A stretch of DNA of 64,000 nt from Prostheceraeus crozeri. Taxonomy: Eukaryota; Platyhelminthes; Polycladida; Euryleptidae. Every line of letters begins with the position of its first letter. Position 1 is the first letter of the stretch. Below are positions 1 to 64,000 of the stretch, piece after piece. The DNA lies in assembly GCA_907163375.1 (NCBI GenBank), contig CAJQUW010008747.1, positions 111,528-175,527 on the forward strand, in the 5' to 3' direction. Both the position numbers and the translations under genes were made by a program. A model generated the notes under the pieces. The model saw only the letters and a list, made by a program, of their open reading frames with translations, had not been told where the DNA came from and did not search any database.

Positions 1-460
1 AACTGAAAATTAAGAATTTTAAAAAAATTCCGCATTTTACTACTCATACTACTTTTAAAAAATTTTATCAGTAGTAAAGACACTATCAAACTCTATCATA
101 CAAATTTTGAAGTAAGAAAATAGCTTGCCTACTTCAAAAGATAGAGTCCTTTGAAACACCCGATATCGGGAGCTCAGAGCGACGACCGTCGCTTACCTCG
201 TCTTTCGATGAAGTGATCAGACTTACGTTGTCGGGGGTTTATATATGCTCGGAAGAAAACTAAAAAATGGCTCTATCTCCGAAAGTCTTGCAAACGATTC
301 GTCTTATCATTCTCTATCATATGACACCTAAACCATTCTCATATGACCACGGGAAGTCGGTCCGTCAGCACATGTCCATGTAACATACCACAAGTGAAAA
401 AATTCCTAAGTGTGAGAGCTCCAGTGTGGTGAAAATTTTGAAAAATTTAAAACTTCCGAA
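1..460. other. Unassigned AT-rich leader
   Basis: No convincing reading frame, RNA gene or terminal repeat is visible here. The sequence is moderately AT-rich, with a short GC-richer stretch around 160-240. It runs into the tandem-repeat block through an inverted-repeat junction near 460-580. Confidence 0.5.
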
Positions 461-580
461 TTTCGACCTGGGACCTTTACCAAAAACATTTTTCATCAAA
501 TTTCACAGACACCCCCTCCCCCCCCCGTTCACAGAAATTTGATGAAAAATGTTTTGGTGAGGGTCCCAGGTCGAAATGCC
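461..580. repeat. Inverted repeat around a C-run
   Basis: A left arm at about 463-505 is matched in reverse complement by about 535-580. The arms share the ggtcccaggtcgaaa and atgaaaaat words of the downstream repeat unit and flank a C-rich spacer (about 508-528). It reads as a head-to-head junction between one inverted and one direct repeat unit, so the array has an orientation switch at its left edge. Confidence 0.75.
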
Positions 581-2105
581 ACACTTTGGAAAATTTTCAA
601 AATTTTACCCATACAAAGACACTCTGACACTTAGGATTTTTTCAGGTGAGCTCCGACCTAAAATCTTAAATGGCGCCTCACATCTAAACGAAGACAGATA
701 TGAACAAGCCGATTCTTTCAGTGAATTTGTCTCACTCTTAGCTTTCAAACGAGCTATTGCACGACAAAATCCGTCCACTAGAAGCCAAGATCGAAGCTAG
801 CTCTCCCGAGGGGGGGGAGGTCAGAGAAATTTGATGAAAAATGTTTTGGTGACGGTCCCAGGTCGAAATTCCACACTTTGGAAAATTTTCAAAATTTTAC
901 CCATACAAAGCCACTCTGACACTTAGGATTTTTTCAGGTGAGCTCCGACCTAAAATCTTGTAACAGCTCTAACTTTTGAACGGCTGGTCCGATTGACTCG
1001 CAACAAAAAATGTCGTCAAGCAGTTTTTTCTCCTCTTTCAAACGAGTAGCTGTAAGACAAAATCCGTCCACTAGAACCAAAGTTAGAAGATTGCTGTCGG
1101 GGGGGGGGGGGTCCGTGAAATTTGATGAAACAAACTTTGGTGAGGGTCCCAGGTCGAAATGCCACACTTTGGAAAATTTTCAAAATTTTACCCATACAAA
1201 AACACTCTGACACTTAGGATTTTTTCAGGTGAGCTCCGACCTAAAATCTTAAATGGCGCCTCACATCTAAACGAAGACAGATATGAACAAGCCGATTCTT
1301 TCAGTGAATTTGTCTCACTCTTAGCTTTCAAACGAGCTATTGCACGACAAAATCCGTCCACTAGAAGCCAAGATCGAAGCTAGCTCTCCCGAGGGGGGGG
1401 AGGTCAGTGAAATTTGATGAAAAATGTTTTGGTGAAGGTCCCAGGTCGAAATGTCACACTTTGGAAAATTTTCAAAATTTTGTCCATACAAAGCCACTCT
1501 GACACTTGGGATTTTTTCAGGTGAGCTCCGACCTAAAATCTTGTAACAGCTCTAACTTTTGAACGGCTGGTCCGATTGACTCGCAACAAAAAATGTCGTC
1601 AAGCAGTTTTTTCTCCTCTTTCAAACGAGTAGCTGTAAGACAAAATCCGTCCACTAGAACCAAAGTTAGAACATTGCTGTCGGGGGGGGGGGGGTCCGTG
1701 AAATTTGATGAAACAAACTTTGGTGAGGGTCCCAGGTCGAAATGCCACACGTTGGAAAATTTTCAAAATTTTACCCATACAAAAACACTCTGACACTTAG
1801 GATTTTTTCAGGTGAGCTCCGACCTAAAATCTTGTAACAGCTCTAACTTTTGAACGGCTGGTCCGATTGACTCGCGGCAAAAATGGCGTCGAGCAGTTTT
1901 TTCTCCTCTTTAAAACGAGTAGCTGTAAGACAAAATCCGTCCACTAGAACCAAAGTTAGAAGATTGCTGTCGGGGGGGGGGGGTCCGTGAAATTTGATTA
2001 AAAAATGTTTTGGTGAAGGTCCCAGGTCGAAATGACACACTTTGGAAAATTTTCAAAATTTTACCCATACAAAGCCACTCTGACACTTAGGATTTTTTCA
2101 GGTGA
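555..2105 (+). repeat. Higher-order tandem repeat (~291-bp monomers, 583-bp dimers)
   Basis: The motif aggtcgaaatgccacac followed by gaaaattttcaaaatttt recurs at about 569, 861, 1152, 1441, 1733 and 2024, a spacing near 291 bp. Two monomer types alternate, giving a 583-bp higher-order period: long blocks at 576 and 1159, and at 934 and 1517, are nearly identical. Each monomer holds a G-run of 7-13 bases. One monomer type (including gaagacagatatgaacaag and the G-run) also occurs at about 52,195-52,350 in the right terminal repeat of the inner Maverick, and a diverged form is at 57,510-57,990. The array is therefore probably expanded Maverick terminal sequence. The short frames that can be translated through it are repeat by-products and not genes. 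Confidence 0.9.
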
Positions 2106-2385
2106 GCTACGACAGTCCACCTTCCCAACCTGGCCGGCACACCACGCCAAACTGGACAGCACATCACCGCGCGCTACGACGGCCGGCCAGAGGGGGGGAA
2201 GTCAGCGAACCTTTCGGACTCACTTGGCCGGCACACCACGACACTCTGTCGTTCCATCCAGAGGGGGGGACGTCAGCCTCAAAGCACCACGGCGGCCGAC
2301 CACGACACTCTGCCGTTCCAGAGGGGGGGGACGTCAGCGACGGCGGCCATCTTGCGCTATCCAGAAGTGGAGTTTTACTTACTAC
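2106..2385 (+). repeat. GC-rich diverged repeat flank
   Basis: This stretch continues the repeat block with a different, GC-rich filler holding three G-runs and repeated ccggc/cacacca words. It ends abruptly where PLE sequence begins at 2386. A reading frame runs open from about 2102 through this filler into the PLE GIY-YIG domain, ending at 2896 (264 codons). That frame looks like an accidental fusion. Confidence 0.6.
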
Positions 2386-2896
2386 TAAAAGATTCTGTAC
2401 TCCAAAAGAAAAAGATGAATCCCAATACCTCCATACTGTCAAAATTCCATTTTTTGGCATTCAATCGGTATATTTTAAAAAGAAACTACAATCGCTATTC
2501 CGTAGAGTAGATAAAGAATTTCCTATCCGTTGGGTTTTCACATGCAATAAACTAAAAAGTGGGTTCTCCAACAAAGATCATACTCCCAAAGTTCTTAGGT
2601 CTAATGTCATTTACCAATTCGCTTGTGAGGTGGACCCTCGCACTACCTACATAGGTAGAACTACAAGACACTTAAACTTAAGAATAAAAGAACATCGGGA
2701 AAAAATGTCCGCCATTTCTGACCATAGGTTAAATTGCCGTTGCAGCTGTAAAGTTGACAATTTCAAAATTCTATCTCAAGCTCCCAACACTTATGACCTA
2801 AATATTTTGGAAGACATGTACATAAAAAAACTCAACCCCACTTTGAATAAGCAAGTTAACCATGACGGTGCTTTTATCAAATGTAAATTAATTTGA
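2386..2896 (+). pseudogene. PLE copy 1: 3' part with GIY-YIG endonuclease
   Basis: This is the C-terminal part of the PLE protein only. It runs from the thumb/linker (RFCTPKEKDESQYLH) through the GIY-YIG endonuclease domain, visible as VIYQFACEVD followed by TYIGRTTRHLNLRIKEHREK, to a stop at 2894-2896. The reverse transcriptase is missing because the copy is truncated at 2386. The GIY-YIG domain is the endonuclease that nicks target DNA in this branch of Penelope-like elements. No frameshift is seen within the remnant. It is fused in frame to the upstream repeat sequence, which I read as chance. Confidence 0.85.
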
Positions 2897-3054
2897 GTCT
2901 AGTTAATGTGTGGACCTTATTTAATTGTTATCATGTACTTCAGCTTTTGAAATGATTTGTTGCTTATAACATGATTTAGATCTTTCCTATCATTGTTTTC
3001 ACCTCTTTTAGCTTAATGTTCTTACTCTCCAGGTGATGCCTTAATGTATTAACC

Positions 3055-3100
3055 TTGTCCTGATGACGGCCAGAAGGAATGGGCCGAAACGCGTTGACAA
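3055..3100 (+). ncRNA. Hammerhead-type ribozyme motif, PLE copy 1/2 junction
   Basis: Stem I is ttgtc (3055-3059) with gacaa (3096-3100), 5 bp. The core is CTGATGA (3060-3066) and GAAA (3086-3089). Stem II is ggcc/ggcc around a short loop. A minimal stem III, ACGCGT, is followed by T17, which predicts cleavage after 3095. One extra C sits between CTGATGA and stem II, so activity is uncertain. Hammerhead motifs with very short stem III are established for PLE pseudo-LTRs. Confidence 0.7.
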
Positions 3101-3249
3101 TACACTTGAAAGATTGCAACAAGAAGTTTTTGCTGTGATACATGTACTTTTGTTTTAAATCCCATTACGATCAAACCAGTATCTTTGTCAGCTGGTAACG
3201 TACAAGTGCACGAGTTGAACTCACAAGATCTGTTTTTACCTCTATCAGT

Positions 3250-5675
3250 ATGTTAGCAGCTGTAATTTGGTTACTCAGGATTACAAATATTGTGACCTTC
3301 TTTCATAAGTTAAAGACCAAATACAACATCGAACTCAATGCTAGTCGTAAATTCGAAAAGTTCAACCACAAAATCATAAAACTACAATGTGATATCACAT
3401 TCCTGTCCACATGCTCAAAATATGGCTTGATTCCCAAATTTTTAAGCCTCAAAGACAAGAATAACGTATTGAACCGTGACATTATTCATGATCGCCAATT
3501 ACGTAAGATTTCGAGGCTAATTTCACAACACAAATCTAAGGTCAAGCACCTCCGTAGTAAGTTGGCTAAGATTCGAGAAACTATTTTCTCTAAGTTGAAT
3601 TACTTGGACCAAATGATTTTCATAAAGTTGTTTACCAGAGAAAATCAAAACCTTTTAAAATCCGTTTCAGAAGCCCATCAAAAAAAGTTTCTCAAGTTAT
3701 ATGTAGAAAACAAGTTAAGTACCCCCAACGGTACGGTACACAATTTGAGCAGGGTGACCCTCACGCATGACCAAAATGAGATTTTTAAGACAGGGCTCAA
3801 GCACCCTAGCAGTCCTAACGGCAATGGAAGCGAACATCTGACTTGCGCGTTGGAAAAAGTGGTGGAGCGCCTGAAAAATAGAATCTCTAAGAGAGATTGC
3901 AATGAGGTGAAACTTGCGTTACAAAATTACAATAAGCGTATGTTTAACGTTACCAAGACGCCACAAGCCAAACATAGCCAAGATGTAGTGAAGTCCCTTA
4001 AACTAAATAAAGACATCAAAGTTGTCCCATTGGACAAAGGTAATGGTATAGCTATTCTAGATGCTGATGAATATGTAAACAAGCTCAATGCTATCATTGA
4101 AGATACTACCAAATTTACCGCTATCCCACACAACCAAAATGAATTGATGATCGATCACCCTGTTATAAAACAACAGAATAAACTAAAATACTTTTTGAAC
4201 AAATATGTGAAACCTTACGTGGACTCCCCAAGTGTTCACTAAAATTACTCCTAGTGGGTCTTGTAGTGGCAAACTTTACGGTTCTGCCAAGGTACATAAA
4301 AATAATGTACCTCTTAGACCTATTGTTGCCAGTTATGGTACGGCCGAATATAACCTTGCCAAGTACCTAAACCAGTACATTACTCCTATAATTCCAACGG
4401 AGTACTCAGTACAAAATAACGCTGATCTGCTGGACAAACTCGCTAGCTACAAATTCTCATCGGATTCGAAACTCATCACCTTTGATGTTGTTAGTCTTTT
4501 CACTAACGTCCCTCTCAAAGAAGTCATTGATCTAGCTTGTGATAAGGTGTATAGTTCCAATAACACAAAAACCACCGTACAGTAAGGACACCTTCAAAAA
4601 ATTACTTCAATTCGCCACTGATGGCATTTTCTCGTTCAACAACATTCTCTACCGTCAAAGTGATGGTTTGAGCATGGGTAGCCCCCTAGCCCCAACCCTC
4701 AGTAACTTATTTATGGGACACTTAGAACAGACTTTCCTACAAAATGATAAACTAAACCTAAAATTCTATGTCAGATATGTAGATGACATCTTGGCTATCT
4801 TTGAAGATGATGACCACTTATCCTTCTTCAACTATATTAACAAGTGGCATAGTAATATGAAATTCACCACAGAGGTAGGAGGTAAAGTGCTACCTTTTCT
4901 AGATATTGACCTAGACGTTTCATCCAACACGCTAACTACTAAGGTGTACAGAAAACCCACGTACACCGGTCTTACCTTGAATTTCAGAGCCATATGCCCC
5001 ATGCAATGGAAAATTTCTGTTTTAAGCACTCTGATCGACAGAGCCTACATCGTCTGCTCGTCATGGCAAACTTTCCATGATGAAATAGGGAAATTGACAA
5101 AAAAGTTTCAAAACAACGGATATCCGTTGTACTTTATACAAAAAGTGGTCAAACATTATCTGGACAAAAGATTCTGTACTCCAAAAGAAAAAGATGAATC
5201 CCAATACCTCCATACTGTCAAAATTCCATTTTTTGGCATTCAATCGGTATATTTTAAAAAGAAACTACAATCACTATTCCGTAGAGTAGATAAAGAATTT
5301 CCTATCCGTTGGGTTTTCACATGCAATAAACTAAAAAGTGGTTTCTCCAACAAAGATCATACTCCCAAAGTTCTTAGGTCTAATGTCATTTACCAATTCG
5401 CTTGTGAGGTGGACCCTCGCACTACCTACATAGGTAGAACTACAAGACACTTAAACTTAAGAATAAAAGAACATCGGGAAAAAAATGTCCGCCATTTCTG
5501 ACCATAGGTTAAATTGCCGTTGCAGCTGTAAAGTTGACAATTTCAAAATTCTATCTCAGCTCCCAACACTTATGACCTAAATATTTTGGAAGACATGTAC
5601 ATAAAAAAACTCAACCCCACTTTGAATAAGCAAGTTAACCATGACGGTGCTTTTATCAAATGTAAATTAATTTGA
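3250..5675 (+). pseudogene. PLE copy 2: reverse transcriptase + GIY-YIG protein, frameshifted
   Basis: The reading frame is nearly full length but broken. An N-terminal part (3250-4242) ends in the DKG motif (VVPLDKGNGIAILDADEY) conserved in Penelope RTs. The frame shifts near 4225, then near 4555, and again near 5480 where an extra A lies in an A-run before atgtcc. The RT palm is recognisable: GSAKVHKNNVPLRPIVA, GSPLAPTLSNLFMGHLE and the catalytic YVRYVDDILAIFED. It is followed by the GIY-YIG domain (TYIGRTTRHLNLRIKEH). Each break is a 1-2-nt indel relative to copy 3, so copy 2 is inactive unless these are sequencing errors. Confidence 0.9.
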
Positions 5676-5833
5676 GTCTAGTTAATGTGTGGACCTTATT
5701 TAATTGTTATCATGTACTTCAGCTTTTGAAATGATTTGTTGCTTATAACATGATTTAGATCTTTCCTATCATTGTTTTCACCTCTTTTAGCTTAATGTTC
5801 TTACTCTCCAGGTGATGCCTTAATGTATTAACC

Positions 5834-5878
5834 TTGTCCTGATGACGGCCAGAAGGAATGGCCGAAACGCGTTGACAA
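5834..5878 (+). ncRNA. Hammerhead-type ribozyme motif, PLE copy 2/3 junction
   Basis: This is a second copy of the motif at 3055-3100, one G shorter in the stem II loop side. It has ttgtc/gacaa stem I, CTGATGA at 5839-5845, ggcc/ggcc stem II, GAAA at about 5864, and ACGCGT plus T before the predicted cleavage point. The same extra C lies before stem II, so that feature belongs to the family and is not a random mutation. Copy 3 is truncated before this site. Confidence 0.68.
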
Positions 5879-6029
5879 TACACTTGAAAGATTGCAACAA
5901 GAAGTTTTTGCTGTGATACATGGTACTTTTGTTTTAAATCCCATTACGATCAAACCAGTATCTTTGTCAGCTGGTAACGTACAAGTGCCACGAGTTGAAC
6001 TCACAAGATCTGTTTTTACCTCTATCAGT

Positions 6030-9000
6030 ATGTTAGCAGCTGTAATTTGGTTACTCAGGATTACAAATATTGTGACCTTCTTTCATAAGTTAAAGACCAA
6101 ATACAACATCGAACTCAATGCTAGTCGTAAATTCGAAAAAGTTCAACCACAAAATCATAAAACTACAATGTGATATCACATTCCTGTCCACATGCTCAAA
6201 ATATGGCTTGATTCCAAATTTTTAAGCCTCAAAGACAAGAATAACGTATTGAACCGTGACATTATTCATGATCGCCAATTACGTAAGATTTCGAGGCTAA
6301 TTTCACAACACAAATCTAAGGTCAAGCACCTCCGTAGTAAGTTGGCTAAGATTCGAGAAACTATTTTCTCTAAGTTGAATTACTTGGACCAAATGATTTT
6401 CATAAAGTTGTTTACCAGAGAAAATCAAAACCTTTTAAAATCCGTTTCAGAAGCCCATCAAAAAAAGTTTCTCAAGTTATATGTAGAAAACAAGTTAAGT
6501 ACCCCCAACGGTACGGTACACAATTTGAGCAGGGTGACCCTCACGCATGACCAAAATGAGATTTTTAAGACAGGGCTCAAGCACCCTAGCAGTCCTAACG
6601 GCAATGGAAGCGAACATCTGACTTGCGCGTTGGAAAAAGTGGTGGAGCGCCTGAAAAATAGAATCTCTAAGAGAGATTGCAATGAGGTGAAACTTGCGTT
6701 ACAAAATTACAATAAGCGTATGTTTAACGTTACCAAGACGCCACAAGCCAAACATAGCCAAGATGTAGTGAAGTCCCTTAAACTAAATAAAGACATCAAA
6801 GTTGTCCCATTGGACAAAGCCCCCCCCCCCCCCCCCCAGCCCTCCCCCCAGACCCCCATACCCCCACACCCCCCCCCAACCCCCCACCCAGTAAGCCCAA
6901 CACCCCCCCCAACCCACCCCTCCCCCCCCGCCCCCTCCAACCTCCACCAAAGCCCACAGCCAACCCGACCCCCCCAACAACCGCCAGAGCCCGCCCCACC
7001 CCATACCCGCCCACCAAGCACAAACCAACAGAAGCAAAAGCCCCACCCCCCCAACCCAGTCCCCCCCCAACCATGCCCATCACCCCATACCCCCCCCCAA
7101 AGCCCGCCCCCCCCCCCCACACCATACCCTCCCATATGCCCCAAACCCCCTCACCAAACCCGCCCCAACCTCCCCACCAGACCCCCCATCCCCACAACCC
7201 AAGGTAACTCCCACCCCCGCCCCCAACCCTCTCAACACCCCCCCTCCCGCCCCCCCCCCCACCACCCCGCAACCCCCCCCCAGTCCCCCCACCAAAGCAC
7301 CCCCAAACCCAATCCCCAATAAACTACCCCCAAAAGGTTACAAAAGGTACTCCCCCCACACCCGTGCCACCCCCCAAAGCCCCTCCAACCCCCCCCCCCT
7401 CCCCCCCCCCCCCCCACCACATCCCGCCCCCCCCCCACCCCACAACAATCATTAACACCACCCCCCGCAACACTCACCCCACCCCCCCAGCTCACTCCAA
7501 AGCCCAAAACCCACCGCCCCAGCCCCCCCCCGCTCCCCAAAGGTAATCCCCCCCAAAGCCCCCCCCCCATATACCCCCTCCCCCCCCCCCCCCCCCCCCC
7601 ATCCGCCCCCCACCCCCAACCCCCCCCCCCCCCCCGCCCCCCCCCCCCCAGAGCACCCCCAGACAAACCCACCAACCCGCCTCCATAGCCTCCCCCCAAA
7701 CAACCCCCCCCCCTCCCCCATTATCCCCCCATAAGCCCAAAGGTAATGGTATAGCTATTCTAGATGCTGATGAATATGTAAACAAGCTCAATGCTATCAT
7801 TGAAGATACTACCAAATTTACCGCTATCCCACACAACCAAAATGAATTGATGATCGATCACCCTGTTATAAACAACAGAATAAACTAAAATACTTTTTGA
7901 ACAAATATGTGAAACCTTACGTGGACTCCCAAATGTTCACTAAAATTACTCCTAGTGGGTCTTGTAGTGGCAAACTTTACGGTTCTGCCAAGGTACATAA
8001 AAATAATGTACCTCTTAGACCTATTGTTGCCAGTTATGGTACGGCCGAATATAACCTTGCCAAGTACCTAAACCAGTACATTACTCCTATAATTCCTACG
8101 GAGTACTCAGTACAAAATAACGCTGATCTGCTGGACAAACTCGCTAGCTACAAATTCTCATCGGATTCGAAACTCATCACCTTTGATGTTAGTCTTTTCA
8201 CTAACGTCCCTCTCAAAGAAGTCATTGATCTAGCTTGTGATAAGGTGTGTAGTTCCAATAACACAAAACCACCGTACAGTAAGGACACCTTCAAAAAATT
8301 ACTTCAATTCGCCACTGATGGCATTTTCTCGTTCAACAACATTCTCTACCGTCAAAGTGATGGTTTGAGCATGGGTAGCCCCCTAGCCCCAACCCTCAGT
8401 AACTTATTTATGGGACACTTAGAACAGACTTTCCTACAAAATGATAAACTAAACCTAAAATTCTATGTCAGATATGTAGATGACATCTTGGCTATCTTTG
8501 AAGATGATGACCACTTATCCTTCTTCAACTATATTAACAAGTGGCATAGTAATATGAAATTCACCACAGAGGTAGGAGGTAAAGTGCTACCTTTTCTAGA
8601 TATTGACCTAGACGTTTCATCCAACACGCTAACTACTAAGGTGTACAGAAAACCCACGTACACCGGTCTTACCTTGAATTTCAGAGCCATATGCCCAATG
8701 CAATGGAAAATTTCTGTTTTAAGCACTCTGATCAACAGAGCCTACATCGTCTGCTCGTCATGGCAAACTTTCCATGATGAAATAGGGAAATTGACAAAAA
8801 AGTTTCAAAACAACGGATATCCGTTGTACTTTATACAAAAAGTGGTCAAACATTATCTGGACAAAAGATTCTGTACTCCAAAAGAAAAAGATGAATCCCA
8901 ATACCTCCATACTGTCAAAATTCCATTTTTTGGCATTCAATCGGTATATTTTAAAAAGAAACTACAATCACTATTCCGTAGAGTAGATAAAGAATTTCCT

Positions 9001-9372
9001 ATCCGTTGGGTTTTCACATGCAATAAACTAAAAAGTGGGTTCTCCAACAAAGATCATACTCCCAAAGTTCTTAGGTCTAATGTCATTTACCAATTCGCTT
9101 GTGAGGTGGACCCTCGCACTACCTACATAGGTAGAACTACAAGACACTTAAACTTAAGAATAAAAGAACATCGGGAAAAAATGTCCGCCATTTCTGACCA
9201 TAGGTTAAATTGCAGTTGCAGCTGTAAAGTTGACAATTTCAAAATTCTATCTCAAGCTCCCAACACTTATGACCTAAATATTTTGGAAGACATGTACATA
9301 AAAAAACTCAACCCCACTTTGAATAAGCAAGTTAACCATGACGGTGCTTTTATCAAATGTAAATTAATTTGA
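6030..9372 (+). pseudogene. PLE copy 3: RT + GIY-YIG protein, interrupted by a C-rich tract
   Basis: The N-terminal segment starts at 6030. It has small indels near 6140 and 6215, then runs to the DKG motif, where it is cut at 6819. The C-rich tract follows to about 7738, after which the RT frame resumes, with one more indel near 7871. From 7897 to 9372 the frame is open for 491 codons. It contains all RT palm motifs (SPLAPTLSNLF, YVRYVDDIL) and the GIY-YIG domain, so this is the best-preserved catalytic part in the array. The protein would reverse-transcribe the element RNA at a nicked chromosomal site. Confidence 0.9.
6820..7738. repeat. C-rich low-complexity tract inside PLE copy 3
   Basis: About 920 bp are almost only C with scattered A and T and very few G. 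It sits exactly between ttggacaaag and gtaatgg, which are adjacent in copy 2. The short word aaag is present at both ends. Fragments of the right flank (aaaggtaa, aaaggtac) reappear inside the tract near 7200, 7335, 7540 and 7739. All frames through it translate to Pro- or Gly-rich noise. It may be an unstable homopolymer expansion or, quite plausibly, a poly-G sequencing or gap-filling artefact. Confidence 0.85.
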
Positions 9373-9463
9373 GTCTAGTTAATGTGTGGACCTTATTTAA
9401 TTGTTATCATGTACTTCAGCTTTTGAAATGATTTGTTGCTTATAACATGATTTAGATCTTTCC

Positions 9464-11652
9464 AATAACTTAACTGAACAAGAACTTAACAAACTTCAAC
9501 GTTGTGTGAAAATCTTTATTAGGAAACAAGATGAATGTCCAATACACCATTTTTTAAAACTCTTAGAGAATTTAATTATTCGAAAGTAATTTTAATAGCT
9601 TACAATTCATCAGGCTTTGATTCCTATTTTCCGATAAAATTTAATTTTAAATTAACTAAAGCACCATTTAAAACTTCAAGAGGAATATTAACTGCTTCAT
9701 TACAAAATCCTTATACAACTACAAGTGTTAGTAAATATATTCAAAGATCCTTTCGATTTAAGAAAAATATTGAAAAATCATCACCACGAGCTACACTAGC
9801 ACTACAAACTATTGTAATGAAATGTAGCTATCATTACGTGAAAACAAGTCTTTCCAAATGGTTGAGAATTTTAAAATTCTTACCAATGTGTGTAAAATGA
9901 AATATAAAATTGGAGAAATATCACATGATAATTATAAAGAAAAAGAAAATGAATGGAAACCATATTTATCTAATGATGTTCTTTCCTTAGCATTTTGTAT
10001 CTTCAAATATAATAATGTTATGCAAGATTTAGTTGGAGAAGATATAACTACTAATTTAACATCTTCTGCTTTGACCTTCAATGGTTGGATGAAGACTGTA
10101 CGAAATAATAATAATACAGAAAATAAAATACATTCTCATACTGATTTATGGGCTAGAAACTATATTAGAAAATCTGTTAAAGGTGGAAGAGTTTCAGCAA
10201 ATATAAGACATTACATATCTCCATTTTGTAACATCGTGTTACCAATACTAAAACAGTATTTACCTGGTAATAATTTAATAGAGTTAACGAAAGAGTATAA
10301 TCAGTTAAAAGTCAAGAATGATCTTTGTAAAGAAATTGAACACAAACTCCTCGAACAACATAATGAATTTTTAATGGCTTTTGATGCAATATCTTTATAT
10401 CCATCAGCTATGTATGATGAAAATTCATAATACCCTAAAGCTGAATCAGCTAGAAAATTTAGACAAGATGAAGAAGAACAAACAATATTATATGAATTTA
10501 ATACTCAAACATTTAGACCTAAAACTGGAATATTCTCAGTTGTGTTTCAATATCTGACTGATATGTTTTTCCAACCAGTTCCTACAAAAGATAAAATTAA
10601 AAATCAAAATAATAATTCTCATGAAAAAGTAATCAGGTTTAGGAATGGAATATGTTATGATGTATTAACTTCTGTAGACATACAAGAAATTTTTAGATGT
10701 GGTGGAAAAATCTTATCTATTACAGATGGTATAATCTATGAAGAAAACTATCAAGTTTCACCATTTCGAAAATATATTGAAAGAAATTTTAATTTGAGAA
10801 AAAAAAACAGAAGGAAACACTGTAGGCGATGAGTTAATTAAATTATTAATGAATTCGCTATATGACAAAACTGTACAAAAAGATATAACCACTAAATATC
10901 ATTTATGGAATGAAAGTACATTGAAGAAAAAATTTACTCAAGAAGTAAAATATTTTGAAAAAGTAAATGATGAACAATTCTTAGCGAAAGTAGAAATGGA
11001 AAATGATGAATTTCTTAAAGCCAATATTCAAAATGAATCTGCATTATTCATGCCATCACATTTAGGTTCTTTTATTCTTTCTCACTCTAGACGAATCATG
11101 AACAACTTTATTTTAGAAATTAATGGTTTCAAAGAAAAATACCTATATTACACAGATACCGTTAGCATATACATTTCTAATGAACTCTTCAATAAATTAG
11201 ATGCTGCTGGATATGTTGGGGGAGAATTGTGTCACGGAAAAAATGATTATGGAAATGGTGGAATTATTTTTGCAATGTTTATTGCAACTAAAATAAAATA
11301 TTGTATTACTGTAGACGAACAATGAAGACTTAGTGAAAAGAAAACATTTAGAGGATATTCACAAGATAAAGTAAAAGTAGAAGATTTTCTAAAATTATAT
11401 TCTGGTAAAACATTAACGACTGCAGTCAATAGACCATGGAAAAAATCTTTAGAAACTGGCATTAGTATTCCTGATAAAAATAATAATACTGAAGTAAAAA
11501 GATTTTCTGGTCAAATAAATATTCTTAAACGTCAAGCACCTGATGAATATGGTATTATGTTACCTTATGACGGAGAAGATATACAAGGCGAAATATTTCC
11601 AAAAATCGTCAGTGAGAGTAATTTAAGTGATGATGATGACACGTGGGAATAA
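9464..11652 (+). pseudogene. Family B DNA polymerase (protein-primed type), inactivated
   Basis: Frames joined by several shifts read as a PolB of the Maverick/linear-plasmid type. The exonuclease motif AYNSSGFDSYFPIKF is near 9597-9641. Palm motif A is AISLYPSAMYDEN near 10385-10425, followed by an in-frame TAA at about 10428. Motif B reads NSLYDKT near 10852, with the usual Gly changed to Asp. Motif C reads YTDTVSIYI near 11153-11180, with the second catalytic Asp of DTDS replaced by Val. An in-frame TGA lies at about 11323, and the frame then runs to TAA at 11652 with an acidic tail. The loss of a catalytic Asp makes it dead even if the stops were recoded. It would have replicated the element. 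Confidence 0.85.
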
Positions 11653-11782
11653 TAATTTTTTTATTACATCTAAAAATTTATTACATGTAAAAATTTATTG
11701 CATCTAAAAATTTATCACATTACATGAAATTAAACGACACACATATACTGAGATACAAACAGCTATACAAGAATTACCGCCT

Positions 11783-12082
11783 TTAGAAAAATGAAATAGG
11801 AATTTATTTTGTTCCAACGGTTAAAAAAATTAATATGGCAAAAGAATCATTGGAATCAATTTTCCACATATTCTATTTTAGCCAATTTATAGAAGAATGA
11901 AAGAATCATTAGTTGAGATATTAAAAGATATTAAAAATAAAACTAAACCGGAAATTTTAATAACTACTCCAATTTTAGAAAGTAGTATAACTATTCCAAA
12001 TGTTACTAAAATTTATGATAGTGGATTAGTGTATTCAAAAGTATTTTTTTCTGGTGCTGTTCAATATATAAATGAAAATTAA
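11783..12082 (+). pseudogene. SF2 (DEAH-type) helicase C-terminal fragment
   Basis: The frame from 11897 to 12082 encodes ITTPILESSITIPNV followed by IYDSGLVYSKVFF. This matches the motif V region of DEAH/DExH-type superfamily 2 helicases, where a TN.AE.SITI-type segment precedes a DSG. The upstream sequence (about 11783-11896) reads as a possible earlier helicase segment only after frame changes, and the Walker motifs are absent. It is therefore a fragment. Such a helicase is not a usual Maverick gene, so it may be an accessory gene of this lineage or a captured viral sequence. Function is inferred from one motif region. Confidence 0.45.
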
Positions 12083-12529
12083 TTATTTTTAATTATATCT
12101 CGCACACCTTCTAATATTGCTTTTAAATCATTCATTGTATTTTTATCTTCAATTGTTTGTTTTTCTTCAGCTAATGTAGATTTGGCATCAGATATTAGGC
12201 CCTATTGGTTTTGCTTTTTTAAAAACATTTCTAACATCATCCATTGAAGCTTTTAAACATTTTAAAGTATCATTATTTGAGAATCCGTTAGGTATTGCTA
12301 TACCAAATTTTGCATTTAAATAATGATCGAAATAAAAATAAAATGTTTCGGGAATAATTGTTAGTGGTTTTTTTGCTTCATTTTCTAAAAAAATAATTAT
12401 GTTTTCTACGGCTTTAGGTGGTAAATATTTTACTTTTCCGTACATTCTAATATCAAAGTCTTCAGAGTCATTTTATATTCCACGTTCAGTATCTATTAAT
12501 ATATTCAAATCTTTATCATATACTTGCAT
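12079..12529 (-). pseudogene. Unknown small protein, broken
   Basis: On the minus strand a frame starts at 12529 (MQVYDKDLNI), is stopped by TAA near 12475 and continues as MYGKVKYLPPKAVENIIIFL to 12188. After one frameshift it reads a charged helical tail to a stop at 12079-12081. Its end overlaps the end of the convergent helicase fragment by a few bases. I do not recognise the family. The conserved-looking frame on both sides of each break suggests a real gene that decayed. Confidence 0.45.
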
Positions 12530-12537
12530 TGGCTCAA

Positions 12538-12705
12538 TTATAGATTAGGACAAAGTGTTACATGTCTTGGAAAATTTTTCTTCAATATAATTTTTTGACA
12601 ACCTCTACACTTTACTTTTGCTTTGAAACAATCCTTACACTGATATTTACTATCATAGAACTCTGACTTAGGTTTCATAATTTGACACATTCGACTCATT
12701 TCCAT
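12538..12705 (-). CDS. 55-aa zinc-ribbon-like small protein
   Basis: This short intact minus-strand frame starts at 12705. It contains two CxxC pairs (QCKDC and KCRGC), then HVTLC near the C terminus, spaced as a small zinc-binding finger. It lies immediately upstream of, and on the same strand as, the unknown gene at 12079-12529, with 8 bases between its stop and that gene's ATG, so the two could be expressed together. Zinc-ribbon proteins of this size often act in viral transcription or in protein contacts, but nothing in the sequence fixes the role. It is one of few unbroken frames in this decayed element. Confidence 0.5.
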   Translation of the reverse strand: MEMSRMCQIMKPKSEFYDSKYQCKDCFKAKVKCRGCQKIILKKNFPRHVTLCPNL

Positions 12706-12749
12706 TTCTTTATTTTTATTAGAAAAAAATTACCTTTTATTGATAAAAA

Positions 12750-13623
12750 ATGATGTTACCAAATGTTGGTGGAGGTGCATATATCCCGAATAATCGTGAA
12801 TCAGAAATAGAAATAGAAAATTATATCATGAAAACTGGAGACGTTTTATCTGGTCCATTACATCTTTCTATTCTTCCACAACAAAATGCAGAGTTAACGA
12901 ATAAACAATATGTTGATGTACAAATTAATGATTTAAAAGAAAAATATTTAAACGATGTTTTGGTTCCACTAATGAATGAATTAAAGTTGCTAAAACTTAG
13001 TAACAAATCATTAAACGAAAAATTATTAAAACTTGATAAAAAGGATAAAGAGCAAAAAGTAAATATAGCAAAACTTTTTAAAAAAATTTCAGAACAATCA
13101 AAAGTTTTAATATTACTTTCTATAAAGTTAAAATCTGCAGTCATTAAAAATAAACATGAGACACAACTATTGAAAGAACATTTAGAAAATGAATTAGAAA
13201 AACTTCCTAAAAAAGTTTTAAAAATTTAAATAAATTACAAGCTACATTCCAAAAAGTGTTGATGAATTAAGTTCTAAAATTACTGAAGAAATGAAAAAGA
13301 TGAATAGAATAATAAATGAAGTAAACTCACTAAAACAAAAAGTTGATGGAATGAAAACTCTTAGAATCAATTTAGAGAAAGAATTAAAGAAAAATTATAA
13401 AGGAAATACTGAACAGTTAGATGCTGTTAAAAATCAGTTAGATGTTCTTAAAATTAAGTTGAATGCTCTTAAAACGGATTTAAAGATGAATCTGCAGAAA
13501 ATGCAATTTAATAGAAAAGAAATTAAAAGACATCACACGCTGCTTAACGCAATAGAGAAAGTGCAAAACCAAATTAATAAAGTTATCACGCGGTTGTTGT
13601 CCATTCACAAACGTAAATCTTGA
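12750..13623 (+). pseudogene. Coiled-coil spike-like virion protein, frameshifted
   Basis: The first frame (12750-13229) begins MMLPNVGGGAYIPN and contains YIMKTGDVLSGPLHL followed by LTNKQYVD. This is the repeat motif seen in trimeric fibre or spike shafts of adintovirus-like elements and in some phage tail fibres. From about residue 55 it is a long Lys/Leu-rich coiled coil. The frame is broken near 13230-13260 but resumes as a second coiled coil (13291-13623). The joined length would be about 290 residues. It is most likely an attachment or spike protein on the virion surface. One or two indels disable it. Confidence 0.55.
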
Positions 13624-13984
13624 TCATAAACGTAAATAATTTTTCCCAAAAGTCAAATTTAATCCTAAACAATGCCTATAATTTATAAACACAATCTTAA
13701 ACATTTTGCTTCAAATAAAAAAATTGACCATGAAACCTCTATGAAATCTGTTTACCATTATAACAATGTAGAAACTATTCAAAAAGAAGGAGATAGTGTA
13801 AACCGCGTAGCTGGTACATTTTCTGGCATCAGTGATAATATAGGAAGTATCGTTAATGTAATTAAAAATAATAAAGATTTGATTACATCTGCTGCAAAAG
13901 GTGCAGCTTCTATAGGTAGTACAGCTAGTGCAATATCAAATGCTGTTAAGTCTCAAAACGAATTAAAACAACTAGAAACTATTC

Positions 13985-14195
13985 TTCAGTGGTATAGTTC
14001 TCTTTGAAATTTCTTTATTGGCAAGCTTTCGGGTGATCCACCCTTCCTCAGGCACGACAAGTTGAGAGTGAACAAGACAAGCTGGCAAACATGCACAATC
14101 ACTGTTAAACACAAATTATTTAAAAACACGCCACTCTACTGACGCTTTTTTTACTTTATGCTAACTTCGTTCTCGAGAAGAAGGAACAATGTATG
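13985..14195 (-). mobile_element. PLE fragment with 15-bp target-site duplication
   Basis: The 211 bp between two copies of aactagaaactattc (13970-13984 and 14196-14210) interrupt a virion gene in frame. The insert carries a minus-strand hammerhead-like motif and no coding sequence. The size and irregular length of the duplication suit target-primed reverse transcription by a PLE. Its sequence differs from the array at 2.4-9.5 kb, so it came from another PLE family. Confidence 0.75.
14021..14066 (-). ncRNA. Degenerate hammerhead-like motif
   Basis: On the minus strand CTGAGGA (14051-14045) is followed by a gggtg/caccc stem II with a GAT loop, then GAAA (14030-14027). The stem III/cleavage side (GCTTGCC) and stem I do not pair well, so it is likely inactive or incomplete. 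As in the PLE array motifs, one extra base sits before stem II. Its position inside a PLE-like insertion supports the reading. Confidence 0.4.
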
Positions 14196-14462
14196 AACTA
14201 GAAACTATTCGTAAGAACTCTATTCGTAACTCTAAGAACGTATTCTGAAGAACTAAAAAAATTTAAAAACTCTCAGAGGAAACAAAAAATAAAATTGCTA
14301 ACACAGCAGCTGATAGTGAAAATGAGGAAAATAATCAAGTTAAGAAATCAGTCGAAGAAATAAGAGGTAATGGTTTATCAAAATTCTAAAATATATTCTA
14401 AAAAAGAATCCTAAGAAAAAACAAAAAAGTCAAATTATTTTTTACAAAAATGTCTTCCTTAA

Positions 14463-17415
14463 CCCTTTAGGGCACAGATCTCCATTTTACTGAGGAATCT
14501 TATTTTCTTCTCATGGATAGTTGTTATAGGGTCCCATTAAGACGTATCTCAAGTATTTTGAAAAATATATATCGGGAATATTATTTTGGGGGGTGGTACA
14601 TTTTTGTACCACTATACCCTAGTGAAATTTTCGCTCTCGGCAGATAGTTTTTTTGCAATTGTTGTTGCGCTCTTTAATGCAAGTACCTACGTAGGCATGG
14701 TTAAAATTGTATTTTGATATTGTGCAATATACCAAACCCCTGATGTTATTGTGTAATTCGGAGCACAACACTTGTTAGAGAAATGCCTGTTTTTCACATA
14801 CAACTCAAAAAATGATCAATCGATGATTGATGATGATTAGCAATATACATTATCATTCGTGTGTTGTGTCCAAATTTAGGCCTATCAAGCAATGGGGGAA
14901 TGAAACTATTCATGATAACATGAGTAGCAGTTCCTCTGACTATTCAGACATAGAGCAACGTCACAGATCCTCCAGAATACATTACTTCAGCAGTCGTTTT
15001 CGTTTGAAGAACAGAACGCACATCGTGCTCTATTGCTTTTGACAATTGGAAGGTGAGGAATACCATGGGATGATGGTTGGAGCAACTTTCGTTTCTTCGA
15101 CTTTGCCGATTCGAGCCACAGTTTGGATCTTGATGAGAATTGTCCTACAAGACCATGAACAATCTTCAAGCGAAAGTCCTTCGATGACATGGAAGGGACG
15201 TCTTTTATTTGCTTGTACACTATGTAGGCATTTGAAATGGCGGTGTCAATTTGATCGAAGAATAGTCTGAGGTAGTATTTGTACCGGCTTCGGTGGTCGA
15301 TTTCATAGCATTCTTTCCTTTGATCAGAGATGTCCACACCTCCCATGTAGCAATTGTACATGGCTATCATTATCGGGATGTCAACCTCTGCCTTTTGTGC
15401 CGATCCTTTGACTTTTCGCTGTTTAGAGGTCGCTCCATGAGGCGTCAAGTAATTCAATACAGCGTACACGCACCGTCGATTCTTCCATTGGATAAATGCT
15501 ACCTTCCCATTGCTTTAGACAGTGCCAAATGTTTCCCCAGACTTCATCGCTGCGTCAGTTTTTAATTGGGGCAAGTGCTTCTTGTTCTTTCGGATAGTTG
15601 CAACCGACTTGATGCCATATTCATGTAATTTCTCCATCAAGGGAACCGAAGAGAAAAAATTGTCAAACGCTAAAACACATCCTTTATCTCTAATGTTTTG
15701 TGACAGTTGCAGAACCACCGATTCGCCAAGTGTATGTGAAGAGTCGGAGAATTCATCAGGCTTTTTTCCGGTGTACAGGTGAGATTCGAAGACATAGCCT
15801 GTCTTTGCCGAAGCTCTGACCCACATTTTGAATCCCCAGCGCACTGATGGTTTGTTCTTGATGTATTGCTTAATGATGTTATGACCTTTAAATTTTATCT
15901 TTCGCTCGTCAATTGAATGGGATTTTGAAGGACTGATGGCATCCTGAAAGTGCATGTTGAAATGATCTAAAACCGCCTGAATCTTGTAGGCACGGTCATT
16001 AGGGGTGGCGTCCCAATTGTTAGAGAAGTGCAGATTCTTTCTAATTGCTTCGAATCTTGCCAGGGTCATTATATTATTCACAAATGGAACACCAACTGCT
16101 TTGTCAGTGGACCAATAATCCCTCATTTCAGGAAGAACATGCAGGCCCATTAGAACACAAATACCCACGAAGGCCTTCATTTCTTCTTCTTCAACAGAAA
16201 AAACGTTCCCATTTTGTTTCGCGTATTCGTGTGACTGGGGAATTAGTATGTCACCAATAAGTTGATTCAACCCAGAAACTTTGAGAAATACTTCATATGG
16301 ACAGTTCAGTTCAAGGATGTCAGACCGAATAATGTCATATTCAATTGTTTTTGAGAAAGATGGATTGGGTTGAAGACTAGCTTTGGTATTCCATGAGTTA
16401 CAGAAGAGGGTTTCTCTGGGTCCTGTCATAGTTGAAGTAGTAGGTCGTTCATCAGATTCAGGTGCTTGTGAAGTCGATGTGACGGCTTCGTCCAATCCGG
16501 CGTCATAGTCCGCTTCAAGGAAAGACATATCCTCTTCATCAACATGGGTAGGCTCTTCATCGGAATCATCGGCGAAAAGCAATTGTATTGCCTGTCGACC
16601 AGCAGATCGTTTGGTGATGAAAATTCTTTCCGTCATCACCTGAATGAAATAAGAAGTCAAATTTGAAACAGCAGCTACTTGTAATCATTTTCTGATTCTG
16701 TACATTATTTAGAAGATTCAATGTATTACTTAATGTCACAGAAAGTAAACATCTACGGTATAAATAATAATTGAGGCATAAGCACCACAGAAACGGACAT
16801 AGCCTAGTGGAACAACTTCGGAATAACGATGCTAATAGTGTGTGGTCGAGTCTCTGAAGAAATAATTTTGCCAAAAACTACATTGGTGGAGCGTCATAGA
16901 GGCAAAAGCGTATCTAGGCTTTTTGGATGTATGTCAAGTACCTAGCAATACATTTTTCAGAACATGTACTAGCATTCGTGAATATTTCATTAAGTTTGCA
17001 TAATTTTCTTCTAAGGCTTTGTGGTATATATTTGTACCACCTACGTGTTCTATTTCAATTTTGCACAAACAGACAAATTATCAGCTCATGTCTTGACCAA
17101 TTATGTTTTTTTAGGTTATCATCTTACCAAAATTGTGGTAGAAAAGTTACTAGAACATGAAAGAGACAGATGACATGAACACTTACCCGATGCAAGTCCC
17201 AAAAAGTCGATAATGAAAAAAATGTCCAATTTCATCGTCTGTATCCACTAGAAAATAATTGATTTTGTAAAACAAACTCGTCACAGCTTTTTTTCAATGC
17301 ATTTTCTACCAAGTTGTTAGATATGGCAAATGACAACGGAAAACAAGAGCCAAAACACGATCAGAAAAGAATACATTGTTGGTGGTATAAAAATGTACCA
17401 CTAAAACCTAAAGGG
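14463..17415 (-). mobile_element. Complete piggyBac element (2.95 kb)
   Basis: It is flanked by TTAA at 14459-14462 and 17416-17419, the canonical piggyBac target. Terminal inverted repeats begin CCCTTTAGG at both ends. Subterminal copies of ggtac/gtacc-rich sequence (about 14582-14606 and 17388-17402) are also inverted. It sits a few codons into the capsid gene of the AT-rich Maverick. Both ends are intact, so the DNA could be mobilised in trans although its transposase is frameshifted. Confidence 0.95.
14987..16660 (-). pseudogene. piggyBac transposase, one frameshift
   Basis: Two minus-strand frames, 16660-15515 and 15469-14987, together span the DDE_Tnp_1_7 transposase. The three catalytic Asp regions are visible as HSIDERKIKFKG, VLAFDNFFSS and CYMGGVDISDQ. 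The N terminus is acidic (FADDSDEEPTHVDEED), as usual for the family. A frameshift between about 15470 and 15520 separates the first two Asp regions from the third. The Cys-rich C-terminal domain starts (RARCAFCSSNEND) but is cut by a stop at 14987, with more Cys codons in another frame. It is therefore inactive, though only lightly damaged and probably recent. Confidence 0.93.
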
Positions 17416-18440
17416 TTAATCAATCATTCAGATCGCTTTATCGAAAATAAATTTAAATTAGACGATCCTCCGTTCGTCAGTTATAATCAAAAAAAGAATG
17501 ACTATATAAGAATTGCTATGAATCCCGGATCTTCTAGTAGAGTAATTACTTGAGGAGATTTAATTTTTGAAGTTGATAATCAACAAAGTTATTTATATTT
17601 ACCTGATTCATTTTTACACTGTGAATATTCTTTATATAGTGATGCTAATTTTACAACACCATTACCAGATACCGATAATATTGCATTAGAGAATAATTTC
17701 TTTCCAAGATTATTTACACCAATGCGTTTAGATGTTGCAACTCAAAAAATACAAACAATAAGTGATTCTCCAGGTGTAATTGATACAATGCTTTGATTTG
17801 TCACAATTGGTGAAAATAATAAAAAGTATGAAATCGAAGGTTGGTTTCCTGATACTAGTGATGGTATAATTGCTGATGATTTAACTCACGCTGGAACAGA
17901 TGCAGCAGGAATTGCGGAAGATGTAAAAAACATTGCAAATCATTTCAATAAAACAAATAATACTGCATATAAAGAAAGACGTGAGTTTGACAAAAAAAGT
18001 AAACAGACAGTAAATTGGTCATTGTCTCCATTATTCGGATATTTAGATTATGACAAAATATCATATCAATTATAATTTAAATTAATAATTCATCACACAG
18101 CAAATAATGAATTAATCTTTTATGGCAAGACTGGAAAAAAGCATATTTAAAAGTTGATAGACTTGAATGGTGGATAAAACATATTACTCCTAGTTTAGAG
18201 GTTGAATCAACTATTGCAAAAAGATCAAACACTAACAAACCAATTCCAGTAAATTTTCTAAAGCGTACTGCTAGTTCTGTAACTTTTTCTGAACAAAGAT
18301 TTAATTGTCATTTTACTGTGACAATTTTGTGATCAAGTACTTCCACTTATCAAAGATGAGAAGAATTTTTCAAAACTCTTATTGTAAATCATGAATTTTA
18401 TTTTCAAAAGAAGATAAAACCAGAAAAAGAAGACAAGAAA

Positions 18441-19327
18441 AATGAGATTTTTTTTGAAATTAGAAACTCATTTTCATCAGGACAACTAATCCAACGACAG
18501 CTCGACGTAAGTGCATAGGCGACATGCACTATTCAAAACTGTGTTACAACCCTACATTCTCTAATTTATCAAGAAAAGGTAGACAATAATTCTTCCTTAT
18601 CAATTGCGATTTGCCAAGGATTTGTGATATCTAAATTAAAATCAATGGAACATTTATCAATGGTGGCCTTTACTCAAAAGTTGGAGAGTGAATATAACAT
18701 TAAATTCTCAAGGAGGTATGTAACGTTTTTAATAAAATTATATCACCTTTCTCAAGATAACACAAAACTTCAAACATTTACTTTAAGTATATTCTATGTT
18801 TTCAAAAACTTATTTTTGAATTTTTGAATATTTTCAAAAAGATTATTTTGAATTTGATAAAGAGGAACAGTTGCTTCTAATTAGCTCAGCGATATTTTCT
18901 TCACAAGAATCCAATCAAGCATCTGATATGTCAACTGGACTAACGCAGGAATTAGAGACACAACATATACAGGAGCACCAAACACAAAATGAGTAGTATA
19001 CATTCACATGTATTTCAAGTATTATAATAAAAGAATGGGAATGGCATTCCCATGCTATGAATAAAACATTTTCTAGTTGTCATATATTTACGTTGTAATC
19101 TAAACTACTTGTACATATATCTGAATAAAATAGTTCAAAAAGAAAAAATGTGTTTTTAGTTTGCCTTAATCGCTACCTGTTAAAGCAGTAGCAACTACTG
19201 GAATTTCTAAAACACCTGAAGTTATTATAATTGTGAATACCCTTAAACTTACTATAAAAAAGATTCCAATTCCTTGTGTTACATTCTTAACTTTAGACCA
19301 TCTCTTTCTTAATTTTTCATAATGCTC
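18441..19327. other. Unassigned AT-rich stretch
   Basis: It contains only short frames. One (18624-18827) reads as a possible helical peptide, and another near 18827-18990 encodes a Gln/Glu-rich tail ending QEHQTQNE, but neither has a recognisable domain. It may be the remaining end of the AT-rich element or host sequence. Confidence 0.4.
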
Positions 19328-19350
19328 NNNNNNNNNNNNNNNNNNNNNNN
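19328..19350. other. Assembly gap (23 N)
   Basis: A run of 23 N marks unresolved sequence. The true distance between the flanks is unknown, so the right end of the AT-rich element may lie in or beyond the gap. Confidence 1.
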
Positions 19351-22300
19351 TGAGAAATTGGAAAATATTTCCCTTCTAAATGGCTATTGTTACGGGTTGA
19401 TTGAATGATTGAAAAATTACATATGATTGAAAAATGTAAATGAAAAATGTGGATAAATTATATTGTGAAAATAAATAAATGGTGCAAACAGTCCTTACGA
19501 GGACAAATGGTACGTTCACAGTTATAAGACAGTCACAGCACCAACAGAGTCTCCAGATTCTTCCAGGACCACAAGCCGTGGTGATCACGTCCGCAGCAGT
19601 TCGATGATAGTTCGCAAATAGAAGATAGGCTGCAACACCGTCAACGGCTCTCGCCGACAACTTCGCTTGGAGAGACCAGAGTGGGTGAGCGGGCGTTGTT
19701 CATGCCGCGTTAAATACGTCTGTGAAGATTCGCTCACGGTCAGCTACCAATTGTTTGGTCATCCATTGTCTGATGACATGACCTGTCTTGACAGACATGT
19801 ACTGTAGATAGCTGACAAGCTGGACATTGGAACTTGAAATGTATGCCGCGGAAAAGTTATTGCTCTAACAATGGAATGGAGATTGCTCTCACAAAACAAT
19901 AAATGCATAATAAAGCAAGAAGACAAACTGCCTAGCACACAACACTATACTGAAAGATAATTTGATAACATTTACCAAAAGGTAGAAGAATGTATTAGAA
20001 ATCCACCATCTAGCGATAATCAAGGAAAAACTGAACTTTTCTTAATAACAAATCACAATTCTTCTTTTTTGCAGCGAATTCCTTACCGGAATCAAGCAAA
20101 TTAATGTTCGTCTGAAAAGCTCCCGTATTTTTCCAATATTCAAAACTTAAAAGACTAGTATGCTAATTCCGAACAAGCTAATAAATTCCCTTGTTTCCTA
20201 CCTCACAGAATTTTACTGATGTTTACCTAACAGATGTTTTACTGGTTATATGATTTGAAAACATATGAACATATGAAAAGTAGACCTGCTTCTGAAATTA
20301 GCATACACGAACACTTTCCTAACAAAGCGAAGTTCAGAATTATTTATAGAGCTGAGCCGTGGTTGGCTAAAGCTATGCATTTTCGCGAGATTAATGACGA
20401 AATATTGATGAATATTCAACTTGTGACGCAGTTTTACAACTTTGGTGAATCTATGCACTACAGTACCGACGACCTATGAACTGATGGCATGTAGTTCACT
20501 TTCGTTTTGTATATAAGCTCCATTTTATTGTAACATTTGTTTCTTCTGTTACTAATGATGAGCAATTTTGCTTGAAACATGTTTGACCCCCACAGTGAAT
20601 ATTTTTCATTCAAAAATCAAATTGCAATATCATGCATTTTCAGTGACGATATCAATGAGTTTTTAAATCACCATGTACTTCAATATTCCGAGCGAAATAA
20701 AAACGTATTTCAAATTAACGAATACAATTTTGGTAAAATCATTTTAATAAGCTTTTTTAATGTAGGGAACATCTTTTACAGTACAATAGGAATCATCTAG
20801 TTACATAATTAATGCGTATTTACGTTGGTACAAATTGCCTAAGACAAAAGTTAAAGCAATGAGTTCCATCATTTTCTGTATATTTTAGGAAATCAGAACA
20901 GAAATTAATCAATCAGAATTTATCACGCCAATGAGCCGGCTGTGGTGCTGCTCCTTTCAGTGGATTGCATTCTTTCCTTTTTGATGTCACCAGCAGGCTG
21001 AATTCGTTTTGAATTGTTTTGAGAATTGTTTTGATCATAATCAGCCATGTCACACATGATTTAGCCATAATGACTGCGAATTTTTCTGTAATTAACTGAA
21101 ATGATTGACATTGTGAGCTACAGGGGCGTCTGCTGTGTTTTTTTAAACGGACAGTGCTCTGACGTATGTTTTGTCGTCGGTTCCTGAATGGATTCCTCTG
21201 TATTGCTGATGAGAATATTTGCGTTTTTTATCGGCCTTTTTGCCGGATATTTTTTTACTGATGTTCCCTTCAGTTTGCTGATGTCTAAAGCTATGTCTTT
21301 GTCAGCAACCTGACAAAGTGAGACATATATTATCCTCGATGTTTTACTGGTTATATGATTTCTTTTTTCCTATCTGATTCGGTCATGCCATGATTTACAG
21401 ATCAGTGATGCCTTGTAGTATTACTTCATCTTTGTGCATTCCTCTCATTCATTTTGAAATTCGATCAAACTTGTATTGTGCACTTTTGTATTAACTGATT
21501 CGGAGTAAGTCTGTCATAATTTGAAGAACATGTATGTCGGGTTAAATTTGTTAACGGAAATTAGGGAATATCCATGATATGAGTCCTATACTTGATAAAA
21601 TCACGCAAAGATGCGGATGCGATTTTAGGTCTCATCTCCAATGAAACAATATTTTAATGGTAGGAAGTAAAATGGAAATTGGCACTTCGAAAGTAGGTCT
21701 CTTCCGACTTCTATTCATTCACAGGCGCCATTAGGCGATGTGCTCATGCATTCTGGTAAATGCACGAGTATATTCAACAAATTTTCCGCATGAAAATATT
21801 CATCTTAGTATGACTTCATAGATGAATGAACACTTTCTGTTACTATCATTCTGCGCTGACAAGTTTCCTATGTTTCCAAACATTGCAGTATCCACTACAC
21901 TTTGGATTTACTGCAAAATTCTAGACGCAATGCCGCTATCGGCTGGCCACAGAATTGAAAGAGTTATGTTTCCTGACTACATTTTTGTCTGAATCATGAA
22001 AAGGAGCGTTGACTGATAAGAATTTTTTCCCGTTTTTCATTAGTGCATCGAAGGTTCCAAAAAGTATGTGATATGACCCGGCACATGGGAACAAATGTTC
22101 CTTTGCAAAGGTCTATAGGTTCGCTGAGATATCACACAGTGATTGGACTCATATCTATGGATCATTTTCTACTTTAAGGGTCTTTGTGCATTCTGAATAT
22201 TGCTAATTCCAATGGTTGTTACTCCAGCATTGCGTCTTCATGAATCCTAGTTGTTGAAGTACTCCAAAGCAGTGGCTGTTGTACTGACTGGGTCGGTACA

Positions 22301-23217
22301 ATTTCGGTCTGACGGCTATTGCACGGGCTAAGCCCTCACAATATTCCTCATTGTCTATTTTCACACCTCATAAAATAAATCTCAGGTCTGGGTGACTCCA
22401 AATCACGCAATACAACAATAACTATGCATCAGAATGCAACCTGACTCGCTGCATTGATTTGCCTCGCCTAACTTTGGTCTTGCTTCAACTTTTGAGTTTC
22501 TGAGAATTTTTGTGATTTCTTAAACGAAGCAAATTCAAGCTGTAACTGATCCGATTTTCTCAACAGCAAAAACTCCATCTTTCGTTGTGTTTACTACAAA
22601 CGATGTCTAAATTTTCCGTCTTTGAGACTGAATCAGGTTTAACGCAGCCAATTTAATATCCACGAGACCAAAATTGCTTCGTCTCGGACTGTGTAATAGC
22701 CACCGCTTATGTGTTGCGTAAGTTTAAGAATCACACCGCTTACATACAATGTACATAACAATATGTAATGTGTACATGTACATATTTGATCGAATTCAGG
22801 GTCTACCTAGAAATCAGGCATTATATGAGAACATTACTCAGTCAGTGTGTGGCTTTGCCGTCACAACGGTTATTGAAATGCTGACATCAACAATCTTTGG
22901 TTGAATGTAGAGACAGTTTTCGAGAAGTTCGTTTTAAATGTCATCTGTAATATTTGTTCAGTTTTATTGATGATAGAAGACTTTTTAAAATGATTTTACA
23001 CTTTTTTTAAGTTTTTCTTGGTTCATCTGATAAATTTTAAGTATCTGTTGACAAATTACTATGACGATCACATCCACCTTTTGATTCTATTTAAACACCA
23101 GGAATATTCTAAGGCATTAAATTCTGAATAAAATCCATGTATCTCGGAGAGAAGTAAATATAGAAATTCACAAAGAGATTCCTATCAGGAATTTTTCAGA
23201 GAGTGAAAATTAAGATA
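19351..23217. other. Unassigned intergenic region
   Basis: No recognisable gene, transposon end or repeat array is visible in nearly 3.9 kb. One frame at 20234-20479 looks protein-like and is listed separately. A roughly 20-base segment at its start (atgttttactggttatatga) recurs near 21340. The rest has frequent stops in all frames. Confidence 0.5.
20234..20479 (+). CDS. Possible host exon or small gene, unrecognised
   Basis: An 81-codon frame begins MFYWLYDLKTYEHMK and ends SMHYSTDDL. Its residue composition looks like a folded protein, with mixed charged and aromatic residues and no low complexity. It is preceded by acctaacag, which would serve as a 3' splice site. I cannot match it to a family. 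It may be chance, or an exon of a host gene or old element. Confidence 0.25.
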   Translation: MFYWLYDLKTYEHMKSRPASEISIHEHFPNKAKFRIIYRAEPWLAKAMHFREINDEILMNIQLVTQFYNFGESMHYSTDDL

Positions 23218-23407
23218 CAGTAGACTCCGCTTATTGTGGACACCTCGGGGCAGGAGCAACTGTCCACAATAACCGGCTGTCTACAATAACCGAAATACCC
23301 CTCTGAAAAGTAAAAGCCAAAATGCCATGAAAGACAATTTTATTGTACATATATCAAATACAGTACTATTGTGTATCAAAATATGTATGTAGTTGTACAT
23401 CATATTG

Positions 23408-24926
23408 TCAAAATAAGTCTGTGAGCTTGGTCTGTTTCGGTGGGAACTTACGGCGCAACTGGTCTCTGAAGGCTTCCATGCACGCACTGAAGCCGTTGAT
23501 CTTGCATTCCTGCTGCCGGTATCCCCGCTCGAGCACCTCCAAGGCTGACCGCATCAACTTTGCCAAAGCGACCGGCTCTGGCTCATCGTTCTCGTCATCG
23601 CTAGCCGTAGCGGATTCTCCTTCTTGGTTCTTGGCCTCAGCCACGACTTGGGCGAGCTGTCCAGTCACTTCATCAGCTGTGGCTTCATCCGTGACTTCCA
23701 CATCATCATCCATTGCCACCCAATTGAGGAAGAGCTCCTCTGTCACGTTTTCCGGGATCTCGATCATCACGTCTTGGGCTTCCTGAACTTGAGCTTCGGC
23801 TTCCTGATCTTTGGAGAATCCTCTTTTGCGCCAGCAATTGATGAGGGTCTCCGTCTTCACAGCCTTCCAAGCGGCAGCCAGCATTTCCATGGCCTGAAGC
23901 ATGTCTACCTTTTTCACCACCTCATGAGCTGAGATCTCTGGTCATCTTCCATTGTCTCGATCAGTTCCAGGATTCTCCAGCGGAGATTTGTTCGGAAGAT
24001 TGCTTTCATGGACCGAATAATTCCTTGGTCGCAGGGTTGTAACACGGAGGTCGTGTTCGCGGGTAGAAATCGCACGGTCACATTCTTGAGCCCGGGAACA
24101 GGCACATGAGCGCTGCAGTTGTCGGCGAGTATCAGGGCTTTGCAGCCTTGTCGTTCCATGTCCCGGTCGAGGTCTCAGATGAAGCCCTCCCAAATCGGCC
24201 CCGTCATCCAGGCATTCCGGCTGGACTTGTAGTTGACAGAGAGCATCTGACGGACACCTTTGAAGCAGCGTGGCGATTTGGACTGGCCAATAATGAGAAG
24301 AGGAAGCTTCTCGCCTTCCAGGCTGCACGTGACCAGAGCTGTAATCCGGTCCTTGGCCGTCTTGAAACCTTTGGTGGTCCTCTTCGACTGTTCTCTCACG
24401 TAGGTCGAATCTGGGAGAGCACGGAAGTAGATCCCGGTTTCGTCCGTATTGAAGATGTCCTTCCGATGAAATCGGCGTTGCAATTCGGGCCACTCGTTCT
24501 TCAGAAAAGCTTCCGCGCCTGATGTGTCCGCCTCCGATGCTTCTCCCGCAGAGTGGCAAAAACGATGCCGTTCCTATTCTTCCATCTTGAGAACCAACCA
24601 TCAGTCGCTTTGAAATCCTCCACACCCGCTTCTTCAGCGATCTTCTGGGCCTTCTCCATCAATATTGGACCGTTAAGTGGGATGTTGTTGCTTTTGGCCC
24701 AGTTGTAGAAGTCCATAAGAGCCTTCTCAACGTTCACATTCTTACCGTGTCTCTTGCGCTTCGCTCGGCTAGCACCATCTTCAGTCACATGAAGGCGAAT
24801 CTCTGCTTCTTGCTTTATGATCTTGTGGAGGAAGCTCTTCGACACAGTTAATCGTTCTGCCGCCTGACGGACGCCGATGTTGGGGAATTCCTTCTTGAGC
24901 TCGTTGAAGCGATCGAGGAGATCCAC
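23408..24926 (-). pseudogene. Tigger/pogo transposase, broken
   Basis: The N terminus (24926-24501) holds the helix-turn-helix DNA-binding region (VRQAAERLTVSKSFLHKII) and a CENP-B-type second domain (DGWFSRWKNRNGI). After a frameshift near 24520 the catalytic DDE domain reads IFNTDETGIYFRALP, then LILADNCSAH and LQPCDQGII, which carry the acidic triad. A TGA stop separates the first Asp from the second near 24173. A frame change near 23915 leads to an acidic C-terminal tail. The frame breaks make it inactive. The family cuts and pastes at TA dinucleotides. Confidence 0.93.
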
Positions 24927-25036
24927 TTTCCCCTACGTCGATTTGTCGAATCGCTTGAAAGCAGATCGCTTGCTCATCATGTGTAGAAACAGTTTTAGAG
25001 TATGCAGTGTTATGTATGTAAAATAAATAAATTTTG

Positions 25037-25165
25037 GGAAAACCAGATGTCTAGCAATAGCAACGAGTGAAAAGCCGAACCTGATAGAAGCTGGGAAAAC
25101 CAGATGTCTAAAAATAGCAACGAGTGAAAAGCCGAACTTGATAGAAACTGGGAAAACCAGATGTC
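25037..25165 (+). repeat. ~58-bp minisatellite inside the Tigger element
   Basis: About 2.3 copies of a unit beginning tgggaaaaccagatgtct and containing caacgagtgaaaagccgaac lie between the transposase start and the right terminal repeat. They may be part of the promoter or subterminal transposase-binding region. Confidence 0.8.
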
Positions 25166-25282
25166 AAAAATAGCCTCAATGACGTGTCCACAATAGACGG
25201 CGGCTGTCCACATTATCCGGCGGAATTCACTAGAGCAAAATTCCGTCCGTGGTGATCTGTCCACAATAGGCGGAGTCTACTG

Positions 25283-26048
25283 TATCAGCAAAAATCTAGA
25301 CCTCTACCCTCAATTTGCACGGTATTAGAGTTAATACCCCCACTATTATTCAATCGATATCTAGACAAATGTAAACCGATTGCATCTGAAACAATAAATT
25401 TTTGACATTTACTACTGACCGAATAGAAAAAATAGATAAGAACAATACAGTGTTTAACTGATAGCTGGTGATTAATCACTTGCACTGACAATAGAGCGGA
25501 GAGAGAGAGACTTCTAACAGTCTAAATCGGAGGTCGGTGACATAACCTGTTCTGATTGTCATATTCTCATCACATTCAAACCGTTTTTCAGGCATGTAGA
25601 AAGCATGATATTCTCTAATGTTAAATAACCATGCCTCCGATGAAATAGTGGGAATAATAATAGGATTAGTAACTTATTAGGATTAATAAAGGATTAATAA
25701 TCGGAGAAAGTGCATATTTGTTTTCAACAAAATAGAAATCACAGCAATGCAAGTTTATACGATACAAATTCAGAAAAGCAAAAATACTAGTATCAACTAG
25801 CGTTTAAAGTAAGACACTCCAAAATAAACATGGGTTGGTAGTGGAAATGACAAAATGTTATCCAACAATGCGTGAAACATGCAAGTTTTAAAACAATTTT
25901 TCTACAATATTGACTTGCCATACAGTCTAGTGGCACACGAGAAAAAAGAATTTCCTCTTCTAACTGTAGCAGTAATCCCATCCCAGACGGAAACCCGGTG
26001 CGGTGCAGCCATGACTCATCCCCCCTCCCGTCAGGAAGGAAGTCGCCA
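25283..26048. other. Unassigned flank
   Basis: Nothing recognisable is seen in about 770 bp. It does not read as the missing part of the LINE that lies just outside the opposite end of the outer Maverick, so the two flanks were not obviously one locus before insertion. Confidence 0.5.
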
Positions 26049-26460
26049 AGGATGTGATGGTGGTGATCGGACCGAGAGGAGGAAACCTCCCCCCCTCCTG
26101 TGAGACCTTGGTGTTTCTCATGGCAGGTTTTGGACATTTTGGGATAAGAAAGGGCATGTTTCGGGATGAATGAGTGCTCGCATGGATAAACGGAGGGCAA
26201 ATTCGGATTTTACGTGAAATTTTGGGTCGGGAAGGTTATTTTCAAGTCAATCGGAGAGGAAAAGCTCTAGCCCCCCTCCTGACAGGCAAGACAGCAGGCA
26301 GACTTGGAAAACCGGAGAAGGTTTTGGGAAACAGAGAAGGGAACAATGATGTGAAGGCAGGAGTGGAAAGACTTGTTTCTCGTCCGACTTCTCTCGACTA
26401 TATAGGTGAAGTCTCTACTTGTGGGAATCAGTTCAATCGCCAGTCGAAGTACAGGTAGGT
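26049..26460. repeat. Left terminal inverted repeat of the outer Maverick
   Basis: It is the reverse complement of sequence at about 57,640-58,213. It contains two C-rich tracts (near 26,088 and 26,272) corresponding to the G-runs of the right copy. The homology fades towards 26.46 kb. Confidence 0.75.
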
Positions 26461-27379
26461 GAACTCCGGAGCTCCGATGATAGCGTCGGAAATCTTCAAA
26501 AACCGAGTTACCGTAGCCGCCAAGGCAGATTTTTCGATTGCCACACTCACCTAAGTTGTCAGAGTAAGTGAAAAGCCAGGAGATGGCCTAGTCTCCAGGC
26601 CATCGTAGTAGGCCTAAACTTTAAAGGCTTGTATCTCTGCATGTAGTAATCGGACGGACTTCGTTCAACGTTTGTTCGAGAGCTCATGATTCAGTGAAGT
26701 CATAGACTACTTATAACCGTTTTATAAATAGTGCAAAACTGCCGAAAAATTTAAACTCGTTGTGTTTGTAGGTTTTATGCGGTTTTCGACCCTGCTGAAG
26801 TCAATGAAGCCATTTACAAGTGTGTACTAACAAGTATTCTCATGTCGTTACATTTTGCAAGCTTCTATCAAACAAAATAACTCAAAGCGTGCATGGTACA
26901 GAGAGCTTCGCTGTAATATTCCAATGACAGGGTGTTCCTTCGGAACGCGGACGATGCCGTAGTGATAAGTGTGGCAAGGGTGTGTGTCATATTTTAAACC
27001 GAAACGTCTGGGGCAACTCATGTTGGGCATTTGACACAGTTCTCAAGGTAGCAACTTGAACGACAATCGGTTGAGTCTTAGCTATCCTGTCATGGATGGC
27101 TTGTAAACATATCGATTGCAAAACGCTTGTGGATCACGACTTGCTATCCCTCTCTAAGTTAAAAACGGCTTGCTATCAGGCCGATCAAATAGCCAGTCTT
27201 GGTCATAGGAGAGCGCCTCTTGTCGTCAATCGTTTGCCTTTGTGATAGCACTGGGCAACAGACGTAGAAGTCTTTGTGCTACAGGGCGTTGACGACGGAA
27301 TACAAAGGAAAGCCTCGTTGTCAAATCAAAAGCATGACCAAATTTAGTAAGACCGAATCATGGCTTTGCGTTGGAAGGG
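26461..27379. other. Subterminal non-coding region, outer Maverick
   Basis: No gene is seen. The segment at about 26,610-26,755 (ending ctgccgaaaaatttaaa) resembles about 33,180-33,305 in the inner Maverick (ending tactgaaaaatttaaa), so it is a shared subterminal or promoter-upstream region of both elements. Confidence 0.5.
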
Positions 27380-27388
27380 TATATAAAC
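27380..27388 (+). promoter_or_regulatory. TATA box of the outer Maverick early gene
   Basis: Tatataaac lies about 50 bp upstream of an apparent leader exon (cttcactccagttttctaacgaacg) that ends at a GTGAGT donor. The acceptor ctctatag lies just before the start codon at 27,562. Confidence 0.55.
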
Positions 27389-27561
27389 CGTTGCATCTCT
27401 CTAGTCTTCACTCCAGTTTTCTAACGAACGGTGAGTGCTCTGACATGGTTTGCCATCAAACTTTGTGTTGTAGTATAAAGCTAGGAATCTTACTCCTTAA
27501 ATTTTGTCGACGATTTTATTCCAACTTTTGCAATCAAATTGTTTTTTGCTCTATAGACACA

Positions 27562-27714
27562 ATGACAAAAGCTCCACGTTTCATCATAACACAATGCTCC
27601 TGCGGCAAATTAGTCAGGTGTAGTGAATATCGAAAGTATATCAAAGAGGGGACGCTGGACCAACATGAGAGAGTGCATGTGTCTAAGGTCAGCGTTCATC
27701 ATAAGGTGCTGTGA
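27562..27714 (+). CDS. CSCGK-domain N-terminal exon (outer Maverick)
   Basis: A short frame begins MTKAPRFIITQCSCGKLVRC and continues SEYRKYIKEGTLDQHERVHV to a stop at 27,714. The same block opens the coiled-coil gene of the inner Maverick at 33,674 (KCSCGKIARGSELKKHLKEG), so the domain is conserved between two elements. The C-x-C...H spacing suggests a small zinc-binding fold. It follows a spliced leader (GTGAGT donor near 27,429, acceptor near 27,556). It may be spliced to the downstream exon at 27,831, but I could not settle the phase. Function unknown. Confidence 0.5.
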   Translation: MTKAPRFIITQCSCGKLVRCSEYRKYIKEGTLDQHERVHVSKVSVHHKVL

Positions 27715-27830
27715 GATGATGTTGAGGGTTTCCGAAAAGCGCATGAATCTTGCTCGTCCGGAAACAATGGTGCGCAGCCGTTTTGTATGTAAACACTAAC
27801 CTCTTTTCCTTTTTCTCAACAGATCTCGCA

Positions 27831-30165
27831 GCCTACCTCCTGGATGGAGACGTCCCCTCTTCCCCAACCAACACCCCTGCATCACCACCATCCGCTGCAG
27901 CGAACGAAATCCCTCTCCTCTCCGTTAAGTCGGTGGAAAGATTGCTGGAGGAGTAGGACATCGAAGTGGTAGAGATAGAGGAGATGGAAATCGAGGAGGA
28001 AGGTGTTAGGGAGAGAGATAGAGCTATGGCTGCGGTCAGGTCTTCGCGAGACCATTCTGCCTTCAAAGAACATCGGCATTCTCGCTGTCCAAAAGCGAAA
28101 AGAGATCTGGAGAAGGCGCGCCGACTGATACCTCAACTGCCCAAGTGTGAAGGTTGTGGACGCGTGTTCTACAACAACACCAACTTACAACGTAACATCG
28201 AAGGCGGATCCTATGGCAGTGTGAAGCAACCACCGACGACAACAGGTAGGAAACATCCTTCATCGCACGTCGGCTTTTTCTGTTCTTCGTATCAGAAGAC
28301 CTTTCCTACAGAATTTGTTCTTTCTTCGCAGACACTCTGTCACACCCATCCCACTGAGCTTCACACTGAGAACACTGTCACTCTAAGATTGAGAAAGTTT
28401 TCCCTTGAGAGGCTCGTTAGCAAGCTTTGAAGTTATACAGGATATTCATCCTTTCTTGATGAATAATATAGGTCCAATGAATCAAGTGTTCACGAGCTTG
28501 GATAGGTTTTTGTTCAAAGGCATGTTCTATCTCACTGCTCGTTTCAATAAGGTAGACAGTAGCACGGGAGAAGTAGAGTCCACTGTGACCATTAGGATAG
28601 CCTCCTGTGCAGCTGATCTCATAGGTGATGTAAACGATTGGATAGAGAGACATGCTACCTGTCCCGTCAGCAACTTAACCAAATTTAGTGAAAGAGATAG
28701 CGGTTTGGTTTTTGGTAGGATAAAAAAGTAGATGTTAAAATCAATCTCTTAGAAAACTTTCAAGGGAGCGGTTTTCACCCTACCCAAAGCACTGGTTAAC
28801 AAAAAGGCTGTCATCATTGTAGATTGTCAGTCCCAGTGTTTCAGGTGTGCCGTCCTTTCCATTCTACACTATGATGATCTAAGTGTAAATTGTCAAAGAG
28901 CCACTCACTATCGTCAATGGGAAGATGAGCTGAAGTATGATGGGCTAGATGTCAACACATATAGCTTAATAATAATACAATGCCCCACTTTCTGTCGGTT
29001 TATCAGCGAATAGTGGATATAAAACAGAGAAAATCAGAAAGCGTTGCCATAGAATTATATGTGATTTTGAATGTCGCTGTCAACTCCTGAGCAGTTTTTC
29101 GAATCCTCGGGAAGCAAGAGCGTTACAAGTTTTTCGTAAACTCTACGAAGTAATCATCTCTTACACTCCTTAGCACCTCAATTTCTTCCCCGATCTAATC
29201 AAATGCAACTGCCTCTCTGTAAAACCAAGCACAGAAGCTCATCTTTATTCACTTATTGTGCTCATCTCTTTAACTCGACGCTTCACAAATGACTTTACAT
29301 TTGAAATGCATACCGCATGTATATCGCATATCTTGTATTTACCGTGTCACTTATCTTTACTCACTTTGTACTTGAAAATATGGCAATATAAACATTTCTT
29401 ACTTACTTACTTACTTACATTGGATTTTAAGGACATCACCCAATTTGAAAAATTAGATAAAATTTAGATAGTTGTCCATCTCTGGGAAAAAGGTTTGAGG
29501 GGAGTCAGGTATAACAATCGCCAAAGTAACTTTGACCGGGTTGTCAATCTCCTCCTAGTGTACAGCGACAACCAGCCAGAATGGCACTATTGTGGCATTC
29601 CTAAAATTTCAAAGTTGTGCCATCATCAAGCAACCTATAGGGACAATTTTCATTACTGTGATCGCTGCATATGGCGTTTCACATCCAAGTCATTTTTTGA
29701 ACAGCATTACGTGTTGTGCTCTCGGGGTAAACTTCAAATGGAAGTCTTGCCTAAAGATAAATTTTATCTGTATGAAGAAAACGGCAATGAGTTCATTCCT
29801 ATATGTACCATCTATGCAGACATTGAATGTTACATTGAAAAAGAAGACCAAACGCATGAGCCAGCAGCTATTGCCTGTTGTGAAGTATGGCATCCATATA
29901 ATAGGAATCAAAATAAAATGCATGTGTTGCAAGGCGAGGAGTGCGTTGAACTTCCTCAACTTTTTAGATAAGAAAGCCCGCTTTCATCAACGGTATGAAA
30001 TGGAGCTGACTAGGAAACCCATGTGCTTCACAGAAGCCGATAAACTTAAATTTGATAGGGCCACGGAATGTCCCCGCTGCTGTTCATCCTTTGATGATCA
30101 GCAGCATAGGAAAGTGAGGGACCATTGCCATCTCAGTGGTAAATTTAGGTCTCCCTTATGCACTA
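27831..30165 (+). pseudogene. Outer Maverick PolB, 5' part (zinc-finger and N-terminal domain)
   Basis: An acceptor at 27,830 (ttctcaacag) opens an exon with an acidic region, an in-frame TAG at 27,954 and a C2H2-like finger (KCEGCGRVFYNNTNLQRNI). The PolB N-terminal domain (28,441-28,960) follows with several stops, then a retroposon insertion. The frame resumes near 29,430 (QFEKL) and runs through WHYCGIPKISKLCHH, the exonuclease I motif IYADIECYIE near 29,810, and KVRDHCHLSGKFR to 30,165. There it is cut by the Sola-type element. The remainder continues at 53,028. At least four stops or frame changes make it a fossil. Compared with the inner PolB the domain order is the same. Confidence 0.82.
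28960..29425 (+). mobile_element. Non-LTR retroposon tail with (CTTA)n, inside PolB
   Basis: About 470 bp interrupt the PolB N-terminal domain between two blocks that are adjacent in the inner copy. The insert ends in four to five CTTA repeats (29,398-29,419), a microsatellite tail typical of some LINEs and SINEs. No reverse transcriptase is present, so it is a 5'-truncated LINE end or a SINE. Confidence 0.6.
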
Positions 30166-31263
30166 CGATGCATTTTTGTCAAACTGACGTATAATGATTT
30201 TTGTTATTTTACAATAGCGACAAATAAACGAACTGATCAACTTCAAAATGAATTTTCATCAATTAAAATAAGGATTGACCATTCAAAACTTTTCCATATT
30301 ATCAGATATGTCATCAAATATATGTCAATGCTTGGATTACTTATTTTCAACTTACTACTCTAACGGTTAATTAGCTCATTAGGGATACGTCAGTTTGACA
30401 AAAAGTTTTGGAAATTTTTTTTCTGATACGTCATTTACTTTGATTCCCTACTAAATGTTTAATTGCTGAAAGTGTAATTACATATGAACAAAGGTATGTA
30501 TATTTTTATTTTAATGAATTCACGACATACCTTTGATATCTAGAGTGGATTATTTCAGTTGATAATTACTGATTATCTGAGTGCATTAACAGCTAAAAGA
30601 AGCAATGACATAAAATTATGTGTTTTTACTGAATCAATCTACAATTCTGCTGTTGAAGTAGCTCAGATATTTGAGTATCCATTGTTGAAGAAAAGAAACC
30701 CGATAGTGTAAACCTACTTCTAAAGTGGGGGAAAAGAGAAAATAGTAGTAGGCCTATGCCTACACTAACCTCTATTCAGTAACTAGTCAGTTATCTATGT
30801 CTGCCTTAGATCAGCAGCAACTAATATAATAACCTGCATGTATAACATAATTTTATTTCATACACCTACAGTTATGTGATGCATGTATATTGTATTGTAA
30901 CAGTAGTATACATGTACAACAAGTACATGTAGGCCTACTGAGTCACTTTAGTATTTTTCTGTAGGCCTACGCCCCAACATGTATATTTACAGCAAATAAT
31001 ATAGCAAGATAGTTTATTTATTAATTGAATGAATAATTTTTAGTATGTTACATTGTCGAATAGCCCAGGCATCATAGCATTGCTGTAACAGAATGTAGGC
31101 CTACTGAGTATCCCCAATATTTTAAATATGTACGATATCAAGCAGAATAAAAGAATTATTATTAGACCTACTCTTGCTTCACTATTTGATATCATCTATG
31201 CTGTAACCATTCATGCAAATTAAAATATAAAAGCTTCAAATTCCACTTGATAGTTATATTTTA
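30166..31263. other. Sola left non-coding region
   Basis: It contains subterminal repeats of the gacgtat/tttgacaaa words and AT-rich sequence with AGGCCTAC words near 30,752-31,100. No gene is seen. Confidence 0.55.
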
Positions 31264-32847
31264 CTACAAGAAAACTGCATTAGTGGGGAAGACCGAGAAA
31301 AATTTTTGATAGTCAGAATGCCTGACAACGGGCATAGGTCCCACACACAGAGATTTCAAATCATCGTACTTGCTAGAGCTTATTTTTAATGGACCGTTGT
31401 ATGCAGACTGTGGGATGCTTGAGGGAGTAATTTGTCGTCTTCTTTCGCATAGAAGCATGCCGTCAAATTCTTCCAGATGGCTTTCTTTGAAGTTCATCTG
31501 TGTAAGGCTATCTTTGTCGAAATGCATCTGTGCCATCTTTGTCCAATTGATGGCATTGCCTTTGATAGAAGTTCTATTCCTAAGAAAGCCTATTTGTTGC
31601 GACCGCGTCTTCCAGTCCAAGATATCTGCCGTACAGACTTCGTGAACAGCGTATCTTTTGCCTGCTTTTCTGGCCTTACTGATAATTACTCCAAGTTGTG
31701 ATGGGACAAAAATTTCTGTGTTTCTCTTCAGTGCCCTTTCGATACAAGCGTGTACTGAGTCATTTTCATTGCGTCCCTGGTTTGGAACAAGAATTGTCAA
31801 TCTTATTTCTTTGATGTTCTTTGATTCACAAAGGACATGATGGAACATTGCAGGTAATATAGAATTTTTGTTTTGACCGGCACACCCATCACAGTAGAGA
31901 TCAATCGTTTTCATTCCTTTGTTATCTTTCTCAACTAGAAATTGATATATACAAGAGGCAATTTCATTGGCGCCCCTTCCTGCAATTGCTTCATGCCACA
32001 CAAAACAGTCAACTGATGAGTCCTTCAAATTAAATATTGTGAAGTTAAAGTTTGATAGGCGTCTTTTATAGAAAATTTCTGATCTGCTACTCTTCGGCAG
32101 GTAGATAACTTGCTCAAGATCAAAGCATGCTGCCACATGAGTATCGACAGTGGACGCTTTTGACTTACTTTCAAGTCTGTCTCTTCTTGTTTCTTCCTTT
32201 TCTTTTATATGCGAATCATACCTTGCTTGAAGTACGATTTTCTCTTCATCGCTGCTTTGATGGAAAGTTTCACAGATTTTACACAAGTCTTTCGTCGGTT
32301 TGTGGAAACGTAAGTTTAGGCCTTTGAACACCGAGTAGTACTTGCTGTACGAACAGTCAATTCTATCATTAGATTTCATGTACATTTCGTACATAATGGG
32401 AACTGATAAACACGGGGAGAGAAACATACTGGACGTATCCCGCCGGCAGTAATGCGATTCCACTTTTGGAAATAAATTGATATGATTTTCCATTGCTTCA
32501 GTCAATTGCTTATTAGAACTTTGTCGCTCACCTTTTCGTCCACCTCTTAACTCAGGTTGTAAGACACCGTTTTTGTCAGTTTTATCTAACATTGTCCTGA
32601 CTTGTCTTTCCGTAATTCCGAGTGTGGAGAGGAACATAATTTTGCATACCTGCATTCTCTCCCCGTCGATCGTCAAGAAATATGTAAAGGTTCTCGTTCT
32701 CCTACCTTTCACACTCGAAGGCATCTCCAGCAAGATGTGCGGTTGTAAATACTTTCTTTTCTCATCCAAAGACGAGAGGTCGTAGTAGCAATTTAACAGA
32801 TTAGTCCTTTGCTCGTCGGAAATATTTTTGCATTTAAAGTTTCTCAT
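31264..32847 (-). CDS. Sola-type transposase (527 aa), intact frame
   Basis: An uninterrupted minus-strand frame of 527 codons begins MRNFKCKNISDEQRTNLLNC. Residues about 55-110 hold a winged or helix-turn-helix-like region. A CxxC (DLCKICETFHQ) precedes the catalytic core, with likely acidic residues in AACFDLEQVIYLPK, in DLYCDGCAGQNKNS and in DSVHACIERALK. The D-G-C..QNKN block is typical of a transposase group common in invertebrates that I associate with Sola. The enclosing terminal repeats and 4-bp duplication agree. This is one of the few undamaged transposases in the window, so the element was mobile not long before the Maverick entered its 5' flank. Confidence 0.75.
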   Translation of the reverse strand: MRNFKCKNISDEQRTNLLNCYYDLSSLDEKRKYLQPHILLEMPSSVKGRRTRTFTYFLTIDGERMQVCKIMFLSTLGITERQVRTMLDKTDKNGVLQPELRGGRKGERQSSNKQLTEAMENHINLFPKVESHYCRRDTSSMFLSPCLSVPIMYEMYMKSNDRIDCSYSKYYSVFKGLNLRFHKPTKDLCKICETFHQSSDEEKIVLQARYDSHIKEKEETRRDRLESKSKASTVDTHVAACFDLEQVIYLPKSSRSEIFYKRRLSNFNFTIFNLKDSSVDCFVWHEAIAGRGANEIASCIYQFLVEKDNKGMKTIDLYCDGCAGQNKNSILPAMFHHVLCESKNIKEIRLTILVPNQGRNENDSVHACIERALKRNTEIFVPSQLGVIISKARKAGKRYAVHEVCTADILDWKTRSQQIGFLRNRTSIKGNAINWTKMAQMHFDKDSLTQMNFKESHLEEFDGMLLCERRRQITPSSIPQSAYNGPLKISSSKYDDLKSLCVGPMPVVRHSDYQKFFSVFPTNAVFL

Positions 32848-32877
32848 AACACATCTTGAATTTTTATGAAAATCGCT

Positions 32878-33673
32878 CTAGCGGGTGAAGCAAGCCTCGG
32901 ACGCGAAAACAGAGACCAGATTTGGAATCAGCGTCAAATTTGTGACAAATAATGTTCTGACCCCCCCCCTGCATGGATTGCCGATTGCATATTCACAGAG
33001 TATATCAGAACGGAATCGGGAGAGGAATTTCACTAAGTTGAGAAACTGACTACAGGTAAGTCGTTTCTCTTCAGTTCCGATATCGGACTTCTGACTTTCC
33101 ATTGCTGATATCAGCTAAGGTGTCAGACTTATAGGTTAGTCAGTATAGCATCACTGATGATAGTGGGCCGAAATCTTCAACGGCTATAACTTTGCTTCTA
33201 CAAGTCCTTTAGACTTGATTCAAAAAACATTCGACAGCTCTTGCTGTGCTGTAGGTGATAAACTTATAAACGTTTTATGAGTAGTACTAAAATACTGAAA
33301 AATTTAAATTCATATTTAATGATAATAACTAAAGTTTTTGAATAAAAAGCAGTCGTTTATGAGTCTCTGTGACTTGGGTCGTTTCCTCTTGTAAGTAACT
33401 CCACCGGTTTTCATGTCAAAACTGGGGCCCGGATACCAACACAGTGATATGACGCACGCTCTGTCCGATCGAGGTTGGATTTGTGGGTCGAGGCCTTGGA
33501 GCTGGGATAAGATCCCCTCTGAGTAATGCCTGTAACGGATTCAAAAGCTTAACACCCAAACGGTTGCTGGCTTGCTATCAAATGTTTGGTGACTTAGTCT
33601 TTCTATGCATATCAGCAAGTAGTATCCTATAAACACTTGCTATCAAATTTTACTCTATCTTTACAGAATTATC
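32878..33673. repeat. Left terminal and subterminal region, inner Maverick
   Basis: The first ~100 bp match the right terminal repeat inverted. Beyond it lies non-coding sequence. The segment 33,180-33,305 resembles 26,610-26,755 in the outer Maverick. A cctataaac word at about 33,628 and an acceptor-like tctttacag at 33,666 precede the first gene, which suggests a TATA-driven transcript with a spliced leader like the outer copy. Confidence 0.6.
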
Positions 33674-34852
33674 ATGACAAAACCGAGTAACGCTAAGATG
33701 TTGGTTGGCAAGTGCAGCTGTGGCAAGATTGCCAGAGGTAGTGAGCTGAAGAAGCATTTAAAAGAGGGGACGATGGGCCATGAGAGAAAAGTGATGTTGA
33801 GGTTGTGTGTGTCTTGACGGAAATCTGTGATGGGGGATGAGAAGGAATTTATGAAGGCGAATTTGCAGTGTGAGAGTGGGAACATCGGAGAGAAGGGGTT
33901 CAAGGCATGGTTTGAGGGAGAGTTGTTGGAAAGGGAAGAGGTGAGAAAGGCGGTGGCAACGATTCAGGACGTGGTTGGGGAGAAAGTGGTGAGGAATGCG
34001 AGTGATGGGAGTTCGAGTGATGGGAGTTCGAGTGAGGAAGTTGAGTTGAGAGCGAAAATGAAGAAGAAGGATGATGTTGATTTGGATGCGGTGATGGAAG
34101 ATTTGTTTGGGGATATAGCGGATTTGAAGGAAGAGTGGGAGGGGAAGGAAGTGGCTAAGCCGATGGCAGCGTCATCGCCACGGCAGCAAGAGGCGTATGA
34201 TACGGAGGTATTTGTGAGGATGAAGGATCGTGTGATGGCTTTGGAAAGTAATAATAGAAAAGTTTTGAAGGAGAATGAAGAGCTGATGGCGAAGGTTGAG
34301 GGGTATAGGGCAACGAGGGAAGAGTTGGAGAGCTTGAGAAAGAAGGAGAAGGAATGGATGGCGGAAAGGAGCGAGTTGATGAGGAAGGCAGGTTTGGTGG
34401 AGAGTTTGCAGGCGAGTGTGTCGAGGAAGAATGAAGAGATAGAGCGAATGCGAAGCGTGGTGAAGGAGACGGAGGAGGTGAAGGCTATTAATAAGAGGTT
34501 GTCGGGTGAAGTGGAGCGACTGCATGAGCGTTTGAAGTGTCGAAAAAGGAGAGTATATGAGGTTCATCTTCCCCTCTTTGAGAATAATATATGTGATGTC
34601 CCCACAATCTCCAGCGATTTGAACGAAACGCAGTTGTGTTACGAGGGGGATGGAGTTCGCTGCCTCCACATGACGATGAATATCAATGGAGAGCTTGATG
34701 ACTTCGTCGTCAGAAAAGTTAGAAAGAAGGTTCCCAGTAAGTCTATTCAACATAATCATTTTTGTAGCTCATCTAATCTCCTATTATTTTCCTTTCAGAG
34801 TGTTTGCAGTAGTAGTGTCGGTGGACGGAAAACGACCCATGGGCTCTTTTAA
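33674..34852 (+). pseudogene. CSCGK-domain coiled-coil protein, one TGA
   Basis: The start at 33,674 gives the conserved opening block (KCSCGKIARGSELKKHLKEG). An in-frame TGA at 33,815-33,817 interrupts, and the same frame then stays open from 33,827 to 34,852. It has an acidic Ser-rich stretch (DGSSSDGSSSEEVELR), a coiled coil of about 140 residues (from VFVRMKDRVMALESNNRK onward), and a C-terminal globular part (EVHLPLFENNICDV). A GTAAGT donor at 34,738 and acceptors near 34,797 suggest a final exon adding a basic tail that ends near 34,980. The opening domain is shared with the outer Maverick. The protein is unknown and may be a DNA-associated or scaffold factor. Confidence 0.55.
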
Positions 34853-35000
34853 GGGCCAACCTTCTAATGCAGCTAAAGCGGTCCCAAGCCCGCAACATAT
34901 CCTCGGATATGGAATGCAGAGGGGAAGAAAAATGATGAATGGAATGAAATGGGAGGACACTCACGCGCCACACGCAACATAACACACTTCTCTCTTCCGT

Positions 35001-35712
35001 AGTCTAACAAGCTCTTTACACATGGATCGCAGTCGATTGCTATCCCTGTATCAGAAGTGTAAGCTATCTTAATTTTATTTAACACTATTTCATCTACTAT
35101 TATCACCTATATGAAATGTTGTAAGATTTGCAAGTTAAACTAAGCGTGCTACTAATTCCAAATGAAAAAGTATACATGGTTAAATCATCCACTGAAGACC
35201 CATTCAAGTAAGTCAGTATGAAAGCAAAGATAATACGAAATAAACATTTATTATGGCATGTATTTCAAAAGGTCTTCATCGTCAATATCGTCCGAGAGTC
35301 TGGCTTCACATAGATCACAAAAATAGTTCACTTGCTTCAATCGTTCTTCTACCGAGAGTCTAGCAAGCTCTTTACACATGGATTGCAGTCGATTGCTATC
35401 CCTGTATCAGAAGTGTAAGCTATCTTAATTTTATTTAACACTATTTCATCAACCATTATCACCCATATGAAATGTTATAAGATTTGCAAGTTAAACTAAG
35501 CGTGCTACTAATTCCAAATGAAAAAGTATACATGGTTAAATCATCCACTGAAGACCCATTCAAGTAAGTCAGTATGAAAGCAAAGATAATACGAAATAAA
35601 CATTTATTATGGCATGTATTTCAAAAGGTCTTCATCATCAATATCGTCCGAGAGTCTGGCTTCACATAGATCACAAAAACAGTTCACTTGTTTCAATCGT
35701 TCTTCTACCGCG
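35001..35712. repeat. 356-bp tandem duplication
   Basis: 35,001-35,356 and 35,357-35,712 are nearly identical, for example ctctttacacatgga at 35,012 and 35,368. The second copy contains the 3' end of the minus-strand gene at 35,607-36,056; the first holds a truncated copy of that end (about 35,250-35,356). Confidence 0.9.
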
Positions 35713-36056
35713 AGCCTCACTTTGTCGATGTACTCCCACTCCGCCATAGTTCGTGGCTGGGAGTTAGGGGTGTACCACTCCCATAATTGGTGGAGGAATT
35801 TGCTGCTGGTGATCTCCATCACATCGTCAGTATCGTACTGGAGATACTTCCACCTCACGCCTGTTAAGTCGGGACACTCCTTCTCACATACACTCTCCTC
35901 TTCGTCGTCCGCTGGTAATGACAACTTTCTGATATTGTCGAGTCGGTATATTTTCTCCACCTTCCCCTTTGTTGGAGCGTTTGGTGCAACGAGCGCCTTT
36001 GGTGTTGAGCATGGAGAAGAGCATTTTGTGTTCGGTGTTGTCGGAGGGCTTGTCAT
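35607..36056 (-). CDS. Unknown acidic protein (149 aa)
   Basis: An intact minus-strand frame begins MTSPPTTPNTKCSSPCSTPK, has a Lys-rich linker, an acidic Cys-containing segment (DEEESVCEKECPDL) and a Trp/Tyr-rich middle (VRWKYLQYD, HQLWEWYTP), and ends with a Cys pair (CFCDLCEARL) and an acidic tail. The Cys content suggests a zinc-binding fold. It is transcribed away from PolB, whose TATA box is about 100 bp upstream, so the interval 36,060-36,270 is a divergent promoter. Its 3' end was tandemly duplicated. No family recognised. Confidence 0.5.
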   Translation of the reverse strand: MTSPPTTPNTKCSSPCSTPKALVAPNAPTKGKVEKIYRLDNIRKLSLPADDEEESVCEKECPDLTGVRWKYLQYDTDDVMEITSSKFLHQLWEWYTPNSQPRTMAEWEYIDKVRLAVEERLKQVNCFCDLCEARLSDDIDDEDLLKYMP

Positions 36057-36153
36057 GTTGACTGTGAATAATAACTTTGAAATGTTTTCTAATTCTTAAG
36101 TATAAACAAGCAACCAATCAGAATGAACAGCCAATGAATGATGAATATGAAAG

Positions 36154-36164
36154 TATATATGTAA
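36154..36164 (+). promoter_or_regulatory. TATA box of inner Maverick PolB
   Basis: Tatatatgtaa lies about 110 bp upstream of the PolB start codon (36,273) in the divergent intergenic region. Confidence 0.6.
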
Positions 36165-36272
36165 AGTGACATCCGTGTCATTTCACTCTGTCTTTGAGAC
36201 GTGTAGGTAAACTGTTCTCTAGTGAAGTCTCTATCTTGTTGAAGAATCAACCCTAAACATAATTTCCTTGAA

Positions 36273-39200
36273 ATGGTAAGTTGAAGATTTCCTCTCTCAT
36301 CTCCCTCAAACGTGTGGCTAATAGCATCTTCCTCAATTTCAGGCATCAACTTCATCACCAACGCCCTCCCTTCTCGAGGAAAGTTTAGAGTTGCTGAGTC
36401 AAGGTAGGTTGTAACAATACGCTGAGACCTGAACAGAGATGATAGAATGATTTCTCTTTCAGGTGATACCAGTCCCATCTCGAGCGATTCGGATAACAAC
36501 AGCGACTCCATGTCAACATTGTCGCGGGAATGCAACGATCGCGAATGTGCTGACTGTGGACACATCTTCACGAGGAAGCGTGATCTCGCTCGACACATCA
36601 AGCGAGGTGTTTGTAGACCTAAGTCAGCATCAATCTCCGAAGGTGGGGATGATTCTGTTAACGATGTCTCCTTTTCTTGCGATTTATGCATTCAGTCTTT
36701 TGAGTCACATTTTGAACTATCTTCGCATAGACTTCGACATACACACAGTGGCGATAGTTATACTAACAGCACCTCCTCTATCCGACTATCTGAAGTGTCG
36801 ATAAATAATTTAGTGAGGAACTACCAGATGGAATCCTCAGAAACCATTACTGACTTTAAAAAATGGTTTCATCAAAATCCATCTTTGATTGGTGCGCTCT
36901 TCAACAATTTAGTCAATTTTAGAATGAAGGCGCTCATCTATCTCAAAATAAAATTTGCAAAAATCGACCACCATGCTGGTCAAATAGTAGAGAGGTTGGA
37001 GTTTCACATACCCTCCTCTCCTGCAACCGAAGTTGTAGACTGTGAGTCTTGGATAAATTTTCATATCCAAGGGTTAAAATTAAATATAGATAAATTTAAC
37101 GAGCGTGATAGTGGTCTCGTTTTTGATGGTATTGAGACCGCCATGATTAAAATCACATTATTAGAGAACTACTCTGGACGAGGTTCCTTTAAACTTCCGA
37201 AAAGTTTAAAAAATAAAAAAGCAGTCATTTCTGTAGATTGCGAATTGCAATGTTTTAAGTATGCCGTCCTCTCCATTCTCCCCTATAATGATGTACAATA
37301 TAGCCGATACCGTAAGAGTAAGTATCAACAGTGGGAGAATGAATTAAAGTTTGATGACTGCAATAGTGAAGATATGAAATTTTAAGATATAGAAAAATTT
37401 GAAAAATTGAACAACATCAAAATAGTTCTCCATGTTGGGGAAAAGGGATTGAAGGGTGTCCGCTACAGCTCGCGTTCGAGTTGTTATGACCACGTTGTCA
37501 ACATTTTATTAGTAAGACAGGATGATAGTGAGGAATGGCACTACTGCGGTATTCCCAAAATTTCTCGCTTATACCACCACTTAAGAAATTCTAGCTCATC
37601 AGAGATTTATTACTGTGACAGATGCATTCGCAACTTTAGGAGTAAAAATAGAATTGAAACTCATTACGAATGGTGTAAGCGAGGTAAACTACAGATGGAG
37701 CGCATGCCCAAAGAATAGGAGTTTTCATATAGAGAGAATGGCGATGAACTAAGTCCTCTTCGTGTCATCTATGCTGACATCGAATGCTATATCGATGATA
37801 ACACCCATCGAGCAGCAGCCATTTTTCCTGCTATGAAGTATGGCATGAACATTTCCAAAATGGAAAAAATAAAATGCACGTCTGGCAAGGTGAGGATTGT
37901 ATTTACCAATTCCTACAATTCCTCGAACCGGCTGCAAAATTTCAACAAAAGTATGATGGTGAACTCTATCGCAGATCATTGCATATGACAGCAGATGATC
38001 AAGCAAAATTTGATAGTTGCAACGTTTGCCCCAAATGTAGTAAAACATTTGATGATGATAAGATTAATAAAGTGCGCGACCATGATCACATCACTGGTAA
38101 ATTTAGAAACGCACTATGTTCAAAATGCAATTTTTCACTTAGGATGAAACGGCGTACATTACCCGTCATTTTCCATAATTTCAAGGGCTACGACAGCCAT
38201 ATGATAATAAAAGGAGGTTTAGGTCAAATGAAAGAGTGGAAGATTGATGTAATAGCACAAACGAGAGAGAAGTTTATGGCCATGACAGCAAAAGTGCCTG
38301 TTGATAAAACTAAAGAAAATAAGACGGTCTATTTTGATATAAAATTTTTAGATTCCTACCAATTTATGACTGCATCACTGGCCTCTCTCGTACAAAATCT
38401 AAAGTCTCTTCCACTAACACAAAATCTTAAGAAACAATATCCAAATCTAACCGATGAAGTCATCACACGGAAAGGAGTCTTTCCATATGCATATTTTGAT
38501 GCAATTAGTAAACTCAGCGAGACTTCTCTTCCACCCATAGATAAATTTAAAAATGATTTGACCGGCACAGAATGCAAGACCGAAGATTATGATCATGCAC
38601 AAGATGCATGGATAAAATTTGACTGCCATGCATTTGGCGAATATATGATTGCCTATCTTAAGTTAGATGTATTTTTGCTGGCTGATGTATTTCAGGAGTT
38701 TCGACGAGTGGCATTAGAAGAAGATAAGTTAGATCCCGTCCACTTTGTCAGTCTGCCAGCCATGTCCTTTAAGTCTGCTTTTAAAATGACTGGTGAGACC
38801 ATTCATCTCTTACAAGATCCAGAGATGTATAATTTATTTGAGCGAGGAATTCGCGGTGGTCTCACATTTGTAAATAAACATAGGTTAAAATCAAAATTAG
38901 TAGGCGATGATCAGACTCATCTTAAGTATTATGACCAAAATAATTTATATGGTAGTTCACTATCCAAACCACTCCCTCACTCTGAGTTTAGCTGGTTAGA
39001 TGATAGTGAAATTCAGCATCTCTCCAACCCTTCTAACATACTAGCAATTCCAGATGAAGGTGATTGGGGATATTATTTTGAGATAGATCCAATCTATCCA
39101 AATAATATTAAACATAAAACCGTAGATTTTCCACTCGCACCCGAATCAGGTGAAGTGACCAAAGATATGTTTTCCGACTTTATGAAACAAATTCATAAAG

Positions 39201-40281
39201 TATTAGAATCATGCGGTCAGCCCGACTATAAGCCTTGCCGCAAACTTTTACTCACCCAATATGATAAGGAAAACTATCTAGTTCACTTTAGCATCTTAAA
39301 ATTTTATTTAGAAATGGGCATGATTTTAAAAAGAGTTCACCGCATTATTAAATTTAGACAGAAAGCCTTCCTCAAACCATATATTGATAGCAACAGCTAG
39401 AAACGTACACTAGCCCAAAATAATTTTGAAAAAGATTTTTATAAGTATAAGAATAATAGTCTATTTGGTAAGACGATGGAGGATGTTAGAAAACGTGTAA
39501 ACTATAAACTAGTCAATGATGTTACAAAATTTAAGAAATTGGTCTCATCACCTCTATTCATCGATAGAGACATTATCGATGAGGACCTTGTAGGTGTTAA
39601 AATGATAAAATCTGAAGTTGAGTTGTGCAAGCCCATCTATATTGGTCAAGCCGTACTAGATTACTCTAAGCTTGAAATGTACCAACTCTTTTATAAAATA
39701 CTAAAACCATGTCCTCTCGTAAAAGAGGTTCGTTTGTTGGGTGGTGATACAGATAGTTTCTTCTTAGGTATTACCACTCAAAAAGATTTAAATTTCAATG
39801 AAGTAGGAAAATCTTTAGAAAGATATTTTGACACATAAAACTATCCTACTGATCACCCACTCTACTCCATCAAAAATAAGGCAAAACTTGGCTGCTTTAA
39901 GGATGAGACAGCAGGGAAGGAAATAGATGAAATGATTCTCCTCCGTCCAAAAATGTACAGTATGTATTAAAGGATAGCGACGATAGTATTAAGCGCGCTA
40001 AAGGCATATCAAGATCATTGGTGTCTAACATGAAACATAAAAATTTCAGGGATGCCTATAGAAATAAAACTATAACGTTTGTCAATATGACAATCTTAAA
40101 ATCTAAGTCGCATGAGATTAAAACTCATACTTTAAGGAAACGGGCGCTTTCAGCATGGGAGGATAAGAGGTGCTGGTTAGAACATAACATATCTCTTCCA
40201 CATGGACATCCTGATACAGACATACCACCACTCAAAAGAATTAAACTCACACTACCACATTCAGGAGACGTCTTAGCATAA
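36273..40281 (+). pseudogene. Family B DNA polymerase with N-terminal zinc fingers; spliced, inactivated
   Basis: Exon 1 is only the ATG (36,273-36,275), followed at once by GTAAGT. Exon 2 is 36,343-36,403, and exon 3 starts near 36,463 after ttctctttcag. Two C2H2-type fingers follow (CADCGHIFTRKRDLARHIKRG and CDLCIQSFESHFELSSHRL). The Maverick PolB N domain comes next, then the nuclease motifs YADIECYI, HNFKGYDSH and YLKLDVFLLAD. The palm motifs are YDQNNLYGSSLS (A), NNSLFGKTMED (B) and GGDTDSFFL (C), and the C-terminal tail (RKRALSAWEDKRCWL) ends at 40,281. Stops lie at 37,383, 37,716, 39,398 and 39,836, with frameshifts near 37,830 and 39,962. Catalytic residues are intact, so decay is recent. 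It would replicate the element by protein priming. Confidence 0.92.
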
Positions 40282-40487
40282 TCATCCTTAACTTAGTATT
40301 TTCATGTTGATTTCTGTAGATACACATTGCTGTTTTATGTATCGCTTTAGATTGCACTTTCTTTTGAATATATGCCTACAGTCAGCCCATTCCCCCTATA
40401 TCTGTGAAAAGACTTTTTCATTTACACATATTTATATTTCAATAAACATATCACAATGACTTCATTCTGTTTTCCGAAACACTAAAG

Positions 40488-41990
40488 TTAAGAGGATTTA
40501 GTATCTTTCACATGGATGCACTCTTGTAAACCATTGGTAATTTTGATAGCACTAGAGGGTATAGTTTGTTTGACGACGGGATGATAGAAAATAGATTGAA
40601 ACATCTTCTCGACTATTCCATATGAAGCGTCTTTATCATGAATGAAATCGCGTAAAATGTATTCTTTTTTCTCACCAACAGAAATAGGTAGAATCAAATC
40701 ACTTTGAATGTAAAGGTGCTGTTCATGTTTATCAAGTGTCATTGGTGTTTCTATACCAATCGTATGCGCAGCAGCAAACACAGTTTGTAGCATTGAAAAA
40801 CCAAAAAGTTTTTTCAAATTTTTACTCAATTGACATTGAATGTCATCACCCAGTTTCAGAACAACGCGTTGATTTTCAATTGAAAACGAAATGTGGTGTG
40901 TCTTTACATCATATTTACTTTTCATCACATGCTTCAACTTCTGTTGTATATAAGGATTTACTACATGAATGAAGCTTTCAACTGTATGATATAGACGCGG
41001 CATTATATTGATAGCAACTTTAGATTCTTCATAAGACTGGTAAATTTTCTTGATGCGATCACCATAGATGTCCACCCACCATTCATCATTAACTGAATCA
41101 GCTTTAGTGTGATATTCATGAGAAGCATACACCACACCGCTTCCAATAATAGGTGTATAATGTCTTACAAAATGGCGCAAGGTTGGAGAGAAATAAACTG
41201 TAAGTTTGTCATTATATTTCTGAATAACCAACTTATCTTTGTTCGCCATAATTTTCTCTCCATAATTCTTACCCACAGTCTCATTCCATCGTTTTACTAA
41301 CTCAATAAGTGATAAAGGTTGAACACCACGCTTTTTCAAAATGATGCGTTCTTCACATTCTACAACATCTTCATCAAACATTTTAAATTTATAATGAAAT
41401 TTGTTGATTCGATTTGAATAAACTTTTTTAACATTTGCAGTAGCAATTGACGTTAGATGTAGTCCATGGCCAAAACCGAGATGTGGATAGAATTCATTAT
41501 CCAACCTCAGTGTAAGACCTTTAGTAAAAGAGTGAAAGCGAAGGAACTGTCTCCCACTCCAATGATAGATAGTAAACTCATAAGCTTTCTGATTTTTATT
41601 TTTCATGATGGAAGTATTTCCACTATTGAACGCCTTAATAATTTTCTCATTCCCAAATGGTTCATAATAATCTGATTTTATCTGAATCCATTCATAGTTC
41701 CACTTTCCATCTGACGTTAAATTGTATGGGAACTGGAATGCATTATTCATCGTTATTCCATCATGGGTGCGAGGAGTCAATATCATTTCTTCCAAATCAT
41801 TCACATTTTGAATATTGCTATCATAGCAAATACTAGAAACGCCAACTTCCCATTCACCTTCTAAATGCAGTGGACGATTTAATTCTACTCGATAGTCTGA
41901 TGGTTTATTTTTGGGAAATTTATTCATAGAAGCATTACTGGGTAAGTAAATTAGAAACGAGTCCTTATTTTCACTTTCCATACTAATCAC
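40488..41990 (-). CDS. Large Maverick virion-type protein A (500 aa)
   Basis: An intact frame begins MISMESENKDSFLIYLPSNA, then YRVELNRPLHLEGEWEVGVS. This opening (a surface strand with LPSNAS, then L.GEWEVG) marks a family that accompanies F54H12.2-like capsid genes in invertebrate Mavericks. The remainder is beta-rich with few charged clusters, consistent with a structural protein. It is the last gene of the left minus-strand block and a clear paralogue of its neighbour at 42,019-43,416, sharing the N-terminal block and general length. I infer a virion component such as penton, minor capsid or spike, but the exact role is unknown. Confidence 0.6.
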   Translation of the reverse strand: MISMESENKDSFLIYLPSNASMNKFPKNKPSDYRVELNRPLHLEGEWEVGVSSICYDSNIQNVNDLEEMILTPRTHDGITMNNAFQFPYNLTSDGKWNYEWIQIKSDYYEPFGNEKIIKAFNSGNTSIMKNKNQKAYEFTIYHWSGRQFLRFHSFTKGLTLRLDNEFYPHLGFGHGLHLTSIATANVKKVYSNRINKFHYKFKMFDEDVVECEERIILKKRGVQPLSLIELVKRWNETVGKNYGEKIMANKDKLVIQKYNDKLTVYFSPTLRHFVRHYTPIIGSGVVYASHEYHTKADSVNDEWWVDIYGDRIKKIYQSYEESKVAINIMPRLYHTVESFIHVVNPYIQQKLKHVMKSKYDVKTHHISFSIENQRVVLKLGDDIQCQLSKNLKKLFGFSMLQTVFAAAHTIGIETPMTLDKHEQHLYIQSDLILPISVGEKKEYILRDFIHDKDASYGIVEKMFQSIFYHPVVKQTIPSSAIKITNGLQECIHVKDTKSS

Positions 41991-42018
41991 ATTGGAAAAT
42001 ATATTAGCATACTTTACA

Positions 42019-43416
42019 TTAACTCTTCATTCGGAAATGGAGTGTGATACTTGTCACAGCATCTTTATGAAAAGGAATCAATGCACCAGCATCGTCATAA
42101 ATTGCAATATCAATTTGTGGGATGTAGTTTGATTTCAGCTTTGTATAATGCACTTTCTTGAAAGTATGCTCAGATAAAATACTGCAGCTTTTTGGCTGGT
42201 ATGGTATCATTGCTAGCAATGGAGCTTCAACATCTCCTACACGTACATCTTCACCAATATTGGAATATATCTGAAAATAGTTAATACGACGCGATAGTGA
42301 CATGTCTGCGCTAGCTTTGGTTACAGTACCACTTTTAAAGATATTTTGATCAAAACCCAAAATGTCCATTAGAGTTTTATCCATAATTAGTTCAATACCT
42401 TTTCCACTTATAGTGAGAGACAAAACACCTTCTTTTTCAGAAAATAAAATATGTTGCTCATTAATCACTTCATTTAAATAATCTACAACCAATTTAACCG
42501 AAGTAATAATGCGAGGCATCAACAATCTTGTTTCATGTAAGATACCACCTAAAGGCTCTACACACTTTCTGTATAAAGATACGGTCCATTCTGTATCAAA
42601 TTGATTTGACCTTTCACATGGTAAATGTTTCATATCAAATTTTCCATGAACAGCTGCAGAATGATGTCGTAAGAACTGATGAAAATCTTTTGAACAAACT
42701 AATACTAGATCATCATCATTTAATTTACTTATTGCAATATGATTAGATGATTTGATATAAGTCAATGTTGCCACTTGTTTACCATCAACTCGAAGGAGAT
42801 AATTAAATTTCTTCAATAATGTTTCAGGAGTCATGTTTGTCTTCCTTGGCTTAATCACAATCTTCTTCACCAACGCCTTCTCATTTTTTGGGATAAGATC
42901 TACATAATAAGCCTCCTCTCGATATATTAACTGTTTATGACCACTTATGTGGTAATTAACGTTATACTTATCATAGCTTGTTAAGGCGCTAGCGAGGTAA
43001 CCTAAATCATTTCTTAAACTTGGACTTAAACCAACAATCCAATCTTTCTCAACTACATGATGTACATAATTATAATCATCATTGTGCGGAGTAAATTGGA
43101 CAATATGTTTACACGCTTTATTCAAGAAATCATATATAAACTTTTTACATGATAAGAGATCTTTCTTTGGCCACTGTGGAATGTATACTCGGCAGCCCTT
43201 TTCACATTGGTAAGCAGCTGTGCGTCTCATATTAATAGTCATCACCTCATGATCAAAAGCATAGACACAGTTGCTATGAACAAGCTGAGTGACACCCACT
43301 TCCCACTTTCCATTTAGCTGTTGTGTATGATCAATGGGAGTAGAAAAGAGTGCGGCTCGATTACTAGCAAATCTATTTGCGGCCGCATTGCTAAGCAAAA
43401 TATGATAAAACGACAT
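42019..43416 (-). CDS. Large Maverick virion-type protein B (465 aa)
   Basis: An intact frame begins MSFYHILLSNAAANRFASNR, then DHTQQLNGKWEVGVTQLVH. It shares the opening fold with protein A 28 bp downstream (S N A ... L.G.WEVG) and has the same overall size, so the pair arose by duplication. The middle contains LLMPRIITSVKLVVDYLNEV, which resembles the INIMPRLYHTVESFIHVVNP segment of protein A. Its start faces the plus-strand PC4-like cluster at 43,452, so the 36-bp gap between them must hold or overlap divergent control sequences. A structural role is inferred. Confidence 0.6.
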   Translation of the reverse strand: MSFYHILLSNAAANRFASNRAALFSTPIDHTQQLNGKWEVGVTQLVHSNCVYAFDHEVMTINMRRTAAYQCEKGCRVYIPQWPKKDLLSCKKFIYDFLNKACKHIVQFTPHNDDYNYVHHVVEKDWIVGLSPSLRNDLGYLASALTSYDKYNVNYHISGHKQLIYREEAYYVDLIPKNEKALVKKIVIKPRKTNMTPETLLKKFNYLLRVDGKQVATLTYIKSSNHIAISKLNDDDLVLVCSKDFHQFLRHHSAAVHGKFDMKHLPCERSNQFDTEWTVSLYRKCVEPLGGILHETRLLMPRIITSVKLVVDYLNEVINEQHILFSEKEGVLSLTISGKGIELIMDKTLMDILGFDQNIFKSGTVTKASADMSLSRRINYFQIYSNIGEDVRVGDVEAPLLAMIPYQPKSCSILSEHTFKKVHYTKLKSNYIPQIDIAIYDDAGALIPFHKDAVTSITLHFRMKS

Positions 43417-43451
43417 TCTTATATTGGTGATCTGCAGCTTTGCATAACATC

Positions 43452-43808
43452 ATGAAGACTTGGATTTTGGACTCTCTACAATATATCAGAGTTGACCGTA
43501 ATGGAAACGTGCATTTCAAAAATTCTCATGGTCATACTGCAAGAGGTATTACATTAACATGGCGACAATTTGTCAACCTCAATGATATCATGAGGGATTT
43601 GGAATATTTTGAAACATTAAGATTCATCTCCTTAGGTGATCAAGTTTGGCTTCAACGTCGCAACAATGAAATTAAAATCTGTCATTCTCATTCCGCAAAC
43701 TGTTTCTCATTTCGCAAATACAATTGGGAGAAGTATAGAAGATACGTACATCGCTCCATCATGACATTTATTCGTCGTGAGTTCATCGCCCTACTATGCA
43801 AATCTTAA
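43452..43808 (+). CDS. PC4-like protein 1 (~118 aa)
   Basis: An intact frame starts at 43,452 (MKTWILDSLQYIRVDRNGNV). It has two similar strand-helix units, GITLTWRQFVNLNDIMRDLE and CFSFRKYNWEKYRRYVHRS. Each looks like the GISLS..QW..L..L end of the PC4/p15 transcription coactivator fold. A basic strand pair (VWLQRRNNEIKIC) lies between. PC4 proteins bind single-stranded DNA and cooperate with TBP-TFIIA at promoters. The match is by pattern, not proven homology. It is followed 22 bp later by a clear paralogue and then by a TBP-like gene, which strengthens a transcription role. Confidence 0.5.
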   Translation: MKTWILDSLQYIRVDRNGNVHFKNSHGHTARGITLTWRQFVNLNDIMRDLEYFETLRFISLGDQVWLQRRNNEIKICHSHSANCFSFRKYNWEKYRRYVHRSIMTFIRREFIALLCKS

Positions 43809-43830
43809 TCAGACATGACTACCACGCACC

Positions 43831-44481
43831 ATGAGTTGGAAATTAGATTCCCTACAACGTATTGAAACGGATCATGATCGAAACGTCTATTTCAAAGATT
43901 CAACTGGAAATGTGAGAAGAGAGTTTGCTTTATCTTATCGTCATTTTCAATCTCTACATCATATCATGAAGGATTTGAAATACTTCTATATGAAAAGACA
44001 TTCACGTATTGGAAATCGCATCTGGTTGCGCGTCAACAATCGGCGAATTCAACTCTATCATTCCCAACTTCATACTAACTTCACATTTCATCAAGGTAGT
44101 TGGGAAAAGTATAAAAGGAAGGTACATCGCTCAATTTACTCATTCTTTCATCATGAAGCGCCATTGCTACACCATCGTCAACATTCTCCGTCGCTTCAGA
44201 CTCTACACCAAAATCGATCTCACAACATTACACCAACACCTTCCAAACAGCAAGTATTACCCGGGTCGACCTCAAATGTTAGTGGTGAAGATGAACAATT
44301 CACGGAATCTTCAACTCTTCCCAAATGGGACTGTACAGATTCTCGGCGCCCTTTCTTATTCATCGGCGTAGTCAATGCGCTTAGAGCTACAGAGACTACT
44401 ACGTCGGATATGGAAGAGGGAGAGGTGTGTGATGTCGAATCTGACTGTGGAAAATATGGTGATCTCTACTCAATTGAGTGA
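43831..44481 (+). CDS. PC4-like protein 2 (paralogue of 43,452 gene)
   Basis: The frame starts at 43,831 (MSWKLDSLQRIETDHDRNVY). It repeats the design of the upstream gene: EFALSYRHFQSLHHIMKDLK, IWLRVNNRRIQLYHS and SWEKYKRKVHRSIYSFF. The PC4-like part ends near 44,160. The frame stays open to 44,481, overlapping the TBP-like gene in another frame, but that tail looks like read-through of the other gene. In the outer Maverick the remnant of this gene also ends by overlapping the TBP-like start, so the overlap is an old feature and may couple translation of the two. Confidence 0.5.
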   Translation: MSWKLDSLQRIETDHDRNVYFKDSTGNVRREFALSYRHFQSLHHIMKDLKYFYMKRHSRIGNRIWLRVNNRRIQLYHSQLHTNFTFHQGSWEKYKRKVHRSIYSFFHHEAPLLHHRQHSPSLQTLHQNRSHNITPTPSKQQVLPGSTSNVSGEDEQFTESSTLPKWDCTDSRRPFLFIGVVNALRATETTTSDMEEGEVCDVESDCGKYGDLYSIE

Positions 44482-44698
44482 AAGTGTATCATTTTTGAAG
44501 ATTCGTACCAGCAGTTACAATTTGTGTTATGAACCCGAACTTTTTCCTGCAGCTCTCATTAGTTGTTGGTTACCTGTGCATGTTGCAATCTTTCATAATA
44601 GTAAAGTGATCATTACTGGACTAAAATCTCATGTGCAAGCAAATGTAATCCTAGACTATCTCATCGAGTATGTACGTACCCAGCGGATTGTAAAATAA
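44153..44698 (+). pseudogene. TATA-binding-protein-like gene (two TBP repeats), one TAG
   Basis: The frame from ATG 44,153 to TAA 44,698 is 181 codons, the size of the TBP core, with a single TAG at 44,369-44,371 between the halves. Repeat 1: IVNILRRFRLYTKIDLTTLH, then NSKYYPGRPQMLVVKM and NGTVQILGALS. Repeat 2: ENMVISTQL, then YEPELFPAALIS, VAIFHNSKVIITGLKS and a closing helix. YEPELFP and the strand ending in (V/T)GLK are hallmark TBP segments. The protein would bind TATA-like DNA with a saddle fold. It overlaps the end of the PC4-like gene. The TAG may be a pseudogene lesion, a sequencing error, or a read-through site. A second, more decayed homologue is at 55,552-55,978. Confidence 0.9.
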
Positions 44699-44724
44699 AA
44701 AACAATTTTTCCAACATGATGTTT

Positions 44725-45186
44725 TTATTTCAAATCATGATAGAACTTACAAATCATTTTTTCATTGGAGGGTCGATTACATGAAAAGTTTTGAATAACA
44801 GATACAAAACGAGATACATGTAAACGTTTTAAGATGAAGTACAGTACAAAAGCACCACACGTTGATGAAAGTGGATGTTGTAGTATGCGTTCATTTCGCT
44901 GATATTGACGCGTATGTTTTCTCAACCACTGCTGTGTTGGTATATTTGGAGGTTGAGCAAGAGAGTCAAATAGTTCACCACGTCGGTCTTCTCCAATAAA
45001 CATCGCTTTCCTATGCTCACCGCCTAAATTCTGCGAATGAGTGTTTAGCACAATAAGGATGGGATAGTGATTTACTGCAGGTGGTAAGGTATCGAGTGAA
45101 TAGACATTATCGAAAGATTTCAACGTCACTTCGTCTGCATTACGCTGCACTTTAGTCTTAATATCGTCAGCAGTCAACCAACTCAT
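44725..45186 (-). CDS. Adenain-type cysteine protease (153 aa)
   Basis: An intact frame begins MSWLTADDIKTKVQRN. The catalytic residues of the Maverick/adenovirus maturation protease are visible: His in NLGGEHRKAMFIG, an acidic partner in GELFDSLAQPP, a Gln before the Cys in ILQHPLSSTCGAFVLYF, and Cys in that same segment. Length is close to the family norm. It would cleave capsid and core precursors during virion maturation. Its ATG overlaps the stop of the capsid gene (TAATG at 45,184-45,188), so the two are likely on one transcript. No damage is seen. Confidence 0.88.
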   Translation of the reverse strand: MSWLTADDIKTKVQRNADEVTLKSFDNVYSLDTLPPAVNHYPILIVLNTHSQNLGGEHRKAMFIGEDRRGELFDSLAQPPNIPTQQWLRKHTRQYQRNERILQHPLSSTCGAFVLYFILKRLHVSRFVSVIQNFSCNRPSNEKMICKFYHDLK

Positions 45187-46062
45187 TAACGATTATACTG
45201 AATAATCACGTCACGATACTTTGTAATTTCAATATTTGAATCGAAGACTGCATAAATTAATACATTGATCGTCTCAGGTAGTGTTCTTTTGAACGTCAAA
45301 TCCAAACGAATATTATGAGGCACGTTCGCTTGACGATAGGGTGCACTAATTTCGCTGTCAGCAGTCAAATCAGCATGCCCTCTAATGACACTTGGATTCC
45401 ATACTACTCGACGAATGTAAAGTGCAATATCTTCCACATGAATTCTAAAATTGTCAACTTTACCAAATGCATTCAGCGCATATTCAGGCTTATTCAATGT
45501 CAGCTTGAGTCGCATGCTGGTATTACAGAGTAAAAACTTTGACTGTCTAAAGAAGTCTAAATTCAGCGGACCATGTAGCTGACATACTTTACTATCTTTA
45601 ATCATAGCAGATCGCTTTATAAAGCCACTGTTTGATTCAGCATCAAATTTTCCTGCTTCATCTCTGTACCATCCCATTGCTTCCATATGACTTTTTTGTG
45701 CTGCTGGATGAAACTGTGATACATGATTGAAATATGATTTATAGGGATAATCGCTTTGACCACCTTTCACCTGCTGCTCTCCAATCGTTAGAGAAACATC
45801 GCGAAGTAATGTAGTCAATGGTAAATTGTTCAGTCCAACTTTATGTCTATCGTCAATAGCAGTTCCATCTGAATTCTAAACCTCAAATCAACCATCGCAT
45901 AACTCAAATCTATGTAGTCATCACTACCACCAGGAATAACAAATTCAATGGGGCCAGCATTCTCAGCTGTTCGAGGATGATAATCTACAATACTTGAACT
46001 AAGAATATCTGTCTGTATGGCTTGTTGATCAAACAAACAAATCCGGAAGTTTTACACTCCAT
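45186..46062 (-). pseudogene. F54H12.2-like Maverick capsid protein, frameshifted and shortened
   Basis: The start is the ATG at 46,062 (MECKTSGFVC). After a frameshift in the T-run near 46,040 it reads GPIEFVIPGGSDDYIDLSYA, then a second frameshift near 45,862, then an open frame of 210 codons from 45,818. Recognisable segments are DYPYKSYFNHVSQFH, FFRQSKFLL, DNFRIHVEDIALYIRRV and the closing RLDLTFKRTLPETINVLIY. These are landmarks of the capsid family annotated as F54H12.2-like in animal genomes. The part between the HADL region (about 45,375) and the closing strands seems far shorter than usual, about 290 residues in total against about 450. It is either an internal deletion or a compact variant. 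It would form the virion shell. Confidence 0.75.
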
Positions 46063-46064
46063 GA

Positions 46065-46520
46065 TTAGTAGTTATAGCAGCGTCGTCGTTTAGCGCCTGA
46101 TGAATGATTAGAGCCTCTGCGACGTTTGCGTGAATGCCTTTTGGCTGAAGATCGCACCTTACCAGCTCCGCGATGTTTCCTTCTTCCTTTATTCATTCGT
46201 TTAGGTGATTTCTTTCCTTGAGTAACACCAGCAAATGTCTGCTTCAATGTTTTTAAACCGCGTTCCTTCCCACGATTCAACAAACTGCTCTTAAAACTTC
46301 TACCTCTGGAAAGATCACTAGCAACATCACCAGCAAAGCCAACGGCATTACTTAAAACATTTCGTTTTAAAGATCTACCGACATTGGATATGAGAGGTGC
46401 TACAACAGATTTCAGTGCACCAAGTATGCTACCTCCACGTTGGCGGCGAGCGCCGATGTAAATTTGTCCTCCACCACTTACATAGGAGGGTCGTGAATAA
46501 AATGAGGCAGTTGGATTCAT
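46065..46520 (-). CDS. Basic core protein, pX/pVII-like (151 aa)
   Basis: An intact frame begins MNPTASFYSRPSYVSGGGQI and has a Gly/Arg-rich N terminus ending RRQRGGSILGALKSVVAPL, a hydrophobic or amphipathic segment (about residues 30-75), and a strongly basic C terminus (KSPKRMNKGRRKHRGAGKVR and a later KRRRGSN run). This layout recalls adenovirus core and cement proteins processed by the viral protease; GG-containing stretches could be cleavage sites. It probably condenses the element DNA in the virion and helps membrane disruption. It lies between integrase and capsid genes, 2 bp from the capsid start, on the same strand. Confidence 0.65.
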   Translation of the reverse strand: MNPTASFYSRPSYVSGGGQIYIGARRQRGGSILGALKSVVAPLISNVGRSLKRNVLSNAVGFAGDVASDLSRGRSFKSSLLNRGKERGLKTLKQTFAGVTQGKKSPKRMNKGRRKHRGAGKVRSSAKRHSRKRRRGSNHSSGAKRRRCYNY

Positions 46521-46561
46521 AGCTCAAACCCTAAACATTGTTAGTTACAACTTTGCATGAA

Positions 46562-47782
46562 TCACTGTCGATCACTTAGATGAAAGATGTCGGCACGACG
46601 CATCCAAGACTTCATACTTGAAGGATAACCAGCCCATTTAACAAGACACCATTCTTCACCTTGGCGTTTTTTACATCGAATGATTTTCTCTACCAAATAT
46701 GTTTCACTTTCAGTGACTACCTCAATCTCATCGCGGTAAAAGCTACCCTCAATTTCTTCATTATTGTAATCTTTCAACTTGTAGGTGGTGGGAGAGTCTT
46801 TTTGATCAATCCTTGATACTGTAAATACCTCCTCTGTCCAATTCGGGAGGTACCCTTTGGCAAAAACACTTTTCACTTTTGAGATGCGAACTTTGTCACC
46901 AATTTTCACATCACTTTTCACATGAGTGCGTTTACGCTGGAATGATTCGCGCACTTTATCTACATTGTCAGCATTTACATCTACTGGTCTGAGCCCAATA
47001 GAACGATGAACAGAGTGATTGTAGGCATGGAGTGTATCTTGTAGAACCTTTGTCCAATTTTGTGTCAAGTTGGCAGTAAAATGTCGCCACAAGCGATTTT
47101 TTAATGTGGGATTAAAACGTTCAACGAGTGCAACTTTATAAGCGCTCTTTACACTAAACAACTCAATGTCATGCCTCTCAAATAATCTTCTCACATGCTG
47201 ATTTTCAAACTCTTTTCCTTGATCACTCTGAATTCTTTTTGGAATCCAACCTTCTCGAAAAATTGTTTGGAATGCTTTTGCTACTCCTTTCCCTTCTTTA
47301 GTTTTTAAAGGTTGAGCCCACGCATAACGCGAGAAAATATCAATGACGGTTAAAATAAAATTATTGCCCGAGTTATGTTTTGAAATGGAGGCGACATCAC
47401 ACAAATCTGCTTGCCACTGTTCATAAATGTCATGAACAATATAATCGCGGGTGCGGTACTTCTTTTTCGCTTGTTTGTGGAGTGTATAGGTAGCCTGACC
47501 CTTTAACCATCGTTTCACTTGTGATTGTGGAAGACCACTCGCTTTTGACAATTTCTTGATCGATGCAAATCCTGCTCGATGTTTTACATCATAATAGATT
47601 GACTTCAAACGCTCAGTCGATGACGACTGACTCTTTTTCCTCCTTCTCATCTTTTTGCTTTCTTGCCTTTTTACATTTACAACAACTGCAGCATTTAGCT
47701 TTAGCGGTTTTGCGATCATGTTCACATTGCTTAGGGGTCTCATTGTGAGAGCTGGCGCAGCAAGTGCAAGTGACAACGACAC
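46562..47782 (-). CDS. Retrovirus-type (rve) integrase with chromodomain (≤406 aa)
   Basis: The rve core has the catalytic triad in WQADLCDVASISKHN (D), RIQSDQGKEFENQ (D) and ALVERFNPTLKNR (E). An N-terminal helix-turn-helix (IKKLSKASGLPQSQVKRWLK) is followed by the YTLHKQAKKKYRTRDY linker. After the core there is an SH3-like strand region (GDKVRISKVKSVFAKG) and a C-terminal chromodomain (YLVEKIIRCKKRQGEEWCLV, then KWAGYP). The family normally starts near LKSIYYDVKHRAG, so the first ~55 residues may not belong to it; they overlap a Cys-rich frame. It inserts the element DNA, and the chromodomain may direct it to marked chromatin. The frame is undamaged. Confidence 0.93.
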   Translation of the reverse strand: MSLSLALAAPALTMRPLSNVNMIAKPLKLNAAVVVNVKRQESKKMRRRKKSQSSSTERLKSIYYDVKHRAGFASIKKLSKASGLPQSQVKRWLKGQATYTLHKQAKKKYRTRDYIVHDIYEQWQADLCDVASISKHNSGNNFILTVIDIFSRYAWAQPLKTKEGKGVAKAFQTIFREGWIPKRIQSDQGKEFENQHVRRLFERHDIELFSVKSAYKVALVERFNPTLKNRLWRHFTANLTQNWTKVLQDTLHAYNHSVHRSIGLRPVDVNADNVDKVRESFQRKRTHVKSDVKIGDKVRISKVKSVFAKGYLPNWTEEVFTVSRIDQKDSPTTYKLKDYNNEEIEGSFYRDEIEVVTESETYLVEKIIRCKKRQGEEWCLVKWAGYPSSMKSWMRRADIFHLSDRQ

Positions 47783-47828
47783 TCACCTCCGGCGGCTCAT
47801 TACATGGTAAGCAACACATCTGCTTCAT
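47613..47828 (-). CDS. Cys-rich small protein overlapping the integrase start (71 aa)
   Basis: A frame from 47,828 begins MKQMCCLPCNEPPEVSVVVT, then CTCCASSHNETPKQCEH and AKCCSCCKCKKARKQKD, with a highly charged tail ending at 47,613. It has thirteen Cys in 71 residues, spaced in pairs, which strongly suggests zinc binding. It starts 2 bp after the stop of the upstream gene, as do other tightly packed genes in this block. It occupies the region of the integrase frame that shows no domain. I think this is the real gene and the integrase starts further down, but I have no homologue to prove it. Confidence 0.5.
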   Translation of the reverse strand: MKQMCCLPCNEPPEVSVVVTCTCCASSHNETPKQCEHDRKTAKAKCCSCCKCKKARKQKDEKEEKESVVID

Positions 47829-47829
47829 A

Positions 47830-48522
47830 TTAATAGTCTGAGAACATGTATTTCTTGGGAGGAGCTGTTTTACGTTTTCCTTTTACTAGTTTTAGTGGTG
47901 GCGTAGATCTACGTCGAGTTCTTCCTCTTATTTGCTTAGTGAGTGTGGGAGGGGATGTAGAAGGTGACTTCTTTAACCAATTTGTTGGCATTTTCATCGT
48001 CTGAAGCATTGGAGCAGTAGCCACTGTTGAATCAAGTTCTTTCAATGTCTCATTATTCAAAGCAAATTTTGGCACATTATGCTTTTTCAATAGTTTAAGA
48101 AAGTATGTCCACCCAGGTGGAACATAGCCCTGACGGCGCTTTCTATGTGTCGCATACTGAATCAAGTCTTCATAACGTGAAGCATCAATCACTTTATTTT
48201 CATCTGTAATGATTTCTCCTCTATCATTTACATTGAGGTGGGGTTCAATACTATTGAAAAGAGATTTGGCATGTGCACGAGATGCTAAAGGTGTAGCAGT
48301 CGACACAGAGTCACGCATCTTATTCTTCAAGTTTTTCAATTGCTCAACAGTTTCCGATTGTAATAATACAGCACGATGTGGATCTTTGATGTGAACATTT
48401 TGCTGATAATCTAATTCTTTCCTATACATTTGATTTGCAAGAGGTTGCTTTACTTGCTGCATGGCAGTCAATTGTACATATTCATCCTGAGGAATAACAA
48501 TCATGCGAGAATAAGAACTCAT
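47830..48522 (-). CDS. Conserved Maverick protein of unknown function (230 aa)
   Basis: An intact frame begins MSSYSRMIVIPQDEYVQLTA, then a helical region (VEQLKNLKNKMRDSV), a central segment YVPPGWTYFLKLLKKHNVPK, and a very basic Pro/Thr-rich tail ending KKYMFSDY. Its ATG overlaps the ATPase stop (ATGA). The YVP..WTYFLKLL block reads like a small folded domain and the tail like a DNA- or RNA-binding region. Proteins of this pattern occur between the ATPase and integrase genes in other Mavericks, where the role is unknown; scaffold or transcription factor are possibilities. Confidence 0.5.
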   Translation of the reverse strand: MSSYSRMIVIPQDEYVQLTAMQQVKQPLANQMYRKELDYQQNVHIKDPHRAVLLQSETVEQLKNLKNKMRDSVSTATPLASRAHAKSLFNSIEPHLNVNDRGEIITDENKVIDASRYEDLIQYATHRKRRQGYVPPGWTYFLKLLKKHNVPKFALNNETLKELDSTVATAPMLQTMKMPTNWLKKSPSTSPPTLTKQIRGRTRRRSTPPLKLVKGKRKTAPPKKYMFSDY

Positions 48523-49184
48523 AGTTTGTAGATAATCATGGGAGTTTTCAAAATATCACTTCGAAATCTAAATTCTTCCGGACACTCTTGCGTAAAGTCA
48601 ATGAATAAGTAACCGTGTGGTTTTTCAGTAGCTGCTTGAAAAATTTCAATTACGGCTTTTGATTCTCTTGGTGCAACTTGTCGCGCTAAAATTTCAAATT
48701 GCCTTTTATCTCGCGGATTCTTGAAAATAGCATAATAGTGTGTATTCAGGTTTCGTGTACGAGCTTCTTTTCCATCAGGAAACAAATTTTGTGTGATATA
48801 GATGATAAAACACCTTTTATGATGTGCTGCGCGAGTGAACATATCTGTAACATCTTTTGAATTCTTACTTTCTTTTAATAAATCATCCAATATAACAACA
48901 TCATTAGACTGAAGTTTATCCACTGGAATAATTCCTGCATGTCGAATAAAGTTGCGACTTTGCAATTCCTGAAACAGCGACGGTTGATAAATACCATAAC
49001 ACCAAATCACTCGATTGATAGGTTCCTTAAACAACTCCCTTCTTTTATCCAATAAATTCAGCGTGAAAACAGTTTTACCTGCATGAGATGGACCTGATAC
49101 AGTCAGAACTTTATCACATTGAAGTCTGAAATCCATTATAATACTTTGAGATTCAACATTTGCATAATTAACGTTTAGAGCCAA
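48519..49184 (-). CDS. Genome-packaging ATPase, FtsK/HerA (A32-like) (221 aa)
   Basis: An intact frame begins MALNVNYANVESQSIIMDFR. Walker A is VSGPSHAGKTVF (residues about 29-40), Walker B is DVVILDDLL (about 93-101), and a sensor-type Gln lies in CFIIYITQNLF. Length and motif order match the packaging ATPases of Polintons and nucleocytoplasmic large DNA viruses. It would pump element DNA into the capsid. It overlaps the neighbouring genes at both ends (17 nt and 4 nt), as in a compact polycistronic block. Confidence 0.93.
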   Translation of the reverse strand: MALNVNYANVESQSIIMDFRLQCDKVLTVSGPSHAGKTVFTLNLLDKRRELFKEPINRVIWCYGIYQPSLFQELQSRNFIRHAGIIPVDKLQSNDVVILDDLLKESKNSKDVTDMFTRAAHHKRCFIIYITQNLFPDGKEARTRNLNTHYYAIFKNPRDKRQFEILARQVAPRESKAVIEIFQAATEKPHGYLFIDFTQECPEEFRFRSDILKTPMIIYKL

Positions 49185-49518
49185 AGATATTACCCAATAG
49201 GTTACCCACGACAGGAGCTAGCATCGGAAGTATTGCTGAAAGGAAACCGCCCTTTTGTGTTAGAGTTTTCCTCTTTCTTTGAAGGGTGACTTTGGGATTG
49301 GAGATGAAACGCAATTTCGTAGCATATCGCTTAAGTAACTTTCGTTGTTTTGGTGCTAATTTCTTCGTCCTCAACTTTCTCACATGAGAAATAATTTCAC
49401 AAATAAATTTACCGTTAGCATGTCGTATAGCATTGTATCGCTGATTTGCTTTCATTCGTCGGAGAGCTTGAATGGCTGAAGAAAACTTTGAAGACTTTTG
49501 ACTTTTACGTTTCGCCAT
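49168..49518 (-). CDS. Conserved basic Maverick protein with QKGGF tail (116 aa)
   Basis: An intact frame begins MAKRKSQKSSKFSSAIQALR, then a helical basic region (FICEIISHVRKLRTKKL), KRKTLTQKGGFLSAILP and a Gly/Leu-rich hydrophobic C terminus. A basic helical body, then L.QKGGF, then a hydrophobic tail recurs in small proteins next to the ATPase in Mavericks. The GG could be a cut site for the adenain-type protease, releasing an amphipathic peptide. The role is inferred as a minor virion or membrane-active protein. It overlaps the ATPase start by 17 nt. Confidence 0.6.
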   Translation of the reverse strand: MAKRKSQKSSKFSSAIQALRRMKANQRYNAIRHANGKFICEIISHVRKLRTKKLAPKQRKLLKRYATKLRFISNPKVTLQRKRKTLTQKGGFLSAILPMLAPVVGNLLGNIFGSKR

Positions 49519-49586
49519 TTTACGTTTTTCGCCATTTTCCGTGTTAGTCTTTGCTAAAACCTATCTTTACCACATTTGCATAGGTA

Positions 49587-49910
49587 CTAACTATTGCGAC
49601 ATAAGTGACACTCGAAATGAGCAATGTCACAGTGGTTACATTTGCAAAGTTGAATGCAATTACGTATGAAACAGCGTTGACAAAAAGCGTGCTTACAACT
49701 CTTGAAGATGCGCTTTTCATTTCCATCCTTTCGCTTACATACATCACAACACATAGTTTCACCGTTACTGATGTCTATAGCAAGTCTTTTTGAAGATATG
49801 AATTTGCTAGCCTTTTCTAAATAATAGACGCATGTACAGAAGGAATATACTTCGAGAGTGAGCAGACATAGCTCGAAAACCAGTTGTGCTACAATCAAGT
49901 ACCACTGCAT
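49587..49910 (-). CDS. RING-like protein with N-terminal membrane segment (~107 aa)
   Basis: The ATG at 49,910 follows the upstream stop by three bases. The first ~30 residues are a hydrophobic, Cys-containing helix (LVFELCLLTLEVYSF), likely a membrane anchor or signal. The C-terminal half is a RING-like Cys/His array: CCDVCKR, then FKSCKHAFCQRCF, CKCNHCD and CHLCRNS. It could be a membrane-anchored ubiquitin ligase acting on host proteins, as RING proteins of many DNA viruses do. The spacing C-x2-C-x14-C-x-H-x2-C-x2-C fits a RING; the last pair is compressed. Confidence 0.6.
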   Translation of the reverse strand: MQWYLIVAQLVFELCLLTLEVYSFCTCVYYLEKASKFISSKRLAIDISNGETMCCDVCKRKDGNEKRIFKSCKHAFCQRCFIRNCIQLCKCNHCDIAHFECHLCRNS

Positions 49911-49912
49911 TT

Positions 49913-50323
49913 TCAATTTTTCTTTATAGAAAGTTGAATGTAAATATCTGAAATTGCTTCAATCACTAGACTGCTGCCATGATGGTTAAATGCGTTAAGA
50001 CGTTCAGCAATTTTTATCATATGTCTTTTAAAAAATTCTTCGGGGTGATTTACCACTTCCATTGAATAAGAAGCAAAATGGAAAGAGCGACTTTCCACCT
50101 CTTCCTTTCCAAAATGACTAAACCTAATTTTCGCAACTAATCGCGCAATAACAATGCTATCAGAGAATGTATTCATTAACTCTAGAAATAGAGTGCTAGC
50201 ATCATCGACCACTGCTTCGATGTCGGTCTCATCTTTATGAAAATTTATCACATAATCTTGAACAGCTCCTCTTAAACTTTGCCTATGAAAATGTAAAGTT
50301 CCGCAGTCGTTTGAGAAAGACAT
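49913..50323 (-). CDS. Stand-alone paralogue of the PolB N-terminal domain (136 aa)
   Basis: An intact frame begins MSFSNDCGTLHFHRQSLRGA and ends GSSLVIEAISDIYIQLS. The C-terminal two thirds (IVIARLVAKIRFSHFGKEEV; SFHFASYSMEVVNHPEEFF; HMIKIAERLNAFNHHGSSLV) parallel the N domain of PolB in the same element (about 36,880-37,140), with the same strand-helix pattern and the (R/G)-S-LV-I/F-I ending. A homologue with one stop is in the outer Maverick at 56,917-57,339. The role is unknown; it may act as a polymerase cofactor or as a decoy binding partner. It is separated from the RING gene by three bases. Confidence 0.6.
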   Translation of the reverse strand: MSFSNDCGTLHFHRQSLRGAVQDYVINFHKDETDIEAVVDDASTLFLELMNTFSDSIVIARLVAKIRFSHFGKEEVESRSFHFASYSMEVVNHPEEFFKRHMIKIAERLNAFNHHGSSLVIEAISDIYIQLSIKKN

Positions 50324-50452
50324 GATCGCCCTTTATCTATCCCATCCATTGCATGAAAACAACAACTCTTCTCATAGTAACATTTATTGAATAACGGTAA
50401 CAAGCATGCATTATAAATGAATGGTTTGAAAGAGATAAAATAGATACAGCTG

Positions 50453-50941
50453 TTAACTATCATACAGCGAGCAATGATAACCATACAGGACTTTGGCAGT
50501 GTTGAGGTAAGGAGGAAAGAAGCATTGGTTATGAACGTAGCTACTACAACGAACAGACAAAATAGGAACACACAATTCCTTAAAACGTTTCGTGACTTCA
50601 TGGTAGTGTTTATTCACTCTACTATCCCAAGGCGGGAGCAAAATATCATCAATGATTAGATTGGGAAATACTTTTCTCTCCTTACCAGGATTATTACAAA
50701 AGATGCGTATAACATTGAAAGCAGCTAACCATCGTTTAAAGTCAATAAGAAGAGCAGTCTCACAAGAAAAGCCATAGTCTTGCAAATATTTCAGATTAAG
50801 TCCATGAATGTGTTTTCTCGCCCATTGATCAACATTGGGATCGCAGTTGGCATGTTGATGATAGACACTAACAATCTGATATGTCCAATTGTTCATAGCA
50901 ATAGCACTGAGCTCCTGTACAGGTTCACCCTCACAATCCAT
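50453..50941 (-). CDS. DEDDh 3'-5' exonuclease-like protein (162 aa)
   Basis: The frame begins directly with motif I, MDCEGEPVQELSAIAM, where D-x-E are the first metal ligands. WARKHIHGLNLKYLQDYGF and a conserved NxP (FCNNPGKE) follow, and the C terminus has HCSLYDS, the H-x4-D pattern of DEDDh nucleases. The overall layout matches short exonuclease-like proteins I associate with invertebrate and fish Mavericks. It could proofread, trim ends or degrade host RNA. Because the frame opens at motif I, an upstream spliced exon may be missing; the ATPase-type genes nearby use such micro-exons. Confidence 0.6.
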   Translation of the reverse strand: MDCEGEPVQELSAIAMNNWTYQIVSVYHQHANCDPNVDQWARKHIHGLNLKYLQDYGFSCETALLIDFKRWLAAFNVIRIFCNNPGKERKVFPNLIIDDILLPPWDSRVNKHYHEVTKRFKELCVPILSVRCSSYVHNQCFFPPYLNTAKVLYGYHCSLYDS

Positions 50942-50993
50942 AAAAATGATGATAGAAGCCTAAAACGGAAATTTACACATCTAAGGAAACGTT

Positions 50994-51242
50994 CTATAAC
51001 ATATTACAAAATGAAGAATTACATCGATGCTTTTCACGACAAAATACACAAATGATATGATGGCAACGAGGAAGTAAAATGTATCTAATAAGGCCATGTC
51101 TACGACACTCAAAGCACATAAGCGAATTGTCATAGGGTAGAGTTAGGAAAGGACTAGTAATTCTCCTTCTTTGATTTGCGTTTTGATGCAGCATTCTTCT
51201 CCGACTTGCGCTTCGTACAACTGCTGTTAAGGATTTGATCAA
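50994..51242 (-). CDS. Second RING-like small protein (82 aa)
   Basis: A minus-strand frame has a basic N terminus (SASRRRMLHQNANQRRR), then LMCFECRRHGLIRYILLPRC, HHIICVFCREKH and CNSSFC. The C-x2-C...C-x-H-x2-C-x2-C pattern fits a RING-like fold, similar in style to the gene at 49,587 but not an obvious duplicate. It overlaps the tail of the gene at 51,154 on the same strand. Two RING-like genes in one element suggest interference with host ubiquitin pathways, which is inference only. Confidence 0.5.
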   Translation of the reverse strand: MIKSLTAVVRSASRRRMLHQNANQRRRITSPFLTLPYDNSLMCFECRRHGLIRYILLPRCHHIICVFCREKHRCNSSFCNML

Positions 51243-51928
51243 TTATGTCGTCCACGTTGGGTGGTTTTGGAAAATATAGGATGGATTCCATATGCATGGA
51301 GAGAGAGGCTATTTTATTATCCTTGTGTCGACCATAATATAGCCCATTCACTTTGAAAAGGATATCCCAAGTACCTTCTCCGAGCTCATCACATCTGATG
51401 GATATTGATTGATCTCCCTCCTTCTTATAGTAAGTACACCAATGTGATACCGGTAGGCAAAGGTGATTACCATCCCAAATCTTTCTTTAGGGAGTATCCT
51501 TGTCATCTCTCGACTTCCACTCTTGAGCAAGAGGAGTAGGAATGTCCATATTTAATGTCACGTACTCCTCAATAATATCAAGTTGGCGGCGAATGTACGG
51601 ACTCACGGGGATCAGTATGTAGTCCCCATACTGATTGCGCATTATCTTGACATCCGTGGAAGGGAGCATTCCCGTTTGGAGTACTACGCTTTGATCGTCA
51701 TAACGCAAGACTTGTTTAAATTTACGCTGTAGCGGTGTAGGATTATGTACCTTGGTTGTTTCTTCCACTGGCCTCAGTTGTAGATGATCTGATCGTAGCG
51801 AACCTTGTAACGTTTGACCGCCATTTTGTCCTACGAGTGCAGCAGATGGATTAGATGCCTCAAAATGAAAAAGATTGTATTAAGTTTACGTTCAAGGGAG
51901 GAGAGGGAGGGAAGTAGCGACTTACCAT
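51154..51928 (-). pseudogene. First gene of the right minus block; spliced, one TAA
   Basis: Exon 1 is only the ATG at 51,928-51,926, followed directly by GTAAGT. The intron (51,925-51,859) ends in TTTTGAG and exon 2 begins GCATCTAATCC, giving MASNPSAALVGQNGG in phase. The frame continues through EETTKVHNPTPLQRKFKQVL and YGDYILIPVSPYIRRQLDII to a TAA at 51,487. It then stays open (RKIWDGNHLCLPVSHW, YYGRHKDNKIASLSMHMESI) to a Lys-rich end at 51,154. About 230 residues, unknown family. The single stop is the only break. The micro-exon start is the same design as the PolB gene. Confidence 0.6.
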
Positions 51929-52021
51929 TTTAGTTGGATAATAGAATAGAGAGAGAGAGAAAATGTGCGTCCGTCACTCGTGCGATTCAATGATGGAATG
52001 ATTCTCACTGTGGAAGGCTCG

Positions 52022-52032
52022 CTATTTATATA
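52022..52032 (-). promoter_or_regulatory. TATA box for the right minus-strand block
   Basis: On the minus strand ctatataaatag lies about 95 bp upstream of the ATG micro-exon at 51,928. A CT-rich run (ttttctctctctctct) lies between, near a likely start site. Confidence 0.65.
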
Positions 52033-52079
52033 GAAATGCTTGCTTCTCATTGGATGACGATCCTCATTGGACAATAACA

Positions 52080-52560
52080 TCAAGCTGATTCCAAATCTGA
52101 AATCCGTTTTGCTCTCCGATGCTTCGTTTTGAAGCTACAGCCCAAAACGTCCAAAATTCTAACTCTGTCGTTTTTTCGACAATCTCCCAAAATCTTAAAT
52201 GGCGTCTCACATCTAAACGAAGACAGATATGAACAAGCCGTTTCTTTCACTGAATTTTTCTCACTCTTAGCTTTCAAACGAGCTATGGCACGACAAAATC
52301 CGTCCACTGGAAGCCAAGATCGAAGCTAGCTCTCCCGGGGGGGGGGGGCGTCAGCGAAAATTTTTTCTCTCCGATTGCTTTCAAATTCACCATTCCGATG
52401 CAGAATTTCACGCTGAATCCGAATCTGGTCTCCGTTTCACCATCCACGACAACCTAGACGGTCGCCCACGTCAACCAGGCGGTCGCCCACGAGACCAACT
52501 CACCCGAGTCTCACACTCTGTCGTTTTCGAGAGGGGCGCCGGTCGTGTATTCGCCGTTTT
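52080..52560. repeat. Right terminal repeat of the inner Maverick
   Basis: It holds the words gattccaaatctg and aatctggtctccg that match the left end (32,878-32,980) inverted. It also holds a ~150-bp block with a 13-base G-run (52,195-52,350) that is the same unit amplified in the 0.5-2.1 kb tandem array. A short direct repeat ggcggtcgcccacg/gacggtcgcccacg lies at 52,458-52,495. Confidence 0.75.
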
Positions 52561-53027
52561 CTTACTACTCGTTATCATTTCAGCTATCCTCTCGGCGTTT
52601 TTCAGCTGCATTCTCGACGTCATGTTAATGCAGATATCAAGTCTAAAATGAAGTCAGTCTGTTTTCGATATTCTTCTTCAGTCAATGAGTCACTTGTCTT
52701 ATTGTTACCTTGCATAGATATCTCACCTTACGAAGCATCAATCATGTACTTGGCCGGCAGACATTGCTATAACGTCAATAAGAGCATGAAATCACCATAA
52801 AAACAATAATGTATTGAAAATTCGAACTGATACGTCGGTCTGACAAAACACACCATTGGCAAAATTTGACATACGTCATTTTGTGACTTAATGAAAATAT
52901 AATTTGCAATTATAAATATGCATTTACGATATATTACTATTATCAGACATTAGCGGGAGATCATTAAAATGGATTTTTCTCAATTTTCAAAAATTTCGTC
53001 ATACGTCGGTTTGACAAAAATACATCG
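52561..53027. repeat. Right end of the Sola-type element
   Basis: Non-coding; contains gatacgtcggtctgacaaaa and acatacgtcattt subterminal repeats, and ends in the terminal repeat whose reverse complement starts CGATGTATTTTTG. ACTA follows at 53,028. Confidence 0.8.
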
Positions 53028-54690
53028 ACTAATTGTAATATGAATCTTAGAATAAAAAGGCGAACGCCTGTTTCATATTTTCCCTGTCATCTTCCATAAC
53101 TTTAAATGTTATGATGCTCACTTCATCATTCGCCATGGACTCGGCAAAATGAAATCCTGGTCTATTAAAGTGATTGCACAAAGTAAGGTAGAATTTATGT
53201 GCATCACTACCAAAGTGCAAGCTGATAAGACCGCTGAGTGTAAGTATGTCTTCTATGACATAAAGCTTCTAGATAGCTTTTAATTTATGTCTTCTTCCTT
53301 AGCCGCGTTGACTAATTATTTAGAAACACTTCCCCTCACTCAACATTTAAAGAAAAACTATCCCAATATAAGAGAAAGTCTCATGCGACTGAAAGGGATG
53401 TTTCCTTATAGTTACTTTAGTTCAATAGAGACATTGAAGGAGACATCCCTTCCACCTATCGATCAAGTTAAAAATGATTTGACGGGTGAGGACTGTTCGC
53501 CGGGCGAATATAGACATGCGGAGCAAGCATAGCATGCTTAGAACTTAGGTGTCGCACTTTTGGTGACTACATGCTTGCCTTCTTAAAATTAGACGTCTAT
53601 CTGTTGGCTAACGTGTTTGAGACTTTTAGGAAAGTCACATTAGAACAGGACACCTTAGACCCCGTCCATTTTTTAGTCTGCCGGGTCTGTCCTATCAGTC
53701 AGCCTTCAAGATGACGGAAGAGAGAGTACATTTACTGCAAGATGCAGAAATGTATGCATTATTTGAACGTGGTATTAGGGGTGTCTTAACATTTGTCTCC
53801 AGGCATTTTGTAAACAGCACCCAAGACATAGGAATTACCACGCATTAGAATAATCTATATGGGAGTTCATTGTCCAAGCCTTTGCCACAGTCTGACTACG
53901 GGTAGAGCCGCATGACATTGATCACTTCTCTAATCCAGCACACATCATGGCACTGGAAGTTGAGGCCGACATAGGCTATTTATTTGAAGTCGACCTCATA
54001 TATCCAGAGTATATTACGAATAAGACAGTTGATTTTCGTCTCGCACGTGAGTCTGGCATAGTAAGTCCAGATATGTTCTCTCCCTTTATGGAGGAACACA
54101 ATAAGAAATATGAGGCGGAAAATGACCTAAAATATAAACCCACTAGGAAGTTGTTGCTCACCCAATTGAACAAGCAGCATTATATCGTGCACTATTCCAT
54201 CCTCAAATTCTATCTAGGTATGGGGATGCAACTTCACAAAGTCCATCGCGCTATCCAGTTTAGGCAGAAGACTTTTCTAAAACCGTATATAGAATTTAAT
54301 AGTAAGAAAAGGGCTGAACCCAAAAATCCTTTCGAAAATGACTTCTTTAAATTTAAGAACAATGCCCTCTTTGGCAAAACGATGGAGGATGTAAGAAGGC
54401 ACATGGACTACCGTATAATGACTGATCCGGAAACTAGTGTCAAGTTGTCACCATGATGTCATTTCCGAAGACATCACTGGTTTTAAAATGTTAAAATCTG
54501 GAGTAGAACTCTGTCAACCTATGTATGTCGGACTAGGTATCTTTGATCACTCCAAATTAGAAATTTATAGGTTGTTTTACCACATATTTAAGACTTGCCC
54601 ACTGATACAACATGTGTAATTAGTAGGGAGCGATACAGACAGCTTCTTCCTGGCTTTGACAACCACTAGCCAAGTCATGCAGGAAGACAT
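53028..54690 (+). pseudogene. Outer Maverick PolB, 3' part
   Basis: It continues the polymerase cut at 30,165. The exonuclease II motif region (HNFKCYDAHFII) lies near 53,095, and the YLKLD-type exonuclease III region reads LKLDVYLLANVF near 53,584. The palm motif A region is damaged near 53,850. Open segments at 53,287-53,532 and 53,947-54,456 match the inner PolB closely (KTVDFRLARESG; YIVHYSILKFYLGMGM; NNALFGKTMEDVRRH). Motif C reads GSDTDSFFL near 54,632. At least six stops and frameshifts occur, far more than in the inner copy, so the outer element is clearly older, as the nesting requires. Confidence 0.88.
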
Positions 54691-54879
54691 TTTGTTTTGT
54701 CCCTGTACAGTTTCCTACAGTGACTTTGTTTTCTGTTACCACCAGTATTACCTATGTGTGGTGCCATGAAAATCGGCTGTGTCTTTCAATAACATATCAT
54801 GTACATGCTGTGCGTTTTCCTTTCACATAAAGTTGGGTTTCAAATTGGTGGAACTGACTTGGTAATAGTGCCATAAGCA

Positions 54880-55207
54880 TGTCACTGTTTGTAAAGTTAG
54901 AAAGAATGTCACAACCATTTCAGTGTTTGTAAAATTAGGAAGAAAGTCACAACCATTTCACTGTTTGTAATGTAAGAAATAGAGTCAACCATGTTGGTGT
55001 TTGTAAAGTTAGGACTGAAGTCAGCCTTGTCAATGTTTGTAAAGTTAGGGATAATGTCAACCATTTCAATGTTTGTAAAGTTAGGATTAATGTTACAAGC
55101 ATTTCAGTGTTTGTTAAGATAGAAGGAATGTTATAGCCATTTCAGTGTTTGCAATGTTAGGAATAATGTGATAAGCATGTCAGTGTTTGCAGTTAGAAAG
55201 AAAGTCG
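54880..55207 (+). repeat. 36-38-bp minisatellite, ~9 units
   Basis: Units of the form (g/a)tgtttgtaaagttagga..aatgtca.a.ccatttca repeat with variation between the PolB remnant and the TBP-like remnant. They lie where the missing structural genes would be expected, so they may mark the scar of a large deletion. Confidence 0.85.
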
Positions 55208-55551
55208 TATTTTATCTAGCGTCGAACATATCTTCCGGGTTTTAGGAAAATATGTTACTTTCCTGTCTTGTTTCATCATCAAGTAATCATTCGCAAAAGC
55301 TTTTCTATCGGTAGGATGACATCGCCCTATGGCATCTTTATCTAGTTTAGGTTGATGACTTGCATGTCTATAAATAGCACTGACTCATGATAAAATGATG
55401 AAACTTGTTGATGACCTTTTCACCGACACGTGTGTGTGGACATTGCTTGACTCATATCGATGGCGCCTCAAGTCAGACAGAGTGACTTTTTCACCGACAA
55501 CTGTGTGGGCAATAGTACTATGGGATGACTCATTCAAAACACATCATGTGA

Positions 55552-55978
55552 TTAACAGAACTCTATTAACTGTGACTCAAACAGATACCGCATCAAAGAT
55601 TTAATAATGTCAGCTACCTTATTGACATCACGCAAACCGGTCATGATACAATGAACAACACAATTGAACAGACACTACTATATTCTTCAATGTCAGGGAG
55701 CTGAGACGTAGATGAAGCTTGCTTGAGTGCTCGCATTTTCTTGACGACTTCGTAACACATGGACTGCATCACGAATGAGAAAAGTTTCCTAGGACTTGCA
55801 TTTTGCCGCAGCGAAAGATTTGAAGATTTCGAACGTTGCTTATGCGAATGACCAGCATTTGTGGACGACCGTCATGATGCACTGAGTTGGGAAGATGGGT
55901 GTGCAACTGTTCTAAATCGATGTCTCTTCCGAGATTCATTTCGCGCATGGCGCTGATGATGGCGATGAGGGTCATCAT
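55552..55978 (-). pseudogene. TBP-like gene of the outer Maverick, decayed
   Basis: The frame from 55,978 begins MMTLIAIISAMREMNLG and reads DIDLEQLHTHLPNSVHHDGR, then PQMLVIRISNVRNLQIFRCG and KMQVLGNFS, parallel to repeat 1 of the gene at 44,153. After a frameshift near 55,785 it continues (MQSMCYEVVKKMRALKQ), then LTLKNIVVSVQLC. Much of repeat 2 is deleted, and it resumes as TGLRDVNKVADIIKSLM to a stop at 55,552. The same gene order (PC4-like, then TBP-like, overlapping starts) is kept, though in opposite orientation within the window. It shows the TBP-like gene is an inherited component of this Maverick lineage. Confidence 0.82.
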
Positions 55979-55984
55979 TCACAA

Positions 55985-56270
55985 AAAACATGAGGGTTGA
56001 GTGAACTTCCCTTTTATACTTTTCTCATGAGGGCTTTTGAATAACGATGTAGCAGTGATCATTATGCAGAATCATCTCTTGAATGTAACCAATTATCGAT
56101 AGGTATACTCAGGTTTTGACCACAACGATTTACTTCTGTATCCACTTTTGGTAGGGATACCGTCGGGGTTTCGAAGATGGAGTCGAACACCGTTGTAACG
56201 CACTTGTTGCTTGTAGGTGGGATAGTCTTGAATTACCTTTTCAATTTTCGGTTTTCACAGCTCGAGATGA
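55985..56270 (-). pseudogene. PC4-like remnant upstream of the TBP-like gene
   Basis: One minus-strand frame with several stops ends EKYKREVHSTLMFFVNDD, which matches EKYKRKVHRSIYSFFHHE at the end of the PC4-like domain at 43,831. It overlaps the TBP-like ATG (55,978) in the same way. The N-terminal part is too decayed to align with confidence. Confidence 0.55.
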
Positions 56271-56499
56271 TGATGATTGAGTGATGCAGCAGTAGGAGTA
56301 GGATTCATGGACGTGGCAGTCTGTAACGGAAGAATACCACTAAGTACATTCATGATCATCAGAGAAAAGAAAATCCTTAACTTAGCAGTGACATATGAGG
56401 TGGCCCTTAAGAGGACCTTTGCTGCGTTCACATTATTTAAAGCTTATCACCAAAGTCTAGTTGTTATGTGAGTGTATCCATCCGCCTCGAATAAAGTTT

Positions 56500-56901
56500 C
56501 TATTCCTTGAAGGATTTGAAGGCAGCAGAGCGTCTAGGTGGCGGTGGTGGTGATGGTTCAACAAAATATACTTGTACAATCATTGGCCACACTATCTCCT
56601 GCTCCTCTCTTCCAAAATGTTGGTAAGGTTTAGGTCTCACAGTCATGACACTCACTTGCAAAATTCGGAAACAGGATTGAATCGGGTAAAATTGAGACAG
56701 AGAATGGCTTAAGCAAGTCACACTTTTCAACTCAAGAGAATGAAATGAAGAGAAAATTGGGAGATGGCTGCTTTTGTAGGCTCCTGCGAATCCACACATA
56801 ACAATATGAGAGCCAATCAGAGACCTCCATTTCTCCCCTGACTTCGTTGGGGCAGGAAAAAGGAGGCACGCAGACGACTGACTCATGATTGCTTTTCCCA
56901 A
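56500..56901 (-). CDS. Unknown frame with proline run, outer Maverick
   Basis: A 133-codon frame includes MTVRPKPYQHFGREEQEIVW, then VQVYFVEPSPPPPPRRSAA. It lies between two recognisable minus-strand genes of the same element, so part of it may be a real gene, perhaps from an internal ATG near 56,645. The first half does not look conserved. No family recognised. Confidence 0.3.
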   Translation of the reverse strand: MGKAIMSQSSACLLFPAPTKSGEKWRSLIGSHIVMCGFAGAYKSSHLPIFSSFHSLELKSVTCLSHSLSQFYPIQSCFRILQVSVMTVRPKPYQHFGREEQEIVWPMIVQVYFVEPSPPPPPRRSAAFKSFKE

Positions 56902-56916
56902 ATCTTGTCGTCAAAT

Positions 56917-57339
56917 CTAGTTTAGCACATTGAGCTGAATATGAATGTGTTTTATGTGACATAAGAGCAAGTTTGATCCATGCTCATGAGATGAATCTAT
57001 TCGAGATGCAATTTTCGCCATGTGTTGCTCATAGAAATCTTTGGGATCATGTATCGTCTCTGCAGAATATGATGCAAAATGAAACATTACACGTTCACCC
57101 GCATGTTCATCAGTCACTTTCTCAAATTCGATCTCAGCAACTAAACGTCCTTTCACATCTTTATTCATCAAACTGTCCATGAGTTGTTGGAAAACGAAGT
57201 AACCTTTAGTGATAGCAGACTCTAAGTCCGCCTTTTCATAATGAAATGGAATGATCTAGTCACTAATCACGCCTCGAAGACTTTGCCGATGAAAACGTAA
57301 AGAACAAAATTCATTAATAAACTCTACTGCATCTGTCAT
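56917..57339 (-). pseudogene. Paralogue of the PolB N-terminal domain, one TAG
   Basis: It starts at the ATG 57,339 (MTDAVEFINEFCSLRFHRQS) and has an in-frame TAG near 57,257. It then stays open through MDSLMNKDVKGRLVAEIEFE, RVMFHFASYSAETIHDPKDF and SNLLLCHIKHIHIQLNVLN to 56,917. It is collinear with the intact gene at 49,913-50,323 (LHFHRQSLRG; FHFASYSMEVVNHPEEFF). Conservation in two elements supports a real function. The TAG is a single substitution. Confidence 0.75.
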
Positions 57340-57479
57340 CCTTCTTCCTATCACATCTGAGATATAGCATGAATGAAACAGTTCTAACAAGATTTTACAG
57401 TCGCTTAGAATGAAACACTGTCTAACGAAAACTTGGAAACATGAAGCAGAGAGGTTTCAAAAGGATTGCAATTGCCAAC

Positions 57480-58213
57480 GTACCCGTTCGATTCTCCAAC
57501 ATGACCAAAAATCTTAAGGTCACTCTCCACTGTAATCGAAGAAAGTTATGGCCAAACGATGCTCTCCAATGAATTCGTCTCAGTCTTAGCTTTCAAATGA
57601 GCTATTGCCCGACTTTCTACGACCACTACCACCAAAGTTGGTGGAAATCTCACAGGAGGGGGAAGGTTAGAATTTTACCCCTCCGATTGACTTGAAAATA
57701 ACCATACCGATGCGAAATTGCACGAGGAGTCCGAATCTGTCCTCCGTTTTCTCATCCGATGTCTCGTTTTGCCGCTAGAGCCCAAAAACCACAAATTCTA
57801 ACTCTGTCGTTTTTCGGAGATTCCTAAAATCTTAAAGTTACTATCTAGTCTAAACGAAGACAGGTATGGACAAACGATGCTCTACAATGAATTTATCTCA
57901 GTCGTAGCTTTCAAACGAGGTACTGCACGACTTTCTACGATCACTAGCACCAAAGCTGGTGGAAGTCTCAAAGGGGAAGGGGGTTAGAGCTTTTTCTATC
58001 CGATTGAGCTGCAAACAACCTCCCTCACTCAAAATTTCATGTAGAAACCGAATCTACCCTCCGTTTGTCCATGCCAGCACACCTTTATCCCGAAACATAC
58101 CCTTTATTATCCCAAAATGTCCAAAACCTGCCACGAGAAACACCAAAGTCTCACAGGAGGGGGGGGGAGGGGTCGGTTTCCTCCTCTCGGTCCGATCACC
58201 ACCATCACATCCT
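57480..58213. repeat. Right terminal inverted repeat of the outer Maverick
   Basis: It contains two ~314-bp repeat units (cttagctttcaaatgagc near 57,576 and cgtagctttcaaacgag near 57,900), each with a G-run, and ends CACATCCT at 58,213. The last ~570 bp match 26,049-26,460 inverted. Confidence 0.8.
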
Positions 58214-59460
58214 GGTCATTCTAATGCACCAATTGACTGTAGACCTCCTCAACCCCTATCTGTAGATTCCATGTAGAATTGACATACATCAATGCCAATT
58301 CTCCGTCAGGTTCGTCATTGAAGAAATTCGTAAAAGCCTCCGCAATAGAAATGAATGGTGGATTTCCATTGCCTTGCTCACATTGTTTTCGACTGATATT
58401 GCCAGTGAGTTCGCGTACAATCGACCACACGTTTTTATCTGTTGCGATAATCTTATTGCTCCAATTGCGTTTTGCTTTCACTATTTTATCTTTGATTTTT
58501 GTTTGAGGTGTAGAAATGTAGGCCAATTCCTCAATCTGTAAGCCATCCAACGGTCATTAATCAAAGACTTCAGAAGAGGAATCATCCGCGGCTTATCATT
58601 GCTTGAAAGAATTTCAGTTTATTTCGGAATCATTTTCATAGCGTTGTTAGAAATCTCATAGAACAATTCACATTTAGTTTCTACAGATGGTTCATCGAAA
58701 ACTCTGAAAAATCAGGCATGCATAGCGGCTGAATGAAATTAGACATATGAGATCTTCTATAGTCAAAAACAATACAAACGCGAGTATTTTCTGATGCTGC
58801 ACGTACATTTGAACTCAAGATAAGATAATTGTGAACTGATGTCTTTAGTGGCGGACCAATTTCAGCGTCTGAAGTATAAAAAGATTTTGAATACTCAGAA
58901 ATCTAAATTTGATTTAAAAATAACGTGCCTCTAGTTGGACGGGAAAGTTTAATTACAACAAGCGAGGTGATATTTAACACATAACGCATTAAAATTGTTG
59001 AAATCCCGGCAAAATACAAACTTGACATCAGACATTATCATAACAAAAATATCGTGATAACAAATGAGAAAATCCCTGATCTGTTCATGTTGAGATGCAG
59101 TCATACATGGAGGAATATTCAAGAGACATATTCTCGATGACAGGAAAAAGTAAAGGGATACATATAATACAGTCTGGAGGATGAATGCTGGAAGTAACGG
59201 TAAGTAACTTGTAAGTATTTTCCACCCAGATACAAACTCCACCGCCTGGTCGGTTGGTTCTGTCAGCTCTGTAAATGCGATATCCATTTAAAAGTAAAAG
59301 GCCATCATCAATGCTACTATGAAGCTAAGACTCCGTCATACAAAGTACATTGGGATTCCTAACTTTCGAAATTAAGCGATCATATAAACAAGCTTCACGC
59401 TCGCATGCTACTTCATCATCTACCCTTATTAATAGATCTGCGAGCATTTCCTACCTTCTG
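58214..59460 (-). pseudogene. LINE fragment: endonuclease and RT N-terminal part
   Basis: Minus-strand frames read as a CR1/Jockey-like ORF2 with many breaks. The AP-type endonuclease region starts near 59,450 (LLIRVDDEVACEREACLYDR), then LISKVRNPNVLCMTES near 59,350, and YRIYRADRTNRPGGGVCIWV near 59,265. After several frameshifts the pre-RT linker reads AKRNWSNKIIATDKNVWSIV and ELTGNISRKQ near 58,440-58,480, and FISIAEAFTNFF near 58,340. It stops at the Maverick end (58,213), so the RT palm is missing and was presumably removed or displaced there. The missing half is not visible beside the opposite Maverick end. Confidence 0.8.
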
Positions 59461-60771
59461 TAAGATAACGTTGGTCAATAGAAAAAGACGAGCTACATGC
59501 ACTTGTACAATATGAGGGTGTGATATTTAGCATTCGATATGCAATATATGTGTGAAGATGCCAGAATGCAGAATCAAGCATGTAGAAGCAACTATGAGAT
59601 GTTCCCTGATATTGGATTAAATAGCAAGCCAAATCCACTTCTGTATATCTGTTCAGTTCGTCTGTTTACCACTACATGAAATTTATGGATACTTGTTCTC
59701 TGATGTGTTAATGCAAAGATAGCTAACGTTTATATCGCATATTTCCTAACTTCAACGCTACCGGATAATTGGATGTAAAATATTCACTATTTATAAACAG
59801 AAGTCTACGCACGGCCGTCTACTGCGGGCGTCAGTTCTATGTTCTCGATTTTCTTGCAATGAAAGCATATTGAAGTAAAAAGGATATTGCTTTTGTTATT
59901 TTTCCAATCACTTAAAAGGAATCACAACGAAAAGTGCTTCCGTGGCATGATGTAGGTTAATGCTTGGACTAGCGATCTGTTGACCGAGATGTCGAACCCC
60001 GAAAGCATCATTGGAGTCGGCAGGAAGGTCATCGTTGCTAGGAGTGACCTCACTGTTAGGCAAATTGATCCGTATTGCGGTTATAAAAGGGCATCCGAAA
60101 TTTATCAGACACATTTTCTGAATTGCATATTCTTTGTAACTATATGGTTTGTCCAGACATGACAAGAAAATATGTAATGATGCAGAGTGATGCAAAGAAA
60201 AGTTGCTAGAAATATACACTTCTGAATAAATCTGGATGCAGTCCGTAGTTAAAGGTCTGAAGTAACAAATATAGTCCGTATTCTGGATGAGCATACATCA
60301 GAGGTACACAAGAGAAAACGTGTTCGATGAGCTTATAAGTAGTTTTGTGAGCATATTTCACAGGCGCTGAAATACCTAATGACAGACAAAATTATCTAAG
60401 GCTCATTTTATTTCGGATTAAGTATATATTTATTTATCAAATAGTTGTCCGGATGGGAATAATCTGTAGAAAAGAAAACAGTTGTCATTTTCTTTAACAC
60501 ATAAATCATTTATCATCATAATTTCTTTCACCACATAAATCCTTAAATCATTTTTACTAAAACAATATTATTATCCTATAAGCCCCTTTTTACCTTCAAA
60601 ACGGACCCCAAAGTAATGCGGACTCTTAATAAATATCGACCACATGGTCCCCATATAGCTACTCTAGGGACCTATGGAAACGGACGTTTTCATAACCTGA
60701 TTACCTTCTTGCTTAACCGCAAAATCAATTTTATCTACAGTTATGAATTAAACGATAAAAGTCGGACTCAC
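59461..60771. other. Unassigned region
   Basis: Nothing recognisable is seen in about 1.3 kb beyond short frames with no domain. Confidence 0.5.
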
Positions 60772-61014
60772 CTTCAGGCTGATTCCAAATTGTAACAGAC
60801 TGGATGCGGTACGTCTTCTTAAGGTTAATTGTAATTGACAAAACTCTCCCTTTGGTTCGACTGCGAGTCATAGCACTGGCACACAAGCTGCCTCTAGTCT
60901 TGCCATCAGTGATACTGTCGGGGTATCCAAACCTAATAGAAGGGCCGACTTCAACCGGTTTGCCACGGGACACATCATTCCGATGAAGATGATGGATTAG
61001 CGGCGAAGGAGGAG
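60772..61014 (-). CDS. Host exon: F5/8C (discoidin)-like domain part
   Basis: A 243-nt open segment lies between a 3' splice site (tttctcatttcag, ending at 61,015) and a donor (CCTGAAG|GTGAGT at 60,772/60,771). It is phase 1 at both ends, the usual phase for shuffled extracellular modules. The translation contains HRNDVSRGKPVEVGPSIRFG and YPDSITDGKTRGSLC, then SITINLKKTYRIQSVTIWNQ. The N..RGKP..., G.PD..TDG and L...Y.I..V.IWN pattern resembles the start of F5/8C or fucolectin-like carbohydrate-binding domains. The rest of the domain would be on another exon. It is the best evidence of a host gene in the window. Confidence 0.6.
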
Positions 61015-62495
61015 CTGAAATGAGAATTAGAGGTAATTTCTGATGCTTTCAGATTTTCTGTTTCATACTTCACGGAGCGATAAACCAAGAGTTTCAGGAT
61101 TCTACATCATTACATCACATGACATGCGTGTTTGACTCAAAATTTAAAGCAAGAAATAGACGGGGATTGTCGAGATCGATGAGAGAACAAGGATGGTCCA
61201 TTTGGGGCTATTGTGTACCGGTGCATATTGGGCAGTCTGAGTACAACCAAAGGAGCATGGAATTTGCAAGCCGAACAGCACCTGCGCAGTGCGTTGAGCT
61301 TCTTCCCGCGCATGAGCTTCTTGTTATTGTTGATATACAGATTGTCATCCAACATCAGTAAAACAACAATTCTTAAGTTGTAACATCAGTCGTCTTGCAA
61401 GTTACACAGCCTCAAACATCGCAAAATCCTATTTGTTTCTGTAGATCCATGTACTTTCGAGTTTCATATATTCATAGCACAAATAACATAATATTCAAAC
61501 ATGATCCAACATGAATCTGAAATCTCAAAATGAAATTTGTCATTTCTAGGATTATGATTGCACTTTTATGGTAGAATAGTTCATCATTGGGCAGAAATAC
61601 GACATTTGTCTATACCGTTAGCTTGACCGATTTGCTGCTATAGATAATGAAAACGTCATGACAACTGATGTTACTGTCGCAGCTAAACAAGCAGTCTCTC
61701 ATGATCGCAAAATAATATTTACAGAATTTATTGTAGTCGCAACACATTTTGATTCTTCATAAGATCTAGCAACATTTACACAGATCGGTGTCTGACCCAG
61801 CAGTTGAAATTGTCATCAAGAAACAGCTATTGTCCATTGTAGTCACACCAACTTGCACAGAGCGTTAACGCTATCAGGACCGTGCGATTTTTATCGTTTT
61901 TAAAAACTGTTCATAACAATTAAAGTATTTCTGCAATTTGTTTGGTCAAGCAGATCTATATGGTGCTATAATCACAACATTCTACATCAATTTTAGTACT
62001 CTAAAAAGCAACTTGAAATTTGAACGTAAATAATGTCTTTTCATGCATTACTACATTTTTCTATCCTTGTGTCTCGTTCTAATGGCTTATTCGTTATAAA
62101 GACAATGTTATGATACATTCCGAATGCAAACTTTCGAATGGTGATGCATAATTTGCACTATTCTATGGGCTTCATGTCACAAAAACTCATTTCCTCAATA
62201 TTATCTGCATGTAGATAGATGTAGGCCTATACTATATATGCATATTACATACACACGTACATTACATGTACAATGTATGTTTCACAAGTTTTCTCCTGTG
62301 CCAATTGACAAAGAAAAAGCCCCAAAAATTGGTATTATCGCAATTAAACTTCATCAAGCATTGCACAATTACATCTCTGCGGAGAATCACAGAGAGACGA
62401 TTCAAATTTGTTGGGAGTCAAAGTGTGTGGAGGGCTCGGAGTTCCAACCTTCAAAAATAACCACACAATTGTATTACAAATCGATGCGTCGCCTA
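61015..62495. other. Unassigned region, probable intron or intergenic
   Basis: About 1.5 kb without a supported feature. It may be the intron upstream of the F5/8C-like exon. Confidence 0.45.
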
Positions 62496-64000
62496 TCAAC
62501 AAATAGAAAATATTATTAAATGTTTAATATTATTACTATTTCGGAAAGGCCCTGCCGGAACTAAGGAGCTGGCTCGTCCAAGAAGAAGGTCGTTGGGACA
62601 TGGATATTTTCTGTCGTTGGAGTCATTGTTCATTGTACCGAGCGGACGCTGGTTGATAATTTTTGTATATTCTAGCAATACTGTATGCAACTCTGAATGT
62701 GTCAGTTTCTGTTCACCGATTGCAATTTTTAGTGCTCTCTTGCTAGTCTTTACTAGTGATTCGGTGACACCATTGTGATGACGGGCGAGGGGAGTAGTGA
62801 ATTTCCATTTGGTTCCTTTGTCTTCGCAGAATCCTCTTATGCCTACCTTGTCCCAATTTCGAATCATTTCGCGTAACTGTTTTTCTGCTCTTATCATTTG
62901 AGTGCCATTGTCACTTAATATGAGTGCAGGAAAACCTCTAACCTCTCTGAGAACTTGCAAAAATTGATCAGCAGAGGCATCCTTAGCCAGGTCAAGATGT
63001 ACTGCCCGTGAATTCATGCAGGTGCATATGACACAATAATTTTTCTCTGATTTGTTTCTGCTTAGCGTCACTTGACACGGGCCGAAGTAGTCTACCGAGA
63101 TACTATAAAATGCGGGCGTGAATTGCCTGAGGCGCTCAGGGGGGAGAGGGGCTATAATAGTTGAGTGAGTCTGATGTGATAGCCTTCGACAGAATACGCA
63201 GCTCTTGACAACAGACTTTGTTATGCTGAGTCCATTTGAAATCTGTTATTTGCTTCTTGATTTTGACACAGTAGGTGCCACTCCAGAATGACCTCGTTCA
63301 TGGTAATTTCGTATCATCAATTTTGCCACCGGGTGATCTCGTGGATGAATACAGGATGTTTCGCGTCATAGCTTAAGAATTCGGCGATTGCTAAGCGACC
63401 TCCTACTCTTATCAAGCCTCCATCATCAATAAGTCAAGGAGTAATAATCAAGGGAGTCAAATTGCACGACTGCCTTTTTTCCAACTTCTTGTGTGACGAT
63501 TTCTGTGCATCTTTCAGAAGAGTGAGTTCGGCTCTTGTAATCTCCTCAACACTCAGTGGGCCTGTTTCCTTGTCTTTTGAGCGACAGTTTTCAATGAACC
63601 TTAATATGTATGTCATTGTACGCTTTGCCCTTTTCCAGCTTGAAATATCCGGGAGAATAATTTCATTCTTTGTTGTGGTAACTAAAGAAGTGACAACGGA
63701 TGCCGATCTGTAGTTGGACGATTATGTGCTATCTGTTCTCTCGAGGTCAATTGGTGGATTGAAAAATTCCATTTGCTTCTCTTGTTGATACACCGGCCAT
63801 TTTCCTGGGGGAGTCTCAGAAATGCAGGACCCGTTTCCATGGTTCACCGAGTTCACCTTAATGCCACGTGACACTTGATCAGCGGCATTAGTATGACCGG
63901 GTATGTATCTCCATTGAGTAATTGACGTTCTGCTAGTGGTCTCCTGAACTCTCCATGAGACAAACGGCAGTATCGGTACACTGTCGGTACACTGTACGGC
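62496..64000 (-). mobile_element. BEL/Pao LTR retrotransposon, pol 3' part, runs off the window
   Basis: The minus strand reads, from 64,000 leftwards, the RNase H end, the integrase zinc domain and the integrase core of a BEL/Pao element. No LTR is seen before 62,496, where the coding similarity stops inside the integrase C terminus, so this copy is 3'-truncated or interrupted near 62,530. Confidence 0.85.
62496..64000 (-). pseudogene. BEL/Pao pol: RNase H end, H2C2 zinc domain, integrase
   Basis: The segment near 63,890-63,850 reads ITQWRYIPGHTNAADQVSRG, the RNase H-to-integrase region typical of BEL/Pao. The H2C2 zinc domain follows with PRDHPVAKLMIRNYHERGHS and SCVFCRRL (about 63,345-63,190). 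The integrase core then reads SISVDYFGPCQV (first Asp, near 63,095), LILSDNGTQM (second Asp, near 62,920) and HNGVTESLVKTS (Glu, near 62,755). Stops near 63,436 and 63,713 and small frame changes break it. The core itself (63,071-62,496) is open for 191 codons. It would integrate the cDNA of the element. Confidence 0.9.

Follow-up and report, generated by a model that had tools for sequence, protein, structure and literature searches.

The closest described systems are viruses that encode a protein of the TBP fold. The accessible sections of PMC4893493 describe the herpesvirus proteins BcRF1, ORF24 and UL87 as TBP-fold proteins that bind TATT and are critical for RNA polymerase II at late promoters. 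The protein reported here is like them in being a virus-encoded TBP fold but is a compact core related to TBP by sequence, whereas the beta- and gamma-herpesvirus proteins come from an unrelated virus, work with five partners and, by the same partial text, have ~10% identity with archaeal TBP (PMC4893493). According to excerpts of the respective sources, the giant alga virus CpV-BQ1 has genes for both TBP and TFIIB and is believed to divert host RNA polymerase II (PMC12085832), TBP is present in 59% of mirusvirus genomes (PMC10132985) and in mirus-like elements of an alga (PMC10675990), and the term TBP appears with giant viruses in PMC11464507 and only within a cited title in PMC7786948. Giant viruses and mirusviruses encode a TBP, as does the element described here, but are large viruses of other groups; the excerpts describe for them no TBP family with an F99-to-Pro change and a PUR-type neighbor. 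The terms TBP, TATA and PC4 are absent from the accessible portions of PMC11071296 and PMC11071308. In the open-access literature searched, which does not include the founding adintovirus paper, we found no description of a TBP in Polintons and nothing on PC4 in adintoviruses; that paper may contain one of the former.

The window, a stretch of 64,000 nucleotides from the polyclad Prostheceraeus crozeri, contains the following gene module:

43452..43808, + strand: PURa, a 118-aa protein modelled as tandem PUR/PC4-fold units
43831..44481, + strand: PURb, its paralogue; domain at ~43831-44196
44110..44117, + strand: TATAAAAG, 43 nt 5' of the TBP1 ATG, within the PURb frame
44153..44368, + strand: TBP1 repeat 1 (PF00352, match given from 44156)
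44369..44371, + strand: in-frame TAG within TBP1, window copy
44372..44698, + strand: TBP1 repeat 2 and stop (PF00352, match given from 44375)

The TBP1 frame runs on the + strand from the ATG at 44153 to the TAA at 44698 and has 181 codons, counting the internal TAG as one. Searched singly, both halves exceed the Pfam TBP cut-off (38.5 bits for repeat 1 and 35.2 bits for repeat 2 vs. 22.9), and each half matches solved TBP chains in the PDB by sequence, which bears out the TBP identity proposed in the first-pass annotation. The two-repeat match is, judged on these profiles, not due to chance. For the second half, 34 of 36 candidates were relatives with E ≤ 0.01, the closest being 93% identical. 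In the modelled structure the saddle fold spans the entire core; of the viral fold matches that carry a name, giant-virus TBPs rank highest, and an adintovirus TBP may be among the unnamed viral ones, the absence of a family from the matches listed being no evidence against that family. The first-pass annotation was thus right about two TBP repeats in a 181-codon frame and missed the in-frame TAG, which marks the window copy as a damaged gene. Recoding of this TAG was considered and judged unlikely because TAG terminates another open frame of the same element (49587-49916), the polymerase pieces hold TAG as well as TAA stops, and the sister copies L010, L015 and L018 elsewhere in the host genome have no stop at that position.

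The two tandem paralogues that had been noted immediately 5' of the TBP frame on the same strand are indeed there (43452-43808 and 43831-44481) and share 42% identity. Their description as strand-helix units agrees with the PURa model, which has a strand4-helix-strand4-helix topology and thus tandem PUR repeats in a single chain. The label "PC4-like" is borne out in part, at the level of the modelled fold group and by no profile, with Pur-alpha as the better structural match: neither protein matches a Pfam family above cut-off, PC4 and PUR profiles included, and the PC4 profile matched none of eight PUR-family members scanned. Pur-alpha repeats I-II are the best structural match of PURa, yet the two share only 9-13% identity and no Pfam match. 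Among viral fold matches, adintovirus MOSUB proteins (from a Branchiostoma lancelet and a Bos-associated insect) rank first and 19th, with E values of 2.2e-3 and 0.081 and TMq of 0.67 and 0.64, and no viral match of PURa reaches 1e-3; the name MOSUB probably points to the PC4 orthologue MoSub1. On the strength of the modelled fold, the PUR-type proteins probably bind single-stranded nucleic acid.

The module resides in a Maverick, as the first-pass annotation had it, with these parts:

30166..53027: Maverick A, carrier of the TBP/PUR module, 22,862 bp
30162..30165 (left) and 53028-53031 (right): target-site duplication ACTA, 4 bp, from the empty-site reading
36447..39838, + strand: pieces of what we take to be the (protein-primed) DNA polymerase B of Maverick A, broken by stops and a frame change, with an endonuclease VII domain
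44725..45186, - strand: presumed capsid-maturation-type protease, no Pfam match in the window copy
46562..47782, - strand: integrase (rve) with C-terminal chromodomain (PF00665 and PF00385 above cut-off)
48519..49184, - strand: presumed packaging-type ATPase (sub-threshold AAA_14, E 0.0055, and Pox_A32, E 0.049)

The terminal inverted repeats (30166-30203 and 52988-53027) are 85% alike over 40 columns; Polintons/Mavericks normally have a 6-bp target duplication and terminal inverted repeats longer than ~40 nt. Maverick A interrupts the polymerase gene of another element, Maverick B, and the flanks read in frame across the junction; a stop lies further past the empty-site junction because the Maverick B polymerase gene is itself decayed. 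The protease has sub-threshold matches in sister copy L010 (Peptidase_C48, E 0.01; Peptidase_C5, E 0.044), and our label for it is mainly presumptive. The endonuclease VII domain is above cut-off in the window and at 22.6 against a cut-off of 23.6 in an intact 1241-aa sister-copy polymerase; the latter matches no Pfam polymerase profile and no PDB sequence, and the polymerase motifs are presumptive. The capsid-type frames, which we presume to be such, match no Pfam family in the window or in sister copies. One of them (45186-45818, 210 aa), which we take to be the major capsid protein, has sister-copy matches over ~1 kb, split into two or three parts, which suggests an internal shortening of the window copy. 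Maverick A also holds a 527-aa frame with DUF7869 (31264-32847), and there is a tandem 361-nt duplication (97%) at 35001-35717. Elsewhere in the window, reverse transcriptase and GIY-YIG elements, presumably Penelope-like, lie in 99% identical repeats at 2102-9372, and transposase pieces matching Pfam DDE_Tnp_1_7, presumably piggyBac, at 14987-16660.

Maverick B carries a TBP gene of its own:

28143..30165, + strand: Maverick B polymerase gene, 5' part, split by Maverick A
53028..54697, + strand: Maverick B polymerase gene, 3' part
55555..55978, - strand: TBP2, decayed second TBP gene, of Maverick B (profile E 4.9e-24, repeat 1)
55965..56024, - strand: tail of a PUR-type gene directly upstream of TBP2

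The polymerase pieces of Maverick B are 32-59% identical to the polymerase frames of Maverick A. TBP2 is damaged by a stop, frame changes and the loss of part of repeat 2, and is 70% identical to the protein P0131 over 109 aligned positions. The PUR tail has a profile E of 0.11 alone and ranks third of 1942 window pieces, behind the two true PUR genes; its position is the stronger argument for its identity. Within this tail, TATAAAAG (56018-56011) precedes the TBP2 ATG (55975) by 43 nt. An unnamed gene (49913-50323 and 57327-56926) is 40% conserved between Mavericks A and B. The inverted repeats near 26.05 and 58.2 kb were weighed as ends of Maverick B but not accepted, since further copies of that repeat are present in the window.

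A TBP search of the host genome (2.05 Gb) gave at least 150 scored matches from 10982 first-look candidates. All 150 are over the cut-off, and the window's own TBP copies are absent from them; four lie at presumed host genes (C9306, C3829), and in eight of the remaining 146 a stop falls within the match. Twenty stretches of at most 10 kb were chosen by hand, and so not at random, from the match table, mostly for open frames and three with inverted pairs. They hold 23 TBP copies (17 in one uninterrupted piece), and window Maverick proteins are matched in every stretch, integrase in nine; a PUR match adjoins TBP in 19 (for L023 there is none at E ≤ 0.01). Six resemble Maverick A, with two PUR genes (L009-L011, L015, L018, L019), 11 resemble Maverick B, TBP lying close to the polymerase gene (L012-L014, L016, L017, L020-L025), and three form a third lineage (L026-L028), whose proteins are ~29-67% identical to those of A and whose genes follow a similar order. 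With Maverick B and these 20 stretches, the TBP gene recurs in other Mavericks, so that for TBP the outcome named in the first-pass annotation as refuting it, a lack of partners in other Mavericks, does not occur. Over window positions 43000-45200, five copies share 96.7-97.4% identity with the window and L018 shares 85.3%. Both window TBP copies are broken; intact sister copies are present in the host genome. L021, L022 and L023, of the B type, are over most of their length near-perfect palindromes (arms of ~3 to 4.6 kb, 99-99.7%) with TBP on both arms; these may be long terminal repeats, palindromes made during replication, or artefacts of assembly. In scans from which records of the window's own genome may be left out, IMG/VR contigs gave no confirmed relative of TBP (half 2, alignments A1 and A3), P0108, the ATPase, the integrase or PUR (A4), GTDB contigs no relative with TBP alignment A3, and phage records no relative.

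Among 12 uninterrupted TBP copies, 20 of the 21 within-lineage pairs have a pN/pS under 1; the pairs are not independent of one another, and the exception is a near-identical pair. For L010-L018 the ratio is 0.35. The substitution pattern shows the element TBP to be under purifying selection. The PURb open frame continues ~108 codons into the TBP gene. A double-coding gene is not claimed for this overlap, because the synonymous divergence of TBP between L010 and L018 is barely lower within it (0.293) than outside (0.370), with mixed results in other pairs, and because the PUR frame of the third lineage terminates at other places. The overlap may, through errors of gene calling, account for the many database proteins of 88-89 aa beginning at repeat 2. 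Gly is found at -17 in 17 of 21 database relatives with sufficient upstream residues (81 of 142 proteins were placeable), which is what an overlap with the Trp codon of the PUR gene at that place would give.

The element TBPs form a family separate from host TBP, which is a distinct gene: the canonical host TBP (L001) and yeast TBP share 80% identity over 119 residues, and the element family and yeast TBP ~21% (median of 73). A further host TBP piece (L003) is 94% identical over 34 residues, and L002 is a second host TBP-related gene, presumably TRF2-like; no window Maverick protein has a match in these three loci (~3 kb each; L001, 3.2 kb). A tree built from 73 chosen family members and rooted on yeast TBP has weak deep support. 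Of the four intercalating phenylalanines of TBP, three are kept and F99 is lost, being replaced in all 106 family TBPs compared (by Pro in 103). F116, F190, F207, N69 and N159 are kept (all letters present), and these conserved residues suggest real DNA binding. The DNA-face residues V122, T124, V203 and L205 are changed in nearly all family proteins and, with the loss of F99, make binding of a canonical TATA box uncertain. The glutamates that contact TFIIB persist in 137 and 140 of the 142 proteins; the DNA-kinking and TFIIB-contact roles are those that we assume for these positions. In helix 2, positions 133 and 138, which we take to be basic TFIIA/NC2 contacts in ordinary TBP, have acidic residues in 55 and 60 of the 73 chosen members. 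The loss of F99 is not a defining failure of a TBP, since TBPs with three phenylalanines are known: in the accessible part of PMC5825884, ASFV B263R also has three conserved phenylalanines, and acceptance of TATA variants by such TBPs is discussed.

A TATAWA sequence lies 43-47 nt before the TBP start in nine of the 12 uninterrupted copies and at 58 nt in a tenth (start as chosen by the script); the other two have TATAGA and TATGAA at that place. The site corresponds to Tyr-Lys codons of the PUR frame, and since the box lies inside that frame, its conservation may be due in part to coding constraint. The first-pass annotation had supposed that the element's genes are generally TATA-driven and are perhaps transcribed in competition with the host. 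A general TATA drive is not supported: TATAWA occurs upstream of three of 19 element gene starts, the TBP box included, against 2.11 expected, and only the box of the TBP gene is shown to be recurrent, recurrence having been compared for that gene alone. No shared promoter motif emerged within the element, the best k-mer (p = 0.0017 of all k-mers tried) giving nothing beyond multiple testing.

We consider it probable that, in at least three Maverick lineages, a TBP-fold protein encoded beside PUR/PC4-fold proteins serves the element's promoters via TFIIB and RNA polymerase II. In the animal Maverick copies examined, the TBP gene is linked to one or two PUR/PC4-fold genes directly upstream of it; its product would bind TATA-like elements in the element's promoters, mainly through the conserved second repeat, and would recruit host TFIIB and RNA polymerase II by analogy with the beta- and gamma-herpesvirus TBP-like proteins at late genes. 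The PUR-type proteins would probably bind single-stranded promoter or replicating DNA and assist the promoter step. The TFIIB stirrup kept in repeat 2 and the three phenylalanines are consistent with binding and bending of AT-rich DNA and with TFIIB recruitment. Against a promoter role stand the lack of element-wide TATAWA enrichment or of any other outstanding motif, the lost F99, the altered DNA face, the acidic helix 2 positions and the breakage of both window copies. More tentatively, the element TBP with its altered repeat 1 and its PUR/PC4-fold helpers may form a virus-specific pre-initiation complex with host RNA polymerase II that uses a variant core element and is freed from control by host TFIIA/NC2.

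It is unlikely that these proteins are replication factors, with PUR coating the single strands of strand displacement and TBP marking or bending DNA near origins, as replication leaves the near-invariant TFIIB-contact glutamates unexplained and the TATA box recurs before the TBP gene. A decoy, in which TBP titrates host TFIIB or occupies host promoters and so lowers host transcription rather than driving the element, would account for a changed repeat 1 DNA face with TFIIB contacts kept and for the acidic patch at the presumed TFIIA/NC2 site; the kept phenylalanines and asparagines that point to real DNA binding make it more doubtful still. That a host TBP fragment was captured by chance and drifts functionless would suit the broken window copies and is tenable only for individual dead copies, being very improbable for the family given the distinct host gene, the low identity to yeast TBP, the three lineages and purifying selection.

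Little is known, as far as we are aware, of the means by which Polintons/Mavericks regulate their genes, and a TBP under selection and common to three Maverick lineages offers a concrete handle on it. If the promoter role favored here is right, small DNA viruses of animals should have promoters specific to the element and an initiation complex of their own; virus-encoded TBP initiation is otherwise known to us from giant viruses, mirusviruses and herpesviruses. The family-wide loss of one DNA-kinking phenylalanine would, in addition, be a natural experiment on how TBP reads DNA.
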